Source: an uncultured beta proteobacterium
GTDB taxonomy: Bacteria > Pseudomonadota > Gammaproteobacteria > Burkholderiales > Burkholderiaceae_C
Reading direction: 5' to 3'
Length of the DNA: 64,000 nt
NCBI GenBank assembly: GCA_903838565.1
Contig: CAILZB010000060.1
Span: forward strand, 1-64,000
The notes beneath the pieces are model-generated. The model worked only from the letters and a program-made list of their open reading frames with translations, had not been told where the DNA came from and made no database searches. Made by a program: the position numbers and the translations under genes. Positions 1 through 64,000 of this stretch are shown here, in pieces (position 1 is the first letter of the stretch; each line of letters starts with the position of its first letter).

Positions 1-108
1 CTTCAAACGCCCACGCTTATCGGCTGTATATTTTTAAAGATCTTCAACAGTTCAGAGTCTTTCAACTCCTTCCTGCTGCCTGCTTCACTGCGATCAGCGA
101 AGCCTTGA
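1..108 (-). promoter_or_regulatory. rRNA operon leader (16S gene lies beyond the left edge)
   Basis: On the minus strand this stretch reads as the transcribed leader of an rRNA operon. It contains GATCTTTAAAAA, resembling the boxA antitermination signal, followed by ATACAGCCGATAAGCGTG, a string typical just upstream of 16S rRNA in Burkholderiales. Two promoters feed it from the right. The 16S gene itself is not in the window, so the assignment rests on the leader sequence and promoter arrangement. The alternative is the leader of another highly expressed stable RNA or ribosomal operon. Confidence 0.75.
82..103 (-). other. Hairpin at the predicted 5' end of the proximal rRNA transcript
   Basis: Read on the minus strand, GCTTCGCTG and CAGTGAAGC pair over nine positions (one G-T wobble) around the four-base loop ATCG. 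The 5' arm starts about 6-7 bases after the -10 box at 109-114, so the transcript would begin with this stem-loop. A similar start-site hairpin occurs at the rplM promoter. Its role is unknown; RNA stability or start-site control is inference. Confidence 0.5.
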
Positions 109-138
109 ATTATAGCACTGAAATAAATCACCTAGCAA
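109..138 (-). promoter_or_regulatory. rRNA operon proximal promoter
   Basis: The minus strand shows a perfect -10 box TATAAT (109-114) and, with an 18-base spacer, a -35 box TTGCTA (133-138; four of six consensus bases). The sequence after the -10, TTCAAGGCTTCGCTG, is nearly repeated at the second promoter, marking a tandem pair. The predicted start is near 102. Confidence 0.65.
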
Positions 139-230
139 ATCAAGGGGTTATTAACCCCCTCATCCAACTAACTCCGCTGCATCTTCTGTTTACCGCCTCT
201 TGCGAGGCCGTTTCAGCAGCGAAGCCTTTG

Positions 231-259
231 ATTGTAGCACCATCTGCGCAGCTTGCCAG
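231..259 (-). promoter_or_regulatory. rRNA operon distal promoter
   Basis: The minus strand shows -10 TACAAT (231-236) and, 17 bases upstream, -35 CTGGCA (254-259). The -10 is followed by CAAAGGCTTCGCTG, almost the same as at the proximal promoter 120 bases downstream. A CCTC-GCAA-GAGG tetraloop hairpin lies in the transcribed part. The -35 box abuts the stop codon (260-262) of the decayed upstream gene. Confidence 0.6.
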
Positions 260-1180
260 CTATTTTTGTTCATCTCCGCCCAAGGGTAGGTCACTCCCTG
301 CATAGATCATGCTCAACGTGCTTGCCATGACCAGCGACGTGAATGCCAGACATGTATGAGGGATCCCGGCACGCATCGATTTTGTGCTCTTGGCAGGGTC
401 GCAGTGGAAACCGGGAAAACGATGTTGTCGCAATTGGAGTACCAGCAGGTGAACTTGGCGTAACGCCCTACCGGCTCGTCGCGAATGAGTTGCCGCAGCC
501 AGAGGCTGCCCTGCCGCATCTGAGCCGCGTTGAGGCTGGGCTGAACTGCGCCAGCCAAGTGCCGCGATGGGGCGTACCGGTAGTCACAACCTGGTGCACC
601 CTCGTCTCGTCGCCCGTGCGTCGAAGCCACGCCAGCGCGGCGAGCCCACCCATGCTGTGGCACACCAGCACAGGGGCCCGACCGGTCGCGGCGGTCACGC
701 GATCTACTGCCGCATCAATGAGGGGTGCGTATTCGTCGATCGAAGCCAGCACGGGCTCAGGCTCACCGCCACAAACGTGTGCTCCCGAGCGCGCAGGTTT
801 TCAAGCCAAGGCGTCCATAAGCCACGGTTGCACGCGAAACCATGAATGAACACGACGCCACGCCGTCCATTTCCGCGAAGATAGTCGGCCATTGCCCGCG
901 AACGAAAGGGTTGGCGCCAGAAGCAGACTTGGGGAGCGGATCGTGTCTCGCCCCACCAGGCTCCAACCAATTCACGCCAACGCGCTGGGCCGACAGGATC
1001 GTATCGATTCGCGCTGCGGAGCATGCAAAACTCCGCAGCCAACACCAGTGAATAGGCGGTCAAGACCAAGAAGAAACCCGACAGGGCGACAGCCGGAGAA
1101 CTCGTCCACCAAAAACACAGCCTGCCGACTGCCGCGGAAGAAAGAGACAAGGTGATGAGCTGCTGTAGTCGGGCTATCAT
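260..1180 (-). pseudogene. Decayed alpha/beta hydrolase (lipase-like), three frame breaks
   Basis: Joining three minus-strand frames gives one continuous hydrolase of about 307 codons. The first frame (1180 to about 760) has two hydrophobic N-terminal segments and the oxyanion motif VVFIHGFACNRGLW. The next (about 760 to 560) has the nucleophile elbow VLVCHSMGG and TTGTPHRGTWLA. The third (about 560 to 375) reads QGSLWLRQL and CDNIVFPVSTATL. A final shift gives GIPHTCLAFTSLV and the stop at 260-262. Breaks lie near 760, 560 and 370. The order of pieces and the total length fit an intact lipase-type ancestor. Neighbouring genes are unbroken, so real decay is more likely than sequencing error. 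It ends directly at the rRNA promoters. Confidence 0.75.
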
Positions 1181-1354
1181 GGCCGTTCCAGTGTGTGGTT
1201 GAGCTATCCGATCCGTGAGGCGTATCCAAGTTCGCTCTCATTGTCCAGCAATATGCGGCGTCGGCAGCACTTCCCCGCTGCAGATCGCGACGGTGACTTG
1301 AGCTTACAGGTTCCCCAAACGACGTGTCCTCGGGACTGCTAGACTCACGTTCCC

Positions 1355-2062
1355 ATGCGATTTCGACTGCTCCGCCGCCGCCTGACCGTCAGTGCGCCAA
1401 AGATGGCGATCAGAAGCACGCTGCCGTGGCCGCTGCGCTGGGTTGTCGTGGCCATCGTTCTGGGCTTTTGTGGCGCGATCAGTATGTGGGCGTTCGAGTT
1501 CGGCCGGGATATTGCCGGCCTGGACAGGACTTCCAAGGAAGAATTGCCGCGCTTGCGATCTGAAGTTGCCCGGTTGACGCTGGAGCGTGACAAGGCGCAA
1601 TCCATCGCCAATACGGCCGGAAGTCTGCTGGCAGCGGGGCAGGCGACGCAGGACCAGTTGGCGGCCCAAAACCGGCAATTGGAAGCGAACAACCATGCAT
1701 TGCGCGACGATCTGGGATTTTTTGAGAAGCTGCTTCCGGTATCCGGAACGGGCGGCATCGCCATCAGGGGTTTGCAGGTGGAGGTTCTCGCCGGCGCACA
1801 ACTCAAATGGCAGGTACTGGTTTTTCAGGCGGTGAAGAATCCGGCGGAGTTCTCAGGAAAACTCGACTTGACCTTCTCCGGTCTGCGAAATGGGAAGCCA
1901 TGGTCGATGGCGCTGCCCGAGTCCGAGCAAGGTCTGACGTTCAAGCAATATCGCAGGCTGGAGGGCGTGCTGGAACTCCCCGCCGATGTACTGCTCAAAA
2001 TGGCATCAGCACGAATCATGGATGGCTCGACCGTGCGGGCGGCCCAGACCGTCAAACTCTAA
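1355..2062 (+). CDS. DUF6776 family membrane-anchored coiled-coil protein
   Basis: A 235-residue protein with a basic N-terminus, one membrane span at about residues 28-48 (WVVVAIVLGFCGAISMWAF), and a predicted coiled coil (about 60-125) rich in leucine, glutamate and glutamine. A beta-rich C-terminal domain (about 130-235) lies outside the inner membrane. This arrangement fits DUF6776, whose function is unknown. The bactofilin gene follows 22 bases later, suggesting co-transcription and a possible link to the cell-shape scaffold. The start was chosen because the family normally begins with a basic segment before the span, although no good ribosome site precedes it. A later ATG at 1403 is possible. 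Confidence 0.8.
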   Translation: MRFRLLRRRLTVSAPKMAIRSTLPWPLRWVVVAIVLGFCGAISMWAFEFGRDIAGLDRTSKEELPRLRSEVARLTLERDKAQSIANTAGSLLAAGQATQDQLAAQNRQLEANNHALRDDLGFFEKLLPVSGTGGIAIRGLQVEVLAGAQLKWQVLVFQAVKNPAEFSGKLDLTFSGLRNGKPWSMALPESEQGLTFKQYRRLEGVLELPADVLLKMASARIMDGSTVRAAQTVKL

Positions 2063-2084
2063 GCCAAGCAACAAAGGAGTTCTC

Positions 2085-2480
2085 ATGTTTGCAAAGAAGA
2101 AACAGCCGCCGATCAAAAGTCTGATTGCCCATGGAAGTGAAATCCATGGCAGCCTCAAATTCACCGATGGCTTGCGCATTGATGGCGCCGTCGTCGGCGA
2201 CGTTGTCGCGGCCACCGAGCGCCCCAGCATTTTGGTGATTTCTGAAACGGCAAGCGTGACCGGCGAGATCCATGCGGACCACGTCATCGTGAACGGACGC
2301 GTGACCGGGCCAATGCACGTGCGCAGCTTGCTGGAGGTTCAACCAAAGGCGCGAATCGAAGGCGATGTGTACTACACGGGGTTGGAGATGCACTTGGGCG
2401 CTGTCATCCATGGACGTCTGGTGGCGCATTTGGCGAGCGAGGAAAAGCCCACACTGAAATTGGCGGCAAACAATGCTTAG
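2085..2480 (+). CDS. Bactofilin family polymer-forming protein
   Basis: A 131-residue protein made almost entirely of a bactofilin beta-helix. Short repeats of the type IDGAVVGDV, VTGEIHADHVIV, VTGPMHVRSLLEV and IEGDVYYTGLEM run from about residue 20 to 115, after a basic tail (MFAKKKQPPIKSLI). Bactofilins form nucleotide-independent filaments that position cell-wall enzymes or chemosensory clusters. AAAGGAG precedes the ATG by six bases. It is probably co-transcribed with the upstream DUF6776 gene. A longer in-frame upstream extension overlaps that gene and lacks family features. Confidence 0.92.
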   Translation: MFAKKKQPPIKSLIAHGSEIHGSLKFTDGLRIDGAVVGDVVAATERPSILVISETASVTGEIHADHVIVNGRVTGPMHVRSLLEVQPKARIEGDVYYTGLEMHLGAVIHGRLVAHLASEEKPTLKLAANNA

Positions 2481-2535
2481 ACAAAGTTTTCAGTGATTTA
2501 CAGTACCATTTGCCATATCCCATTAGGAGTCACCC

Positions 2536-2901
2536 ATGAATGCAGTCGCTGAGAACCTTCAGACCGAGATGCCCGCCCCCATCCTTTTCACGGACAGTGC
2601 GGCCGCGAAGGTGGCTGACTTGATCGCCGAAGAAGGAAATCCGGATCTGAAGCTGCGTGTGTTCGTTCAGGGTGGTGGCTGCTCTGGCTTCCAGTACGGT
2701 TTCACCTTCGATGAAGTGACGAACGAAGACGATACGACCATGACCAAGAACGGCGTGTCGCTGCTGATCGATGCCATGAGCTATCAATATCTGGTCGGTG
2801 CCGAGATCGACTACAAGGAAGACCTGCAGGGTGCGCAGTTCGTCATCAAGAACCCGAACGCGACCACGACCTGCGGCTGCGGCTCCAGCTTTTCTGGCTG
2901 A
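2536..2901 (+). CDS. erpA: Iron-sulfur cluster insertion protein ErpA
   Basis: A 121-residue A-type carrier that hands Fe-S clusters to target enzymes. The three cluster cysteines are present: Cys49 in [11 protein letters not shown], and Cys113 and Cys115 in [11 protein letters not shown]. The length and C-terminus are typical of ErpA in Burkholderiales. TAGGAG lies seven bases before the ATG. It sits 55 bases after the bactofilin gene and faces anmK tail to tail, with 21 bases between stops. Confidence 0.95.
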
Positions 2902-2922
2902 TTTCGAACTGGATCTACCTGG

Positions 2923-4044
2923 TCAGGCCGGGTAGACCGCCCCCAGGATTCGCTCAGCCCTTGCGCCGGTCACGCCGCGCAAACTGCCGGTTTCACGGCG
3001 CATCGTCTTTCTGGCGAGCCAGGCGAATGCCGCCGCTTCGACCTGTTGCGGCGGCAGGCCGTGCAGTCCCGAAGACTCCACTCGCACCGAGGGAAGCCAG
3101 CCGCCAAGCCGGTGCATCAGTTGTGCATTCATGGCTCCGCCACCACAAACGATCAGCGTCCTGCATTCGGGTGCACAGCGCTCGACTGCGGCGGCGCAGG
3201 TCATGGCGGTGAGTTCGGTCAACGTGGCCTGAACGTCCTGCGCTCGCTCCAGGAGAAGTTGGTCCAGCTTGTCCTGAAGCCACCGGGGATTGAACAAGTC
3301 CCGACCGGTACTTTTGGGTGGAGGCGCAGCGAAGAAAGGGTCACTGGCCAAACGCTCCAGCAACAGGGGCACGACCTGACCGCCTGCTGCCCACTGCCCG
3401 CCAGCGTCAAATCTTTCTCCGGTGTGAAGATGGCACCAAAAGTCCATCAAGGCGTTTCCGGGGCCACAGTCAAAACCCGTGACCGTGGTCGGTCCCGGCT
3501 CTCGCGCATCCAATACGCTCACATTCGATATCCCACCGACATTCAAGACGGCGACGGTTTGACCGAGCTGACCGAACATTTCGAGGTGAAACGCCGGCAC
3601 CAGCGGTGCTCCCTGACCGCCGGCGGCGACATCGCGGCTGCGAAAGTCTGCAATCACATCGACACCCGTCAACTCGGCCAAAAGCGCCGGGTTGTTCAAC
3701 TGGAGGGTATAGCCGCAGCCGTCAAAACACTGAGGGCGATGCCTGACGGTCTGGCCGTGGGCGCCGATCGCCAGCACTTCTGTCCGGGGCGTGCCGCTGC
3801 CTGACAGAAGTTCGTGCACCAAGCCAGCATAGAGTCGGGCCAGGGCGTTGGCCGCCAGAGCCGCTCGATGCAACTCGTCTGTTCCCGATGTATTCAGGGA
3901 CAGGAATTCCGAGCGCAGCGAGTCATCCAGCGCCGCACTGGCGTGCTGGACGACACGGGGTTTGTCTGCGGCGAAATCCACCAGTACGGCGTCCACGCCG
4001 TCCATCGACGTGCCCGACATCAGGCCAACGTATAGCTCGGACAT
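2923..4044 (-). CDS. anmK: Anhydro-N-acetylmuramic acid kinase AnmK
   Basis: A 373-residue sugar kinase that phosphorylates and opens 1,6-anhydro-MurNAc released during peptidoglycan recycling. Seen: the N-terminal phosphate-binding motif YVGLMSGTSMDGVD, the central VAVLNVGGISNVS and TGFDCGPGNALMD, and the C-terminal LIVCGGGAMNAQLM. Length equals the usual family length. It lies 51 bases downstream of the M23 peptidase gene on the same strand, so wall cleavage and recycling genes may share a transcript. Confidence 0.95.
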   Translation of the reverse strand: MSELYVGLMSGTSMDGVDAVLVDFAADKPRVVQHASAALDDSLRSEFLSLNTSGTDELHRAALAANALARLYAGLVHELLSGSGTPRTEVLAIGAHGQTVRHRPQCFDGCGYTLQLNNPALLAELTGVDVIADFRSRDVAAGGQGAPLVPAFHLEMFGQLGQTVAVLNVGGISNVSVLDAREPGPTTVTGFDCGPGNALMDFWCHLHTGERFDAGGQWAAGGQVVPLLLERLASDPFFAAPPPKSTGRDLFNPRWLQDKLDQLLLERAQDVQATLTELTAMTCAAAVERCAPECRTLIVCGGGAMNAQLMHRLGGWLPSVRVESSGLHGLPPQQVEAAAFAWLARKTMRRETGSLRGVTGARAERILGAVYPA

Positions 4045-4095
4045 GGATGCGTGGTTTGCGACGTCAATCGCGATAGGGCGCCCGAAAGTGCCGCC

Positions 4096-5436
4096 CTACT
4101 GGGCGCTGGCGACCTGCATCGTCGCCGTCGTCGCCAATTGCATCCGCGTGGAGGCGGCCAGCGCGGCGAACGCCGGCCGGGCCGTAGCCGAGACCGGGAT
4201 GGTTTCACTTTGGCGCGCAACCGTCAGCGGGTCCTGGTATTTGCCGTTGACGCGAAATTCAAAGTGCAAATGCGGCCCCGTGGCCCAGCCCGTCGCACCG
4301 ACTGCGCCGAGGTTCTGCCCCTGGGCAATGCTTTGTCCGCGCTGGACGCTGATCTTGCTCAGGTGCGCGTAAACCGTGGTTTGGTTGTTGCGGTGCTTCA
4401 CGATGACGACATTCCCGAAGCCGTTTTGAACCCCGGCAAAATCCACCACACCGTCACCCACGCTACGCACCGGTGTTCCCGTGGGCGCTGCGTAATCCAC
4501 ACCCTGATGCGCCAGCCACTTTTGCAGGATCGGGTGGAAGCGCATCTTGAAGCCGCTGGTGATGCGCGAGAACTGCACTGGCGACGCGAGGTAGGCGCGG
4601 CGCAATGATTGCCCATCCAGCGTGTAGTAGCCGCCCTTTTGACCGGGCTCCTGGAACCACATCGCCTGCAAAGTCTTGCCGTTGTTGACAAACTCGGCCG
4701 CCAGCACACGCCCGGAGCGCATGGGTTCGCCGTCTGCTTCCAGGGCTTCATAAACCAGCGAGAAGCGATCACCCTTGCGCAGGGCCCGATGGAAATCGAT
4801 ATCGCCGGAAAAAATTTCCGCCAGTTGCGTGGCGACTGAGTCGGGAATGCGGGCATCGTCCGTGGCGGCAAACAACGAAGAACGAATGACGCCACTGGCA
4901 AGGCGAGTGGAAGCCGACAAGGCAGCGGTTTCAACGTGTGCCGCAAAGCTGTTGCCCGAGCGGTCGATCACCAATCGATTGAACTGCCCCTCGTCCTCGG
5001 CGTTCCATCTTGCCGTCAACCGAAGCAGCGTTGCCGAACCGCTGGCTTCAGCGGTGACCGTTCTACCCGAGCGCCCCAGGACGTTCTTGCGCGTGAGCGC
5101 GTCGTGACGCAGGAAGTCTGCCGCCTGCGCGTCGTCGATGCCAAGCCGTTTGAGCAGGCTTTCTGCGGTGTCGGTGGCGCGCGTCGTCTCCGAGCGAAAC
5201 AGGTTGACCGACTGAATCGCCAGTTGCTCTTCCTGGGTCTGGAGCGGCAAGGCAGAAACCTCTTCCAACACCTGATGCACCGGCAGATTGGCCGCGTCCG
5301 GCGCAAAGGAAGCGACCGCAAACGCGCCGCTTGCGGCGCCCAGCAGCACCACCGCAACCGCGGCCGTCATCCGCTTGGGATGGCGTTTCAATACGGAAAC
5401 GAGGCCCGTTATGAGGGCCTGGAAAATTTCATTCAA
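4096..5436 (-). CDS. M23 family murein endopeptidase, membrane anchored
   Basis: A 446-residue LytM-type metallopeptidase expected to cleave peptidoglycan cross-links in the periplasm. Order: basic N-terminus, one membrane span (about 23-45), a MepM-like N-terminal region (about 80-270), and the M23 catalytic domain (about 290-400). The zinc ligands are visible as His310 and Asp314 in [11 protein letters not shown], and His389 and His391 in GPHLHFEF. An alanine- and threonine-rich tail follows. The gene is divergent from tyrS and upstream of anmK on the same strand, a pairing common in Burkholderiales. Confidence 0.92.
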
Positions 5437-5486
5437 AGCAAGAATTCCTGATGCATTGAGGCTGTTGCCGGGAGCGGTTTCAACTG

Positions 5487-5501
5487 GAGTCCGACGGACT
5501 C
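5487..5501. promoter_or_regulatory. Perfect 15-base palindrome between divergent genes
   Basis: GAGTCCG-A-CGGACTC is a perfect inverted repeat, seven bases per arm, in the 169-base gap between the M23 peptidase and tyrS. It lies upstream of both genes and is not followed by a T-run, so an operator or RNA hairpin is more plausible than a terminator. No regulator can be named. Confidence 0.4.
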
Positions 5502-5543
5502 AGGGAACGGTGCCGGCACAGCCAAGGAAGCGCCAACTAAAAT

Positions 5544-5571
5544 CTGACGCTGCGGCTGCGCCCAGTATAGC
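5544..5571 (+). promoter_or_regulatory. Candidate tyrS promoter
   Basis: CTGACG (5544-5549) and TATAGC (5566-5571) are separated by 16 bases and lie 34 bases before the tyrS ATG. The -35 and -10 boxes each match consensus at four of six bases. This is a pattern match only. Confidence 0.4.
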
Positions 5572-5605
5572 GGTGTCAAGCCCCCGCACATCTGAAGAAA
5601 CCCTT

Positions 5606-6850
5606 ATGAATCAAGCAACTCATCCTCCTTTTTCTGTAACTGACCGTGTCCTGGAAGCGATGGCCGTGAGCTTGCGCGGCAGCGAAGAACTGATCCCACA
5701 GGACGATTGGTTGAAGAAATTGGCCCGATCCGAGGCGACCGGCAAGCCACTGCGCATCAAGCTGGGGCTGGACCCGACGGCGCCCGACATCCATCTGGGC
5801 CATACCGTGGTGCTGAACAAGATGCGCCAGTTGCAGAACCTGGGGCACCAGGTGATCTTCCTGATCGGCGACTTCACCAGCCTGATTGGCGACCCATCGG
5901 GGCGCAACACGACGCGGCCACCGCTAACGGCCGAGCAAATCAAGGTCAACGCCGAAACCTATTACCGTCAGGCGAGCATGGTACTGGACCCAAGCCGGAC
6001 CGAAATTCGCTACAACAGCGAATGGAGTGACCCTTTGGGAGCCCGCGGCATGATTCAACTTGCGGCCAAATACAACGTGGCGCGCATGATGGAGCGCGAC
6101 GACTTCAACAAGCGCTTCAAGGAAGGCCGCACCATCTCCGTGCACGAATTTCTGTATCCGCTGATGCAGGGTTACGACTCGGTGGCGCTGAAAAGCGATC
6201 TGGAACTGGGCGGAACCGATCAGAAGTTCAACCTGTTGGTGGGCCGTCACTTACAGGCAGAGTACGGTCAGGAGCCGCAGTGCATCTTGACGATGCCGTT
6301 GCTAGAGGGGCTGGACGGCATCGAAAAGATGAGCAAGAGCAAGAACAACTACGTCGGCATTTCGGAGGACGCCAACACCATGTTCGCCAAGGTGTTGAGC
6401 ATCTCGGATGAGTTGATGTGGCGCTGGTTCACGCTGCTCAGCTTCAGGAGCGAAGCTGAAATCGCGCTCCTCAGGGCCGAGGTTCAAGGCGGCCGCAACC
6501 CCAAAGATGCCAAGGTGGCGCTGGCCAAGGAGATCACGGCGCGCTTTCATTCATCGGCGGCCGCAGACGCTGCGGAGCAGGATTTCGTGAATCGCAGCAA
6601 GGGCGGCGTCCCGGACCAGATCCCCGAACTGTCCCTGCCACTGGGTGAAGGCATTTCTTCGATCGGCGTCGCTGCGCTGCTGAAGATGGCCGGCCTGGTG
6701 GCCTCCAGCAGCGAAGGCAATCGATTGATCGACGGCGGTGGTGTGCGTGTGGATTCGAGCGTCGTGAGCGACAAGGGCCTCAAGCTGGGGCGCGGCGCTT
6801 ACGTGCTGCAGGTCGGGAAACGCAAGTTTGTGCGCGTGACCTTGGACTGA
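5606..6850 (+). CDS. tyrS: Tyrosyl-tRNA synthetase
   Basis: A 414-residue class I synthetase that attaches tyrosine to tRNA. The HIGH-type motif is HLGH at 63-66 and the second signature is the canonical KMSKS (in [13 protein letters not shown]), placing it in the KMSKS-bearing bacterial branch. A C-terminal S4 RNA-binding domain is visible around [15 protein letters not shown] and ends at the stop. A much longer upstream reading frame exists but overlaps the divergent M23 gene. The ATG at 5606 gives the expected N-terminus ([15 protein letters not shown]). Confidence 0.96.
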
Positions 6851-6851
6851 A

Positions 6852-7814
6852 TCAGGCGTTGAAGACAACGCCCGCGACGCGCGTGGCAGCCCCGGCCCGC
6901 ACCAGGTCCACGATCAATGCGTCTATCCATTGCTCCAAGGCCATTTCGGAAAAATAGCGCCGCTGCACCAGTCCCAGGTACGGCGTCGATTGGCACCAGG
7001 CGACCATCAGGTCCATGCTGATTCGCTGAACTTCCAGCAGCTTGAATTTGAGCAGCACCTTGGCCGCGTACTGGGCGTGCTTGGTCGGGTCGCTGGCGAA
7101 GCCTTCCAGACGTTTTCGAGCCCAAGCGAGCGACTTGGCAACAGCGGGAAAGGCCCTGCCGTGCCCCGGAATGACGATGCGCGGTTCGAGCGCCTCGATC
7201 ACATCCAGCGTGGCGCCGACTTCGTCGAACGCACTTGCGCCCTCCAACTCCGGGAACACCACGCCGAACCCCTTTTCCCACAGGGCGTCACCTGAAATCA
7301 GGGTGCGCGATCGGGGTTCAAACAACATGACCGCGTGCGGGTCATGCCCGGGTGCCGCATGAATCTGCCACAGGGCATCGGCCAGTTCCAGTTCCTGTCC
7401 CGGTTCGAGCACAGCGCTGAAAGAAAATTGCGGGCACTGCTGTCCGGTCGACTTGTAGCTCAGCGCTTCGTCATCCCAGGGCACGACGTAGGTCGATTGC
7501 CCCGACGGAATCCTTGTGGTCATGCGCGGATAGCGCTGTTGCAGCCCAGCATTGCCACCGCAGTGGTCGCTGTGCAGGTGGGTGTTGATCAGCTGGTCCA
7601 GGGCTCGGTCCCCCAGGCGCTGCCCAAGCAGCATCAGCGTTTGCGCTGCGTGTGTGCAGTAGCCGCTGTCCACCAGCACGGACTGCTCTTTGCCCCGGAG
7701 CAGGATGCTGTTGGACGACAGCCAGCCGCGCTCGAACACCGTGATCCCGGGCGGCAAGCTGGCCTCAGCCTCCATCAGACGCGGCGCTGCTGACGGCAGA
7801 AAAAGGTCGGCCAC
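6852..7814 (-). CDS. Metallo-beta-lactamase-fold hydrolase
   Basis: About 320 residues with the full MBL metal site: HLHSDH (His79, His81, Asp83, His84 counted from the GTG start), a later histidine in AAPGHDPHAV, aspartate in ISGDALW, and PGHGRAF. The C-terminal third (ARKRLEGFASDP and following) is helical, as in thiolesterase- or glyoxalase-II-like members. The substrate is not evident; placement directly after the acyl-CoA ligase suggests a thioester. The start is uncertain: GTG 7814, preceded by GAAGG, begins just after the ligase stop; ATG 7865 would overlap the ligase by 44 bases; ATG 7775 is also possible. It meets tyrS tail to tail with one base between. Confidence 0.85.
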   Translation of the reverse strand: MADLFLPSAAPRLMEAEASLPPGITVFERGWLSSNSILLRGKEQSVLVDSGYCTHAAQTLMLLGQRLGDRALDQLINTHLHSDHCGGNAGLQQRYPRMTTRIPSGQSTYVVPWDDEALSYKSTGQQCPQFSFSAVLEPGQELELADALWQIHAAPGHDPHAVMLFEPRSRTLISGDALWEKGFGVVFPELEGASAFDEVGATLDVIEALEPRIVIPGHGRAFPAVAKSLAWARKRLEGFASDPTKHAQYAAKVLLKFKLLEVQRISMDLMVAWCQSTPYLGLVQRRYFSEMALEQWIDALIVDLVRAGAATRVAGVVFNA

Positions 7815-7821
7815 ACGGCCT

Positions 7822-9507
7822 TCATTTGCCGCTGCGCAGTTCGCGCCGCAGGATTTTTCCGACATTGGTCTTGGGCAGCTCGTCCCGAAACTCGATGTAT
7901 TTTGGGTGCTTGTAGCCGGTCAGGTTCTGCCGGCAGTATTTCGCCACGTCGTCCTCGGTGAGCGTGGGGTCGTTCTTCACCAGGAAGACCTTGATCGCCT
8001 CGCCCTGCTTGTCATCCGGTACGCCAACCGCGGCGCATTCCACCACGCCAGGGCACAGGGAAATGATGTTTTCGAGCTCGTTGGGGTAGACGTTGAAGCC
8101 GCTGACATTGATCATGTCCTTCTTGCGGTCCACGATCTTCGTGTAACCGTTCTCATCCATGATGCCGATGTCGCCGGTGCGCATGAAGCCGTCCGCGGTG
8201 AAGGCCTTGCGCGTCTCCTCCACCTGCTTGTAGTAGCCTGTCATCACATTCGGGCCCCGGATGCAGATCTCACCGGATTCCCCCTGCGGCAGGGAATTTC
8301 CGTCGTCGTCCTTGATGGCGATGTCGATGCTGGGCAGAGGCAGGCCGATGCTGCCGGTGAACTGCGAATTGGTGACGGGATTGTTGGTGCCGATGGCGCA
8401 GGTTTCGCTCATGCCCCAACCCTCGATCATCGGGCTGCCTGTGGTTTTCAGCCATTGCTGAGCCGTCCCTTCGGACGCGGCCATGCCTCCCGCCTGGGAC
8501 ACGCACAGGCTGGAGAAATCGACCGACTTGAATTGGGGGTGCTGCAACAGTGCGTTGAACAGCGTGTTGACCGCCGGCAGCATGTGAAACGGGCGCTGCT
8601 TCAGGACTTCGACGAACTTGCCGAAGTCGCGCGGATTGGGGATGAGCGTCAGATGTGAGCCCTGGCGGATGGCCAGCAGGCACAGGGTCAGTGCAAAGAT
8701 GTGATACAGGGGCAGTGCCGCGATGCTGTTGATCTTGCTGACGTCTCCCACACGGCCCATCGCCGGGGTGAACCAGGCCTCTGCCTGGAGCACCGCTGCC
8801 ACAATATTGCGGTGGGTCAGCACCGCACCTTTGGACAAACCGGTGGTTCCCCCGGTGTATTGAAGAAATGCGATCGAATCCAGTGTGCTCGCTCCGGACT
8901 TGAGCGTCATGCTCTTGCCTTCTGCCAAAACGCGCGCAAACGGCGTCACGCTGCGACCCTCACCCACGGGCAGCTTGTAGGCAGGGACCATCTTGGCCAG
9001 GTGGCGCACCGCAAAAGTGATCCACCGGCCATACCAGAAGCCCAGCAACTCGCCCATGGACGCCATCACCACGTGCTTCACGGACGTGCGCTCGATCACC
9101 TCCTCCAGCGTATGCGCAAAGTTTTCCAGGATGACGATGGCGCTGGCTTCGGAGTCACGTAGCTGGTGTTCAAGTTCCCGGGGTGTGTACAGCGGGTTGA
9201 CGTTGACGCAGGTGTAGCCGGCGCGCAGCACGCCCGCCATGGTGACCGCGAACTGCGGCACATTGGGCAACATGATGGCGACCCGTGCCCCCGGCTCCAG
9301 CCCCAGTCCCTGCAGCCACGCACCCAAGGCGGCCGAATAGGCATCAAGCTGGCGATAAGACATCCACTGGTTCATGCAAACCGAAAACGGCTTGTCCGCA
9401 TTGCGTTTGAACGATTCTTCCAGAAGGTGTGTGAGCGATTGACATGAACCGGGGTCAATGTCGTGCGGCACGCCTGGGGGGTAGCTCTTGAGCCAGTATT
9501 TTTCCAT
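7822..9507 (-). CDS. fadD: Long-chain fatty acid-CoA ligase
   Basis: A 561-residue adenylate-forming enzyme that activates fatty acids to acyl-CoA. Seen: the ATP motif LQYTGGTTGLSKGAV, the GWGMSET region, the FACS-type TGDIGIMDENGYTKIVDR, and the C-terminal lysine loop KTNVGKILRRELR. The N-terminus MEKYWLKSYPPGVPHDI is typical for FadD in Burkholderiales. An in-frame extension to 9666 runs into the upstream gene and carries no family sequence, so ATG 9507 was chosen. It overlaps or abuts the MBL hydrolase gene, suggesting one transcript. Confidence 0.93.
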   Translation of the reverse strand: MEKYWLKSYPPGVPHDIDPGSCQSLTHLLEESFKRNADKPFSVCMNQWMSYRQLDAYSAALGAWLQGLGLEPGARVAIMLPNVPQFAVTMAGVLRAGYTCVNVNPLYTPRELEHQLRDSEASAIVILENFAHTLEEVIERTSVKHVVMASMGELLGFWYGRWITFAVRHLAKMVPAYKLPVGEGRSVTPFARVLAEGKSMTLKSGASTLDSIAFLQYTGGTTGLSKGAVLTHRNIVAAVLQAEAWFTPAMGRVGDVSKINSIAALPLYHIFALTLCLLAIRQGSHLTLIPNPRDFGKFVEVLKQRPFHMLPAVNTLFNALLQHPQFKSVDFSSLCVSQAGGMAASEGTAQQWLKTTGSPMIEGWGMSETCAIGTNNPVTNSQFTGSIGLPLPSIDIAIKDDDGNSLPQGESGEICIRGPNVMTGYYKQVEETRKAFTADGFMRTGDIGIMDENGYTKIVDRKKDMINVSGFNVYPNELENIISLCPGVVECAAVGVPDDKQGEAIKVFLVKNDPTLTEDDVAKYCRQNLTGYKHPKYIEFRDELPKTNVGKILRRELRSGK

Positions 9508-9559
9508 GTTCCCTGTCCTTGATGGAACGATGATTGTGCCGCCGGATGGGCAGCCGCCG

Positions 9560-10342
9560 CTATCGGGCTTGTCCCAATGCGCTTTCCAATTCCGCTGCAC
9601 AGACCAAAGGATCTGCGTCAAAAAGTTGCTGCATCCAGTGCGACTCGCGCTGTTCGATGATGCCAAGAAATTCGGCCGTCAGACCTTTCTCGCTGGCCAG
9701 CGCAGAGAACGTCTCAAAGCCGGATTCCAGAAAGCGTTGCAGATCCCCAAGGCCCGCCGCTGCCGCAGGACCGCGCATCATCCTCAGCAGCAGCCGCAGC
9801 CCTGGCGCACGCGTGAGTTTTTCCAGCTCCCTTCCTAATTTCAGCACCCACTCGAGCTGCGCTGTGCGGTCATCTCTGCGGGCCACGCTGCGCCAGCAAG
9901 ACGCGTATCGGCTGGCCTCGCTCGAGCCTTCGGGAAAAGCGGCGCCCAGCCAGGCCTGAGCCATCTCGAAGTCCAGCTGCTCGGTCAGCGCGTGCAGTTC
10001 GGCCAGCGCGACCGCGGTCACCGCGGCCTCTTTCGGGAAGATGCGCTGCAGCGCGCCCGCGATTCGTGCAAACTGCTGATCGCGTTGCGAAAAATCCTGG
10101 TCACCATACAGTTCATCCAGGAAGAACTGTGCCGCGGCCCGAAAGGGCCCAGTTGCCAAAAGATCAGCGTAGGTCGCGGCGAAACGGCGGGCCTGGAATC
10201 GTTTGACCTGGGCCACAGCGCGAGCAAGCAGGGGGTCGGCCATGCAGCGCTGGCGCCGCGCCGATACCTGGTCCACCGCTTCTCTGATCTTTTGGGCTGC
10301 GTCCATAGCTTGTGTGCGCTGCTGCGCCGTTAGTTGCCACAC
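9560..10342 (-). CDS. Conserved uncharacterized protein
   Basis: About 260 residues, helical, with no signal peptide or membrane span. The most distinctive stretch is FFLDELYGDQDFSQRDQQF near residues 71-89, followed by ALQRIFPKEAA and LAELHALTEQLDFEMA. Similar proteins occur in Burkholderiales, but I do not know a function. It begins with GTG at 10342; an ATG at 10306 is an equal alternative and neither has a clear ribosome site. It ends 52 bases before the acyl-CoA ligase start on the same strand, so it may be co-transcribed with that gene. Confidence 0.75.
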   Translation of the reverse strand: MWQLTAQQRTQAMDAAQKIREAVDQVSARRQRCMADPLLARAVAQVKRFQARRFAATYADLLATGPFRAAAQFFLDELYGDQDFSQRDQQFARIAGALQRIFPKEAAVTAVALAELHALTEQLDFEMAQAWLGAAFPEGSSEASRYASCWRSVARRDDRTAQLEWVLKLGRELEKLTRAPGLRLLLRMMRGPAAAAGLGDLQRFLESGFETFSALASEKGLTAEFLGIIEQRESHWMQQLFDADPLVCAAELESALGQAR

Positions 10343-10497
10343 CGCGTGGGGAATGGGCGCGCAGGCCGCCTTGAACTGCCGCCGGAGTCAAACTCCGCAC
10401 CCATGATAGATCGAAAACGGACGTGCCCCGGTTGAGGTTTGGCACCCCCTGCTGCCGGATTGGGGCCCATCGACAGGAGCCTGCCAGTTTGATGGGT

Positions 10498-10534
10498 AAA
10501 AAAAATCCCGCCAAGACCGGAGTCTGTGCGGGAT
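10498..10534 (-). terminator. Rho-independent terminator of rplM-rpsI
   Basis: On the minus strand ATCCCGC and GCGGGAT form a seven-base stem (10505-10511 with 10528-10534) around a 16-base loop, followed by a run of eight T (10498-10505). It sits 44 bases after the rpsI stop. Confidence 0.85.
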
Positions 10535-10578
10535 GGACTGGGTCCGGATAAACCGGCTCGCCAATTCGACGGCGCGGT

Positions 10579-10971
10579 TTAGCGCTTGCTGAACTGCTTG
10601 CGACGGCGAGCACCGTGCAAACCGACCTTCTTACGTTCCACTTCGCGCGCATCGCGCGTGACGAAGCCGGCCTTGCTCAACTCGGGCTTGAGCACCGCGT
10701 CGTAGTCGATCAGGGCGCGCGTGATGCCGTGGCGCACTGCGCCGGCCTGGCCGGACTCGCCGCCACCATGCACATTGACCATGACGTCAAAGGTTTCGGT
10801 GTGATTCGTCAAGACCAGGGGTTGCTTGCAGATCATGATCGAAGTTTGGCGACCGAAGAAGTTTTCGATGTCCTTGCCGTTGACCGTGATCTTGCCGCTG
10901 CCTTTTTTCAGGAAAACGCGGGCGACGCTGGATTTGCGACGGCCGGTTCCATTATTCCATTCACCAATCAT
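10579..10971 (-). CDS. rpsI: Ribosomal protein S9
   Basis: A 130-residue small-subunit protein. It starts with [19 protein letters not shown] and has [11 protein letters not shown], the glycine-rich [17 protein letters not shown] loop, and the basic tail ending in RKQFSKR that reaches the P-site tRNA. It lies 11 bases after rplM, the usual L13-S9 order, and is followed by a terminator. Confidence 0.98.
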
Positions 10972-10982
10972 TTCAAGGCTCC

Positions 10983-11411
10983 TTAGATTTCCAACACTTT
11001 GGGTTGCTGGGCGGTATGCGGGTGCTCTGCACCACCGTACACCTTGAGCTTCTTGATCATGGCGTAGCCCAGGGGTCCCTTGGGCAGCATGCCCTTGACG
11101 GCTTTTTCCAAAGCGCGACCAGGATGCTTGGCTTGCATGTCCTTGAAGTTGGTGGCAGAAATGCCGCCGGGATAGCCGGAGTGGCTGTAGTAAATCTTGT
11201 CGAGCGACTTGGCGCCGGTGACGCGAAGTTGGGCTGCGTTGACGACGACGATGAAGTCGCCGGTATCGACGTGAGGCGTGTAAATGGCCTTGTGTTTGCC
11301 GCGCAAACGGAGAGCAACTTCGCTGGCTACTCGTCCGAGGACCTTATCGGTCGCGTCAACCACAAACCACTCGTGCACCACGTCAGCGGGTTTTGCGCTG
11401 AAGGTTTTCAT
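10983..11411 (-). CDS. rplM: Ribosomal protein L13
   Basis: A 142-residue large-subunit protein. Seen: [19 protein letters not shown] near the N-terminus, [16 protein letters not shown], and the L13 signature region [19 protein letters not shown]. It is the first gene of the rplM-rpsI operon. A strong-looking promoter lies about 170 bases upstream, leaving a long untranslated leader. Confidence 0.98.
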
Positions 11412-11546
11412 GAGTTTTCTCTTTTCTAGAGGGTTTGCGCAGCCCCCAACACGGAGGCCACTTGGTTCAGCCCTTTTCCACGGTCGGTGTTCCTCTTATG
11501 GGAATCTCTTAGGTGGGTTTTGCGCGTCCGGCTCTCGCTTTGGCGC

Positions 11547-11590
11547 AGCTTCGCCGCGGGGCCAAAAACGCTGCGAAGCTTTGGATTATA
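11547..11590 (-). promoter_or_regulatory. rplM-rpsI promoter with start-site hairpin
   Basis: The minus strand has a perfect -10 box TATAAT (11585-11590) with no good -35. It is followed by CCAAAGCTTCGC, closely matching the sequence after both rRNA promoters. The predicted start near 11578 begins a hairpin: AGCTTCGC (11573-11580) pairs with GCGAAGCT (11547-11554) around an 18-base loop. The leader to the rplM ATG is then about 167 bases. The resemblance to the rRNA promoters suggests shared growth control (inference). Confidence 0.55.
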
Positions 11591-11644
11591 TGAAAATTCA
11601 GGCGAAAGGGGAAATTTTCGTCCTTGGGTCGATCGGCCGTGCCC

Positions 11645-12535
11645 TCAGTGGGAGCGAATCATGGTCCCGTAGGCCTGCTCCGTCAGGATTTCCAGCAGCA
11701 GCGCGTGGGGCACGCGCCCGTCGATGATGTGCACTGAATTGACCCCGCCCTTGGCCGCGTCCAACGCCGAGGAAATCTTCGGCAGCATGCCGCCGTGGAT
11801 GCTGCCGTCGGCAAACATGGCGTCGATTTCGCGCGCCGTCAGATCGGTCAAAAGCTTGCCCGACTTGTCCAGGACGCCGGGGGTATTGGTCAGCAACAGG
11901 AGCTTTTCCGCCTTCAACACCGTGGCCAGTCTGCCCGCAACCACATCCGCATTGATGTTGTAGCTTTCGTTGTTTTCGCCAAAACCGATCGGACTGATGA
12001 CCGGGATGAAGGCGTCGTCCTGCAAGGCCTTGACCACGCTCGGGTCGATCGCCACGATATCTCCCACCTGGCCCACGTCGTGCTCGACCGCCGGATCGTC
12101 CAGGTCCCGCAGCTTGAGTTTTTGCGCCCGGATCAGCCCCCCGTCGCGCCCCGTCAAGCCCACAGCCTTGCCGCCCGCCTGGTTGATGAGTCCCACGATG
12201 TCCTGCTGCACCTCGCCAGCGAGCACCCACTCCACTACCTCCATGGTCTCGGCGTCGGTGACGCGCATGCCCTGCACGAAGCTGCCCTTTTTCCCCAACC
12301 GGTTCAGCGCCGTTTCGATTTGCGGCCCACCGCCGTGCACCACCACCGGGTTGATTCCGACCAGTTTGAGCAGCACCACATCTTCGGCGAAATCGGCCTG
12401 CAGCGCCGGGTCTGTCATGGCATTGCCGCCGTACTTGATGACCATGGTCTTGCCATGGAACTTGCGGATATAGGGCAGGGCTTGCGCCAGAATCTCGGCC
12501 TTGTCGCGCGGGGCAATGGGGATGGAGTCAGTCAT
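11645..12535 (-). CDS. argB: Acetylglutamate kinase
   Basis: A 296-residue enzyme catalysing the second step of arginine synthesis, phosphorylation of N-acetylglutamate. Seen: the phosphate-binding [12 protein letters not shown], the glycine-rich [14 protein letters not shown], and the C-terminal [18 protein letters not shown]. The ATG at 12535 gives the usual N-terminus ([16 protein letters not shown]); a longer frame overlaps non-coding sequence. It follows glgA on the same strand after 86 bases. Confidence 0.97.
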
Positions 12536-12621
12536 TTTTTTGTCGTTGCAAAGGGGTTCGGGAACAGCGCAAATTGTGCCCCAACCAACGGGCGGCGCCA
12601 GAACTGTCCTCCAGTTCTTTC

Positions 12622-14088
12622 TTACATCAGTCTGTTGGGGCCTGCGACCTGCCGGTACAGGACGAGGTATTTTTCCGCGCCAGCCTTCCAGCCAAAGTCC
12701 TGCTGCATGGCGCGCCGCGCCACTTCGGCCCATTCTTCGGGGCGGGCGTACAGCGCGAAGGCGCGGCTCAGGGCACGGACGAAACCGCCGACCGAGAAGT
12801 CGTCGAAAACAAAACCGTTGGCTCGCTGCTCGGCCAAGTCTTCCAGCGTGCTGTCCACTACTGTGTCCGCCAGACCGCCGACACGGCGCACCAGCGGCAG
12901 GCTGGCGTATTTGAGTCCGTACATCTGCGTCAGGCCGCAGGGTTCGAAGCGCGAGGGCACGAGCGTCACATCGGTCGCGGCAAAGATGCGGTGCGCCAAG
13001 GCCTCGTCATACCCCAGGCGCACGGCCACAGCCAACGGGTGACGCCGGGCCTGCTCGCGCAACGCGGCTTCGAGCCACGCCTCGCCACTGCCCAGCACCA
13101 CCAGCTGGCCTCCGCGCTCAAGGACCTCATCGATCGCACCCAGCACCAGGTGCAGGCCCTTTTGCTCCGTGAGCCGGCTCACCACCCCAAACAGCGGAGC
13201 GCGCGCCTGCCCGGCCAGACCCATTTCGGCCTGCAGCGCGGCTTTGCATTGCCCCTTGCCCACGATGTTGTTCGCGTCATAGGAGAAAGGAATCAGTTTG
13301 TCTGTCGCCGGGTTCCAGGCCGACTCGTCCACGGCGTTCAGAATTCCTGTGAGCACATCGCGGCGTGCGCGCAGCAATCCGTCCAGGCCACAGCCCTGCT
13401 CGGGCGTCTGGATCTCCTGCGCGTAGGTGGGGCTGACGGTGGTGATCCTGTCGGCATAGAACAGCCCCGCCTTCATGAATGAAAGCTGGCCATAAAACTC
13501 CACGCCATGAATGGAGAAAGCCGCGTCGGGCAGGCCGAGGTCATGGAAGTGCTGTGGCGCAAACACGCCCTGGTAAGCCAGGTTGTGCACGGTGTAGACG
13601 CTGGCCACGCGCTGCGCCTGGTGCTCGCGCGAAAACGCCAGATAGGCCGGAGCCAGGGCGGCGTGCCAGTCGTGGGCGTGCACCACCTGAGGCGTCCAAT
13701 GCGCGTCCAGGCCTTGTCCCAACTGACCGGCCATCCATCCCAGCAACGCAAAGCGACGGCAATTGTCGGCGTAGGGCTGGCGTTGCGCGTCCTCATACGG
13801 ACCGCCGCTGCGCAGGTACAGCGCAGGCGCATCGATCACATACGCGAGCAGGTCCAGACTTGCGAGGCGCCCCTGCCGCAGCGTGACCGACTCGCCCCAA
13901 GGTGTGACCACCTGCGCCACCAAGCTCGCGTCCTGAAGGTCCTGCAGGATCGGCGCAAAGCCCGGCAACAGCACGCGCACATCGCAGCCCGCCTGCTGCA
14001 GCGCGGCGGGCAAAGCGCCGGCAATATCGGCCAGCCCACCGGTCTTGAGCAGCGGAAAAATCTCGGCACTGACTTGCAGCACTTTCAT
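12622..14088 (-). CDS. glgA: Glycogen synthase
   Basis: A 488-residue GT5 enzyme that elongates glycogen from ADP-glucose. Seen: [20 protein letters not shown] with the KTGGLAD substrate loop, [16 protein letters not shown], and [17 protein letters not shown] near the C-terminus. ATG 14088 gives the classic family start. ATG 14103 would overlap the glgC stop by one base (TGATG) and suggests translational coupling either way. A seven-base hairpin (AGAACTG with CAGTTCT, 12601-12619) follows the stop without a T-run on this strand. Confidence 0.95.
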
Positions 14089-14102
14089 GGCTTTTTCATG
14101 CA

Positions 14103-15383
14103 TCACAGTTTTTTCAGCATGCATTTGGTGATGAGCACGACGCCCGACTCGGTGCGTTCAAAGCGCTGCGCGTCCAGCGCCGCGTCCTCACCCACCACCA
14201 GGCCCTCGGGCAAAACGCAGTTGCGATCCACCACGACCCGGCGCAATCGGCAATGCCGATTCACGGTCACGTTGGGCAACAGCACGGCCTGCTCCACATG
14301 GCAGAAGGAATGCACGCGCACTTCGGAGAACAGCACCGACTGCGCCACGTGGGAGCCCGAAACGATGCAGCCGCCCGAGATCAACGTGTTCACCGCCACG
14401 CCCGTGGCACCGCTCTTGTCGGGCACGAACTTGGCCGGTGGCAACTGGCGCTGATAGGTCCAGATCGGCCAGTCGGTGTCGTAGATGTCGAGTTCGGGCG
14501 AGGTCGACGCCAGATCCAGATTCGCGGCCCAAAAGGCGTCGATGGTTCCGACATCGCGCCAATAGGGCTGCTTGGTCTTCACGCGCGACACGCAGCTCAT
14601 TCCAAACGGGTGCGCCAGCGCACGTCCTTCAGAAACGCAGCGCGGGATCACATCCTTGCCGAAGTCGTGGCTGGATTGCGGGTTTGCCAAATCCTCTTCC
14701 AGCAGTTGGTAGAGGTACTCTGCATCGAAGACATAGATCCCCATGCTCGCCAGCGAGACCTCGGTCTGGCCCGGCATGGGCGGCGGATCGGCGGGCTTTT
14801 CCAGAAAAGCGGTGATCTTGCGCTCGGCTCCCAAAGCCATCACGCCAAAGGCGCTGGCTTCTGCGCGCGGCACTTCGATACAGCCCACGGTGCAGCCCGC
14901 GCCGTTTTCGACGTGGTCCTTGATCATCAGCGAGTAATCCATCTTGTAGATGTGGTCGCCCGCAAGTATCACGATGTACTCGGGTCGGCTGGAGCGGATG
15001 ATGTCCAGGTTCTGGAAGATCGCGTCGGCCGTGCCGCGGTACCAGTGCTCCTCACCGGTGCGCTGCTGCGCGGGAAGAAGGTCCACCATCTCGTTGAGTT
15101 CGGCGCGCAGGAAACTCCAGCCGCGCTGCATGTGGCGCATCAGCGAATGCGACTTGTACTGCGTCACCACGGCCATGCGCCGGATGCCCGAGTTCAGGCA
15201 GTTGGACAGCGCAAAGTCGATGATGCGGAACTTGCCGCCAAAGTACACGGCCGGCTTGGCGCGCTGATCGGTCAACTGCTTCAGGCGCGAACCCCGACCT
15301 CCGGCCAGCACCAGGGCGACGGTGCGGCGCACCAACTGGTGCACCTGGAGATGGCTGGTTCTGCGTTCAATGATGGCGGGCAT
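14103..15383 (-). CDS. glgC: Glucose-1-phosphate adenylyltransferase
   Basis: A 426-residue ADP-glucose pyrophosphorylase, the regulated step of glycogen synthesis. Seen: the nucleotide loop [20 protein letters not shown] followed by [19 protein letters not shown], then [27 protein letters not shown], and a left-handed beta-helix C-terminus ([17 protein letters not shown]). GAGGAG precedes the ATG at 15383. It forms an operon with glgA; no branching enzyme or phosphorylase gene is in the window. Confidence 0.97.
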
Positions 15384-15547
15384 AGACGACTCCTCTATCG
15401 TGAAGATTGGCACCGGGTTTTGTATGCCTGCATTTTGACCGCTGAGAAGTTCACGCAGCAAGCTCGGGAATAAATAAATGTCCGTCTGCGTCCCATGTTG
15501 GAGGGCGCAGTAGTACAGTGCGCCTCACCAGTGAACAGGAGCCAAGC

Positions 15548-16216
15548 ATGGGTCAGATTCTCGAATTCACGCGCTCCGACGGGGCATCCACGCGCGGCTA
15601 TTTCGCCGACGCGGGCAAGGGACGACCCGGCGTGGTGGTGATACAGGAGTGGTGGGGGTTGAACGACCACGTCTGCAGCATCGCCGACCGGTTTGCACAG
15701 GCCGGCTTTTCGGCTCTGGCGCCGGACCTGTACCGGGGCCGTGTGGCCAGCACGGCGGACGAAGCCAGTCACATGATGACCGGCCTGGACTTCGCCGACG
15801 CGACGCATCAGGACCTTGCAGGCGCCGTGAAATTCCTGCGGGAACGCTGCACCCAAGTGGGTGTCACGGGCTTTTGCATGGGCGGCGCCTTGACCATTGC
15901 CGCCGCGGTGCACGTTCCCGCGCTGTCCGCCGCGGTGTGCTTTTACGGTATTCCACCAGCCCAGTTTGCCGATCCGGCGCTGATCAAGATCCCGTTTCAG
16001 GGACACTTTGCGAACCGTGACAAGCACTGGGATCCCGAGCAGGTGAATGCCCTGGAACAAGCGATGCAGGCTGCGGGTGCCGCACCAGAGATTTATCGTT
16101 ACGACGCCGAACATGCCTTCTTCAACCGGACCCGCCCCGAGGTCTATGACGCCGCCTGCGCCGATCTGGCTTGGGAACGCAGCCTCGCATTCTTCAAGCA
16201 GCACTTGGCCGCGTAG
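15548..16216 (+). CDS. Dienelactone hydrolase family protein
   Basis: A 222-residue alpha/beta hydrolase. The nucleophile elbow is GFCMGG, with cysteine as in dienelactone hydrolases. The catalytic histidine is in DAEHAFFNRTRPE, and VVIQEWWGLNDH is the typical family stretch. Substrates may be lactones or esters, but no aromatic-degradation genes lie nearby, so the specific role is open. AACAGGAG precedes the ATG. It is divergent from glgC. Confidence 0.9.
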   Translation: MGQILEFTRSDGASTRGYFADAGKGRPGVVVIQEWWGLNDHVCSIADRFAQAGFSALAPDLYRGRVASTADEASHMMTGLDFADATHQDLAGAVKFLRERCTQVGVTGFCMGGALTIAAAVHVPALSAAVCFYGIPPAQFADPALIKIPFQGHFANRDKHWDPEQVNALEQAMQAAGAAPEIYRYDAEHAFFNRTRPEVYDAACADLAWERSLAFFKQHLAA

Positions 16217-16225
16217 CTTGCGGCA

Positions 16226-16243
16226 GTGCCGGAAAAACGGCAC
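16226..16243. terminator. Short hairpin after the dienelactone hydrolase gene
   Basis: GTGCCG and CGGCAC form a six-base stem around the loop GAAAAA, starting ten bases after the stop codon. No T-run follows, so it may only slow transcription or protect the RNA 3' end. Confidence 0.3.
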
Positions 16244-16365
16244 GCGCATCCACCATCTGGTCGATGGTACCAAGGCGTTCCCCTCCCTAGAATGAGCCGG
16301 AGCAACGCCGAGCAAGCCACCCGTGATGAGCCGACCACCGAGATAACTCAGGAGTTGAATTTTTG

Positions 16366-17466
16366 ATGCAAGTGGTTGACGCCTTCTCCTCCAGCTACAG
16401 GCAAGCGCGCGAAAAATTTCTGAATGCCGCGGCCAACGCAGGGCTCACCGTCACATCCTATCCGCACCCCTTGCCGGGACGCGATGGTGAGGCCTTGGCG
16501 CTGGACGTGGTGCGTGACGGCGCTGCCGACGCCGACAAGTTGCTCATCGTCAGCAGCGCTTGTCACGGGGTCGAGGGTTATTGCGGCTCCGGGGTGCAGG
16601 TGTTTGCGCTGCACGATGAGGCATTTCGGGCGCAATGCGCCGCCGCGGGCGTGGCGCTGCTGTATCTGCACGCCATCAACCCCTACGGCTTTTCGCACAC
16701 GCGCCGCGTGACACACGAGAACGTGGACCTGAACCGCAACTTTCAGGACTTTTCGCAGACCCTGCCCGTGAATGAGGCCTATCGCAAGCTGCATCCGCTG
16801 CTACTGCCCGACAAGTGGCCGCCCGGTGCGCTGAACGCAGCGGCACTGGCCTGGTATGTGGCAGGGCATGGCATGAGGGCCTTTCAAACGGCGATGACGA
16901 GCGGCCAATACGAGTTTGCGGATGGACTCTTCTATGGCGGATCTGCGCCCACCTGGAGCAACCTGGCGCTGCGCCGCGCTTTGCGCGAACACGCCGCCGG
17001 CGTGCGCCAGTTGGCGTGGATCGACCTGCACACGGGTTTGGGACCTTGCGGACATGGCGAGCGAGGATTTGCCGGCAAGTCAGGGGACCACGCGGCACTG
17101 GCGCGTGCGCGCGCCTGGTGGGGTCGCGGCGCGACGCCGGTGACTTCGCTTGACGACGGCTCGTCGGTGTCGGCGCCACTGCGCGGACTGATGTGGTTTG
17201 CGCCCTATGACGAGTGCCCGCAGAGCGAAATCACGGCGATTGCGATAGAGTTCGGCACGCAACCGGCGCTGAAAGTCGTGCAGGCCCTGCGCGCCGAGCA
17301 GTGGCTGAACCTGCATCCGCAGACAGGGGCGATACAGGCAGCTCAGGCCAAAAAGGCTTTGCGCGACGCTTTCTACGTCGACACAGCAGACTGGAAAGAA
17401 AAGGTCGTCAGCCAGGCGCGAGAGGCGATGCTGCAAGCGTTCACCGGCCGAGTTTCGGCCCTATAA
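16366..17466 (+). CDS. DUF2817 family peptidase-like protein (M14-related)
   Basis: A 366-residue protein of the DUF2817 family, related to zinc carboxypeptidases. Metal-site candidates are visible in SSACHGVEGYCGSG, in NPYGFSHTRRVTHENVDLNR, in WIDLHTGLGPCGHGE, and in a late glutamate in IAIEFGT. No signal peptide is seen, so it is probably cytoplasmic. AGGAG lies before the ATG at 16366. The MFS gene starts 16 bases after its stop, suggesting co-transcription and perhaps import of its peptide-like substrate. The true substrate is unknown. Confidence 0.88.
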   Translation: MQVVDAFSSSYRQAREKFLNAAANAGLTVTSYPHPLPGRDGEALALDVVRDGAADADKLLIVSSACHGVEGYCGSGVQVFALHDEAFRAQCAAAGVALLYLHAINPYGFSHTRRVTHENVDLNRNFQDFSQTLPVNEAYRKLHPLLLPDKWPPGALNAAALAWYVAGHGMRAFQTAMTSGQYEFADGLFYGGSAPTWSNLALRRALREHAAGVRQLAWIDLHTGLGPCGHGERGFAGKSGDHAALARARAWWGRGATPVTSLDDGSSVSAPLRGLMWFAPYDECPQSEITAIAIEFGTQPALKVVQALRAEQWLNLHPQTGAIQAAQAKKALRDAFYVDTADWKEKVVSQAREAMLQAFTGRVSAL

Positions 17467-17482
17467 AGGAGAGACATCAAAC

Positions 17483-18796
17483 ATGACCTATCCAAATCAG
17501 CCTGACCCGCAAGCCATGGCGCCTGCCGCTGCTCCCACTGCCGTCACCCGCAACGTGGTGGTGGCCGCGGTGGCGGGCAACGCGCTTGAGTTCTACGACT
17601 TTGGCACCTATGCCTTCTTTGCCGTCTACATCGGCAAGGCCTTCTTCCCGGCCGCGTCCGACTTCACCAGCCTGTTGCTGTCCGTTGCCGTGTTTGGCGT
17701 CGGCTTTGTGACGCGCCCGCTGGGGGGCATCCTGATTGGCGCCTATGGGGACCGGGCCGGGCGCAAGCCGGCGATGATGCTGACCATCCTGTTGATCACG
17801 CTCGGCACCCTCGGGCTGGCGCTGACGCCAAGCTACGAAAGCATAGGCATGGCCGCACCCGTGCTGGTGGTGCTGTGCCGACTGGTGCAGGGCTTGGCGC
17901 TGGGGGGCGAAGTGGGGCCTTCCACGGCCTTCCTGATCGAGATTTCGCCGCCAGCAAAACGAGGTTTTTACGCCAGCTGGCAGTTTGCCAGCCAAGGGAT
18001 CGCGGTCTTGCTGGCGGGTCTGGTGGGCGTGCTCCTGAGCAAACTGATGGCACCGGCCGATTTGCAGGCCTGGGGCTGGCGCATCCCGTTCGCGGCGAGT
18101 CTGCTGTTGATACCGATAGCGTTCTATCTGCGCCGTCGCATGCCCGAAACGATAGCGCCAAGGGAACATCACGATGTCGGCGCGGCGCCGGGGTTGATGC
18201 GCCAGTTGCGTCAGAGCGCACGCGTCATCGTACTCGCCGTGCTGGTGGTGCTGGGCGGAACCGTACCCACCTACGTCTGCATGTACATGACGACCTATGC
18301 CATCAACACCTTGAAGTTTCCGCCGGCGACGGCGCTGGCCGCGACCGTGGCGCTTGGCGTCTCGACCGTGATCTTTTCGCTGCTGGGAGGCTGGCTCTCG
18401 GACCGCTTCGGGCGCAAGCCGGTGATGCTGATTCCGCGCGTGCTCGCGGTGCTTTTGGCTTACCCGGCTTTCATGCTGCTGATCGAAACCCGGACCACGA
18501 CCGCGCTGATCGGCGTCACGGTCCTGCTGGCCGGGTTGACCTTCATCAGCGCAGCGGCCTCGCTGGTGACCATACCCGAACTGCTGCCCATCCGCATTCG
18601 CTCCACCGGCCTGTCGATCGCCTATGCCGTGGGCGTGGCGGTGTTCGGAGGCTCGACCCAACTCGTCATCACCTGGCTCATCGGCGTCACGGGCAACCCC
18701 GTCGCACCTGCCTGGTATCTGGTCGGTACGGGCATCGTCAGCGCACTGGCGATGCTGGCCCTGCCTGAAACCAGGGGCCAGGAACTCAAGGCTTGA
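17483..18796 (+). CDS. MFS transporter, metabolite:H+ symporter type
   Basis: A 437-residue protein with 12 predicted membrane segments. The start of the first segment (VAGNALEFYDFGTYAFFAVY) and the loop motif GAYGDRAGRKPAMM are typical of the metabolite:H+ symporter subfamily, which moves small carboxylates or osmolytes. The second loop repeat SDRFGRKPVM marks the midpoint. AAAGGAG lies before the ATG. It follows the DUF2817 gene closely and probably shares its transcript. Substrate not deducible. Confidence 0.9.
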   Translation: MTYPNQPDPQAMAPAAAPTAVTRNVVVAAVAGNALEFYDFGTYAFFAVYIGKAFFPAASDFTSLLLSVAVFGVGFVTRPLGGILIGAYGDRAGRKPAMMLTILLITLGTLGLALTPSYESIGMAAPVLVVLCRLVQGLALGGEVGPSTAFLIEISPPAKRGFYASWQFASQGIAVLLAGLVGVLLSKLMAPADLQAWGWRIPFAASLLLIPIAFYLRRRMPETIAPREHHDVGAAPGLMRQLRQSARVIVLAVLVVLGGTVPTYVCMYMTTYAINTLKFPPATALAATVALGVSTVIFSLLGGWLSDRFGRKPVMLIPRVLAVLLAYPAFMLLIETRTTTALIGVTVLLAGLTFISAAASLVTIPELLPIRIRSTGLSIAYAVGVAVFGGSTQLVITWLIGVTGNPVAPAWYLVGTGIVSALAMLALPETRGQELKA

Positions 18797-18821
18797 TGCA
18801 CGCCAACGAGTGCACGCCAAC

Positions 18822-19973
18822 TCAAGCGGCATGCAAGCGCTGGAACAATCCACCGGGCAGGCGTGACACCTCACCGCCGAGTTCCAATTCAAGCAATTGA
18901 ACCTGCAGCGCCGCCGCATCGATGCCGGTGCGCGCCACCAGCGCGTCCAGGCTCACCGGGTCGTGGCCCAGCGCCTGTAACAGCGGGCTGGCTGCGGGTT
19001 CGGGATCCGTTGCCGCTCTTGCCTGATGAGACACGACAGCAGCACTTGCCGCCATCGGTAGCGCCAGTTCCTCCAGAATGTCCTGCGCTGTTTCCACCAA
19101 TTTCGCTCCCTGCCGTATCAAGGCGTGACAGCCGTGGGATTGCATGGCGTGGATGGAGCCGGGTATGGCAAACACCTCCTTGCCCTGCTCGGCCGCGAGC
19201 CGCGCCGTGATGAGCGAGCCCGACTTCAGCGCCGCCTCCACCACCAGCGTGCCCAGGGACAGTCCGGCAATGATCCGGTTGCGCTTGGGAAAGTTGGCAG
19301 CCAGCGGCGGCGTCCCCAACGGATACTCGCTGACGAGAACTCCCCGCTGAGCGATGCGGTGTGCGAGTTGCCGATGCTGGCTCGGATAGACCCGGTCCAG
19401 CCCGGTCCCGACCACGGCGGTGGTGGCCCAGGGAACGGCGCCAGGCTCTGCGGCCAGCGCGCCTTCGTGCGCCGCACCATCAACGCCCAGCGCCAATCCG
19501 GAAACCACGCCAAGCCCGGCGTCGGCACAGGCAAGCGCGAAATTTCTGGCGTTGGCCAGCCCCTGGGGCGTGGGATTGCGGCTGCCGACGATGGCGATGC
19601 AGGGCGCAAAGGGTTCAACAGCGGGCGCCGACAACTGCCCCATCAGGTACAGCAGCAGCGGCGGATCCTCGATCGCCAGCAGACTCGGCGGATACAGGGC
19701 ACCCCCCAAAACAGCAACCCGGTGCTGCACGCCCGGCAGGTTCTGGCCATGCAGCCAGTCCCAGGTTGAGGCGAGCTGACGGGCGCTGTCTGGCGGCTCG
19801 CACAGCAAGGCATCCGCCTGCGCGGCGCTCACCACCTGCTGCAAGGCCACTCGCGTCTGGAAAAAAATGGACTGAGGCAGACCGAAAGCCGCCAGCAACT
19901 TGCGCGCGGCCTGGTTGCCGACGCCAGGGGTGTGGGTCAGCCTTAGCCAGGCACCGAGTTCGTCGCGTTCCAT
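18822..19973 (-). CDS. dprA: DNA-processing protein DprA
   Basis: A 383-residue protein that binds incoming single-stranded DNA and loads RecA during natural transformation. Order: an N-terminal helix-hairpin region (LRLTHTPGVGNQAARKL), a Rossmann-like core (CIAIVGSRNPTPQGLANA, SGLALGVDGAAHEGAL, FPKRNRIIAGLS), and a C-terminal winged-helix domain ending GLFQRLHAA. Length is usual. It lies 56 bases downstream of the LysM gene on the same strand. Confidence 0.96.
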   Translation of the reverse strand: MERDELGAWLRLTHTPGVGNQAARKLLAAFGLPQSIFFQTRVALQQVVSAAQADALLCEPPDSARQLASTWDWLHGQNLPGVQHRVAVLGGALYPPSLLAIEDPPLLLYLMGQLSAPAVEPFAPCIAIVGSRNPTPQGLANARNFALACADAGLGVVSGLALGVDGAAHEGALAAEPGAVPWATTAVVGTGLDRVYPSQHRQLAHRIAQRGVLVSEYPLGTPPLAANFPKRNRIIAGLSLGTLVVEAALKSGSLITARLAAEQGKEVFAIPGSIHAMQSHGCHALIRQGAKLVETAQDILEELALPMAASAAVVSHQARAATDPEPAASPLLQALGHDPVSLDALVARTGIDAAALQVQLLELELGGEVSRLPGGLFQRLHAA

Positions 19974-20029
19974 GGTCTTGCCCTCGGAACAATCCTCATT
20001 TTGGCCAATCCCTTGGCAGTGGATCCGCT

Positions 20030-21325
20030 TTACCTGGGGTTCGTGACCCGGTCACCCACCTTCACGCCGTCGGTGATTTCAAGGATCAGCGCATACGACA
20101 ACTTGTCGAAGGGACGGAACACCATCAGCAAGCCATTGCGTTCATTCGGAATCTTGACCTCCGACAGCCGGGGGTCGGTCCGGTCTTTCAGTGTCGGCCC
20201 TTCCTTGAGGATGGCCAGCACATCCCCGGTCTTCAGACCGTCGCTGCTGCCGCGATTGAGCACCACCACCTGATTCTGCGCGGCGTTGGTGACGCTGCTG
20301 CCATAGACCGAAATGATGCGCCCGTCGACCTTGCCCTCGGGCGCACGCGGCACGAAATTACGAATTTGGCGCTCGGGCTCCGGCAGAAGACGGTCGCCCA
20401 CGCGCATTTCTTCCTTGGTTTCGATGATATCAACCGAGGCAGCGGTTGGCAGCCCGGCGCTCTCGCCCTGCTGCTCCGTCTTGCTCGCACCCCCACCCAA
20501 CAGCCGGGCCAGCCAAGTTGAACCCTCGACCTCCCTGTCGGCCACCGGCGCGATTTCGCCGCGCACGAGTTGCGCCTTGCCAACGTAAGTGGCCTCATAG
20601 CCGAGCACCGCACGCGTGTCCGGATCCAGCAGCGGCGTTGCGTTGCGAAACACCCGCAAGCGGGGCAGCGCTCCGCTGGCAGGCTCGGTCACGGGAGCGC
20701 CCGCAGGACCACGAATGTAGGCGCGATCCCCTCGGCTGAGCAGCACCCGGCCTTCTTGTGCGGCGACGATACGCGGCGCCAGTTGGAGTTCGTCTTCGCC
20801 GACGATGTTGGGCTCCACCAAAAAAGGTTCAATCAGGTGCGGCTGCAGCGTTGGCAGCGCCCCTGCACTCAAGCTTTCATAGCGGTTGCGCGGGGACAGG
20901 CGCACCGTTTCCGTGGGAGCCGCGCCATCTTCCGTCGCCGTCGGCGAGCGCGTCGTCAGCGTGGCAACGCCATTCTTTTTTTCCAGGAACAATTGCTGGC
21001 CAGGGTAGATCAGGTGCGGATTGACGATATCCTTGTAATTCATGCCCCAAAGTTCGGGCCAGCGCCAAGGCGACTTGAGGAACAAGCCCGAAATGGCCCA
21101 AAGCGTGTCGCCGGCCTTGACCGTGTAGCTGTCTGGCGCATTCGGCGCGAGTTCGCTCAGTGGCACACCGCTTTGCGCGACCTGCGAAGCAGTCGCTTTT
21201 TGACTTTCAGTGATCGGGAAATTCTGGGCGTGCGCCACGCCCATCAGCGCCAGACTGGCCGCAGCCATGGTGACCAAGGGACGGCAAATTTTGGAAAACG
21301 TGAAATCGGGCATGTCTTGCTGCAT
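20030..21325 (-). CDS. LysM domain periplasmic protein
   Basis: A 431-residue exported protein. A signal peptide (about 1-33) ends at VAHAQ. A LysM peptidoglycan-binding domain follows at about 64-115 (SYTVKAGDTLWAISG, with NPHLIYPGQQLFL). The remainder is a long beta-rich region without a recognised catalytic motif. It sits between dprA and the divergent def-fmt pair, a conserved order in Burkholderiales. GGGAGG precedes the ATG. Role: probably wall-associated; details unknown. Confidence 0.9.
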   Translation of the reverse strand: MQQDMPDFTFSKICRPLVTMAAASLALMGVAHAQNFPITESQKATASQVAQSGVPLSELAPNAPDSYTVKAGDTLWAISGLFLKSPWRWPELWGMNYKDIVNPHLIYPGQQLFLEKKNGVATLTTRSPTATEDGAAPTETVRLSPRNRYESLSAGALPTLQPHLIEPFLVEPNIVGEDELQLAPRIVAAQEGRVLLSRGDRAYIRGPAGAPVTEPASGALPRLRVFRNATPLLDPDTRAVLGYEATYVGKAQLVRGEIAPVADREVEGSTWLARLLGGGASKTEQQGESAGLPTAASVDIIETKEEMRVGDRLLPEPERQIRNFVPRAPEGKVDGRIISVYGSSVTNAAQNQVVVLNRGSSDGLKTGDVLAILKEGPTLKDRTDPRLSEVKIPNERNGLLMVFRPFDKLSYALILEITDGVKVGDRVTNPR

Positions 21326-21391
21326 TGCGAAAAGCCTCCCTGGGCCAGTTGCCGGTCAGCCTGTTGCAGAGCCAAAAACCGGTCGGGGAAC

Positions 21392-21421
21392 TTGATAAAT
21401 CACGTGCGATTCTGCACTCAA
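21392..21421 (-). promoter_or_regulatory. Candidate promoter of the LysM gene
   Basis: On the minus strand TTGAGT (21416-21421) and TATCAA (21392-21397) are separated by 18 bases and lie upstream of the LysM start at 21325. Each box matches consensus at four of six bases. Confidence 0.4.
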
Positions 21422-21509
21422 GCCCTTGATTGAGCAACGATAATTGACTTTGGTCTGTAACGAAATAATCGAAAGTCGCGAAAATAGCGACAACTCAGCT
21501 CGCAATCCC

Positions 21510-22019
21510 ATGGCCCTCATACCCATTCTTCTCTACCCCGACCCTCGGCTGCACAAGGTCGCCAAACCGGTGCAGGCGGTGGACGCCCGCATTCACCAGT
21601 TGATCGATGACATGCTTGAAACCATGTATGACGCGAATGGCATCGGCCTGGCTGCCAGCCAGGTGGACGTGCACGAGCGGCTGGTGGTGATTGACATCTC
21701 GCAGGAGCGCGATCAGCCGCTGGTGCTGATCAACCCCGAGATCGTCTGGGCCAGCGAGGAGATGCACCTGAACGAGGAAGGCTGCCTGTCCGTTCCCGGA
21801 ATCTACGACGGCGTGGAACGCTCTTCGGCCATCAAGGCCACCGCGCTGGACCGCAGCGGACAGAGGCGTGCGATTGAGGCAGAAGGGCTGCTGGCCGTTT
21901 GCATTCAGCACGAGATGGACCACCTGCTGGGCAAGGTGTTCGTGCAATACCTGTCGCCGCTCAAGCGCAACCGGATCAAGACCAAGATGCTCAAAGCGCT
22001 GCGCGAGGAGTCGCGTTGA
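21510..22019 (+). CDS. def: Peptide deformylase
   Basis: A 169-residue metalloenzyme that removes the formyl group from new proteins. The three conserved motifs are present: [19 protein letters not shown] (metal cysteine) and [10 protein letters not shown] (two metal histidines). ATG 21510 gives the normal N-terminus [15 protein letters not shown]; an in-frame extension upstream has no family similarity. Its stop overlaps the fmt start. Confidence 0.97.
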
Positions 22020-22978
22020 GGGTCGCCTTCGCAGGAACACCGGAATTTGCCGCTGCCGCGTTGGCGGCACTGCATGCTGCTGGGCACGAGCTGGTGCTGG
22101 TCTTGACGCAGCCGGATCGGCCCGCGGGGCGCGGCATGAAGTTGAATGTGTCTGCGGTGAAACAGTTTGCGCAGGACCACGCCCTTTCCCTGGCCCAACC
22201 GCGCAGCCTCAGACTCGAGGGCAAGTACCCGGGCGATGCCGCGGCGGCGCAACAGGCGCTGCTGGCCGCGCAGCCAGACGTAATGGTGGTCGCGGCCTAC
22301 GGTCTGATCCTGCCGCAGTGGGTGCTCGACTTGCCGCCTCGGGGCTGCCTGAACATCCACGCCTCGCTGCTGCCGCGCTGGCGCGGCGCAGCGCCCATCC
22401 ACCGAGCGATCGAAGCGGGCGACTCGCAGACCGGCATCACGCTGATGCAGATGGACGCCGGACTGGACACGGGTGACATGCTGTCCGTAGAGGCCGTTTC
22501 GATTGCGCCGACAGACACGACCGGCAGCCTGCACGACACGCTGGCGGCCTTGGGCGCGACGATGATCGTGCAGGCACTGGCCCGGATGGAAAGCGGCGAA
22601 CGCCTGCCCGCGCTGCCCCAGCCTGGCGAAGGCGTGACCTACGCACACAAGATTGAAAAACACGAGGCGCTGCTGGACTGGACCCAGCCTGCGGACGTCA
22701 TCGCGCGCCGCATCCACGCCTTCAATCCCTTCCCGGGTGCGTCGACCACGATGCTGGGCGAAACCGTGAAGATCTGGGGCGCGACAGCCCTGCCCTCGGC
22801 GGGTGCGACGGCAAGCGGCACGGTGCTGCGGGCGGACGCCAATGGCGTGCTGGTTGGCACGCGCGACGGCTGCGTCAACCTCACCGAGTTGCAGCGACCT
22901 GGCGGCAAACGCCTGAGCGCCGCCGAATTTCTGCGCGGCTTTGCGCTGCCGCCCGGCACGGTGTTGGGTGGGCCATGA
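22016..22978 (+). CDS. fmt: Methionyl-tRNA formyltransferase
   Basis: A 320-residue enzyme that formylates initiator Met-tRNA. Seen: [16 protein letters not shown] at the N-terminus, the folate-site [34 protein letters not shown], and a C-terminal OB-like domain. No ATG is available at the family start. TTG 22016 is placed there with GAGGAG at proper spacing, and overlaps the def stop as TTGA, implying translational coupling. The stop (22976-22978) sits inside an ATGA that formerly could have started azlC; see the inserted element. Confidence 0.95.
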
Positions 22979-23169
22979 GCGCCGCGCCGGGCCGCCCCAA
23001 GCAAACTCGCTCCCCCTCGGGGCTGAGTTCCGCGGCTCCCGGCCTGCCTGCGCAGGACGGGACGGAACGAAGAGATATTGCCTGCGGCATCGGCCCGTCC
23101 AGCGAGGACACCCCGTGCCGAGCCCCGGCACGCGCGGCGGCGCGGGACGCTTGGGGGCTGGCATGAGCG
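22974..23169. mobile_element. Small MITE-like insertion between fmt and azlC
   Basis: The eight bases CATGAGCG occur at both ends (22974-22981 and 23162-23169). The left copy holds the fmt stop (ATGA) and the right copy holds the azlC start. Between them lie 180 GC-rich bases. Near the left end is GGCCGCCCCAAGC and near the right end GCTTGGGGGCTGG, which are imperfect inverted repeats of each other. Collapsing one copy and the insert restores a four-base ATGA overlap between fmt and azlC, as azlC and azlD still have. This supports an insertion with target duplication. A 63-codon frame from the left ATG ends at the TGA overlapping the azlC start. No transposase is present. Confidence 0.5.
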
Positions 23170-23894
23170 GCCTGCTTCGGCTCGTGCGGCATCCACAGTT
23201 TGCCCTGGGCGCGAGGGAGATGGCGGCGGTGTCGCCCGGTCTGGCGGCCTGGGGACTCATGACCGGCGTGGCCATGGTCAACTCCGGCATGAGTGTGCTC
23301 GAATCCGTGGCCATGACGCTGCTGGTGTTTGCCGGCAGCTCGCAACTCGCAGCCATTCCCCTTCTGGCGGCAGGCGCTCCGGCGATCGTGATCCTGGCCA
23401 CGGCCTTTTGCGTGAACCTGCGCTTTGTCGTCTTCAGCGCCCACATGCGGCCCTACCTGATGCACCTCAATCTGTGGCGCCGGCTGTTCACGGGCTACCT
23501 CACGGCCGACCTGAGCTATGTGATGTTCACGCGGCGTTACCCGCACCCGGCGACGGAGGCGCAAGGGCGCAGCGCGCAAGTGGCCTATCTGAGCGGCGGC
23601 ATGGCGCTCAACTGGTTCAGCTGGCAAGCGGCCAGTCTGCTGGGTATCGCGCTGGCGCATTCGGTTCCCACCCGCTGGGGCCTGGGCTTCGCCGGCATTC
23701 TGGCGCTGCTGGGCGTGGCCAGCTCGCTCGCATCCAGCCGCCTGCGCATGGTGTCGGCCGGCGTGGCCGGTGCGGCCGCGGTGGCGGCCTTCGCGCTGCC
23801 GTTTCACCTGAACATCGTGGTCTCGATCGCGGCGGCCGTGACGCTGTGCATGCTGGCGGAAACCACGCTCAACGCCGCACGCAGCAAACCATGA
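23163..23894 (+). CDS. azlC: Branched-chain amino acid export protein, large subunit (AzlC family)
   Basis: A 243-residue membrane protein with about six predicted spans. The stretch AWGLMTGVAMVNSGMSVLES and LVFAGSSQLAAIPLLAAGAP match the AzlC/YgaZ family, which exports valine, isoleucine or leucine together with a small AzlD partner. ATG 23163 lies in the right copy of the duplicated CATGAGCG. The stop overlaps the azlD start as ATGA. Confidence 0.92.
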   Translation: MSGLLRLVRHPQFALGAREMAAVSPGLAAWGLMTGVAMVNSGMSVLESVAMTLLVFAGSSQLAAIPLLAAGAPAIVILATAFCVNLRFVVFSAHMRPYLMHLNLWRRLFTGYLTADLSYVMFTRRYPHPATEAQGRSAQVAYLSGGMALNWFSWQAASLLGIALAHSVPTRWGLGFAGILALLGVASSLASSRLRMVSAGVAGAAAVAAFALPFHLNIVVSIAAAVTLCMLAETTLNAARSKP

Positions 23895-24238
23895 GCGGCT
23901 CCGATTTCTGGACCCTGGGTGTGATCGTCGGCATGGCGCTGGTCACGGTGCTGACGCGCTCCTTCTTCTTCATGTCCAGCAGCGACTGGTCGCTGCCGCG
24001 CTGGGCCCAGCGCGGTCTGCAATACGCACCGATTGCCGCGCTGTCTGCCGTCATCGTGCCGGAAATCGTCATGACGCAAGGCGCCTTCATCAGCACCTGG
24101 CAGGACGCACGCCTGTTCGCAGCGGCAGCAGGCGTGGCGTATTACTTCTGGCGCAAGGGCGCGGGCCAGGCCGTGCTCGGAACCATTCTGGTGGGCATGG
24201 CGGTTTATCTGCCGCTGCATCTGGCGCTGGCCTGGTAG
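23891..24238 (+). CDS. azlD: Branched-chain amino acid export protein, small subunit (AzlD family)
   Basis: A 115-residue protein with four predicted membrane segments, including TLGVIVGMALVTVLTRSFFF and a glycine-rich C-terminal span. Size, topology and the four-base overlap with azlC identify the AzlD partner subunit. Both subunits are needed for export in characterised pairs. Confidence 0.92.
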   Translation: MSGSDFWTLGVIVGMALVTVLTRSFFFMSSSDWSLPRWAQRGLQYAPIAALSAVIVPEIVMTQGAFISTWQDARLFAAAAGVAYYFWRKGAGQAVLGTILVGMAVYLPLHLALAW

Positions 24239-24328
24239 CGTGTTCGAAGCGGCTTGTTGCTGTCATGTAACCGGTTCCGTGTGAAAATCGCCGATTAAGC
24301 GAAACAAAATAACCAGGAGACACAAAAC

Positions 24329-25762
24329 ATGACCCGTCGCGCCACCAAGATCGTCGCCACCCTTGGCCCCGCCTCCAGTGACCCCGCCATGCTGGAGCAG
24401 TTGATCCGCGCCGGCGTGGACGTGGTGCGCATGAATTTCAGCCACGGCACAGCGCAGGACCACATCGACCGCGCCACGCTGGTGCGTGCTGCGGCGACGC
24501 GCGCCGGGCGCGAAGTGGCCATCATGGCCGATCTGCAGGGGCCCAAGATCCGCGTGGGCAAGTTTGCCGACGGCAAGGTCATGCTTGAGCCCGGACAGAA
24601 ATTCGTGCTCGACGCGGCGCGCACCGAACTCGGCGATATCGACGCCGTGGGCCTGGACTACAAGACGCTGCCGAGCGAAGTCAAGGCCGGTGACGTGCTG
24701 CTGCTCAACGACGGTCTGATCGTGATCACGGTCGATTCGGTCAAGGGCGCCGCGGTGTTCACCACGGTCAAGGTCGGCGGCGTGCTGTCCAACAACAAGG
24801 GCATCAACAAACAGGGCGGCGGCCTGACGGCACCGGCGCTCACGGCCAAGGACATGGACGACATCAAGACCGCGATGTCGTTCCAGGCCGACTATGTGGC
24901 CGTGAGCTTTCCCAAGAATTCCACCGACATGGAAATGGCGCGCCAGTTGTGCAATGTGGCCGGCGCCGAATTCAATCACAAGCCGGGCCTGATCGCCAAG
25001 ATCGAACGCGCTGAAGCGATCCCCAAGCTGGAAGAGATCCTGCTGGCCAGCGACGGCATCATGGTCGCGCGCGGCGACCTGGCCGTGGAAGTGGGCAATG
25101 CCGTCGTGCCCGCGCTGCAAAAACGCATGATCAAGCTGGCGCGTGAGCATGACCGCTTCGTGATCACGGCCACACAGATGATGGAGTCGATGATCGCCAA
25201 CCCCGTGCCCACGCGCGCCGAGGTCAGCGACGTGGCCAACGCGGTGTTGGACGGCACAGACGCGGTGATGCTTTCCGCCGAAACCGCCGCCGGCAAGTAC
25301 CCGCTGGAGACGGTGCTGGAAATGGCCAAGATCTGCGAGGCCGCAGAAGCTGCGGAAGAGTTGACGCTGGACGCGGACTTCAGCGGCCGCACCTTCAGTC
25401 GCATCGACCAGGCGATCGCGCTGGGCGCCTTGTTCACCGCGCACCACCTGGGCGCCAAGGCCATCGTCGCACTCACCGACAGCGGTTCGACCGCCTTGTG
25501 GATGAGCCGCTATCTGATCCACGTGCCGATCTACGCACTGACATCCAATCTGGCGACGCAGCGGCGCATGACGCTGTACCGCAATGTGCACGCGCTGCTG
25601 ATGGACACGAGCGCGGTGCGCGATACGGCGCTGACGCAGGCCGAACGCCACATCAAGAACCTGGGCGTGGTGCAGGCCGGCGACGTCTACGCCATCACCT
25701 GCGGCGAACCCATGGGCGCGCCTGGCGGCACCAACATGCTGAAGATCTGCCGCGTGCATTGA
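24329..25762 (+). CDS. pyk: Pyruvate kinase
   Basis: A 477-residue glycolytic enzyme converting phosphoenolpyruvate and ADP to pyruvate and ATP. Seen: TKIVATLGPASSDPAMLEQL, VRMNFSHGT, the active-site LIAKIERAEAIPKLEEIL, IMVARGDLAVEVG, and TATQMMESMI. The C-terminal allosteric domain is complete. CCAGGAG precedes the ATG at good spacing. It lies directly upstream of fba in the same direction. Confidence 0.97.
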   Translation: MTRRATKIVATLGPASSDPAMLEQLIRAGVDVVRMNFSHGTAQDHIDRATLVRAAATRAGREVAIMADLQGPKIRVGKFADGKVMLEPGQKFVLDAARTELGDIDAVGLDYKTLPSEVKAGDVLLLNDGLIVITVDSVKGAAVFTTVKVGGVLSNNKGINKQGGGLTAPALTAKDMDDIKTAMSFQADYVAVSFPKNSTDMEMARQLCNVAGAEFNHKPGLIAKIERAEAIPKLEEILLASDGIMVARGDLAVEVGNAVVPALQKRMIKLAREHDRFVITATQMMESMIANPVPTRAEVSDVANAVLDGTDAVMLSAETAAGKYPLETVLEMAKICEAAEAAEELTLDADFSGRTFSRIDQAIALGALFTAHHLGAKAIVALTDSGSTALWMSRYLIHVPIYALTSNLATQRRMTLYRNVHALLMDTSAVRDTALTQAERHIKNLGVVQAGDVYAITCGEPMGAPGGTNMLKICRVH

Positions 25763-25793
25763 GGCAGGGATAGACCTTCTCGCGCCGCGGCTG

Positions 25794-25823
25794 ATTCGAA
25801 GGGACAGCCCGGCGCCGTAAAAT
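25794..25823 (+). promoter_or_regulatory. Candidate fba promoter
   Basis: TAAAAT at 25818-25823 is a good -10 (five of six bases); the best upstream partner is ATTCGA at 25794-25799 with an 18-base spacer, which is weak. The predicted leader to the fba ATG is about 43 bases. Confidence 0.35.
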
Positions 25824-25872
25824 TCACCGTTTTTCTCAGGCTCTCACTTCAACTTTTTCTAAAGGTTTCACC

Positions 25873-26937
25873 ATGGCTCTCGTCTCTATGCGCGAACTGC
25901 TGGATCACGCCGCTGTCAACGGCTACGGCATTCCGGCCTTCAACGTCAACAACCTGGAGCAGGTCCAGGCCGTCATGGCTGCGGCCGACGAAGTGGGTGC
26001 TCCGGTCATCCTGCAAGCCAGCGCTGGCGCGCGCAAGTACGCAGGCGAAGCCTTCATCAAGCACCTGATTCAGGCGGCGATCGAGACCTATCCGCACATC
26101 CCGCTGGTGATGCACCAGGACCACGGGCAGAACCCGGACGTGTGCCGCGGCGCCATCAACCTGGGCTTCTCTTCGGTGATGATGGACGGCAGCTTGGAGG
26201 CCGACGGCAAGACCATCGCCAGCTACGAATACAACGTGGAAGTCACGCGCAAGGTGGTGGAGATGGCGCACGCCACCGGCGTCACCGTCGAAGGCGAACT
26301 GGGCTGCCTGGGTTCGCTCGAAACCATGAAGGGCGACAAGGAAGACGGCCACGGCACGGACGCCACCATGACGCGCGAGCAGTTGCTCACCAACCCCGAA
26401 CAGGCGGCCGACTTCGTCAAGCGCACGCAGCTGGACGCGCTGGCAATCGCCATCGGCACGAGTCACGGCGCCTACAAATTCACACGCAAGCCCACAGGCG
26501 ACATACTCGCAATCGACCGCGTCAAGGAAATCAACCGCCGCATCCCGAACACGCATCTGGTGATGCACGGATCCAGCAGCGTGCCGCAGGAGTCGCTGGC
26601 CATCATCCGCCAGTTCGGCGGCAACATGAAGGAGACCTACGGCGTGCCAGTGGAGGAAATCCAGAAGGCGATCCAGTTCGGCGTGCGCAAGATCAACATC
26701 GACACCGACATCCGCCTGGCCATGACAGCCGCCGTGCGCAAGTACATGTTCGAGAATCCGGACAAGTTCGACGCCCGCGACTGGCTCAAGCCCGCGCGCG
26801 AAGCCGCCAAGGCGCTGTGCAAGCAGCGCTACATCGAGTTCGGCTGCGAGGGCCAGGGCGCCAAGATCAAGACCAACAGCCTGCTGGTCGTGGCCCAGCG
26901 CTACGCCCGTGGCGAGCTGGCCCAGGTGGTGCAGTAA
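25873..26937 (+). CDS. fba: Fructose-bisphosphate aldolase, class II
   Basis: A 354-residue zinc aldolase that splits fructose 1,6-bisphosphate in glycolysis or joins trioses in gluconeogenesis. Seen: [16 protein letters not shown], the metal and active-site [46 protein letters not shown], and [12 protein letters not shown]. The length and sequence style fit the class IIB (Calvin-cycle type) branch. It is followed by a strong terminator. Confidence 0.96.
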
Positions 26938-26989
26938 AGATCTTCAGGTCCGCCGCCGGCAAGGTGGCTGGGCCTGTTGCGATAATCGG

Positions 26990-27020
26990 GGGCCCGCTGA
27001 ATTTTCAGCGGGCCCTTTTT
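26990..27020 (+). terminator. Rho-independent terminator of fba
   Basis: GGGCCCGCTGA and TCAGCGGGCCC form a perfect eleven-base stem around the loop ATTT, followed by five T (27016-27020). It ends 53 bases after the last fba stop base region and separates fba from purC. Confidence 0.92.
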
Positions 27021-27064
27021 CCTGGTGCGCCGGACCCGGCGCACCTTTCAGAATGCCCACGATC

Positions 27065-27949
27065 ATGACCTCTGCCCTGCACACCTCCACCCTCACTTCC
27101 CTTCCGCTGCTGGCGCGCGGCAAGGTGCGCGACAACTACGCCGTGGGCGAGGATCGGCTCTTGATGGTCGCCAGCGATCGCCTCAGCGCCTTTGACGTGA
27201 TCATGGGCGAGCCCATTCCGGGCAAGGGCGCCTTGCTCACGCAGATGGCGCTGTTCTGGTTTGACAAACTGGGAAGCCTGTGCCCGAACCACCTCACCGG
27301 CGAGGCGCCCGAGAGCGTGGTGAGCGCGGCCGACCTGCCGCAGGTGCGGGGCCGCTCCATGCTGGTGAAACGCCTCAAGCCCATTCCCGTGGAAGCCGTG
27401 GTGCGCGGTTATCTGGCGGGCAGCGGCTGGAAGGAGTACCAGGAAAGTCAGTCGGTGTGCGGCGTGCAACTGCCTGCAGGACTGAAGAACGCGAGCAAGC
27501 TGCCAGAGCCCATCTTCACGCCCGCGGCCAAGGCCGAGATGGGCGAGCACGACGAGAACATCGACTTCGACCAGGTGGTGAAGATCGTCGGCCCCGAGTT
27601 GGCCGCGCAGATCCGGACTTTAAGCATCGCCATCTACCAGGCCGCGGCCGAGATCGCGTTGATCAAGGGCATCATCATCGCCGACACCAAGTTCGAATTC
27701 GGTCTGGATGAGAACGGCACGCTGACCCTGATGGACGAGGTGCTGACTCCCGACTCTTCGCGCTTCTGGCCGGCCGAGAGCTACGTCGAAGGCAGCAACC
27801 CGCCCAGCTTTGACAAGCAGTTCGTGCGCGATTGGCTGGAGACCCAAGCCTGGGACAAGACCCCGCCGGCGCCGCGCCTGCCGGCCGAGGTGATCGCGAA
27901 AACCGCCGCCAAGTACCAGGAGGCGTGGCAGCGCCTGACTGCCGCGTAA
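27065..27949 (+). CDS. purC: SAICAR synthase (phosphoribosylaminoimidazole-succinocarboxamide synthase)
   Basis: A 294-residue ligase of purine synthesis that joins aspartate to CAIR. Seen: [28 protein letters not shown], the [15 protein letters not shown] motif, and [17 protein letters not shown] 27065 was chosen; ATG 27053 adds four residues (MPTI) and neither has a clear ribosome site. The gene follows the fba terminator, so it must have its own promoter, which I could not place. Confidence 0.96.
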
Positions 27950-28067
27950 TCGGGACTTGAGACACAGCCAAAGGCGAGGTCTTGAGGATCCCTGCCTGGA
28001 GAACCGCCGCACCGGTGGCTGCCGTGCAGCATGGGCGGCTTCGAATGTGGCGCGATTGAGCGAGCGT

Positions 28068-28097
28068 TTGTTCAATTTCGTCGAGCACTGGCAAAAT
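28068..28097 (+). promoter_or_regulatory. Candidate tamA promoter, possibly giving a leaderless message
   Basis: TTGTTC (28068-28073) and CAAAAT (28092-28097) are separated by 18 bases. The predicted start, about seven bases after the -10, falls on the A of the tamA ATG at 28104, and there is no ribosome-binding sequence before that ATG. Confidence 0.35.
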
Positions 28098-28103
28098 GCC
28101 CGC

Positions 28104-29954
28104 ATGACGACACAAAGGAAGCGCTCAGGGTGGAAATGGCTCCTGTCCGGGATGCTCCTTTTGAGCAACGCCGGACCGCTGCTGGCTCAGAGCACCGAAC
28201 TTGACGCCCCTGCAGTCATCGTATCCCAGCCCGCTTTCAAACTTGAAATCCAGGCGCCCGACGAGGTTCGCAGCCTGCTGGAAAAGCACCTGGAGCTGCT
28301 GCGCTACCGTGAGCTCCAGGACCTGAGCGAGATCGAGCTCCAGCGCCTCAGCGTGGCAGCGCAACAGAACACCCGTGAACTGCTGGCCACGCTGGGTTAC
28401 TTCTCGCCCGAGATCCGGCTCGAAACGCTGCCGGAGAGCTCCAAGCCAGCGGTGCGCGTGCTGCAACTGAGCGTGGTGCCGGGCGAGCCAGCCCGGGTCG
28501 CTGAGGTGAAGATCGAGTTCCACGGACCGATCCAATCGGACGCGCAAGCGCAGCAGCAGCGCCGGTTGATCGAGAGCAGTTGGTCGCTGCGCCCCGGCGC
28601 GCGCTTCACCCAGGACGCCTGGGACAGCGCCAAGCGCCAGGCGTTGCGCCAGCTCATGGCACAGCGCTACGCCGGGGCCACGCTGGGGACCACGCTGGCC
28701 GACGTCGATCCCGACAGCCACAGCGTGCACATCACGTTCACGCTCGAGTCCGGGCCCGCGTACAAGATCGGCCGCATCGCCGTCAGCGGCACCCAGCACC
28801 ACGACGCGGATATCGTCAGACGCCTGGCGCATGTGCCGGCGGGGACAGACTACGCCCAGGCCGACCTGGCGCTGGCGCAGCAGCGCCTCATCGCCAGCGG
28901 CTACTTTGACTCGGCCTCGCTTGCGCTGGATCTCGCGAGCGACCCCACGGCGGCGACGGTGCAGATTCAGGTGCGCGAGGCCAAGCTGCAAAAGCTCGTG
29001 CTCGGCATTGGCGCCAGCACCGACACCGGGATGCGCGTGACGGCCGAACACACGCACAACCAGGTGCCCGGCATCGACTGGCGCGCCATCACCAAGCTCT
29101 CGATCGCGCGCAACACGCGCGCCATCGGCAGCGAGCTCACCTCACCACCCGACGAAAACAACTGGCGCTGGATCACCGCGCTCAAGTATCAGATCGAGCC
29201 CATGGGAAGTTTCGAGGTCAGCAGCGAGCAGGTGCGCGTGGGTCACGACCAGGACAACGTGCGCCTGGAGCGCTACTACTACCTGCAATACGACCGCTCC
29301 ATCACAGCCGCCAGCGCCAGCACGCCCGAGGTGACGGCCGAATCCGTCAGCGCCAACTACACCCACACCTGGCGCAGGTTCGACAACCTGATCTTTCCGT
29401 CGAACGGCTGGGGGCTGGGTCTGGAGTTCGGTGGCGGCAGCACGGTCAACGGCCCGGCCGACCCGTACGGCCGCTTCGTCGCCCGATGGCTGAACTTCCT
29501 GCCGCTGGACCTGCTCGATCCGCAGACATCCGCTCGCTCTGGGCGGGTGGCGCTGCGCGCGCAAGGCGCGGCCGTGGTCGCACGCGCCAACGCCACGCTG
29601 CCCAGCACCCAGATGTTCCTCAGCGGCGGCTCGACCACGGTGCGCGGCTACGCCTACCAGAGCATCGGCGTCAAGCTGCCCGACGGGCAGACAACGGCCG
29701 GCCGCTACCTGGCCATGGGCAGTCTGGAGTGGCAGCACCCGATCGTCATGAACGACAAACTGACCGAGTGGGAGGCTGCCATGTTCGTTGACGCAGCTGC
29801 CGTCGCGAACACCCCGGCCGCACTGCGCTCCCAGGTCGGCGTCGGTGCCGGCGCGCGCTGGAGAAGCCCGATCGGACCGCTGCAGCTGGACCTGGCCTAT
29901 GGCGTGGCGGTCAGGCAATTTCGTCTGCACATGAACCTGGGGTTCACTTTCTGA
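28104..29954 (+). CDS. tamA: Outer-membrane assembly protein TamA (Omp85 family)
   Basis: A 616-residue outer-membrane protein: signal peptide to about residue 29 (LLLSNAGPLLAQS), POTRA-type repeats (about 45-300; IKIEF-like strands with VSGTQHHDADIVRRL), and a C-terminal barrel. The Omp85 stretch LSGGSTTVRGY is present and the protein ends in LHMNLGFTF with a terminal aromatic residue. With TamB it promotes insertion of autotransporters and other envelope proteins. The stop overlaps the tamB start (TGATG). Start ATG 28104 gives a clean signal peptide. Confidence 0.93.
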   Translation: MTTQRKRSGWKWLLSGMLLLSNAGPLLAQSTELDAPAVIVSQPAFKLEIQAPDEVRSLLEKHLELLRYRELQDLSEIELQRLSVAAQQNTRELLATLGYFSPEIRLETLPESSKPAVRVLQLSVVPGEPARVAEVKIEFHGPIQSDAQAQQQRRLIESSWSLRPGARFTQDAWDSAKRQALRQLMAQRYAGATLGTTLADVDPDSHSVHITFTLESGPAYKIGRIAVSGTQHHDADIVRRLAHVPAGTDYAQADLALAQQRLIASGYFDSASLALDLASDPTAATVQIQVREAKLQKLVLGIGASTDTGMRVTAEHTHNQVPGIDWRAITKLSIARNTRAIGSELTSPPDENNWRWITALKYQIEPMGSFEVSSEQVRVGHDQDNVRLERYYYLQYDRSITAASASTPEVTAESVSANYTHTWRRFDNLIFPSNGWGLGLEFGGGSTVNGPADPYGRFVARWLNFLPLDLLDPQTSARSGRVALRAQGAAVVARANATLPSTQMFLSGGSTTVRGYAYQSIGVKLPDGQTTAGRYLAMGSLEWQHPIVMNDKLTEWEAAMFVDAAAVANTPAALRSQVGVGAGARWRSPIGPLQLDLAYGVAVRQFRLHMNLGFTF

Positions 29955-32900
29955 TGAAGGCGCTGCGCATCCTGCTGATCGCCGGACTCGGTGTGCTGAC
30001 GGCGCTGCTGGGCGCGACGGCGGCGCTGTGGCTCTGGAGCGATACCGACAGCTCGCTGGCCGCGACGCTGAAGCAGGTGTCGCGTTTTCTGCCTGCGGGT
30101 CAGACCCTGGAAGCCAGGGACGTCAGGGGCTCGCTGCGCTCCGGCGGAAGCATCGCCTGGCTGCGCTGGCAGCAGGGCGAGCTCAGCATCGAAGCCAGCG
30201 ACGTGGTCACGGCGTGGTCGGCGCAGGCTTTGCTGGAGTCTGAGCTCAGGATCGGGCGACTGGAGGTCGGCCATCTTCGCATCGACGACCGGCGCGCCGC
30301 CACCCCGCCCACGGCGCCGACCCAGCTGCTGCTGCCGTTTCGGGTCGACCTGAGCTTCGCGATCGCGGCGCTGGAGTGGGTCGGCCCAAGCGGACTGGCG
30401 CTGAGCGAGATCGGCGGCCATTACCGTTTTGACGGCCAGCAGCACATGCTCGATGCGGGCCGGGCACGCCTGGCGCTGGGCCAGTACAGCGTCAACGCCC
30501 GGTTGCAGGCGCGCGCACCGATGGGCCTGTCGGCGCAACTCAAGGGCTCGGTTCAAACGACGCTGCCCAAGGGCGGCCAGACCCTGAAGGCCACCGCCCA
30601 GGCGGAGCTCAAGGGTCAACTTGGCGGCAGCGACGCCGCGCTGGAACTGCTGGCACAGCTGGCACCCGACGGTGCGAGCGCGCCACGAAGTGCGATGCAG
30701 GCCAGCGCCTCGGCGCAGATCCAGCCCTGGCACGCGCAGCCGATCACGCGCGCGCAGCTGCATTGGCAGGGCCTGGATCTGGCGGCGCTGTGGCCCCAGG
30801 CGCCTCAGACCCGGCTCGACGGCGAGGCCAGCGTCACCCCCGCCGCAGCCGGCTGGCGCGCGCGGATCGAGCTCAGCAATGCACTCTCGGGCCCGTGGAA
30901 CCTGCAGCGCCTGCCGCTGGACAGCCTGCAGGGCGAGCTTGATTTCAGCCAGGGACAGTGGACGCTGCAATCGCTGCAAGCCCGAGCGGCCGAGGGCCGC
31001 GTGCAGGCACTGGGCAGTCTTGCCGGTGGCAGTTCCAGCGACCCCAAGGCGTTGAACTGGCAAGGCCAGGCGACGCTGCAAGCCATCAACCCCGCTGCCA
31101 TCGACTCCAGACTGGCAGGCACGCGTGTCGACGGCCACCTGGACGCGCAGCAAACGGCCGCAGGCGTCGCCTTCGACGCCCATCTGCAGGCCGCCGCAAC
31201 CAGCGGCGCCGCGGCACCCCGGGCTGGCGGCGTCCTTGACGGCATGCGCCTGAAGTCGCTGAACGCGAAAGGCCTGTGGCTGGCGCCCACCTTGAAAATC
31301 GACACCCTGCAGTTGCAGACCGATGGGGCCCAGCTTCAGGGCCAGTTGAGCTTGCGCAGCGACAGCCTGGCGGCACAGGGCCGGGCCACACTGACCCTGC
31401 CCGGAGCTCAGGCCAGCCTGGAAGGCCAGATCGCCAGCGCCAATGGCCAGGGCGAACTCAGCCTGCAAGTGAAGGATGCGGCGCTGCTGACGCACTGGCT
31501 GGCGCGCTGGCCGGGCAGCCCTGCCGTCTTGCATGGCGCCAACCTTGAAGGTGGCGCGGAGCTCAGCGCCCATTGGCATGGAGGCTGGCAGGGGCAGGGA
31601 CGGGAGCTGCGCATCGAGGCCAGTGCGCACGCGGCGCAGCTGCAGCTGCGCGCGGCCGAGGGCGCAGATCCGCTTTGGCGCCTGCATGCGCTGCAGGCCG
31701 AGCTCTCCGGAACGCTGGCCGCGTTGAAGCTCAAGGCTCAGGCGCAGCTGGACAATGCCGGCCGCCATGTCGAGCTGACGGCTCAGGCACAGGGTGGACA
31801 GTTGAGCAACGGTATCTGGCAGGCGAAGCTGGAGACGGCGCGCCTGAGCGCGCAGGACAGCCAACGCCCCGGCAACTGGGTGCTGCAGCTCGACCAGAGC
31901 GTCGCCCTGCGCTGGCGCAACAGTGGCAGTTCACGCTCGCTCGAGATCGCGCCTGGCAGCGTGCAGGTGAGCGCGCCCCTGAGCGGAGCCGTGCTGCTGA
32001 GCTGGCAGCCTGCAACCTGGTCGCAGCAGGGCGAACGCAGCCGCTGGCAAACCCAGGGCCATCTGCAGGGCCTGCCGCTGGCCTGGATCGACCTGCTGGG
32101 CAACAGCAGCATGAACCAGGTCGGATTCAAAGGCGACGCCGTGTTCGACGGCCAGTGGCAGGCCGCAGCGGATGAGTCGCTGCACATCAAAGCCAGCCTG
32201 GAGCGCAGCAGCGGCGACCTGCTGCTGCAGACCGATGACGCCTCGCTGGGAAGCCTGCAGGCCGGCCTGACGCAGGCTCGGCTGGAGCTCAACGTCGAGG
32301 GCGAAAAGGTGGCGGCGAGTCTGCGCTGGGACAGCCAGAACGCGGGCCAGGCGCAGGCCAACTTCAGCACCCGCCTGCTGCACCAGAGTGGCCAATGGAC
32401 CTGGCCGCAGGATGCGCCGCTTGCGGGTTCAATTCAAGCCAAACTGCCACCGCTGGCAAGCTGGTCGCGTCTGGCGCCACCGGGCTGGCGGCTGCGCGGC
32501 ACGATGGACGGGCAGGCCGAGCTCACGGGCACGCGCGCCACGCCGCAGTGGCACGGAACGCTGCTCGCCCGCGACTTGACGCTGAGCTCGGTGGCCGACG
32601 GCATCGATTTCCGCAAAGGGACGCTGCGCGCCAGCATTGACGGCCAGCGTCTGGAAATACTCGAATTCAAGATCGGCGGTGCCGGAGCCAGCGACGCCGG
32701 CCGGCTCTCGGCCAAGGGCTACGTCGACTGGCTGCCGGCGTCCAACCCATCGACCCCGCTGGGCTCGCGCTTGCGCATGGCACTCGACGTTCGGGCCGAC
32801 GCCCTGCGCGTGAGCGCTGCCGCCGACCGGCGACTGGTGCTGTCGGGGCAGTTGAGCGCGAAGTTGATCGATGCGCGCCTGAGCTTGCGCGGCAGCCTCA

Positions 32901-33778
32901 AGGCCGATCAGGCGCTGTTTGTGCTGCCGGAGGACAGCGCTCCGACCTTGGATGACGACGTGATCGTGCGCGCCAAGGGCACGCCCACGCCTCGCAGCGT
33001 CGCGGCTTCCACGCCCGTGTCCACACGGGTCGGCGTGACACCAGACATTCTTCTGAGTCTGGACCTGGGCGAGAACTTCCAGTTGCGCGGCCACGGCCTG
33101 ACGACCCGACTGGGCGGCACGCTTGAACTGCGCAGCGTCGAGCACGAGCGCTTGCCACGACTGAGCGGCGAGCTGCACACGGTGGGCGGCAGCTACAAGG
33201 CGCACGGCCAAAATCTCAAGCTCGAAAAAGGCGTGCTGCGCTTTGACGGGCCCTACGACAACCCGACGCTGGACATTCTGGCGATTCGCCCGAACTTGCA
33301 GCAAAGGGTGGGCGTGCGCATCATGGGGACCGCCTTGGCGCCGATCGTGCAGCTGTACGCCGACCCGGACTTGCCCGATGCAGAGAAACTGGCGTGGCTG
33401 GTGCTGGGCCGCTCGTCCGCGGGCGGCGGTAGTGAAGCGGCGGTGTTGCAACAGGCTGCCTTTTCGTTGCTAGGTGACCGCGGCATGGCCGCGTCGGGGG
33501 GGGTGGCGCAAAGCCTGGGCTTCGATGAATTGAGCCTGGGCAGCAGCGCCAACAGCACGTCGACGGGAAGCAATGCCATCGGCAGCAACGCCTCCGACAC
33601 CACGGTCACGCTGGGCAAGCATCTATCGGGCAATTTTTACGTCGCATACGAGCACGGCGTGAGCAGCGCCATGGGAACGTTTTCGATTTTCTACGAGCTC
33701 TCGCGCAACTTCACGCTGCGCGCGCAGACCGGAGAACAGAGCAAGGTGGATCTGATTCTGACGCTGCGCTATGACTGA
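29954..33778 (+). CDS. tamB: Translocation and assembly module protein TamB
   Basis: A 1274-residue protein of usual TamB size. It has one N-terminal span (about 3-26, ILLIAGLGVLTALLGATAAL), then a very long repetitive beta-rich body poor in cysteine that would form the periplasm-spanning groove, and the conserved C-terminal TamB domain (about 900-1274; RLGGTLELRSVEHERLPRLS, VGGSYKAHGQNLKLEKG, LGKHLSGNFYVAYEHG). It bridges the inner membrane to TamA and may also carry phospholipids. The stop overlaps the next start by eight bases (ATGACTGA). Confidence 0.94.
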   Translation: MKALRILLIAGLGVLTALLGATAALWLWSDTDSSLAATLKQVSRFLPAGQTLEARDVRGSLRSGGSIAWLRWQQGELSIEASDVVTAWSAQALLESELRIGRLEVGHLRIDDRRAATPPTAPTQLLLPFRVDLSFAIAALEWVGPSGLALSEIGGHYRFDGQQHMLDAGRARLALGQYSVNARLQARAPMGLSAQLKGSVQTTLPKGGQTLKATAQAELKGQLGGSDAALELLAQLAPDGASAPRSAMQASASAQIQPWHAQPITRAQLHWQGLDLAALWPQAPQTRLDGEASVTPAAAGWRARIELSNALSGPWNLQRLPLDSLQGELDFSQGQWTLQSLQARAAEGRVQALGSLAGGSSSDPKALNWQGQATLQAINPAAIDSRLAGTRVDGHLDAQQTAAGVAFDAHLQAAATSGAAAPRAGGVLDGMRLKSLNAKGLWLAPTLKIDTLQLQTDGAQLQGQLSLRSDSLAAQGRATLTLPGAQASLEGQIASANGQGELSLQVKDAALLTHWLARWPGSPAVLHGANLEGGAELSAHWHGGWQGQGRELRIEASAHAAQLQLRAAEGADPLWRLHALQAELSGTLAALKLKAQAQLDNAGRHVELTAQAQGGQLSNGIWQAKLETARLSAQDSQRPGNWVLQLDQSVALRWRNSGSSRSLEIAPGSVQVSAPLSGAVLLSWQPATWSQQGERSRWQTQGHLQGLPLAWIDLLGNSSMNQVGFKGDAVFDGQWQAAADESLHIKASLERSSGDLLLQTDDASLGSLQAGLTQARLELNVEGEKVAASLRWDSQNAGQAQANFSTRLLHQSGQWTWPQDAPLAGSIQAKLPPLASWSRLAPPGWRLRGTMDGQAELTGTRATPQWHGTLLARDLTLSSVADGIDFRKGTLRASIDGQRLEILEFKIGGAGASDAGRLSAKGYVDWLPASNPSTPLGSRLRMALDVRADALRVSAAADRRLVLSGQLSAKLIDARLSLRGSLKADQALFVLPEDSAPTLDDDVIVRAKGTPTPRSVAASTPVSTRVGVTPDILLSLDLGENFQLRGHGLTTRLGGTLELRSVEHERLPRLSGELHTVGGSYKAHGQNLKLEKGVLRFDGPYDNPTLDILAIRPNLQQRVGVRIMGTALAPIVQLYADPDLPDAEKLAWLVLGRSSAGGGSEAAVLQQAAFSLLGDRGMAASGGVAQSLGFDELSLGSSANSTSTGSNAIGSNASDTTVTLGKHLSGNFYVAYEHGVSSAMGTFSIFYELSRNFTLRAQTGEQSKVDLILTLRYD

Positions 33779-36044
33779 TCGGCCCGAGCTCTTGCCGGTG
33801 CAGCGCCCATCTTCCCACCGCGCCACCCTAGCCCTGTGCGCTGCGTTGGCATTCTGGCTTGCCGCCGGCTCCTTGCCCGCCAGCGCGCAAAGCGCCGAGC
33901 CGGCGCACTCGCAGGCCAGGCGTCCCAAGATCTGCCTGGTGCTCTCCGGTGGCGGAGCCCGCGGCGCCGCGCACGTGGGCGTGCTCAAGGTGCTCGAAGA
34001 ATACCGCGTGCCGATCGATTGCATCGCCGCCACCAGCATGGGTGCGCTGGTGGGCGCGGCCTACGCCACCGGCACCACCGTGGCGGAGATGCAGGCCATC
34101 GTGGGGCAGATCACCACCGAGACGCTGTACAAGGAAAATCCGCCGCGCACGGAAGTCGACATGCGGCGCAAGCTGGACGACAACACGCTGCTGTTCGGCC
34201 CCGAGCTGGGGATTGGGCGCGATGGACTGAAGCTGCCCAAAGGCGTGGTCACGGGGGTTCAGCTTGAATCCTTTCTGAGGCAGCTGGCCAAGGCCAGGGG
34301 CTACCACCAATTTGATCAACTGCAGATTCCGTTTCGCGCGGTGGCGACCGACTTGGTGAGCGGCAAGGCCGTGGTCTTCAGCGAGGGCGAGTTGGCCAAC
34401 GTGATGCGCGCCAGCATGTCGGTGCCGGGCGCGGTGGCGCCGGCCGAGTTTGCCGGAATGATGCTGGTGGATGGCATGCTCACGAGCAACCTGCCGATCC
34501 AGACCGGGCGCGCCATGGGCGCCGACATCATCATCGCGGTCAACGTGGGCACGCCGCTGCTCAAGCGCGACGCCTTGAATTCGATCGTCGCCGTGAGCTC
34601 ACAGATGCTGAGCATCCTGACGGAGCAGAACGTTCAGGCATCGATCGCCACGCTGACGCCCGCCGACATCCTGATTTCACCCGAACTGGGCGATTTCTCG
34701 ACCGGGGATTTTGACCACCTTGCGGAAATCACGCCGGCCGGGGAAGCGGGGGCACGCAAGCTGGCCAGCCGTCTGGCGCAGCTCTCGCTGCCCGAGGCCG
34801 AATACGCCCAGCTGCGCCAGCGTCAGTTGCTTGCGCTGGCGCCGGACGTGAAGTCCGTGGATGAAATCCGGTTCGACCCGCTGCAGCGAGTCAACCCGCA
34901 GGCGGTGCGCTCGGCGATGGAGACCCGGACCGGTGAGACCATAGACCAGCCGACCTTGGACCGCGACATGCGCCGGCTTTACGGCACGGGCTACTTTGAG
35001 CACGTGAACTACCGGCTGCTGGAGGAACCGGGCAAGCGCGTGCTGGCCGTGGAAGCCGTCGAGAAGTCCTGGGGACCCAACTTCATCCGCTTCGGCTTGG
35101 GGATGTCGAGTGACTTCAAGGGCGACGCCTACTTCAACCTGCTCGCCAGCTACCGCCAGACCTGGATCAACTCGCTGGGTGCCGAGTGGCGAACCGATCT
35201 GCAGGTGGGGCAGGATCCCGTATTGAGCAGCGAGTTTTACCAGCCGCTCAACGCCGAGGGAATCTTCTTCGTCGCACCCAGGCTGGTCTTTGGCAACAGC
35301 AGCTTCAACCTCTATCAGGGCGACCAGCGCTATGCGCGGTTTCAGGTGGGATCGCGCCTGGCGGGCCTGGACCTGGGTGCCCAGTTGGGTCGCTCCAGTG
35401 AGTTGCGGCTGGGTCTGGTGCGTGGCGCCATGTTGCCGGAGCTCCAAATCGGCCCGCCAACGCTGGCACCGGCTTCACCCCGTATTCAGCAAGGAGGCCT
35501 GCGCACTCGATGGCTGCTGGATCGCCTGGACAGCGTCAACTTCGCGCGCTCCGGCAGCTATGGCGAGGTCAATCTGCTGGACTCCGCGCGGCAGATGGGC
35601 GCCCAGGACAACTACGTCAAGTGGTCCGCCAGCGGCACCTCCGTCTATTCCTTTGGGGAGAACACCTTCAACTTCAATGCCTCGTTGGGTGGCCGCGCTG
35701 GCTCCCATCCGCTGCCCACCTATGACCAGTTTCTGTGGGGTGGCTTTCTGCGCCAGTCAGGCTATGCAACGGGTCAGTTCTTTGGTGAGGATCTGCGATT
35801 TGCCCGTGTCCTCTATTACCGTCGCATCATGCGTGGCAGCATGCTCGATGGGGCCTATGGCGGGCTGTCGCTCGAAGCCGGCAAGGTGGGCAACCAGCTG
35901 GTTCCCGGCAACAACGAGGGTCTGATGGTGTCGACCGCCGCCTTTGCGGCCGCCGACACTCCGATCGGTCCGCTCTATGTGGGCTACGGTCGCGCCCGCA
36001 GCGGCGCCAGCAGCTTCTACATCTATCTTGGCCGACCCTTCTGA
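33771..36044 (+). CDS. Patatin-POTRA-barrel outer-membrane protein (PlpD-like, type Vd)
   Basis: A 757-residue protein. Order: signal peptide (about 17-40), patatin lipase domain (about 52-350), one POTRA-like domain (about 360-430), and a barrel ending in YIYLGRPF. The oxyanion motif GGGARG is at 60-65, the nucleophile Ser89 lies in ATSMG (family usually GxSxG, so alanine replaces the first glycine), and Asp234 in VDGM is the dyad partner. This is the architecture of PlpD/FplA type Vd autotransporters, phospholipase A enzymes displayed or secreted through their own barrel. It overlaps tamB by eight bases, so it is translated with the machinery that assembles autotransporters. Confidence 0.9.
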   Translation: MTDRPELLPVQRPSSHRATLALCAALAFWLAAGSLPASAQSAEPAHSQARRPKICLVLSGGGARGAAHVGVLKVLEEYRVPIDCIAATSMGALVGAAYATGTTVAEMQAIVGQITTETLYKENPPRTEVDMRRKLDDNTLLFGPELGIGRDGLKLPKGVVTGVQLESFLRQLAKARGYHQFDQLQIPFRAVATDLVSGKAVVFSEGELANVMRASMSVPGAVAPAEFAGMMLVDGMLTSNLPIQTGRAMGADIIIAVNVGTPLLKRDALNSIVAVSSQMLSILTEQNVQASIATLTPADILISPELGDFSTGDFDHLAEITPAGEAGARKLASRLAQLSLPEAEYAQLRQRQLLALAPDVKSVDEIRFDPLQRVNPQAVRSAMETRTGETIDQPTLDRDMRRLYGTGYFEHVNYRLLEEPGKRVLAVEAVEKSWGPNFIRFGLGMSSDFKGDAYFNLLASYRQTWINSLGAEWRTDLQVGQDPVLSSEFYQPLNAEGIFFVAPRLVFGNSSFNLYQGDQRYARFQVGSRLAGLDLGAQLGRSSELRLGLVRGAMLPELQIGPPTLAPASPRIQQGGLRTRWLLDRLDSVNFARSGSYGEVNLLDSARQMGAQDNYVKWSASGTSVYSFGENTFNFNASLGGRAGSHPLPTYDQFLWGGFLRQSGYATGQFFGEDLRFARVLYYRRIMRGSMLDGAYGGLSLEAGKVGNQLVPGNNEGLMVSTAAFAAADTPIGPLYVGYGRARSGASSFYIYLGRPF

Positions 36045-36090
36045 TGCACCGCGCTCATGCAGACGCCGGGCGCCAAGCTCCATGCAGTGA

Positions 36091-36678
36091 TCACTTCGCC
36101 TTGGGCGCGACCGGGAACCTGGCGAAGGCTGCTGTCACGGCCGTGTTGATCGCCGCGGGAACGTCATTCAGATCTTTTTGCGTCACGCTGTTCGTCACCA
36201 CGCCTTCCCACACCAGTTGCTTGCGTGCGGCATCGATCACATCGACGTTGAGCGTGCCCTCGGTGTACTGCGACACGATCGTCTGATCCGCGTACAGCGG
36301 CCAGGCTGAATAGGTGCGATAGCCATAGTAGCCGCGTCCGCCAAAGCCCAAGGGCGCCGGCGTGCTCGAGACCCGGAGCTTGTCGGCCAGGGCCGCATTG
36401 AAGTTGATCAGCAGCTGCGGCGCGCTGGCGTCCAGGCGCAGGCCGCGCGCCTCCAGTTCGCGCTGTGTGGCAGCGATCAGGGATTGCGACACCAGGCTCT
36501 GGATGTCGCCGCGGTCCGTGCCCAGCGGACTGACAAAGCCAAAGGTCCGGTACTGCGTGAAGTCAGCGGTCCGATCCCAATTCACCCGCACGTCGGGAAC
36601 ACTGGCGCAGCCGCCCAGGACCAGCAGCGAGCTGCCGATGGCCAGCGACAAGAGGTATTGGATGAGGCGCTGTTTCAT
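36091..36678 (-). CDS. DUF4136 family lipoprotein
   Basis: A 195-residue lipoprotein. The signal peptide ends in the lipobox LGGC (Cys24), so it should be lipidated and placed in the envelope. The body matches DUF4136: VNWDRTADFTQYRTFGFVSP near the N-terminus, the SLIAATQRELEARGL helix, and a glycine- and tyrosine-rich stretch (GFGGRGYYGYRTYSAWP) before the last strands. Function unknown. It lies downstream of the AI-2E-type transporter on the same strand (45 bases), and meets the patatin gene tail to tail. Confidence 0.88.
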   Translation of the reverse strand: MKQRLIQYLLSLAIGSSLLVLGGCASVPDVRVNWDRTADFTQYRTFGFVSPLGTDRGDIQSLVSQSLIAATQRELEARGLRLDASAPQLLINFNAALADKLRVSSTPAPLGFGGRGYYGYRTYSAWPLYADQTIVSQYTEGTLNVDVIDAARKQLVWEGVVTNSVTQKDLNDVPAAINTAVTAAFARFPVAPKAK

Positions 36679-36723
36679 GGTGTTGAACTCCTTGGTTGAA
36701 GTGCTGTGGATGGCGCAAAGGCG

Positions 36724-37800
36724 CTACGACGAATCGACCGCATCGGTCCAAAAAAGGTCACGTGCCAGTTCCATCGCCACCGCCACAAACGCGGGCCCGA
36801 GAAACAACCCGACCAGACCCAGGGTCTGCAGCCCGCCGACCATGGCCATCAGAATGAGCAGGGAATTGAGGCGCACCCTTTTCCCGATGACCTGGGGCTT
36901 GACCACGTTCTCGAACACAAACCAGACCACGGCCAGGTCAATGGCGCCAACGAGGGCCCAGGTGGTTTGCCCCGAGAGGTACAGATAGGCCAGACAGGGC
37001 AGCACCAGCACCGGCATCAGCATCGGGATCACCCCCAGCAGACCGGCACCCAGACCGATCAACAACCCCGCCTGCACGCCGCCGAGAACCAGCGGCAGCG
37101 CCAGCAGGACGCCTTCAAAAGCGCCCACCAGGACGACGCCGTTGATCGTTCCCCGCAGCGCTTCAATGGCCGAATCGACATAGCGCACGCTGCGCTCTTC
37201 CACCCAGTGAGCCAGCACACCCGCGTACCGGGCCTGAACCGACTTCCCGTGCTTGAGCATGAAATACAGCGACACCAGCATCACCGTCATGGTCAGGATC
37301 TTGTCCATGGCCTGGCTCCACAGCAGTGGCACGAAAGACATCAACTTGCCGTTGCTCAACTTGTTCAAAACATCAACGATGCCCGAGCTGTTGCTGATGT
37401 TTTCCAGCCAAAAAGCCGCCATCTTTTCGCCAAACGGAAGGTATTGAAAAAAAGCCGGCGCCACCCCGGCACCTTGAGCCGAGTTCTGCGCCAGGTAGTT
37501 CGACCCGGCAGCGTAGGCATTGGCCAATTCGTAGATGCCGTAGGCGGTTGGACCGACAAAAACCACGGCCACCAACAGCGACATCAGGCCGGCACGCACG
37601 CCGTCGGACAAGCGGCTCAAGCGACCCGACCCTTTGGCCACGTGCTCATACAGGGGCCAGATGGACACCGCCATCACCACGCCCCAAAGCAGTCCGAACA
37701 GGAACGCCTGAACGATGTAGACCGCGGCGATGATGAAAAAAGCGACAAACAAGAAGTAAGCCTTGTGGCTTCCTGTTTTGGGATCCATGGCGCGGTACAT
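36724..37800 (-). CDS. AI-2E family transporter
   Basis: A 358-residue integral membrane protein with about seven spans, matching the AI-2E/PerM family (SKQ-type helix region, VGPTAYGIYELANAY, ISNSSGIVDVLNKL, and a late LIGLGAGLLGVIPMLMPVLV). Members include autoinducer exporters and Na+/H+ antiporters, so the substrate is not known. Start ATG 37800; an ATG at 37788 (MDPKTGSHKAY) is equally plausible. It follows the YqjK-like gene by 12 bases. Confidence 0.85.
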   Translation of the reverse strand: MYRAMDPKTGSHKAYFLFVAFFIIAAVYIVQAFLFGLLWGVVMAVSIWPLYEHVAKGSGRLSRLSDGVRAGLMSLLVAVVFVGPTAYGIYELANAYAAGSNYLAQNSAQGAGVAPAFFQYLPFGEKMAAFWLENISNSSGIVDVLNKLSNGKLMSFVPLLWSQAMDKILTMTVMLVSLYFMLKHGKSVQARYAGVLAHWVEERSVRYVDSAIEALRGTINGVVLVGAFEGVLLALPLVLGGVQAGLLIGLGAGLLGVIPMLMPVLVLPCLAYLYLSGQTTWALVGAIDLAVVWFVFENVVKPQVIGKRVRLNSLLILMAMVGGLQTLGLVGLFLGPAFVAVAMELARDLFWTDAVDSS

Positions 37801-37812
37801 GATGTTGGGTCT

Positions 37813-38094
37813 TCAGGAGCGCAACAGCCGTTGCAAGCGTTGATAGGTCTGCCACGCCGACAAGGCACTTGCCCCAAATCGAATGGCGATCGAGGGACGC
37901 CACAGAACCACCGCCACTACTGCGCCCAGGGGCACCAGCGGGTGGCGGTAAAGCCATGCCAAGCCGCGTTGCACGCCATCGACACGCGCCAATGGCGACT
38001 TCAGGGCCTCGGTCTCGAGCGCCAGCTTCAATCTCAGCTGACGGCCTCGCGCCAGCAGCACCTGCTGGCGCAGCAGCAGTTCATCCCTGTTCAT
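37813..38094 (-). CDS. YqjK-like small protein
   Basis: A 93-residue protein with a glutamine- and arginine-rich N-terminal helix (LLLRQQVLLARGRQLRLKLA) and one membrane span (about 52-66, PLGAVVAVVLW). Size and position after YqjE and DUF883 genes match YqjK-like proteins. The start at 38094 overlaps the end of the YqjE-like gene by 14 bases. Function unknown; membrane-associated stress proteins are a common suggestion. Confidence 0.75.
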   Translation of the reverse strand: MNRDELLLRQQVLLARGRQLRLKLALETEALKSPLARVDGVQRGLAWLYRHPLVPLGAVVAVVLWRPSIAIRFGASALSAWQTYQRLQRLLRS

Positions 38095-38482
38095 TTTGGC
38101 CCGTCGCCGACACAGCGGCCTGATCGTGTTGCAGTTCCGCCAGGCTGGAGGCAAACATGCCGCCCGGGCTGCGCAGGCGCCGCCTTGCGTGCTGCAGCAG
38201 CAGCCACCCGCCACCCAGAAACAGCAGCGTCATCACGCCCACGGCGGCCAGTCGATAACCATCCCAAAACAGCAGCACGACAAAGCCGCACAGCAGCACC
38301 AGGCCCAGCGACAGCATGACAAGTGCCGCAGCGCCCCACAGCAGACCGTCAGCCAGCCGACGCTTTTCAAGCTCCAGCTCGTTGCCAAAAATCTCCAGCT
38401 TGACCTGGGCCATTTCAAGCACCGTCCCCAGCAGGCGGCGCAGCGACGCCAGCAGGCCGGTGGCAGGAGCGGAGTGGCTCAT
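38081..38482 (-). CDS. YqjE / holin-superfamily-III-like membrane protein
   Basis: A 133-residue protein with an amphipathic N-terminal helix (LLASLRRLLGTVLEMAQVKL) and two close membrane spans (about 47-72 and 78-97). This is the YqjE (phage-holin superfamily III) pattern. It is the middle gene of a DUF883-YqjE-YqjK trio; no lysis genes are nearby, so a holin role is unlikely. Confidence 0.85.
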   Translation of the reverse strand: MSHSAPATGLLASLRRLLGTVLEMAQVKLEIFGNELELEKRRLADGLLWGAAALVMLSLGLVLLCGFVVLLFWDGYRLAAVGVMTLLFLGGGWLLLQHARRRLRSPGGMFASSLAELQHDQAAVSATGQNEQG

Positions 38483-38498
38483 GACCTTGGTCCGGGAC

Positions 38499-38810
38499 TC
38501 AGCGGCGGCTCATCAGCAAGCCCGCGAGCAAGCCAAGGCCCGCCGCGATACCCACCGATTGCCAGGGATTCTTGTGCACATAGGCGTCGGCGGCATCTCC
38601 GAGTTCGCGGGCCTTCTCAACCGCAAGGTCCTGCAGTTGCGCCAGGTCGGCCGTGGCCTCGTTCATGCGCTCCAGCAAGCGGCTGCGCATGTCAGCCACG
38701 CCTTCGCTGGCGTCGCTGGCGCTCATGCGCAGAAGCTGTTCGGCGTCGGCGATGACGAGCTTCAGGTCGCTCATCAACTTGTCTTTTTGGGCAGTCGTCA
38801 AATCGCTCAT
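38499..38810 (-). CDS. DUF883 (ElaB/YqjD) family protein
   Basis: A 103-residue tail-anchored protein: a long charged helix (about 1-78) with DLKLVIADAEQLLRMSA, then YVHKNPWQSVGIAAGLG and a C-terminal span ending LMSRR. ElaB/YqjD proteins sit in the inner membrane and bind ribosomes in stationary phase in Escherichia coli. It is first in the likely operon DUF883-YqjE-YqjK-AI-2E transporter-DUF4136. Confidence 0.9.
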   Translation of the reverse strand: MSDLTTAQKDKLMSDLKLVIADAEQLLRMSASDASEGVADMRSRLLERMNEATADLAQLQDLAVEKARELGDAADAYVHKNPWQSVGIAAGLGLLAGLLMSRR

Positions 38811-38856
38811 GAAAGCCTTTCGGGTTGCCCGGACATGTTACCTCAGCCCGGACCCA

Positions 38857-40733
<1,877 letters not shown>

Positions 40734-40737
<4 letters not shown>

Positions 40738-41048
40738 CGCGCTGCCTCGCCCTGGATCCACGGAAGAACCTGGATGCACGCGGCCTCAGCCCGGCGCAGC
40801 GCAAAGGTCGAGTGGCCCACGCGCACCGCCAGCGGGTCGTCCCCGGGCTGACCGCGCGCCATCACGCTGACCCGCTCGCCGGGCAGGAAACCGATCTCTT
40901 CCAGACGCTGCGGCCAGTCGGCGCCGCTTCCCGCTTGGCCTGTCACCTCGTGCACGGCGTAGGCGGTGGCGAGCTCGGCCTGATCGAGCGGGATCGGCAG
41001 CAAGCACAGATCGGGGCTCGCAGCGGGGGGCGCAGCATGAGGACGCAA
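40734..41048 (-). CDS. feoA: Ferrous iron transport protein FeoA
   Basis: A 104-residue cytoplasmic SH3-like protein needed for FeoB activity. The FeoA core is RLEEIGFLPGERVSVMARG followed by PLAVRVGHSTFALRRAEA. The N-terminal 30 residues are longer than in enteric FeoA; a later start is possible but no better ATG is seen. First gene of feoAB. Confidence 0.93.
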
Positions 41049-41101
41049 AACAGACTCCTTGGGGTAGGCGCCGCGGCAGCGGATGCTCGGGCGCTGGGGC
41101 T

Positions 41102-41130
41102 ATTGTAGTTCGATGCGAATCATTCGCATT
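41102..41130 (-). promoter_or_regulatory. Fur-like operator and -10 of feoAB
   Basis: ATGCGAAT-C-ATTCGCAT (41113-41129) is a perfect 17-base palindrome with the A/T spacing of Fur boxes. On the minus strand a -10 box TACAAT (41102-41107) follows it closely, so a bound repressor would cover the promoter. The location 64 bases upstream of feoA supports iron control. Confidence 0.7.
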
Positions 41131-41258
41131 TGAGGCGGCACAGCCTCCGATCTCTTGACCGATGCGCCCGTCACGCTAGGCCGCAGTTCTTCGCGCGAAT
41201 GCGCGCTTCATCGCAAACCACGTGCAATGCTGGCGCGGCGAATCTACATTCCCCTCCA

Positions 41259-41274
41259 CAGACCTCCCGGTCTG
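41259..41274 (+). other. Hairpin before a small membrane gene
   Basis: CAGACC and GGTCTG form a perfect six-base stem around TCCC, ending eight bases before the AGGAG ribosome site of the gene at 41294. It could be an RNA control or stability element; no class recognised. Confidence 0.3.
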
Positions 41275-41293
41275 GTTTCACAGGAGAATTCAC

Positions 41294-41482
41294 ATGTCGT
41301 ACATCGCCAGGCACTTGCCGAAAATGGCTTCCATGGTGGCCGCCGTTGCCATCACTTTTTGCGTCCAGGGTTTGCTGTTCGCAGGTTTTGACCAGATGGC
41401 CAGGGAATCCCAGGCCAGCGCCGACAGCAGTCAGATCGCGGCCGACCGCACCCCAGGTGGCGTGGTTCATGCGCAAGGCTGA
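41294..41482 (+). CDS. Small single-span membrane protein, unknown
   Basis: A 62-residue protein with basic N-terminus (MSYIARHLPKMASMV), one membrane span (about 14-34, VAAVAITFCVQGLLFAGF), and a polar tail rich in serine, glutamine and alanine. AGGAG lies eight bases before the ATG, which decides this start over an in-frame ATG at 41222. Not recognised. It is divergent from feoAB and 36 bases upstream of another small membrane gene. Confidence 0.6.
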   Translation: MSYIARHLPKMASMVAAVAITFCVQGLLFAGFDQMARESQASADSSQIAADRTPGGVVHAQG

Positions 41483-41518
41483 GGTGCGATCCGGGCAGGG
41501 CCGGCCGCAAGGGTCCTG

Positions 41519-41728
41519 GTGAGAACCCTGCTCGCGTTGCTCGGCTGGTTGCTGCTGTTCGTGCTGTGCTGGCCGCTGGCACTGCTGGCGCTTTTGCTGT
41601 GGCCGCTGCTCTGGCTGGTCTCTCTGCCCTTGCGATTGGTGGGCATCACGTTGGATGCACTGTTTGCCTTGTTGCGAGCGATCCTCTTCCTGCCAGCGCG
41701 GATTCTTGGACACACGCGGCGGCCGTGA
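41519..41728 (+). CDS. Small leucine-rich membrane protein, unknown
   Basis: A 69-residue protein starting at GTG. It is extremely rich in leucine and tryptophan in two hydrophobic stretches (about 3-34 and 38-60; LLALLGWLLLFVLCWPLALL) and ends basic (HTRRP). The clean hydrophobic pattern on this strand and tandem position after the gene at 41294 support it being real. Function unknown. Confidence 0.55.
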   Translation: MRTLLALLGWLLLFVLCWPLALLALLLWPLLWLVSLPLRLVGITLDALFALLRAILFLPARILGHTRRP

Positions 41729-41770
41729 GCGGGGGGCCACGCCCGACATGCGGCATGACGCCAGCGCACG

Positions 41771-42730
41771 CTAGGGTGTCAACACCGGCGCCAGCACCGC
41801 CGCATCAACGTTGCCGCCGGACAGCGTGGTGCCGACCACGAGGCCCTGGAGCAAAGCGCGTTCCTGCATCGCCGCGGCAAACCCGGCCGCACCGGCGCCC
41901 TCGGCCACGTTGTGCGTGTCGCTGAAGATCCAGCGCATGGCCTGCGCCACCTCAAGGTCGCTCACCTTTACGACGTGGTCCAGGTGCGGTATCAATATCT
42001 CCAGCGCCGCCTGGTCCGCCACACGGCAGGCCATGCCGTCGGCCAACTGCGTGCTCACCGGCGACTCGACCACGCGCCCGGCGGCGATCGAGTCCGCATA
42101 GGTCGTGGCGTGCGCGCTGACGACGCCCACGATGCGCACCTTGTGTCCCAGCGCGATCTTGGCGGCCACGGCGGAACAGGCGCCCGAACCCTGGCCGATG
42201 GGCACGTACACCACGTCGAGCTGCGGCACAGCGCGAAAGAATTCCCACCAGTAGGTGGCAACGCCGCTGAGCAGGTCGCGGTGGAAGCTGGGCACCATGT
42301 GCGCGCCGCGCTGCGCGGCCAGCCGCGCAGCGTATTCACGGCTTTCCTGAAAGTCCTCGCCATGCTCGATCAGCGTCACGCCCAGCGAGCGCATGGCGGC
42401 GTTCTTCTCCGCCGAGTTGCCGCGCGGCACCACGATGCTGCAGGCCAAGCCGTGCGCCCTTGCCGCCCAGCCTATGCTTTGTCCGTGGTTGCCGCGGGTG
42501 GCGCTGATCACCTCACGCGGCAGCGCGCCGCGCTGGCGCAGCGCCTCGAGATAGGTCAGGCCGCCGCGAATCTTGAAGGCGCCCACGGGCGTGTGGTTCT
42601 CGTGCTTGACCCAGCAGTGTGTGCCCAGGCGCTCGCTCAAGATCGCCCAGCGGTATTGCGGCGTGGCCTGGAATTCGCGGTACACCAGTGTGGCCGCGGC
42701 CTCAATCTCCTGCAGGCTGGGGATGTTCAT
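41771..42730 (-). CDS. Threonine/serine dehydratase-like PLP enzyme
   Basis: A 319-residue fold-type II PLP enzyme. The cofactor lysine is in HTPVGAFKIRGGLTY, the phosphate-binding loop is around VPIGQGSGACSA, and ATRGNHGQSIGWAARAHGLA is the typical asparagine loop. No C-terminal ACT domain, so a catabolic dehydratase (threonine, serine or hydroxyaspartate) is likelier than a biosynthetic one. ATG 42730 overlaps the PhzF stop as ATGA. Last gene of a five-gene coupled operon. Confidence 0.88.
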   Translation of the reverse strand: MNIPSLQEIEAAATLVYREFQATPQYRWAILSERLGTHCWVKHENHTPVGAFKIRGGLTYLEALRQRGALPREVISATRGNHGQSIGWAARAHGLACSIVVPRGNSAEKNAAMRSLGVTLIEHGEDFQESREYAARLAAQRGAHMVPSFHRDLLSGVATYWWEFFRAVPQLDVVYVPIGQGSGACSAVAAKIALGHKVRIVGVVSAHATTYADSIAAGRVVESPVSTQLADGMACRVADQAALEILIPHLDHVVKVSDLEVAQAMRWIFSDTHNVAEGAGAAGFAAAMQERALLQGLVVGTTLSGGNVDAAVLAPVLTP

Positions 42731-43587
42731 AGCTGCACCGATCCATCGACGCAGGTCACGACGTCGCCGCCGACCCAGATGCGCTCGCCGTCGCGTTCGA
42801 TGTAAACCCGTCCCGCGCGCTGCAATGCCGTCCCTTGGGCGGCGACGTAGCGCTCGGGTGCCAATCCGGCCCCCATGAGCCATTGCGCCAGCGCCGCGTT
42901 CAGACTGCCGGTCACGGGGTCTTCTGTCATGCCGTTATTGCCGGGGAAGAAAGCACGCACCTCGAACGCGGTGTCGTCATCGGCATCGTGCGCACCGATG
43001 ACGCCGACCTTGCCCCTCGGCCCCACGACCCCGACATCGAGGCCGGCAAGAATCTCAGCGTTCGGTTTCAGCTGCAGCACCTGTTCGGCCGAGCGCAGCA
43101 TCACGCCGCGCCAGTTCGGTCCGTTGTCGCACCAGGCGTGGCGCACGATGTCGTCGCGCGCAATGCCCAGGCCGCGCGCGATCAAGGCAACGTCCGACTC
43201 CGGCAGCGGGCCGCTTTTGATCAAGGGTGGCGCGGCGAACGCCAACCTTGCGCCGTCGCGGCGAATCTGCACCAGACCGACGCCGCATTCCTGCACCACC
43301 CGCTCGCCCTTGGGCTGCCCCCCGGCCTCCAGCCACGCATGGCAGGTGCCCAGCGTCGGGTGGCCGGCGAAAGGCAGCTCCCGGCCCGGGCAGAAGATGC
43401 GCACACGGTAGTCCGCTTCGGCGCTCGTGGCTGGCAGAACGAAGGTCGCCTCGGACAGATGGGTCCAGTTCGTGAAGTGCTGCATTTCTTCGCCGGACAG
43501 GCCGGCTCCATCGAGCACCACGGCCAGAGGGTTGCCCCGATAGGGGGTCGACGTGAAGACGTCGACCTGCTTGAATGCCCGCTTCAT
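42727..43587 (-). CDS. PhzF family isomerase-like protein
   Basis: A 286-residue protein with two diaminopimelate-epimerase-like halves. Seen: KQVDVFTSTPYRGNPLAVVL, the catalytic glutamate in NWTHLSEATFVLP, the FAGHPTLGTCHAWLE loop, and TEDPVTGSLNAALAQWL. PhzF acts as an isomerase in phenazine synthesis, but most members have unknown substrates and there are no other phenazine genes here. Both ends overlap neighbours by four bases. The substrate is probably an amino-acid-like compound (inference from context). Confidence 0.9.
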   Translation of the reverse strand: MKRAFKQVDVFTSTPYRGNPLAVVLDGAGLSGEEMQHFTNWTHLSEATFVLPATSAEADYRVRIFCPGRELPFAGHPTLGTCHAWLEAGGQPKGERVVQECGVGLVQIRRDGARLAFAAPPLIKSGPLPESDVALIARGLGIARDDIVRHAWCDNGPNWRGVMLRSAEQVLQLKPNAEILAGLDVGVVGPRGKVGVIGAHDADDDTAFEVRAFFPGNNGMTEDPVTGSLNAALAQWLMGAGLAPERYVAAQGTALQRAGRVYIERDGERIWVGGDVVTCVDGSVQL

Positions 43588-44777
43588 GCCTTGTTTTCCG
43601 CGATGACTCTTGCCAGCGCAGCAATGCCGGTCTGGATCTCCTGCGCGCTGGCGGTGACGAAAGACAGGCGCAGGCTGCGCGTGTCGGCATGATCGGCGTA
43701 GAACGCAGCGCCGGGAACGAAGGCCACACCTTTGTCCACTGCCTTGGGCAGCAGCTCCGCGGCGTTCATGCCCTGCGGCAGACGTGCCCACAGGAACATG
43801 CCGCCGCTGGGCGTGTTCCATTCGACGCCCGCGGGCATGTGCTGCTGCATCGCCGCGAGCATGGCGTCGCGCTGGCTCTTGTACAGCGCGCGGATGGTGG
43901 GCACGTGGCGCTCCAGAAAACCGTCCTTCATGACCTCGACCACGACCCGCTGGTTGAATCCCGGCGTATGCAGATCGGCGGCCTGCTTGGCCTGCAGCAG
44001 CTTGGGGTAGATCGCCTTGGGCGCGACCATGAAGCCCAGGCGCAGACCGGGGGCCAGCACCTTGGAGAAAGATCCCAGGTAGACGCAGCCCTCGGGGTTG
44101 CGCGCGGCCAGCGGCAGCGGCGGCGGCGCGTCAAACCACAGGTCGCCGTAGGGGTTGTCTTCCAGCAAGGGCAAGCCGATCTCGCCCGCGGTCTGGCTCA
44201 AGCGCACGCGGCTGGCCTCGGGCATGGTGCGACCCGTGGGGTTCTGGAAGTTGGGCAGCACGTAGAGAAAGCGCGCCGGCGCGCCTCGCACCGCGTCGCG
44301 CAGCGCCGCCACGTCCACGCCGTTGTCGTCACAAGCCACGCCTTGAATCTTTGGCTGCATCGGCGCGAAGGCTTGCAGTGCGCCCAGGTAGGTGGGCGTC
44401 TCCACCAGCACGCGACTGTCCTTGTCGATCAGGATCTTGCCGAACAGATCCAGGCCCTGCTGCGAGCCGGTGGTGATCAGCACCTGCGCTGCGTCCACCT
44501 TCCAGGGCAGCATCTGCGCCACCAGCTCGCGCAGCGGGCCCAAGCCCTCGCTCGCGGCGTATTGCAGCGCCGCGCTGGCGTCGTCGCGCAACACCTTGGC
44601 GCAGGCCGCGGCAAACTCGGCCACCGGAAAAGTCTTGGGCGAAGGCAGTCCGCCGGCAAAGCTGATGATGCCGGGACGCTCAGTGACCTTGAGGATCTCG
44701 CGGATCACCGAAGGGTTCATCAACGCGGCGCGTTCGGCCAGCACCCAGGACGAGGAAGAGTTTTGCGAAGTTGTCAT
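43584..44777 (-). CDS. PLP-dependent aminotransferase (class I/II fold)
   Basis: A 397-residue fold-type I aminotransferase. Seen: PGIISFAGGLPSPKTFPVAE near the N-terminus, LQYAASEGLGPLRELVA, VLPNFQNPTGRTM, the Schiff-base lysine in YLGSFSKVLAPGLRLGF, and RLSFVTAS at the end. It resembles the 2-aminoadipate/multi-substrate (LysN-like) group, which acts on aromatic, branched or aminoadipate substrates. Overlaps both neighbours by ATGA. Confidence 0.9.
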   Translation of the reverse strand: MTTSQNSSSSWVLAERAALMNPSVIREILKVTERPGIISFAGGLPSPKTFPVAEFAAACAKVLRDDASAALQYAASEGLGPLRELVAQMLPWKVDAAQVLITTGSQQGLDLFGKILIDKDSRVLVETPTYLGALQAFAPMQPKIQGVACDDNGVDVAALRDAVRGAPARFLYVLPNFQNPTGRTMPEASRVRLSQTAGEIGLPLLEDNPYGDLWFDAPPPLPLAARNPEGCVYLGSFSKVLAPGLRLGFMVAPKAIYPKLLQAKQAADLHTPGFNQRVVVEVMKDGFLERHVPTIRALYKSQRDAMLAAMQQHMPAGVEWNTPSGGMFLWARLPQGMNAAELLPKAVDKGVAFVPGAAFYADHADTRSLRLSFVTASAQEIQTGIAALARVIAENKA

Positions 44778-45688
44778 GATTGGCTTTCAGAAACGGTAGC
44801 GACCGGCATTTTTCTGCCCACGAAAACGGTCACCATCACGGCCAGGCCGAAGCCCACCGTGACGGCGTCGAGTTGTTCGCCCAGCAGGGGCACGGCGAAC
44901 AGCATCGACAGGAATGGCTGGATCAACTGCACCTGGCTCACGCGCACCGTGCCGCCCAGAGAGAGCGCACGGTACCAGGCAAAAAAACCCAGCCACATGG
45001 AGAACACGGCGACGTAGGCAAAGGCCCACCAGGAAACCGGCTGGATTGTCACCTGGGGCCACTGAGCGTAGGCCAGCGGCAGGTTGATCGGCAGCGTCAG
45101 CAGCAGCGCCCAGGAGATCACGTGCTCGGCCCGCATCGAGCCCGACAGTCGCGCGCCCCAGGCGTAGCCGATGGCAGCGCACGCCATGGCCGCCAGCAAC
45201 AGCAGGTCTGCGCCTTGCAGAAAGAGGCCGGACCCACCCGAGCGCAACACGGCAAAGCTCACCACCAGCGCCGTGCCGAAAAACGCGCAGCACCAGAAAG
45301 CGGCGGAGGGACGCTGCCGGTGCAGGTAGGCGCCCACCACGGCCGTGGCCAGCGGCAGCACGCCCAGCATCACGCTCGCATGCACTGCCTGCACATGGCG
45401 CATGGCAATCGACGTGAACAGCGGAAAACCAAACACCACGCCCAGCGCCACCACCGCCAGCGGCAGCAGGTCCTCACGCCGGGGCCGCGGCGCGCGCGTG
45501 AACAGCAGAAACAGCGCCGACAGCAGCGCCGCAACGACAGCGCGACCCGTCGCCACAAACACGCCCGACATCTGCGGCGCCTCGGGCGTGCCCACGGCAA
45601 TGCGCGTCAAGGGCAGCGTCAACGCGAAGATCACCACGCCGACGACGCCCAACCACAGGCCCAGTTTGATCTGCTGGCTTGACTTCAC
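44774..45688 (-). CDS. EamA/DMT family exporter
   Basis: A 304-residue membrane protein with ten predicted spans in two EamA repeats (about 12-140 and 155-295). The family exports amino acids and related metabolites. The start is GTG 45688, which overlaps the LysE stop as GTGA; no ATG is available near the family start. It ends inside the aminotransferase start (ATGA). Confidence 0.9.
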   Translation of the reverse strand: MKSSQQIKLGLWLGVVGVVIFALTLPLTRIAVGTPEAPQMSGVFVATGRAVVAALLSALFLLFTRAPRPRREDLLPLAVVALGVVFGFPLFTSIAMRHVQAVHASVMLGVLPLATAVVGAYLHRQRPSAAFWCCAFFGTALVVSFAVLRSGGSGLFLQGADLLLLAAMACAAIGYAWGARLSGSMRAEHVISWALLLTLPINLPLAYAQWPQVTIQPVSWWAFAYVAVFSMWLGFFAWYRALSLGGTVRVSQVQLIQPFLSMLFAVPLLGEQLDAVTVGFGLAVMVTVFVGRKMPVATVSESQS

Positions 45689-46284
45689 AGCGTCGCCATC
45701 CACGCAGCAGTGAGCACCAGCACGGCCGCCATGCCGCGGTTGAACCAGCGCAACCGCTTCCCTTGCGCCAGCCACTCGCGCAGCAGCGATCCCATGAGCG
45801 CGTAGCTCAGGTTGCTGGCGAGCGCGAACACCAGCAGCACCGGAAGCACCACGGCAAAACGCTGCCACTGATCGGTGCGCCCGGCAAGCCAACCCGCCAC
45901 CACGGTAAGCGCCAGCATCCAGGCCTTGATGTTCAGGAACTGCAGCAGTACGCCCTGGCCGAACGTGACATTCAGGCGCGCGCTGGCGATGGAAAAGGGG
46001 GATGTGACGCCAACCAGTTTGTAGGCCAGCCACAGCAGGTAGAACACGCCCACGACCGTGATGCCCAGGCGCAGCACGGGCAGCGCCAGCACCAAGGCAC
46101 CGACGCCGGCGGCGCACAGACTGAACAACAGCGCCCAGCCCACCGGCACCGCCAGCACGAAGCCCAGCGCGCGCTTCAAGCCCCCGTTGGCCGCCAGTGC
46201 CGTGGACAAGGTGGTGTTGGGGCCGGGCGAGAAACTGGCGGCGGTGCAGAGCAGCAGCAGTGCGGTGAATTCGGAAGCGGTCAT
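45685..46284 (-). CDS. LysE/RhtB family amino acid exporter
   Basis: A 199-residue membrane protein with about six spans. The N-terminal ASFSPGPNTTLSTALAANGG is the signature stretch of LysE/RhtB exporters. It is the first gene of the five-gene operon and is divergent from the MocR regulator, the usual position for a target gene of such regulators. Confidence 0.92.
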   Translation of the reverse strand: MTASEFTALLLLCTAASFSPGPNTTLSTALAANGGLKRALGFVLAVPVGWALLFSLCAAGVGALVLALPVLRLGITVVGVFYLLWLAYKLVGVTSPFSIASARLNVTFGQGVLLQFLNIKAWMLALTVVAGWLAGRTDQWQRFAVVLPVLLVFALASNLSYALMGSLLREWLAQGKRLRWFNRGMAAVLVLTAAWMATL

Positions 46285-46328
46285 GAAAAAGAAAAGCGGC
46301 GGGAACTTGCCAGAGTGTGGGGCCTGAC

Positions 46329-46386
46329 TTTATAGTTGACGCCAGCACAGCAGCAGTACAGTTTCACGGACAAATACTCAATCTGT
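46329..46386. promoter_or_regulatory. Divergent control region between lysE-like and mocR-like genes
   Basis: On the minus strand a -10-like TATAAA (46329-46334) precedes the LysE gene. To the right lies an inverted pair TACAG ... CTGTA (46357-46361 and 46383-46387) and the related strings AGTTGAC and AGTTTCAC. MocR proteins often bind repeats between themselves and the target gene. The exact operator is not certain. Confidence 0.35.
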
Positions 46387-46443
46387 ATGGCTGCCATAGC
46401 CAGCACACCCGCCGGCTCACCGTCCCCACGAAAGCGACTCTCC

Positions 46444-47895
46444 ATGTTGACGCCCGCCGCCGCACAGACCCTCACCGAACAGCTGGCCGAACTCTTTGCC
46501 CAGCGCATCCGCACGCGCCTGTTGGCGAGCGGCGCCAAGCTGCCTTCGGTGCGCCAGTGCGCGCAGCTGCATGGGCTCAGCCCGTCCACGGTGGTCGCCG
46601 CGTACGACCGGCTGCTGGCCCAGGGACTGGTGCTGTCGCGCCGCAACCGCGGCTTCTATGTGCGCGAGCCCGCCAGCGTCAGCGCGGCGCCCACGTCGCT
46701 GGCAGGAAAAACCGAGACCGCCGCCATGCGGGCGCCGGTGAATGCCGCGGCGCTGATCCGCAGCATGTTCCATCGCCCCAGCGACAAGCCCCAGCCCGGC
46801 ATGGGCGCATTTCCGCCGGACTGGATGGAGAGCACGTTCATGCCGACGGCGGTGCGCAAGTTCAGCAGCAGCAAGGCCCTGCAGTCGTTCTCGTTGCGCT
46901 ACGGCGAACCGGCCGGAGACGTCGGCTTGCGCGAGGCCTTGTCACGCAAGCTGGCAACGATCAATGTGCCCGCTGCGCCCGAGCAGATCATCACCACCGT
47001 TGGCGCCACGCACGCTCTGGACATCGTGAGCCGCACGCTGCTGCGCCCCGGCGACACCGTGATGGTGGAAGAGCCCGGCTGGGCGATCGAGTTCGCGCGG
47101 CTCGACGCCTTGGGCATGCGCATCCTGCCGGTGCCGCGCCGCGCCGACGGCCCTGATCTGGAGGTGATGGCGCGCTACTGCGAGGCGCATGCTGGCACAA
47201 CCCAGGCGCCCAAGCTGTTCGTGAGTGTGAGCGTGCTGCACAACCCCACCGGCTACTGCATCACGCCCGGCAGCGCGCACCGCGTGCTGCAACTGGCGAA
47301 CCGGCACAACTTTTACGTGCTCGAAGACGACACCTACAGCCACCTCGCCTCGGAGCACGAGACGCGACTGGCAGCGCTCGATGGGCTGCAGCGCAGCATC
47401 TACGTCAGCGGCTTTGCCAAGATCCTGGCGCCCAACTGGCGCGTGGGTTTCGTGGCCGCTCCCAGCGCGCTGGTGGAGCGCCTGCTGGACACCAAGATGC
47501 TGACCACGCTGACCACGCCCGCGCTGCTGGAAAAAGCGCTGGCCTGGTGCATCGACCAGGGGCAGTTGCGCCGTCACGCGCAGCGCATCCGCTCACGCCT
47601 GGACCTGGCACGCGCGCGCAGCGTGAAACTGGCCCTGGCACACGGCTGCACTTTTGCCGCAGAACCTGCCGGCCTGTTCGGCTGGGTGGACACGGGTGTG
47701 GACACCGACGCGTTGTCGCAGCGCATGCTGGACCACGGCTATCTGCTGGCGCCTGGCTCGCTGTTTCACGCCGAACGCGCGCCCAGCACCCTCATGCGCA
47801 TCAACTTTGCGACCACGCAGGACGCGGCGTTCTGGAAGGTGTTTGCGAAGGCTATCGAACCCGTGGCTACCCGCGGATCGCGGCGTGGCGGGTAG
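46444..47895 (+). CDS. MocR/PdxR-type regulator (GntR HTH plus aminotransferase domain)
   Basis: About 483 residues. The N-terminal winged helix (about 1-80) includes KLPSVRQCAQLHGLSPSTVV and SRRNRGFYVRE. The C-terminal class I aminotransferase-like domain (about 110-475) has SVLHNPTGYCITPGS and the PLP lysine in YVSGFAKILAPNWRVGFV. Such regulators sense PLP with an amino compound. Divergent from the LysE operon, so that operon is its likely target. Start uncertain: ATG 46387 gives 19 more residues and would include part of the candidate operator. Confidence 0.9.
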   Translation: MLTPAAAQTLTEQLAELFAQRIRTRLLASGAKLPSVRQCAQLHGLSPSTVVAAYDRLLAQGLVLSRRNRGFYVREPASVSAAPTSLAGKTETAAMRAPVNAAALIRSMFHRPSDKPQPGMGAFPPDWMESTFMPTAVRKFSSSKALQSFSLRYGEPAGDVGLREALSRKLATINVPAAPEQIITTVGATHALDIVSRTLLRPGDTVMVEEPGWAIEFARLDALGMRILPVPRRADGPDLEVMARYCEAHAGTTQAPKLFVSVSVLHNPTGYCITPGSAHRVLQLANRHNFYVLEDDTYSHLASEHETRLAALDGLQRSIYVSGFAKILAPNWRVGFVAAPSALVERLLDTKMLTTLTTPALLEKALAWCIDQGQLRRHAQRIRSRLDLARARSVKLALAHGCTFAAEPAGLFGWVDTGVDTDALSQRMLDHGYLLAPGSLFHAERAPSTLMRINFATTQDAAFWKVFAKAIEPVATRGSRRGG

Positions 47896-48076
47896 TGCGC
47901 GATTTAGGGCGGGGTTTGGCAACGATCGTTAGGGGCTGGAAGCCGACCGCCAAACTTCCAGACAGCAGTCATCCAAATCATCCGATTTGGTACTTTAACG
48001 CCCCGGCTTGAGTCGATGGTTGGGGGGCAGACCGATTGAACGCATGCTACATCGGTTTAGCCGACTGCCAGACCTG
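47896..48076. other. Palindrome-rich non-coding stretch of an atypical islet
   Basis: This AT-richer gap holds three perfect inverted repeats: AACGATCGTT (47921-47930), CTGGAAG with CTTCCAG (47936-47942, 47955-47961), and CCAAATC-ATCC-GATTTGG (47973-47990). On the minus strand, GCGTTCAATCGG and ACTCAAGC, then GCGTTA, resemble parts of an integron attC site after the 70-residue gene. No gene is supported here. Confidence 0.4.
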
Positions 48077-48289
48077 TCAATCCGATTTCCCACGACGAAT
48101 GCGCCACAAAGCGAGGCCGAACGCAGCCAGACCAACTGCAAACGCTGGCACCAACGTCACAACGAGGTTCCCATCTGGCGTTAACGACGACACCACCCCA
48201 GCTGTGACGAAGGTTGCTATCGACCCAAGGACGATTGCTGCGATAGGCAACTTGGGTTGCGTGCGATATACCCGACTTTCACTATTCAT
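48077..48289 (-). CDS. Small two-span membrane protein, unknown
   Basis: A 70-residue protein with two membrane spans (about 15-35 and 44-62) and a basic end (WRIRRGKSD). Base composition is visibly less GC-rich than the neighbours. The sequence GTTAGAC (minus strand, 48313-48319) lies 23 bases before the ATG, as the recombination end would in an integron cassette. No ribosome site is clear. Not recognised; a transferred orphan gene is possible. Confidence 0.5.
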   Translation of the reverse strand: MNSESRVYRTQPKLPIAAIVLGSIATFVTAGVVSSLTPDGNLVVTLVPAFAVGLAAFGLALWRIRRGKSD

Positions 48290-48463
48290 GGCTTTGCCCT
48301 ATAACGATTAACGTCTAACCGCATATTCATTGGCCTCGAATGTTTGCATGGTCACCTGGCGCTGGTTGACTGGATTCGACGCCAGCATCGTATCAAACTG
48401 GGCGGCGTCCCCGAACGACGGCTCCCGCTGCGTTCCCGCCTTCCCCTCACCGTGCATCAAAGG

Positions 48464-49552
48464 CTAAGAGGGTTCGGACCCACTCTCCTGGCTCAGCAGC
48501 GAAGCAATCTTTCCCTTGTCCTGGACGCCGAGCTTGCTGTAGGCGTTGCGCAGGTGGTGTTTGACGGTGGAGGGAGCAAGTTCGAGCCGGCGCGCCACTT
48601 CCTTGTAGGTCAGGCCGCCGGCGAACAAACGCGTGACTTCGCGTTCCCTTGGCGTCAGCGACGCTGCGACCGAACGCTTTCTGACGCGCACCACGACGAG
48701 CTCGGCGACGTGCCGGGTCTCGACCATGATGCGGCTGCCGACGAATCCCGACTTCCCACGTGCGCTCGGATCGAGCGCTACGGCCGCGGGCAAGGCAGGG
48801 CCCTTCCAGTCGGGCCATTGCAGCAACATCAGGTCGGCAAAGCCGCTGTCGGCGAATTGCAGCGTGCCAAAACCGTCGCAGATCGCCACGGCGAAGCGCG
48901 AATCACCGGTGCCGGCCTTGAGCTTGGCAATCTGTTGGATGCGGTTGATGTTGGTGGCCGAGGCGATATGAGGCAGCGATGCCTCCAGAAGATCAGCATC
49001 TCCCTGGGAAAAGGGGCACTGCGGATCGTTTCGGTAAAGGGACACAAAGGCATTCAGTCCCAGCACCGGGTCATCGATGATGCACATCAGGCCCTGCGTC
49101 AGATCGTATTTCTCCAAATAGGCCCTGAACGCCGGTGTCATCTCGGCATCGGCCGCGACAAGGGTCAGGGCGGCGCTCGGGCGCGCACGGTGGTATTTCA
49201 ACGAAGGGTCTTCGTGCTTGAGTCGCTCCCATTCAAGCGCGCACTCCAGCGGAAGGCGGTAGAGGCAACTGTTGTGCATCATGGCCCCGCCATTCCCGAT
49301 TGAGCCACGGCCCATCCAACCGGAGTCGAAGGCAATGCCCTTCTGCAGCAACTCGAACACGGCGGGTTCGAACTCGCTGATCGTCGCGCCCAGGGCCAGC
49401 GGATACAGGTCCAGCACCACCGCACTCAAGGCCTGCATCGCCGAACCGAAAACGGGCGCCGCCTGGAGCGAAGCGTCCGCGCGGGGCAGGCCCGGCGCGA
49501 TGCGGCAAAAGGGCCACCAGGCTGCAGTCAGGTCAGGATCGGTCGTTGACAC
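48464..49552 (-). CDS. LuxR-type transcriptional regulator
   Basis: A 362-residue protein. The C-terminal LuxR helix-turn-helix is clear at about 296-350 (LTPREREVTRLFAGGLTYKE, then VARRLELAPSTVKHHLRNAY). The first 290 residues are a sensor of GAF/PAS-like character without a recognised ligand site. No autoinducer-binding or receiver domain is seen. It starts with GTG at 49552; ATG 49438 is an alternative. It is divergent from the alpha/beta hydrolase and receptor genes, which are its likely targets. Confidence 0.88.
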   Translation of the reverse strand: MSTTDPDLTAAWWPFCRIAPGLPRADASLQAAPVFGSAMQALSAVVLDLYPLALGATISEFEPAVFELLQKGIAFDSGWMGRGSIGNGGAMMHNSCLYRLPLECALEWERLKHEDPSLKYHRARPSAALTLVAADAEMTPAFRAYLEKYDLTQGLMCIIDDPVLGLNAFVSLYRNDPQCPFSQGDADLLEASLPHIASATNINRIQQIAKLKAGTGDSRFAVAICDGFGTLQFADSGFADLMLLQWPDWKGPALPAAVALDPSARGKSGFVGSRIMVETRHVAELVVVRVRKRSVAASLTPREREVTRLFAGGLTYKEVARRLELAPSTVKHHLRNAYSKLGVQDKGKIASLLSQESGSEPS

Positions 49553-49745
49553 AGGCTATCGCGACCAGGTTCGCGGAGGAATTCAATTCTTCATTCGATC
49601 AGATACGCAGCGCGCGGTCAAGAAAATCCGGGATGTATCTCCTCCATATGGACGATGGTGTCGTTTCAGTGCGATTCCTAGAATGAACACTTCTTTATGT
49701 CCGTTTTTTCATGCGTCAAAGACCTTGGCACAGGAGCGTATTTTC

Positions 49746-50591
49746 TTGAGAACTCACATTGTGCAGGTCAATAACCAAGCCATCGCCGTGCATGAAAGCG
49801 AAGGCAGTGGCCCCCCGATCGTGTTGGTGCACGGCAATTCCTCATCCGGGCTCACCTTCAGCCGTCAATTGTTCAGTCCACTGGGGAGCGACCATCATCT
49901 GGTCGCGATCGATTTGCCGGGCCATGGAGAGTCCGATCGAGCGCAAGAGCCCGGCACGGGATACAGTGTGCCGGGCTACGCGAAAACCCTGGTGGCGGTG
50001 TGCGAACAACTGGGCTTGAACGACGCCGTCTTTGTCGGCTGGAGCCTGGGCGGGCACGTGGTGCTGGAAGCCAGTGCCCTGCTGCCCCGGGCTGCGGGTT
50101 TCATGATTTTTGGAACGCCGCCGATCGGCTTCCCCCCCGACATGGCGGGCGCCTTCTTCCCGCATCCCGCCATGGCCGCGGCCTTCAAACCGAACTTGAG
50201 CGAAGCGGAAATCGAAGCTTTTGTGGCGGCCTTCTTCAAACCGGGTTCGCCCGCGTCGGCTGAAGCCTTCAAGGCCGATGTTCGGCGCGCTGACGGCAAC
50301 GCGCGCCTGGCTCTGGCGGCGAGCATTCAATCGGGCGGTTACGAAGATGAACTTTCCATCCTGGCGGGCCTGACTGTGCCGCTGGCCATTCTGCACGGAG
50401 AGCAGGAGCAGTTGGTCAGCGGCGCCTATCTGAATGCCTTGGTCGCGCCCACGCTTTGGCGATCAGAGGTGCAAACGGTGGCTGATGCCGGGCACGCCCT
50501 GCACTGGGAGCAACGCTTCAAGTTCAATGCGCTGCTGGACGTGTTTGCGCACCATTGCCAGCGCCGGGCCGCTGCGGCCCGGAACAATTGA
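49746..50591 (+). CDS. Alpha/beta hydrolase
   Basis: About 281 residues. Seen: the oxyanion stretch IVLVHGNSSSGLTF, IDLPGHGESDRA, the nucleophile serine in FVGWSLGGHVVLEA, and the catalytic histidine in DAGHALHWE. The acid position reads HGEQEQLV, with glutamate where aspartate is usual. TTG 49746 was chosen because AGGAG lies nine bases before it; ATG 49683 and GTG 49761 are alternatives. It is followed after 88 bases by a TonB-dependent receptor, so it may cleave an imported ester. Confidence 0.88.
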   Translation: MRTHIVQVNNQAIAVHESEGSGPPIVLVHGNSSSGLTFSRQLFSPLGSDHHLVAIDLPGHGESDRAQEPGTGYSVPGYAKTLVAVCEQLGLNDAVFVGWSLGGHVVLEASALLPRAAGFMIFGTPPIGFPPDMAGAFFPHPAMAAAFKPNLSEAEIEAFVAAFFKPGSPASAEAFKADVRRADGNARLALAASIQSGGYEDELSILAGLTVPLAILHGEQEQLVSGAYLNALVAPTLWRSEVQTVADAGHALHWEQRFKFNALLDVFAHHCQRRAAAARNN

Positions 50592-50679
50592 CGCAGACCA
50601 TCTTTTCAACAATCCGTGGCATTGCCACAACACGATCTTGCATTCAGTGAAGATATATTTAAAACGAGGAGACAAGCCC

Positions 50680-52887
50680 ATGAAATCAGTACACCTTAGC
50701 CGCACCGCCACCCTGCGCTTGCGCGCGTTTTCGAAATCAGTGATTGCGCTGGCGGCGGTGGCCGCCTTGCTGCCCGTTGGCGCCCAGCAGGCAGCGGCCA
50801 CGGACGACGCGCCCACGGCGCTGGCGCCGGTGGTCGTGACCGCGCAAAAGCGCCAGCAGTCCACGCAGGAGGTACCGATTGCGATGACCGTTCTGGGTGC
50901 CGATGCGCTGGAAAAGACCCGCGCCGCCAGCCTGGAAGACCTGCAGCAACTGGTGCCGAGCTTCTCCATGGACGACCAGTCGGGCTACCACACGGTGACG
51001 GTGCGTGGCGTGGGCGGCGGCGGCCGCAATATCGGGTTTGACCCGCGCGTAGGCGTCTATGTGGACGGCATCTACATGGGCCAGTCCCAGGCACTGGACC
51101 AGCCGCTGTTCGATGTCGAGCAGGTGGAAATATTGCGCGGCCCGCAAGGCTATCTGTTTGGTCGCAATACCGTGGCCGGTGCCGTCAACATCACGACCGC
51201 CGCGCCTGCCAGGACGCTGCAAGGGTACGTCAGCGCCGACCTTGGCAGCTACGGCACGCAAAATGTTTCCGCGTCAGTCTCCGGACCGATTGCCGACAAA
51301 GTGTCGGGCAAACTCTCGCTGTCTTCGGAGTCGCACACCGGCTTCATCACCAACGTGAACGACGGACAGAAACTCGACGACCTGAAGCGCGAGACGGTGC
51401 GCGGCCAGTTGCTGTTCCAGGCCAGCGACAAGCTCAAGATAAACGTCGCTGCCGATTCCTCGTATACGAATCAACGCCTGGTCTTGGGCGAGCCTGTGGC
51501 GGCCAGTGGCCAGCAGTTGCCGGGCGGAACATCGATCGGCTCGGTCGACTTCAATGTCACACCCAAGGAAACTACGCACCTCTCGGGTGCCAGCGTGACA
51601 GCCAACTACGCGCTTGACGGCGGCGATACGCTCACGGCCATCGTCGGCCAGCGCAGCACCCGCCAGATCAAGACCAACGACACCGACTACAGCGCGGTTG
51701 ACCAGTTGTCGGTCCATTACTCGGACGACTTCAAGCAGACCTCCGAGGAAGTCCGCATCGCCTCTGCGAACCAGGGCGTTGCGCGCTATGTCGTGGGCGT
51801 GTTTCACCTGAACGAGAGCGCCGACACCGCCCGCGCCGCCAACCTGGGCGCCGCGTTCGGCCCGGCTGCAGGCCTGTCAGTGACGAACAGCGGAACCGTG
51901 AAAACCGACACTTCGGCCTTGTACGGCGCTCTCGATTACGACCTGCTGCCCGCACTGACGTTGAACCTGGGTGCGCGCTACACCCATGAAACCAAGAACG
52001 TGCTGTTCAGCCTGGGCAGTGCTGCGCCCGGACTCGCCGCCGCCTTCGGCATCGGCACGCTCAACGGCTACACCCACTCCAGGGATGAGAACAACCTCTC
52101 GCCCAGCGTGGGCGCAACTTACGCGGTGAGCAAGGAGCAAAACCTTTACGCCAAGTTCTCGCGCGGCTTCAAGAGCGGTGGCTGGAATGTCGATTTCATC
52201 AGCGCGGCCGCGGCCGTCAATCCGTCGTTCAATGCCGAGTCGGTGGACACCTATGAAGTCGGCACCAAGGGACAAATGCTCGGCGGTCGCCTGCGCTACG
52301 ACCTGTCCGTCTACGACAGCTCGTTCAAGAATTTCCAGGTCTTCCAGTTCGTCAACCTGGGTGCCACCAGCGTGCTCCAACTCACGAATGCCGCCGGTGC
52401 GAAATCGAAAGGACTGGACGGCAGCCTGACCTGGCGCGCAAGCAAACAACTGGACCTGGGCGCGAACTTCGGCGTGGTGCACGCCACGTTCAGCAGCTTT
52501 TCCGGCTGTACCGCAACCCAGAGTTGCACCGGCAACCAGCTGCCCTACGCGCCCCAGTTCACCTCGGCCCTGACGGCGAATTACGGCGTGCCGGTGGCCA
52601 GCCTCGGTGGCAAGCTGAACCTCTACGGTGAGTACAGCTACCGCGGCAAGTCCTACTCGGATCCCGTCAACGACCCGGTCACGCAAAGACTGCCCAGCCG
52701 CGAGCTGGTGAACGCGCGTCTCGCGTTCAGCCCGAACGATTCGCATTGGGACTTCAACCTGTGGGCGCACAACGTGTTCAACAAGGACACCGTCACGCTG
52801 CGCGGCCAGGACTTCCTGGGCACCTACATCGTCAAACGGATGGAGCCCCGCATGGTGGGACTCCAGGCCAAATACTTCTTTGACTGA
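50680..52887 (+). CDS. TonB-dependent outer-membrane receptor
   Basis: A 735-residue receptor: signal peptide (about 1-40, cut near QQAAA), TonB-box-like APVVVTAQKRQQ, plug domain (about 55-165; VGVYVDGIYMGQ, VEQVEILRGPQGYLFGRNTV), and a 22-strand barrel. The AQKR-type plug is the style of pesticin/xenobiotic-type receptors frequent in sphingomonads. GAGGAG precedes the ATG. No ExbBD or siderophore genes are near, so the ligand is unknown; the upstream hydrolase and LuxR regulator suggest a specific organic substrate. Confidence 0.93.
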   Translation: MKSVHLSRTATLRLRAFSKSVIALAAVAALLPVGAQQAAATDDAPTALAPVVVTAQKRQQSTQEVPIAMTVLGADALEKTRAASLEDLQQLVPSFSMDDQSGYHTVTVRGVGGGGRNIGFDPRVGVYVDGIYMGQSQALDQPLFDVEQVEILRGPQGYLFGRNTVAGAVNITTAAPARTLQGYVSADLGSYGTQNVSASVSGPIADKVSGKLSLSSESHTGFITNVNDGQKLDDLKRETVRGQLLFQASDKLKINVAADSSYTNQRLVLGEPVAASGQQLPGGTSIGSVDFNVTPKETTHLSGASVTANYALDGGDTLTAIVGQRSTRQIKTNDTDYSAVDQLSVHYSDDFKQTSEEVRIASANQGVARYVVGVFHLNESADTARAANLGAAFGPAAGLSVTNSGTVKTDTSALYGALDYDLLPALTLNLGARYTHETKNVLFSLGSAAPGLAAAFGIGTLNGYTHSRDENNLSPSVGATYAVSKEQNLYAKFSRGFKSGGWNVDFISAAAAVNPSFNAESVDTYEVGTKGQMLGGRLRYDLSVYDSSFKNFQVFQFVNLGATSVLQLTNAAGAKSKGLDGSLTWRASKQLDLGANFGVVHATFSSFSGCTATQSCTGNQLPYAPQFTSALTANYGVPVASLGGKLNLYGEYSYRGKSYSDPVNDPVTQRLPSRELVNARLAFSPNDSHWDFNLWAHNVFNKDTVTLRGQDFLGTYIVKRMEPRMVGLQAKYFFD

Positions 52888-52895
52888 TGGCTTGA

Positions 52896-52913
52896 GCCTC
52901 GTCCCGGCGAGGC
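52896..52913. terminator. Hairpin between convergent receptor and peptidase genes
   Basis: GCCTCG and CGAGGC form a six-base stem around TCCCGG in the 42-base gap between two convergent genes. There is no T-run, so termination is only a suggestion. Confidence 0.3.
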
Positions 52914-52929
52914 CGGTGCGGCCACCGAA

Positions 52930-54081
52930 TCAGCGCAATCGATCCCGCACCGCCAGCACCGGCAGCAGCACGCTGGCGCCCAGCTTCTTCGAGCGCTCGC
53001 CGCTCCAGCCGCAGGCCTCGTCGGGCAGGTCGGCGTTGTCCTTGAACGGCATCTCGATGGTGTAGGCGAGGCAGTCGAAGTTCTGCCCGACCCAGTTCGT
53101 GGCCAGCGTCAGATTCGCTTGGCCGGGCGCGCAGCGGCCGTAGCCGTGGCCGGTCTGAAAGTCCGGGCAGGTCGCGAGCCAGGACGCCTTGAAGGCGTCT
53201 TCCAGAGCGGCAATGCGCGGCGTGTAGCCGGGGTTGCCTTCGGTGCCTGCGACAAAGTTGTAGGGCAGCGACTCGTCGCCGTGCGCATCCAGGAACAGGT
53301 CCGCGCCGATTTCCAACATCCGCTGGCGCACCAGAAACACCTCGGGCGATTCCTCCATGCTCGGCGCCTCCCACTCGCGGTTCAGATTTGCGCCGCTGGC
53401 GTTGGTGCGCAGGTTGCCGCGCACCGCGCCGTCAGGGTTCATGTTCGGCACGATGTAGAAGACGCAGCGCTGCAGCAGCAGCCGGCTTACCGGGTCGTCC
53501 GCGTCCAGGAGACGCTCCAGAAAGCCCTCGACAAACCACTCGGCCATGCTCTCGCCCGGGTGCTGGCGCGCGATCAGCCAGACCTTCTTTCTTTGCTCCA
53601 GCAACGTGGCGCTGCGAGCGTCGCTGACGCACAGCAGCGTCATGTCGCGGCCGTCCAGCGTGGCGCCCAGGCGCTCGAGCCGGACCAGCTCGGACTGCGC
53701 GGCGGAGCCGATCAAGTCCAGATGCCGTTCCCAGGAATAGGGTTCGAAGTAGGCGAAATAGATCGCGTTCGCGCCCGGTGTGATCTGCGCGCTCATCACC
53801 TGAGCGTCGTACTGCGTGGGGATGCGAAACCAATGCTGGCGGTCTTCACTGGCGAGCACGCGGTAGCCTGCCCAGCCCTTGGGATAGGCGCTGGTACCGG
53901 CATTCAGGAAGCGCAGGTTCACGCTGACGCCTGCCGCACCGTGCAGGCAGAAGTGAAACCACTGGGCGAATTCGGACGCGCTGTCGCGCCGGATGTGGAG
54001 TTCGATGTTCGCCGGGTCAGCCAGGCTCACGACTTCAATGGCGCCGGAGTCGAAAGCCGTGGAGATGTGCAGTGTGGTCAT
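52930..54081 (-). CDS. M14 cytosolic-type carboxypeptidase
   Basis: A 383-residue protein with an N-terminal beta domain (about 1-125) ahead of an M14 catalytic domain, the layout of cytosolic carboxypeptidase-like (Nna1/AGBL-related) enzymes. Zinc and catalytic residues: RQHPGESMAEW (His, Glu), then DLFLDAHGDES (His), and the late glutamate in LAYTIEMPF. ANLNREWEAPS is also conserved. No signal peptide. It lies five bases after the proline iminopeptidase stop, or overlaps it if ATG 54093 is used, so the two form an operon for peptide breakdown or tail trimming. Confidence 0.9.
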   Translation of the reverse strand: MTTLHISTAFDSGAIEVVSLADPANIELHIRRDSASEFAQWFHFCLHGAAGVSVNLRFLNAGTSAYPKGWAGYRVLASEDRQHWFRIPTQYDAQVMSAQITPGANAIYFAYFEPYSWERHLDLIGSAAQSELVRLERLGATLDGRDMTLLCVSDARSATLLEQRKKVWLIARQHPGESMAEWFVEGFLERLLDADDPVSRLLLQRCVFYIVPNMNPDGAVRGNLRTNASGANLNREWEAPSMEESPEVFLVRQRMLEIGADLFLDAHGDESLPYNFVAGTEGNPGYTPRIAALEDAFKASWLATCPDFQTGHGYGRCAPGQANLTLATNWVGQNFDCLAYTIEMPFKDNADLPDEACGWSGERSKKLGASVLLPVLAVRDRLR

Positions 54082-54085
54082 GGGG

Positions 54086-55057
54086 TCAATCAAATAGGTG
54101 ATTCGTTTTGAACTGTTCCGTCGCAGCCACCAGCGCGGCGGCGGTGCCGGGCTCCAGCGCCGCGTGGCCCGCGTCTTCGACGATGGTCAGTCGGGCTTCG
54201 GGCCAGGCTTGATGAAGGCGATACGCGGTGGCGGGCGGGCACACCACATCGTAGCGTCCCTGCACGATCACGGCCGGCAGATGGCGGATGCGCTGCACGC
54301 CGCGCAGCAGCTGATCGTCCGAAAAGAACCCGCGGTGCACAAAGTAGTGTGCCTCGAGCCGACCCACCGCCAGGCTGACGGCGTCAGAGCCAAATTCCTC
54401 GACGGTCTGGGGATGCGGCAGCAGGTGCAGACAGGCGCCCTCGTAGCGGCTCCAGGCGCGCGCGGCCCGTGCGTTCTGCGCCGGGTCGTCACTGAACAGG
54501 CGAGCGGCGTAGGCCGCCAACAAATCGCTGCGTTCCTGTTCGGGAATGGGCGCGACAAACTGGTCTCGGGCTTGGGGAAAGAACCATCCCATGCCATGCA
54601 TGAACCAGTCGATCTCGGCCGGCGTGCACAGGAAGATGCCGCGCAATACAAAGCCGGTGCAACATTCAGGGTGTTCCTGTCCGTAGGCCAACGCCAGGGT
54701 CGAGCCCCAGGAGCCGCCAAACACCAGCCAGCGCGCTATCCCCAGCATGTCACGCAGGCGTTCGATGTCCTCCACCAGCAAGGGCGTGCTGTTGTTGCGC
54801 ACCTCGCCCAACGGCGTCGAGCGCCCGGCGCCGCGCTGCTCAAAGAGAACGATGCGGTAGTAGGCCGGATCAAAGAAGCGCCGGTGCAGGGGCGACAGAC
54901 CGGCACCCGGCCCGCCGTGCAGGAACAGCACCGGCTCGCCCTGAGGGTTGCCGCACTCCTCCCAATACAGCGTGTGCAAGTCGTCCACCGGCAGCATGCC
55001 GCTGCGGTAGGGCTCGATCGGAGGGAACAGGCAGGAGGGCTGAGTGGGGTCTGTCAT
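54086..55057 (-). CDS. pip: Proline iminopeptidase
   Basis: A 323-residue serine peptidase (S33) that removes N-terminal proline. Seen: YWEECGNPQGEPVLFLHGGP with the HGGPGAG oxyanion loop, VLFEQRGAGRSTP, the nucleophile in LVFGGSWGSTLALAY, VQGRYDVVCPP (acid) and DAGHAALEPG (His). ATG 55057 gives the usual start (MTDPTQPSCLFPPIEPYRSG); an earlier ATG at 55114 adds an unusual extension. Confidence 0.95.
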   Translation of the reverse strand: MTDPTQPSCLFPPIEPYRSGMLPVDDLHTLYWEECGNPQGEPVLFLHGGPGAGLSPLHRRFFDPAYYRIVLFEQRGAGRSTPLGEVRNNSTPLLVEDIERLRDMLGIARWLVFGGSWGSTLALAYGQEHPECCTGFVLRGIFLCTPAEIDWFMHGMGWFFPQARDQFVAPIPEQERSDLLAAYAARLFSDDPAQNARAARAWSRYEGACLHLLPHPQTVEEFGSDAVSLAVGRLEAHYFVHRGFFSDDQLLRGVQRIRHLPAVIVQGRYDVVCPPATAYRLHQAWPEARLTIVEDAGHAALEPGTAAALVAATEQFKTNHLFD

Positions 55058-55198
55058 GCGGCGCAGGCGGGTTTGGAAACGAGTGTCGGAGAGCAAATCT
55101 TCGCACAGGTGCACGGTCCACGCCTGCCGAGCAGTGATCCAGACCTAGGGTTTCCCCTTGCCTTGACAGGTCTCAATCAAGCCATTCTGGCGCACTTT

Positions 55199-55231
55199 CG
55201 CGGTAAAGTGGAAACCTTCCCATTTTCCGCG
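55199..55231. promoter_or_regulatory. 33-base imperfect palindrome before the sugar ABC operon
   Basis: CGCGGTAAAGTGGAAA and its partner CTTCCCATTTTCCGCG pair at 12 of 16 positions around a single central base. It ends five bases before the ribosome site GGAGAC of the solute-binding protein gene. It may be a repressor site for glucoside control or an RNA stem. A TTGACA (55163-55168) lies upstream, but no good -10 follows it. Confidence 0.45.
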
Positions 55232-55244
55232 GCCGGAGACAAAA

Positions 55245-56501
55245 ATGCATTCAACTGTGACCCGTATCGCGGGCAAAATTCTTGCCTTGACAGCCCTGTT
55301 TCTGGTCTCCAGTGTGGCGCAGACTCAGAGCCTGTCGGTGACGGCCTATCCGGCGGTGGACAAGATCATCGAGGCCGCGATTCCGCTGTGGAAGAAGAAG
55401 CATCCCGACGTGGAGATCAAATTGGTGAGCCGCTCCATGGAGGACCACCACAAGGCCATGTCCACGGCCCTGTCCACATCCAGCAATCTGCCGGATGTGA
55501 TGGCGCTGGAGTTCGGCTACCTCGGGCGCTTTGCCGCAGGCGGCGGCTTTGAAGACCTGGCGCAGCCGCCGTACCGCATAGGGGATGTGAAATCGCGCTT
55601 CGTTCCCTTTGCCTTCAAGCAGGCCACGACCGCCGCGGGCGCCATCGTCGCCGCACCCACGGACATCGGTCCGGGCACCTTGCTGTACCGCGTTGACGTG
55701 CTGAAGAAGGCCGGCGTCACCGAAGCCGAGCTGACGCAGTCCTGGGATTCCTTTGTGGCCTCGGGCGTGAAGATCAAGGCCGCCACCGGCGCCTACCTGG
55801 TGGCGCACGCGCGCGACATCAAGGAGATCATGATCCGCTCCAACGTCAAGCCGGGCGAGGGCCTGTACTTCGATGCGACCGGCAAGGTGCTGGTGGACTC
55901 GCCGCGCTTCGTGCGCGCCTTTGAGCTCTCGCGCAAGGTGCGCCAACAAAAGCTCGACGGCAAGATCGGCGGCTGGTCCACCGAATGGTCGCAGGGCTTC
56001 AAGAACGGCACCATCGCCACGCAGATGTCGGGCGCCTGGCTGGCCGCGCAGATGGCCAGCTGGATCGCACCGACCACCAAGGGTCTGTGGCGCGCATCCC
56101 AACTCCCCGAAAAATCCTGGAGCGCCTGGGGCGGCACCTTCTATGCCATCCCCAAGGCCGCGAAGAACAAGGCCCTGGCCTGGGAGTTCATCCAGCTCAT
56201 GACGCTCAGCCGTGAAGCGCAGCTCAGCGCCTTCAAGGTGCAGGACGCTTTCCCGGCGCTGCTGGAAGCGCAGACCGACCCGTTCTTTGACCAGCCGATC
56301 GAGTTCCTGGGCGGGCAAAAGGCGCGCCTGCTGTGGCGCGAGGCGGCGCTCAAGATCAACGCCATCGACGTGAACAAGCTCGATCCGATTGCCGACGAGA
56401 TCATCAACACCGAGCTGGACAAGGTGCTGGACCAGGGCAAGGACATCCCGGCAGCGCTGGCCGATGCCAAGTCGCTGATCGAACGGCGCGTGCGCCGATA
56501 A
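55245..56501 (+). CDS. ABC sugar transporter, solute-binding protein
   Basis: A 418-residue periplasmic protein of the carbohydrate (family 1, UgpB/MalE-like) type. The signal peptide ends near residue 26 (SSVAQTQS). The mature part has SVTAYPAVDKIIEAAIPLWK, TDIGPGTLLYRVDVLKKAGV and a C-terminal GTFYAIPKAAKNKALAWEFI. It is the first gene of an operon with two permeases, a GH1 beta-glucosidase and an ATPase, so the ligand is probably a beta-linked glucoside (inference). Confidence 0.92.
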   Translation: MHSTVTRIAGKILALTALFLVSSVAQTQSLSVTAYPAVDKIIEAAIPLWKKKHPDVEIKLVSRSMEDHHKAMSTALSTSSNLPDVMALEFGYLGRFAAGGGFEDLAQPPYRIGDVKSRFVPFAFKQATTAAGAIVAAPTDIGPGTLLYRVDVLKKAGVTEAELTQSWDSFVASGVKIKAATGAYLVAHARDIKEIMIRSNVKPGEGLYFDATGKVLVDSPRFVRAFELSRKVRQQKLDGKIGGWSTEWSQGFKNGTIATQMSGAWLAAQMASWIAPTTKGLWRASQLPEKSWSAWGGTFYAIPKAAKNKALAWEFIQLMTLSREAQLSAFKVQDAFPALLEAQTDPFFDQPIEFLGGQKARLLWREAALKINAIDVNKLDPIADEIINTELDKVLDQGKDIPAALADAKSLIERRVRR

Positions 56502-56503
56502 AC

Positions 56504-57442
56504 ATGATGGCCATGAAGCGCTTGCCGCGCCTGTCGCCCGAGTGGGCGCCCTATGTTTTCCTGAGCCCGTTCCTGCTGCTGTTCGCGGTGTTCGGCATCT
56601 TCCCGCTCGTGTTCTCGTTCTATCTGGCGTTCCAGTCCTGGGAGCCGACCGCGGGCCTGTCGGCGATGAAGTTCGTGGGCTTGGAGAACTTTGTGTTCGC
56701 GCTGACGGACGAGTGGTTCTGGAAGTCGCTGAAGAACACGTTCTGGCTCGCCACGGCGGCGGGCGTGCCCCAGCATCTGGTGGCGATTCCGCTGGCGTTC
56801 TTCATTCACTCCTCCTTCAAGCGCTGGCGCAACGCGGTCGTGGGTTTTTATTTTCTGCCCTACATCACCTCCACCGTGGCCATTGCCATGATGTTCAACA
56901 CGCTGTTCTCCACCGACTACGGCATGATCAACGTTGGGCTGAATGCCCTGGGTCAAATCCCGGGCTTTAGCTGGCTCATGCCGGCGCAGCCGATTGACTG
57001 GCTGAACCACGCCGAGAACGTCAAGCCCGCCGTGGCGCTGGTGGTGTTCTGGCGCTACCTGGGCTTCAACACGGTGCTCTATCTGGCCGCGCTGCAGACC
57101 ATTCCCGCCGACATCTACGAGGCCGCCACCATGGACGGCGCCGGGCGCTGGCAGCAGTTCTGGTTCATCACGCTGCCCAGCTTGAAACCCATGATCTATT
57201 TCGGCGTGACGCTGTCGGTGATCGGCGGCCTGCAGCTGTTCGAGGAGCCCTTCATCCTGACCGGCGGACGCGGCGGCACCGATCAGGCCGGCATGACCAC
57301 GGCCATGTACATGTACCGCACGGCCTTCGAGTTCAACGACTTCGGCACGGCCAGCGCGCTCTCCTGGTTGCTGTTCGTGTTTGTCGCCGTGCTGACCTGG
57401 GTCACGAACAAGGCCTTTGCCGAGCGAAAGGCAGCCGCATGA
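56504..57442 (+). CDS. ABC sugar transporter, permease (MalF/UgpA type)
   Basis: A 312-residue membrane protein with six predicted spans. The EAA loop is EAATMDGAGRWQQFWFITLP. ATG 56504 directly follows the binding-protein stop; ATG 56507 is the next codon. Its stop overlaps the second permease as ATGA, implying coupled translation. Confidence 0.93.
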   Translation: MMAMKRLPRLSPEWAPYVFLSPFLLLFAVFGIFPLVFSFYLAFQSWEPTAGLSAMKFVGLENFVFALTDEWFWKSLKNTFWLATAAGVPQHLVAIPLAFFIHSSFKRWRNAVVGFYFLPYITSTVAIAMMFNTLFSTDYGMINVGLNALGQIPGFSWLMPAQPIDWLNHAENVKPAVALVVFWRYLGFNTVLYLAALQTIPADIYEAATMDGAGRWQQFWFITLPSLKPMIYFGVTLSVIGGLQLFEEPFILTGGRGGTDQAGMTTAMYMYRTAFEFNDFGTASALSWLLFVFVAVLTWVTNKAFAERKAAA

Positions 57443-58269
57443 TGGCACGCGATCGTCTTGCCCCCTGGGCCGCTTACCTGCTGGTGGGCGTGGGCACACT
57501 CATCATGCTGGCGCCGTTCTACTTCATGTTCGTGTTCGCCACGCATTCGCGCAGCGACATCTTCAGCCTGCCCCCGCCGATGTGGTTTGGCCAGGACTTC
57601 ATGCTCAACTTCGCCGTGCTGACCGAGCGCATTGCGTTCTGGCGCAGCCTGGGCTGGAGCCTGTACGTGGCGCTGGCCGCCACCGCGCTCACACTGCTGT
57701 TTTGCAGCATGGGCGGCTACGCGTTTGCGATGTTCGAGTTCCGCTTCAAGAAGCCGCTGTTCACGCTCGTGATGGGCACGATGCTGCTGCCGTCGTTCCT
57801 GGGAATGATCCCCAGCTTCATGATCATGGACGCCTTCGGCTGGATCGACCAGCCGCGCGCGCTGTACATCCCCGGCGCGGCCAGCGCCTTCGGCATCTTC
57901 ATGATGCGCCAGTTCGTCGCCTCCAGCATCCCGCGCGACCTGATCGAGGCCGCGCGCATGGACGGCTGCGGCGAGCTGCGCATCTACTGGAGCGTCGTGC
58001 TGCCGCTGCTGCAGCCGGCTCTAGGCACGCTGGGACTCATCACCTTCATCGGCTCCTGGAACAACTTCATCGGCCCGCTGATCCTGATGCGCTCGCCCGA
58101 GATGTACACCTTGCCGCTGGCGCTGCGCAGCCTGCAAAGCCCGGTCAACACCGAGTGGGGCGCGCTCATTGCGGGTGCGGCCATCGCCACCTTGCCGCTG
58201 CTGGTGCTGTTTGCCATTTCTTCGCGCCGTCTCATCGACGGCCTCACCGCCGGCGCTGTGCGCGGCTAA
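57439..58269 (+). CDS. ABC sugar transporter, permease (MalG/UgpE type)
   Basis: A 276-residue membrane protein with six spans. The EAA loop is EAARMDGCGELRIYWSVVLP. It pairs with the preceding permease to form the translocation channel. The start overlaps the upstream stop by four bases; the glucosidase gene follows after 14 bases. Confidence 0.93.
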   Translation: MMARDRLAPWAAYLLVGVGTLIMLAPFYFMFVFATHSRSDIFSLPPPMWFGQDFMLNFAVLTERIAFWRSLGWSLYVALAATALTLLFCSMGGYAFAMFEFRFKKPLFTLVMGTMLLPSFLGMIPSFMIMDAFGWIDQPRALYIPGAASAFGIFMMRQFVASSIPRDLIEAARMDGCGELRIYWSVVLPLLQPALGTLGLITFIGSWNNFIGPLILMRSPEMYTLPLALRSLQSPVNTEWGALIAGAAIATLPLLVLFAISSRRLIDGLTAGAVRG

Positions 58270-58283
58270 CCATTTTCATCTCC

Positions 58284-59612
58284 ATGACCGCATTGATCTC
58301 CAAATCCGACTTCCCAAGAAACTTCACCTGGGGCGTGGCCACGAGCGCGTTCCAGATCGAGGGCGCAGCCGACGCCGACGGCAAGGGCCCTTCGATCTGG
58401 GACGATTTCTGCCGCGTCCCCGGCGCCATTGCCGACGCCAGCGACGGCAATGGCGCCTGCGACCACTACCACCTCTGGGAATCCGACCTGGAGCTGATCG
58501 CCGATCTGGGCGTGGATGCGTACCGCTTTTCCATCTCGTGGCCGCGGGTGCAGCCGCTGGGATCAGGCGCGTTCAATCAGGCCGGCTTTGCGTTTTACGA
58601 GCGGCTCGTGGACGGCATGCTGGCGCGCGGCCTCAAGCCGTATCTGACGCTGAATCACTGGGACTTGCCTTCTGCGCTGCAGGCCAACGGCGGCTGGGCG
58701 AACCGCGACACGGTGCAGCACTTTGTGGACTACGCCTGCGAAGTCGCGCGCCGCCTGGGGGATCGCGTCACATCCATCTGCACGCACAACGAACCCTGGG
58801 TGGTGGCGGTGCTGGGCCACGACGTGGGCAACTTCGCGCCCGGCATCAAGAGCCGAGCGGTGATGCTGCAGGTGGCGCACCATCTGCTGCTCAGTCACGG
58901 CATGGCGCTCACCGCCTTGCGCGCGCAGGGCTGCAAGAGCAGCTTGGGCATCGTGCTCAACATGTCGCACACACAGCCTGCGACCGACTCTGAAGCGGAC
59001 ATTGCTCAGGCACAGCTGGACGACGGCAAGGGATTGCGCTGGTACATGGATCCGCTGCTCAAGGGCGCGTACCCAGCCGATGTGCTCAAGCATTTCGGCG
59101 CCGACGCGCCCAGGGTCCTGCCCGGCGACATGGAGCGCATCCGCGTGCCGCTGGATTTCCTGGGCATCAACTACTACTTTCGCTGCATGGCCAGTGCGGG
59201 CGAGCCCTGGGACATCAAGAGCAGCGGGAACGACATCACCGACATGGGCTGGGAGGTATACCCCGAGGGACTCACCGCCCTGCTGGTGCGCCTGCACCGC
59301 GACTATGCGCTGCCGCCTATCCTCATCACCGAAAACGGCGCCGCGTTCAAGGACGAGGTGGTGGACGGCCAGGTGCACGACGTGCAGCGCCAGAGCTACA
59401 TCGCGAATCACATCGCCGCCGTGCGCGACGCCATGCACCAGGGCGTGGTCGTGCACGGCTACTTTGTCTGGAGCTTGCTGGACAACTTCGAGTGGGCCTC
59501 GGGTTACGAGAAGCGGTTCGGCATCGTGCGCGTGGACTACGACACGCAGCGGCGCACACTCAAGGACAGCGCTCTGTGGTACCGCAGCTTCCTCAAGAGC
59601 GAAGGGAAATAG
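58284..59612 (+). CDS. GH1 beta-glucosidase
   Basis: A 442-residue glycoside hydrolase of family 1. The acid/base Glu170 is in CTHNEPW and the nucleophile Glu350 in ILITENGAAF. FTWGVATSAFQIEGA and YRFSISWPRVQP are the N-terminal family motifs. No signal peptide, so it acts in the cytoplasm on imported beta-glucosides such as cellobiose (inference). It lies inside the ABC operon, between the permease and ATPase genes. Confidence 0.95.
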   Translation: MTALISKSDFPRNFTWGVATSAFQIEGAADADGKGPSIWDDFCRVPGAIADASDGNGACDHYHLWESDLELIADLGVDAYRFSISWPRVQPLGSGAFNQAGFAFYERLVDGMLARGLKPYLTLNHWDLPSALQANGGWANRDTVQHFVDYACEVARRLGDRVTSICTHNEPWVVAVLGHDVGNFAPGIKSRAVMLQVAHHLLLSHGMALTALRAQGCKSSLGIVLNMSHTQPATDSEADIAQAQLDDGKGLRWYMDPLLKGAYPADVLKHFGADAPRVLPGDMERIRVPLDFLGINYYFRCMASAGEPWDIKSSGNDITDMGWEVYPEGLTALLVRLHRDYALPPILITENGAAFKDEVVDGQVHDVQRQSYIANHIAAVRDAMHQGVVVHGYFVWSLLDNFEWASGYEKRFGIVRVDYDTQRRTLKDSALWYRSFLKSEGK

Positions 59613-59613
59613 C

Positions 59614-60669
59614 ATGGGACATCTGGCGCTCAAGGGCATCCGCAAGAGCTACGGCGACACGGCCGTGGTGCACGGCGTCGATCTGGAGGTGAACGACGGC
59701 GAGTTCCTGGTCTTCGTCGGGCCTTCGGGCTGCGGCAAGTCGACCATGCTGCGCATGATCGCGGGGCTGGAGAGCATCAGCGAGGGCGAGCTGCTGATCG
59801 ACGGTGCGCGCGCCAACGACTTGCGTCCCGCCGACCGCGGCGCGGCCATGGTGTTCCAGAGCTACGCGCTGTACCCGCACATGACCGTGGCCGAGAACAT
59901 GGGTTTCTCGCTGCGCATGGCCGGGGTGAACAAGGCCGAGCGCGACGCGGTGGTGGGCCGCACGGCCGAAGTGCTGCGCATTTCGCACCTGTTGCCGCGC
60001 CTGCCCAAGGCGCTGTCGGGCGGCGAGCGCCAGCGCGTGGCGATCGGCCGCGCGATCGTGCGCAAGCCCAAGGTATTCCTGTTCGACGAGCCCCTGTCCA
60101 ATCTGGACGCCGCGCTGCGCGTGACCATGCGCATCGAGCTCTCGCGCCTGCACAAGGAGTTGGGCACGACCATGATCTATGTGACGCACGACCAGGTCGA
60201 AGCCATGACCATGGGCGACCGCATCGCCGTCTTCAACAAGGGCCGCGTCGAGCAACTGGGCGCGCCCATGGACTTGTACGCGCGGCCGGCGAACGAGTTC
60301 GTCGCCACCTTCCTCGGTGCGCCGCGCATCAACCTCGTGACGCGTCCGGGCGAAGGTGCGCCTGCCGGACACCAGGCCTTGTGGAATGCTGCCGCAGCGC
60401 GCATGAGCGCGGCAGCGCACAAGGTGGGCATACGCCCCGAGCACCTGCATCTGGGGCCGGTGCAACAGGGCGTGGTGGCCGAGGTCATGCTGGCCGAACA
60501 CCTGGGCGACGCCTCCATCATCCACCTGCGGGTCGATGGCGTAGATGAACTCCTGACGGCCAAGGTCTCGGCGCTGGAGGGCCGCGTCGTGGCCGGGCAG
60601 AACGTGGGCGTGACGTTCGATGTGAACGGCGCGCTGGCGTTTTCGGCGGATGGGGTTTTGCTGACCTAG
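59614..60669 (+). CDS. ABC sugar transporter, ATP-binding protein (MalK/UgpC type)
   Basis: A 351-residue ATPase. Walker A is GPSGCGKST, the Q-loop is VFQSYALYPHM, the signature is LSGGERQR, Walker B is VFLFDEPLSNLD, and the switch histidine is in YVTHDQVEAM. A C-terminal TOBE-type regulatory domain follows (about 240-351). It closes the operon and powers uptake; the start lies one base after the glucosidase stop. Confidence 0.95.
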   Translation: MGHLALKGIRKSYGDTAVVHGVDLEVNDGEFLVFVGPSGCGKSTMLRMIAGLESISEGELLIDGARANDLRPADRGAAMVFQSYALYPHMTVAENMGFSLRMAGVNKAERDAVVGRTAEVLRISHLLPRLPKALSGGERQRVAIGRAIVRKPKVFLFDEPLSNLDAALRVTMRIELSRLHKELGTTMIYVTHDQVEAMTMGDRIAVFNKGRVEQLGAPMDLYARPANEFVATFLGAPRINLVTRPGEGAPAGHQALWNAAAARMSAAAHKVGIRPEHLHLGPVQQGVVAEVMLAEHLGDASIIHLRVDGVDELLTAKVSALEGRVVAGQNVGVTFDVNGALAFSADGVLLT

Positions 60670-61045
60670 CCTTCACTGCGCGGGTAGCGTGAGCGCAGAG
60701 TGCGCAGCTCAGGCTGGGACGCGCCGCGAATGACCGTTCCCCGGACAACGCGCCGAACGTGCGCCAGCAGACAGAATAGATTCGGGTCGGAATGGATCAT
60801 CAAACCATGAATCAGAATTTCGCCCTGTCCTTGCCCGCCATGCTTCGTCCTGCAGGTGAGGGCATCGCGCGCCATGCAAACGCAGATGGCGCTATCGTGC
60901 CCGTGATGTCAAAGTGGCCGCGGAAAATCCCGTTACCTGACCACTCCTGAGCCAGCAGGTTGGACACCTTCGTAGCGACGCTTGGGCGGGCGCTGGACGT
61001 GGCAAGGACGACCTGACCAATTTGCAAATAGGAGGGCACAGCTCG
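60670..61045. other. Gap without a supported gene
   Basis: This 376-base stretch follows the sugar ABC operon. Short frames on both strands (for example the minus-strand frame 60812-61039) lack ribosome sites, hydrophobic patterns or recognised motifs. I see no clear terminator. AGGAGG at 61030-61035 belongs to the CheB-type gene. The stretch may hold the promoter for that gene, or remnants of an older sequence, but nothing can be assigned. Confidence 0.5.
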
Positions 61046-61639
61046 ATGAGGAAATTTCCCGTGGTTTGTGTCGGTGGCTCTGCCGGCGGTTTGGATGCCT
61101 ATGTCCAGCTATTGAAGAATCTTCCGGCCGACATGGGTGTGGCGATCGTTATCGTGAACCACATCAAACTCATGCCCACGAAACTCCATGAAGTTCTTCA
61201 CCGTTTCACCAAGATGCCGGTGGAACTTATCACGGAGAATTTGTTGCTGGAACCCAACCGCGTCTTCATCATCCCGGCGAACCGGGACTTGCACGTTGAC
61301 GACGACGGCTGTTTCCACCTGATGCCGATATCCAAACCGCGCGGTTGGCCTGATGTGATCACTGTGTTTCTGCGCTCCCTGACGACCTTCTGGGACGGCA
61401 AGTTGATTGCCGTGATTGTCTCGGGCCTCGACGGCGATGGCGCCGCTGCGCTGTGCGGCATCAAGGAGGTTGGCGGCATCACGATTGCGCAAAAGCCGGT
61501 GACTGCGGGTCAGCCCGATATGCCGCAGAGCGCCATTGACAGTGGCTGCATTGATTTCGTCCTGTCTCCGGTCGATATCGCGCAGGAAATTATCAAGATT
61601 GCCGGGGCCGAGCGCTGCGAAAAGGCTCTATCTGCATAG
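61046..61639 (+). CDS. Stand-alone CheB-type methylesterase
   Basis: A 197-residue protein that is a single CheB catalytic domain without receiver domain. The catalytic serine is Ser12 in CVGGSAGGLDA, the histidine is His39 in VIVNHI, and the acid is Asp131 in VSGLDGDGAAA. FIIPANRDLHVDDDG is also typical. Such domains remove methyl esters from chemoreceptors or related proteins. There is no CheR, receptor or kinase gene nearby, so its partner is unknown. AGGAGG before the ATG supports the start. Confidence 0.9.
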   Translation: MRKFPVVCVGGSAGGLDAYVQLLKNLPADMGVAIVIVNHIKLMPTKLHEVLHRFTKMPVELITENLLLEPNRVFIIPANRDLHVDDDGCFHLMPISKPRGWPDVITVFLRSLTTFWDGKLIAVIVSGLDGDGAAALCGIKEVGGITIAQKPVTAGQPDMPQSAIDSGCIDFVLSPVDIAQEIIKIAGAERCEKALSA

Positions 61640-61737
61640 AAGGCGCACCACCCCTGACCGCTATGGCGAACTCGACAGAAATTCGTGACTCGCACCGGTG
61701 AGACCGACACTGGATCTTCCAGCGCAAGCCTGGCGTC

Positions 61738-64000
61738 TCAGGCTGAGACCAGCAGCAGCTCCAGCAATCGCGCCACGTGCAGCGCTTCACGCTGCGCGCC
61801 GTCGGCGATCTGATGGCGGCAACTCGTGCCGTCGGCGACGATGATGGCATCGGGCTGCTGGCGCACGGCGGGCAGGAGGCTGGCCTCGGCCATGCGCATC
61901 GAGACATCGTAGTGGGCTGCCTCATAGCCAAAGCTGCCGGCCATGCCGCAGCACGAGCTTTCGATCAGCTCGGGCCTGGCCTCTGGAATCAGCTTGAGTA
62001 CATCCAGGATGGGACTGACCGCGCCGAAGGCTTTCTGGTGGCAGTGGCCATGCAGCAGGATCGGTTTGCCGGCTGGCTTGAGCTGGAGTGCGAAGCGGCC
62101 GACCTTGACTTCGCGTGCGATGAACTCTTCGAACATCAGCGCCTGGCGCGACACGACCACGGCCTTCTCGCCCAGTCCCATGACCAGCGTCTCGTCGCGC
62201 AGCGTCAACAGGCACGAGGGTTCCAGGCCGACGATCGCCACCCCGGCCTGGGCCAGCGGCAACAAAGCGTCGATCAGGGCGCTGGCGCGCGCCTTGGCTT
62301 CACCCACCATGCCCGCGGCCAGATAGCTGCGACCACAGCAGTGGTGGCCACCGCCTGGCTTGCTCACGCAGTGCACGGCGTAGCCAGCAGCCTGCAGCAC
62401 CCGCGCAGCAGCGCGGGCGTTCTCGGTCTCGAATGTGCCGTTGAAGGTGTCAACAAAAAGTACGGCGGCCTTGCCCGTTGCCGCGGCCGCCGCGATGGCT
62501 TCTTCGCGTGTCGCCAGCGCCGTCGCCAGCGCCGTCACCTGAGGTGCGCGCCAGAAGGTGTCGGCGCGCCATTTCGGCAGCGAGCGCCGCGCCGAAAAGC
62601 CCAGCAATTTTTCGCTCAACCAGGCGGCTGCGGGCAGGCGGTCGCGCAGGTTCAGCAGCCAGGAAAAATGGCTCGCGGCGTGCGCGTAGGCCGGCAGGCA
62701 GCCGACGATGCGGTCCTTCAGGCTGTGACCGTGCCTGGCCTTGTAGTGCGCCAGGAACTCGATCTTCATCTTCGCCATGTCCACGCCGGTCGGGCAGTCG
62801 CGCTTGCAGCCCTTGCAGCTCACGCACAGGTCCATGGTCTGCGCCATGGCGTCACTGGTGAACGCGTCGGGACCGAGCTGGCCGGAGAGCGCCAGGCGCA
62901 GCGTGTTGGCCCGTCCCCGCGTCAGGTGCTGTTCGTCGCGCGTCACGCGGTAGCTCGGGCACATGGTGCCGGCATCGAATTGGCGGCAGTGCCCGTTGTT
63001 GTTGCACATCTCCACCGCCATCGCCAGGCCGCCCGTGGTGTCGCCACCACTGCCGGGCACGCTCGTGACCTCGGTCACCGCATCGGCCTGCACATTCCAG
63101 GCAGACCAGTCGAGCACGGGCGTCAACGCAATGCGCCGGTAGGGTTGGGGCGCGTTGGCCGGAGCGAAGCGCAACAGGCTGACGTCATCCATCTTCGGCG
63201 GGTCGATGATGCGGCCCGGGTTGAACAGGCCGATCGGGTCGAGCTTGTGCTTGATGGAGCGCAGTGCCTGGTTGATCGTGGGGCCGAACTGCCATTCAAT
63301 CCATTCGCCGCGGCACAGGCCGTCGCCGTGTTCGCCGCTGTAGGCGCCCTTGAATTGGCGCACCAGGGCCGAGGCTTCCTCGGCGATGGCGCGCATCTTC
63401 GCGGCGCCATCCAGCCGCAGGTCCAGGATGGGGCGCACGTGCAGCGTGCCCACCGAGGCGTGGGCGTACCAGGTGCCGCGCGTGCCGTGGCGCGCGAACA
63501 CCTCGGTCAGCGCAGCGGTGTACTCGGCCAGCCGGTCCAGCGGCACGGCGCAGTCTTCGATGAAGCTCACGGGTTTGCCGTCGCCCTTCAGGCTCATCAT
63601 GATGTTGAGGCCCGCCTTGCGTACTTCCCACAGCGCCTTTTGCGCCGCGTCCTCGCGCAGCTGCACCACGCTGCCGGGCAGGCCCAGGTCGCCCATGAGT
63701 TCGTCCAGGCTTTTTAGCTTGGGCAGCAGGTCGCCCTTGTCGGCGCCAGAAAACTCCACCAACAGGATGGCTGCGGGGCGGCCGATCAGCGCCGTCTCCA
63801 TGGTGGGGCGGAAAGCCGGATTGGCCAGCGCCAATTCGACCATGGTGCGATCGACCAGTTCCACCGCCGTGGGCCCGAGCTTGACGATGTATTGGGCCGC
63901 GTCCATGGCGGCAGCGAAGCTGGTGAAGTTCACCACGCCCAGCAGCTTGGCGCGCGGCAGTTCGGCGAGTTGCAGCGTCAGGCTGCGTGTGTAGGCCAGC
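61738..64000 (-). CDS. FAD-linked oxidase / Fe-S dehydrogenase, partial (5' end beyond the window)
   Basis: At least 754 residues remain; the gene runs off the right edge and the full length is probably about 1000. The visible part has an FAD-linked oxidase C-terminal domain (GDLGLPGSVVQL, GEHGDGLCRGEWIEWQFG), a 4Fe-4S motif (CVSCKGCKRDCPTGVDMAKM), and a GlpC-like CCG domain (SCCGMAGSFGYEAAHYDVSM and HCCGRSYLAAGM). This fits the fused D-lactate/D-2-hydroxyglutarate-type dehydrogenases. The exact substrate cannot be set from this part. Confidence 0.9.
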   Translation of the reverse strand, partial: LAYTRSLTLQLAELPRAKLLGVVNFTSFAAAMDAAQYIVKLGPTAVELVDRTMVELALANPAFRPTMETALIGRPAAILLVEFSGADKGDLLPKLKSLDELMGDLGLPGSVVQLREDAAQKALWEVRKAGLNIMMSLKGDGKPVSFIEDCAVPLDRLAEYTAALTEVFARHGTRGTWYAHASVGTLHVRPILDLRLDGAAKMRAIAEEASALVRQFKGAYSGEHGDGLCRGEWIEWQFGPTINQALRSIKHKLDPIGLFNPGRIIDPPKMDDVSLLRFAPANAPQPYRRIALTPVLDWSAWNVQADAVTEVTSVPGSGGDTTGGLAMAVEMCNNNGHCRQFDAGTMCPSYRVTRDEQHLTRGRANTLRLALSGQLGPDAFTSDAMAQTMDLCVSCKGCKRDCPTGVDMAKMKIEFLAHYKARHGHSLKDRIVGCLPAYAHAASHFSWLLNLRDRLPAAAWLSEKLLGFSARRSLPKWRADTFWRAPQVTALATALATREEAIAAAAATGKAAVLFVDTFNGTFETENARAAARVLQAAGYAVHCVSKPGGGHHCCGRSYLAAGMVGEAKARASALIDALLPLAQAGVAIVGLEPSCLLTLRDETLVMGLGEKAVVVSRQALMFEEFIAREVKVGRFALQLKPAGKPILLHGHCHQKAFGAVSPILDVLKLIPEARPELIESSCCGMAGSFGYEAAHYDVSMRMAEASLLPAVRQQPDAIIVADGTSCRHQIADGAQREALHVARLLELLLVSA

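Follow-up and report, generated by a model that had tools for sequence, protein, structure and literature searches.

Five genes of one operon, encoding two predicted exporters, a LysN-like aminotransferase, a PhzF-family isomerase and a PRK06110-family dehydratase, appear together with a divergent MocR-type regulator to form one regulated unit, as the preliminary description had supposed. This conclusion is well supported by the linkage of the genes in related genomes and by a conserved predicted operator. The unit lies in the window, by which we mean the whole stretch of 64,000 nucleotides of an uncultured beta proteobacterium analyzed here. Its gene order, overlaps, conservation and linkage, the protein families, the kept residues and the predicted operator are directly established. 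As for its role, we consider it an even call whether this is a stress operon, sensed by MocR-PLP, that would export and deaminate a toxic small amino acid, probably serine-, threonine- or homoserine-like.

Gene order and junctions

The MocR gene is transcribed divergently from the five operon genes, confirming the arrangement given previously (Table 1). These genes had been described as fully overlapping; the four successive 4-base stop-start overlaps on the same strand stand (GTGA, ATGA, ATGA and ATGA, from LysE-EamA to PhzF-dehydratase), while the word "fully" is a misnomer. Among close gene pairs, an ATGA or GTGA overlap could mechanically form in 55 of 70 LysE-EamA, 22 of 55 EamA-aminotransferase, 21 of 45 aminotransferase-PhzF and 6 of 17 PhzF-dehydratase cases. 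In a relative of the same genus (L039), the LysE-EamA junction is broken by approximately 0.3 kb and the aminotransferase-PhzF junction by approximately 0.17 kb. Being frequent, yet not conserved even within the genus, the four perfect overlaps were rejected as the main remarkable trait of the locus. The downstream FeoAB genes were also rejected as members of the unit, since the FeoA start lies about 720 bp off and FeoB was found in 0 of 47 related regions. A scan of positions 40900-46500 revealed six minus-strand terminator-like sites inside genes and, on both strands, nine such sites vs. 4.0 expected; the consensus scan of the same segment listed no minus-strand promoter-like site, the operon's own likewise being missed.

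Table 1. Genes of the operon, its regulator and predicted signals in the gap between them.
Feature	Position	Strand or orientation	Basis and remarks
MocR-type regulator, divergent	46444..47895	+	GntR winged helix and aminotransferase-like sensor; profile matches, alignment
Operator box 1, GTGTGCTGG	46400-46408	->	Predicted
Operator box 2, GCCATACAG	46383-46391	<-	Predicted
Operator box 3, CTGTACTGC	46353-46361	->	Predicted
Operator box 4, CTGTGCTGG	46342-46350	->	Predicted
Predicted four-box operator	46342..46408	-	Fitted in MocR/operon gaps, scored vs. shuffles
-10-like TATAAA for the operon	46329..46334	-	Sequence; next to operator box 4, on its downstream side
LysE/RhtB-family amino-acid exporter (predicted)	45685..46284	-	ORF call and profile matches
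EamA (DMT) family exporter (predicted), GTG start	44774..45688	-	ORF call and profile matches; 4-base overlap with LysE
LysN/KAT-II-like PLP aminotransferase	43584..44777	-	Profile matches, alignment; K239 and R370 kept; 4-base overlap with EamA
PhzF-family isomerase	42727..43587	-	Profile matches, alignment; LSE (E46) and EDPxTGS kept; 4-base overlap with aminotransferase
PALP fold-type-II dehydratase, PRK06110 family	41771..42730	-	K53 in GAFKxRGG; 4-base overlap with PhzF

Linkage in related genomes

The possibility, raised with the preliminary description, that the genes are usually found apart in relatives mostly failed when co-occurrence was surveyed in 150 genomes of the family. Of the 102 genomes having both MocR and the aminotransferase, 96 carried the two no more than 16 kb apart, a count, like those that follow, of related genomes and not of independent events. 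The six unlinked pairs comprised five on different contigs and one (G026) approximately 1 Mb apart. In line with this, linkage was observed for aminotransferase and PhzF (98/101), aminotransferase and EamA (89/91), MocR and dehydratase (42/45) and PhzF and dehydratase (46/46). At the score thresholds used, none of 20 regions taken as controls, each surrounding a dehydratase paralog of about 30% identity, contained any of the operon families, indicating that the clustering exceeds chance.

The dehydratase was detected in 49 of the 150 family genomes and in 39 of 398 phylum genomes. Of those 49, 47 were fetched as regions (L031 included) and the window is the 48th, while G098, split over two contigs, was left out. 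Among 80 named loci, MocR passed the thresholds in 41 and the aminotransferase in 49. Far relatives mostly carry the dehydratase without the rest of the operon: at 31 distant dehydratase loci, profile thresholds were passed by LysE in eight, PhzF in four and RidA-like and AlaX in one each, and by MocR, EamA and the aminotransferase in none. Neighbor families were defined as ORFs matching several other loci, with unique genes dropped and many clusters named by eye. Neighbor and control gaps are approximate because HMM coordinates were taken from the first domain, and they are unreliable for L210; L113, L126, L134 and the taxon labels of some MAGs are doubtful.

A conserved predicted operator

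From 128 loci (the 47 regions, the 80 named loci and the window), 76 MocR/operon gaps passed the filters (MocR at least 45% identical and aligned near its start, gap below 600 bp), and a four-box model with the box sequence CTGTATTGG was fitted in them. The window's operator scored 21 of 27 against a shuffle maximum of 20; 64 of the 76 gaps scored at least 21, above every shuffle, and 12 fell inside the shuffle range, where the boxes derive from the same gaps that were later scored and the shuffles preserve base composition only. Spacing was nearly constant, with 30 bp from the inverted to the direct box in 70 of 76 gaps and 11 bp between the direct boxes in 74. The 11-bp pair was also recognized by eye in Oxalobacteraceae whose genes are ordered differently, clean in L133 and L139 and altered in L127 and L129. 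No second site for the direct pair was found in the window's genome at up to two mismatches; three mismatches gave 43 sites in all vs. 33 for a reversed-pattern control. A wider regulon was hence rejected, as matches besides the known site appear only at three mismatches.

Protein families and kept residues

The features of the MocR/GabR subfamily were all found: a GntR-type DNA-binding domain at the N-terminus (PF00392, 43.7 bits, cut-off 27), an aminotransferase-fold sensor (PF00155, 113.5 bits) with a predicted PLP lysine, and a repeated-box predicted operator in the divergent gap. K326 and R452 are at least 97% conserved among 34 aligned sequences, the window's included; from the fold, K326 presumably holds PLP and R452 a carboxylate. 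The protein scored below the NCBIfam cut-offs for PdxR (210.7 vs. 320), GabR (94.4 vs. 600), EhuR (143.5 vs. 480) and PtsJ (111.1 vs. 573).

LysE (PF01810, 48 bits, cut-off 25.6) and EamA (PF00892, 92.4 bits, cut-off 28.2) fell far under the cut-offs of all named exporters. The aminotransferase (Aminotran_1_2, 112.6 bits) has PDB 2egy as its closest solved relative (344 bits over nearly the full length), the LysN 2-aminoadipate aminotransferase of Thermus; unlike that enzyme, it sits outside a lysine-biosynthesis context. PhzF (TIGR00654, 175.7 bits, cut-off 76.2) retains both family motifs, with E46 presumably the catalytic residue, and by eye no other phz genes were recognized among recurrent neighbors.

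The dehydratase matched the NF004771/PRK06110 "threonine dehydratase" profile with 525.3 bits (cut-off 317). Among the best 25 of 38 matches, it remained below the cut-offs for TdcB (141.7 vs. 453), EutB NF005680 (163.5 vs. 413), BhcB (137.8 vs. 550) and IlvA PRK08639 (135.8 vs. 421). Arg79, which stands where IlvA has Ala, and His46 both deviate from the IlvA site, and Arg79, unlike the residue of ordinary serine/threonine dehydratases, may point to a different, perhaps anionic, substrate.

Variable partners of the operon

Membership is modular, as LysE, dehydratase, PhzF, racemase, AlaX-like, RidA-like, GST and VOC genes vary between loci, and a stress or detoxification set fits this better than a fixed linear pathway. 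Twenty dehydratase-lacking loci were hand-picked from 63 genomes with MocR and without dehydratase. In nine of them an AlaX-like tRNA editor lay near the operon on the same strand, compared with only five of 158 dehydratase-bearing loci in which it adjoined the operon and 14 more in which it was farther off. It was found beside the dehydratase or VOC gene in L084, L140, L152, L160 and L182; HxxxH and CGGTH-type motifs were present in 26 of 28 strong AlaX matches, and in the window's genome AlaX is approximately 136 kb from the operon on the same contig. The presence of a tRNA editor in some relatives hints at the nature of the danger.

An Asp/Glu racemase occurred only in dehydratase-lacking loci (9/20 vs. 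0/158 with dehydratase), at gaps of 12-33 bp from EamA or LysE. Further, a RidA-like gene, a family profile-tested on L139 only, follows EamA in five Oxalobacteraceae that lack a PhzF match, two of whose five contigs end early. A "Rid" match in L108 is a probable artefact and was excluded from the counts.

Proposed role and alternatives

In the proposed stress operon, MocR with PLP on K326 would bind a particular amino acid as an external aldimine and, at the four-box operator, would switch on or derepress the divergent genes. LysE and EamA would then pump the amino acid out, while the PRK06110 dehydratase, by enamine-forming deamination, and the aminotransferase would turn it into a 2-oxo acid. 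PhzF may shift a proton in an intermediate, a task that the RidA-like enamine/imine protein may take over where PhzF is absent; in some relatives, an AlaX-like protein could strip tRNA(Ala) of the wrongly attached amino acid, and the racemase may replace the dehydratase. The most likely inducer class would be small C3-C4 hydroxy- or beta-substituted amino acids, i.e., serine, threonine, homoserine or an analogue. Linkage, the predicted operator, the AlaX-like, racemase and RidA-like partners, the ilv-operon loci described next and the AexA precedent speak for the stress-operon reading. Against it stand the rarity of AlaX beside dehydratase-bearing operons, the dehydratases that lack the operon in far relatives, the 12 operator fits inside the shuffle range, the exporter scores under all named-exporter cut-offs and Arg79; the VOC and GST partners, too, are left unexplained by a simple serine/threonine model. 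That the genes make up a single pathway for the conversion and export of one amino acid is plausible.

The same genes might instead serve threonine/isoleucine overflow control, through threonine/homoserine export, conversion of threonine to 2-oxobutyrate and transamination of 2-oxo acids, a reading that we regard as doubtful. It draws on the NCBIfam label of the dehydratase family and on neighbor-family clustering with named representatives, by which the dehydratase lies between ilvB and LysE...ilvC in eight of the 31 distant loci, these eight being of another class, with EamA in six; the dehydratase also adjoins a metZ-like gene in three loci, the metZ-like representative being under its cut-offs. 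However, in L179, the one ilv locus tested, the transporters were most like O-acetylserine/cysteine exporters (below cut-off), the two deviations from the IlvA site do not fit, and proximity of genes is no proof of flux.

Catabolism of one rhizosphere or anthropogenic amino acid as a nutrient (cf. ectoine/EnuR, canavanine), with the exporters as safety valves, seems unlikely. MocR regulators often govern catabolism (PMC5320631), three converting enzymes are present, the dehydratase family carries the unusual Arg79, and transport-binding-protein-like genes (C20 in 3/47 loci, C16 in 4/47, by eye) and a permease-like gene (L195, L197, L199) occur nearby. Nevertheless, the constant core has no importer, and enzymes are swapped or absent in many loci, whereas few members are as constant as the exporters.

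A "PdxQ"-type regulon for vitamin B6 (PLP) homeostasis, whose exporters and PhzF would handle B6 vitamers or PLP-derived products, is quite improbable. The DMT or LysE transporter, aminotransferase and COG384 PhzF beside MocR, and GloA/VOC, do match the PdxQ list in the survey text (PMC5320631), as do a class-V aminotransferase (CsdA-like) in L207 and GNAT in L210, L219 and L084, but PdxQ regulons are tied there to B6 through pdxO, pdxO2 or pdxH. As PF01243 (PNPOx_N), the only profile used here, had no match in the operon in 21 genomes, the nearest lying more than 30 kb away (coordinates compared by eye), this reading was rejected as first choice; AlaX, the racemase and the dehydratase-ilv link do not fit it either.

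A bolder form of the toxic-amino-acid proposal has a rather small chance of holding. It would be a modular immunity unit against one toxic amino-acid class, combining a PLP sensor, two unrelated exporters, swappable destroying enzymes (dehydratase/racemase, PhzF/RidA-like) and, in part of the relatives, a tRNA trans-editor that would mend damage to translation. The Arg79 dehydratase family would represent a distinct specificity class for an amino acid that is beta-substituted and perhaps anionic, with PhzF serving as an enamine/imine tautomerase.

Dehydratases of the PRK06110 family are common, and so are relatives of PhzF outside phenazine pathways. The operon connects both with exporters under one predicted MocR operator, and in relatives there are further links with tRNA editing and with the ilv operon. 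These ties suggest one testable substrate set (serine, threonine, homoserine and analogues) and give reason to revisit the in silico vitamin B6 assignment of such regulons.

Comparison with known systems

The initial statement that no described pathway with this exact gene set was known calls for correction, since much of the set appears under "PdxQ" and vitamin B6 in the text of an in silico survey of MocR regulons (Suvorova & Rodionov 2016, PMC5320631), the only direct description that literature searches for the set turned up. In that text, DMT or LysE transporters, aminotransferases, PhzF (COG384) and GloA-family proteins are assigned to MocR regulons, and threonine dehydratase and RidA are mentioned for other regulons of this kind; Table 2 of the survey includes a "-> <- -> ->" four-box operator class. 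Our unit resembles these PdxQ or unassigned regulons in its MocR, repeated-box predicted operator and shared families, and differs from the survey text in the AlaX-like gene, the Asp/Glu racemase and the ilv-operon link, although the survey's tables may list this group.

Like the canavanine operon with CtdA, in which a standalone tRNA editor lies beside genes degrading a toxic analogue (PMC10018355), some relatives have an AlaX-like gene beside those of the predicted converting enzymes, whereas the window's own operon has no tRNA editor. The canavanine operon differs in the B3/4 editor fold of CtdA and in its other enzymes, and a term search of its main text retrieved no exporter, transporter or regulator. 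Finally, the AexA/AerA "sleeping beauty" system has an AraC-type regulator and a single exporter, with no enzymes mentioned in the part of the source considered; it resembles our unit in that AexA, an EamA-type exporter with a neighboring regulator, gives B. subtilis protection against serine, alanine and 2,3-diaminopropionate (PMC11005379).

Organization of the operon and its gene families

The preliminary description had five "fully" overlapping genes, joined by four 4-base overlaps, next to a divergent MocR gene. The ORF coordinates bear out the five genes and the four overlaps but not the word "fully".

Features of the operon, its predicted operator and the neighboring genes in the window
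Feature	Position	Strand or placement
LysE	46284-45685	minus
EamA	45688-44774	minus
Aminotransferase (AT)	44777-43584	minus
PhzF	43587-42727	minus
Dehydratase (DH)	42730-41771	minus
MocR	46444-47895	divergent from operon
Predicted operator boxes	46400-46408, 46383-46391, 46353-46361, 46342-46350	
TATAAA	46334-46329	after last operator box
FeoA and FeoB	38857-41048	minus
TamB-like and patatin/Omp85-like ORFs	29954-36044	plus
LuxR-type regulator, alpha/beta-hydrolase-like ORF, TonB-dependent receptor	48464-52887	beyond MocR

All six proteins (MocR and the five operon products) passed the Pfam cut-offs. Among the matches listed, an NCBIfam curated cut-off was passed only by PhzF (TIGR00654) and the dehydratase (NF004771, PRK06110; 525.3 bits vs. 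a cut-off of 317), and none of MocR, the aminotransferase, LysE and EamA reached a named NCBIfam equivalog. Among solved structures, the aminotransferase was closest to 2egy (LysN), the dehydratase to threonine dehydratases and PhzF to the PhzF-like protein 1ym5.

In a locus of the same genus (L039), repeat-like short inserts were observed at the LysE-EamA (~0.3 kb) and AT-PhzF (~0.17 kb) junctions, the very two that are 4-base overlaps in the window. As for the surroundings, the feo genes lie downstream on the operon's strand, ~720 bp past its end, the TamB-like and patatin/Omp85-like ORFs share 8 bases when read from their first ATG, and the hydrolase-like ORF was named by eye.

Linkage across the family

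Within a sample of 150 Burkholderiaceae_C genomes, a dehydratase orthologue (at least 53% identity) was present in 49, counting the window's genome and one genome (G098) in which it was split over two contigs; the remaining dehydratase matches, among those listed, had at most 35% identity. Searches with a separate E-value limit for each protein returned matches to MocR in 108 of the same genomes, PhzF in 112, EamA in 101 and the aminotransferase in 114.

Genomes with both genes at most 16 kb apart, over genomes having both
Pair	Linked
MocR-AT	96/102
MocR-PhzF	89/97
MocR-EamA	86/91
MocR-DH	42/45
AT-PhzF	98/101
AT-EamA	89/91
AT-DH	44/46
PhzF-EamA	84/90
EamA-DH	42/46
PhzF-DH	46/46

Unlinked pairs were mostly two matches on separate contigs, while real separation of some pair was found in G026, G056 and G147. 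MocR, the aminotransferase, PhzF and EamA were all present in 82 genomes and clustered in 74, and none of 20 control regions around paralogous dehydratases contained operon families. Taken together, the linkage counts and the empty control regions therefore indicate that MocR-EamA-AT-PhzF is the common core, to which the dehydratase is added in about one third of the family.

Partner genes with and without the dehydratase

The 47 dehydratase-bearing regions, some of them shortened, held MocR in 36, LysE in 31, EamA in 41, the aminotransferase and PhzF in 44 each, VOC (Glyoxalase_3) in 32, GST in 22 and AlaX in 5 (adjacent in one). Over 80 named dehydratase loci, the counts were MocR 41, LysE 42, EamA 44, aminotransferase 49, PhzF 46, VOC 33, GST 24 and AlaX 13 (adjacent in three). 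Twenty dehydratase-lacking regions, chosen out of 63 genomes with MocR and without the dehydratase, all encoded MocR, the aminotransferase and PhzF, together with EamA (17), LysE (8), VOC (11), an AlaX-like protein (9) and GST (6). Further, in nine of these 20 regions EamA or LysE has a racemase gene (PF01177, assigned on L217) 12-33 bp away; no racemase match was found in 158 dehydratase-bearing regions.

The AlaX-like protein, with that of L045 as the test, scored 179.7, below the NCBIfam AlaXM cut-off of 300, and exceeded the Pfam tRNA_SAD cut-off; both metal-type motifs were retained in 26 of 28 strong AlaX matches. Its gene adjoins the dehydratase in four loci (L140, L152, L160, L182) and VOC in L084, and in the window's genome it lies away from the operon on the same contig. 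A RidA-like protein follows EamA in L127, L129, L130, L133 and L139. None of these five loci gave a PhzF match; in two of them, L129 and L133, the contig stops soon afterwards. In an alternative version of the locus (L195, L197, L199), the dehydratase is accompanied by a MocR-like gene, PhzF, a large permease-like protein and a PLP decarboxylase (PF00282, assigned on L197).

A predicted MocR operator

A composite motif combining two direct boxes with one inverted box (box consensus CTGTATTGG) was fitted in 76 gaps between MocR and the first gene, the window's among them. The inverted box starts 30 bp ahead of the direct pair in 70 gaps, the direct-pair spacing is 11 bp in 74, and an extra direct box (at least 6/9 matches) occurs in 56, 17 bp upstream in 48. 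Real gaps scored 17 to 27 (the maximum being 27) and shuffled gaps (n=1,520) at most 20; 64 of the 76 scored at least 21 and 12 fell inside the shuffle range; the window's own gap scored exactly 21. The 20-base direct pair, searched with a pattern derived from an alignment containing the window's own site, had a single match at up to two mismatches in the whole 4.3-Mb genome.

In Oxalobacteraceae, where dehydratase-LysE-EamA-RidA-like-aminotransferase is the order beside MocR, the 11-bp box pair was again recognized by eye, in clean form in L133 and L139 and altered in L127 and L129. MocR retains K326 and R452, the positions that would hold PLP and a substrate carboxylate, respectively.

Occurrence of the dehydratase beyond the family

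In a phylum-wide sample, the dehydratase was detected in 39 of 398 genomes, eight of them from the window's family; the regions of the remaining 31 were examined. Eight of these 31 (families f48 and f38, probably Alphaproteobacteria, another class of the phylum) have ilvB followed by the dehydratase and, farther downstream, ilvC and a gene of the LysE family. Six of the eight showed ilvH, and six an EamA-family gene; ilvB, ilvH, ilvC and the transporters were identified on representatives. Such an ilvB...ilvC operon with inserted dehydratase and exporter genes is seen in L175, L176, L177, L179, L180, L181, L188 and L190. In three SAR324-labelled loci (L135, L144, L153), the genes immediately ahead of the dehydratase look, by eye, like trpF and anthranilate synthase, and in three distant loci the dehydratase lies beside an O-succinylhomoserine-sulfhydrylase-like gene (one assigned by profile, below cut-offs). 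Several distant loci (e.g., L174, L186, L189) have divergent MocR-like neighbors (cluster C1), under the MocR threshold used. Most other distant loci showed no operon family above thresholds; thus, the dehydratase also exists independently of the operon.

All 47 family sequences have Arg79 in the motif ATRGNHGQ, and 59 of the 63 distant sequences share it; the exceptions were Lys (L126, L153), Val (L202) and no motif match (L203). Of the 63, 32 had been fetched by a search using two patterns, one of them this motif. In the unbiased subset (31 sequences from the phylum-wide sample), Arg was found in 29. The aligned position is Ala in IlvA-type enzymes and presumably a substrate contact in serine racemase and diaminopropionate ammonia-lyase. 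An arginine here would favor an anionic side group on the substrate.

Proposed function and relation to known systems

Amino-acid exporters of two families recur alongside enzymes expected to act on alpha-amino and 2-oxo acids; where PhzF is absent a RidA-like protein occurs, where the dehydratase is absent a racemase, and some loci carry a predicted editor of mischarged tRNA(Ala). As a whole, this gene content is best read as protection against a small amino acid that would be toxic as a metabolite as well as in translation. AlaX proteins remove Ser and Gly from tRNA(Ala) (PMC10018355), EamA-type export confers serine and diaminopropionate tolerance in B. subtilis (PMC11005379), and interference with threonine synthesis has been suggested as the source of serine toxicity in that species (PMC8226366). 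Threonine, homoserine or an analogue is allowed equally well as the toxic amino acid.

In the accessible portion of the literature, we found no description of the AlaX, racemase or ilv links or of the Arg79 family, nor an account of this group's operator, which the supplement of PMC5320631 may hold. A vitamin B6 assignment is unsupported for the operon, in which no PNPOx_N (PF01243) match lies in the 21 genomes searched. The 2016 MocR regulon survey remarks that some MocR regulons may respond to damage from PLP enzymes and describes a close in-silico relative, PdxQ (PMC5320631).
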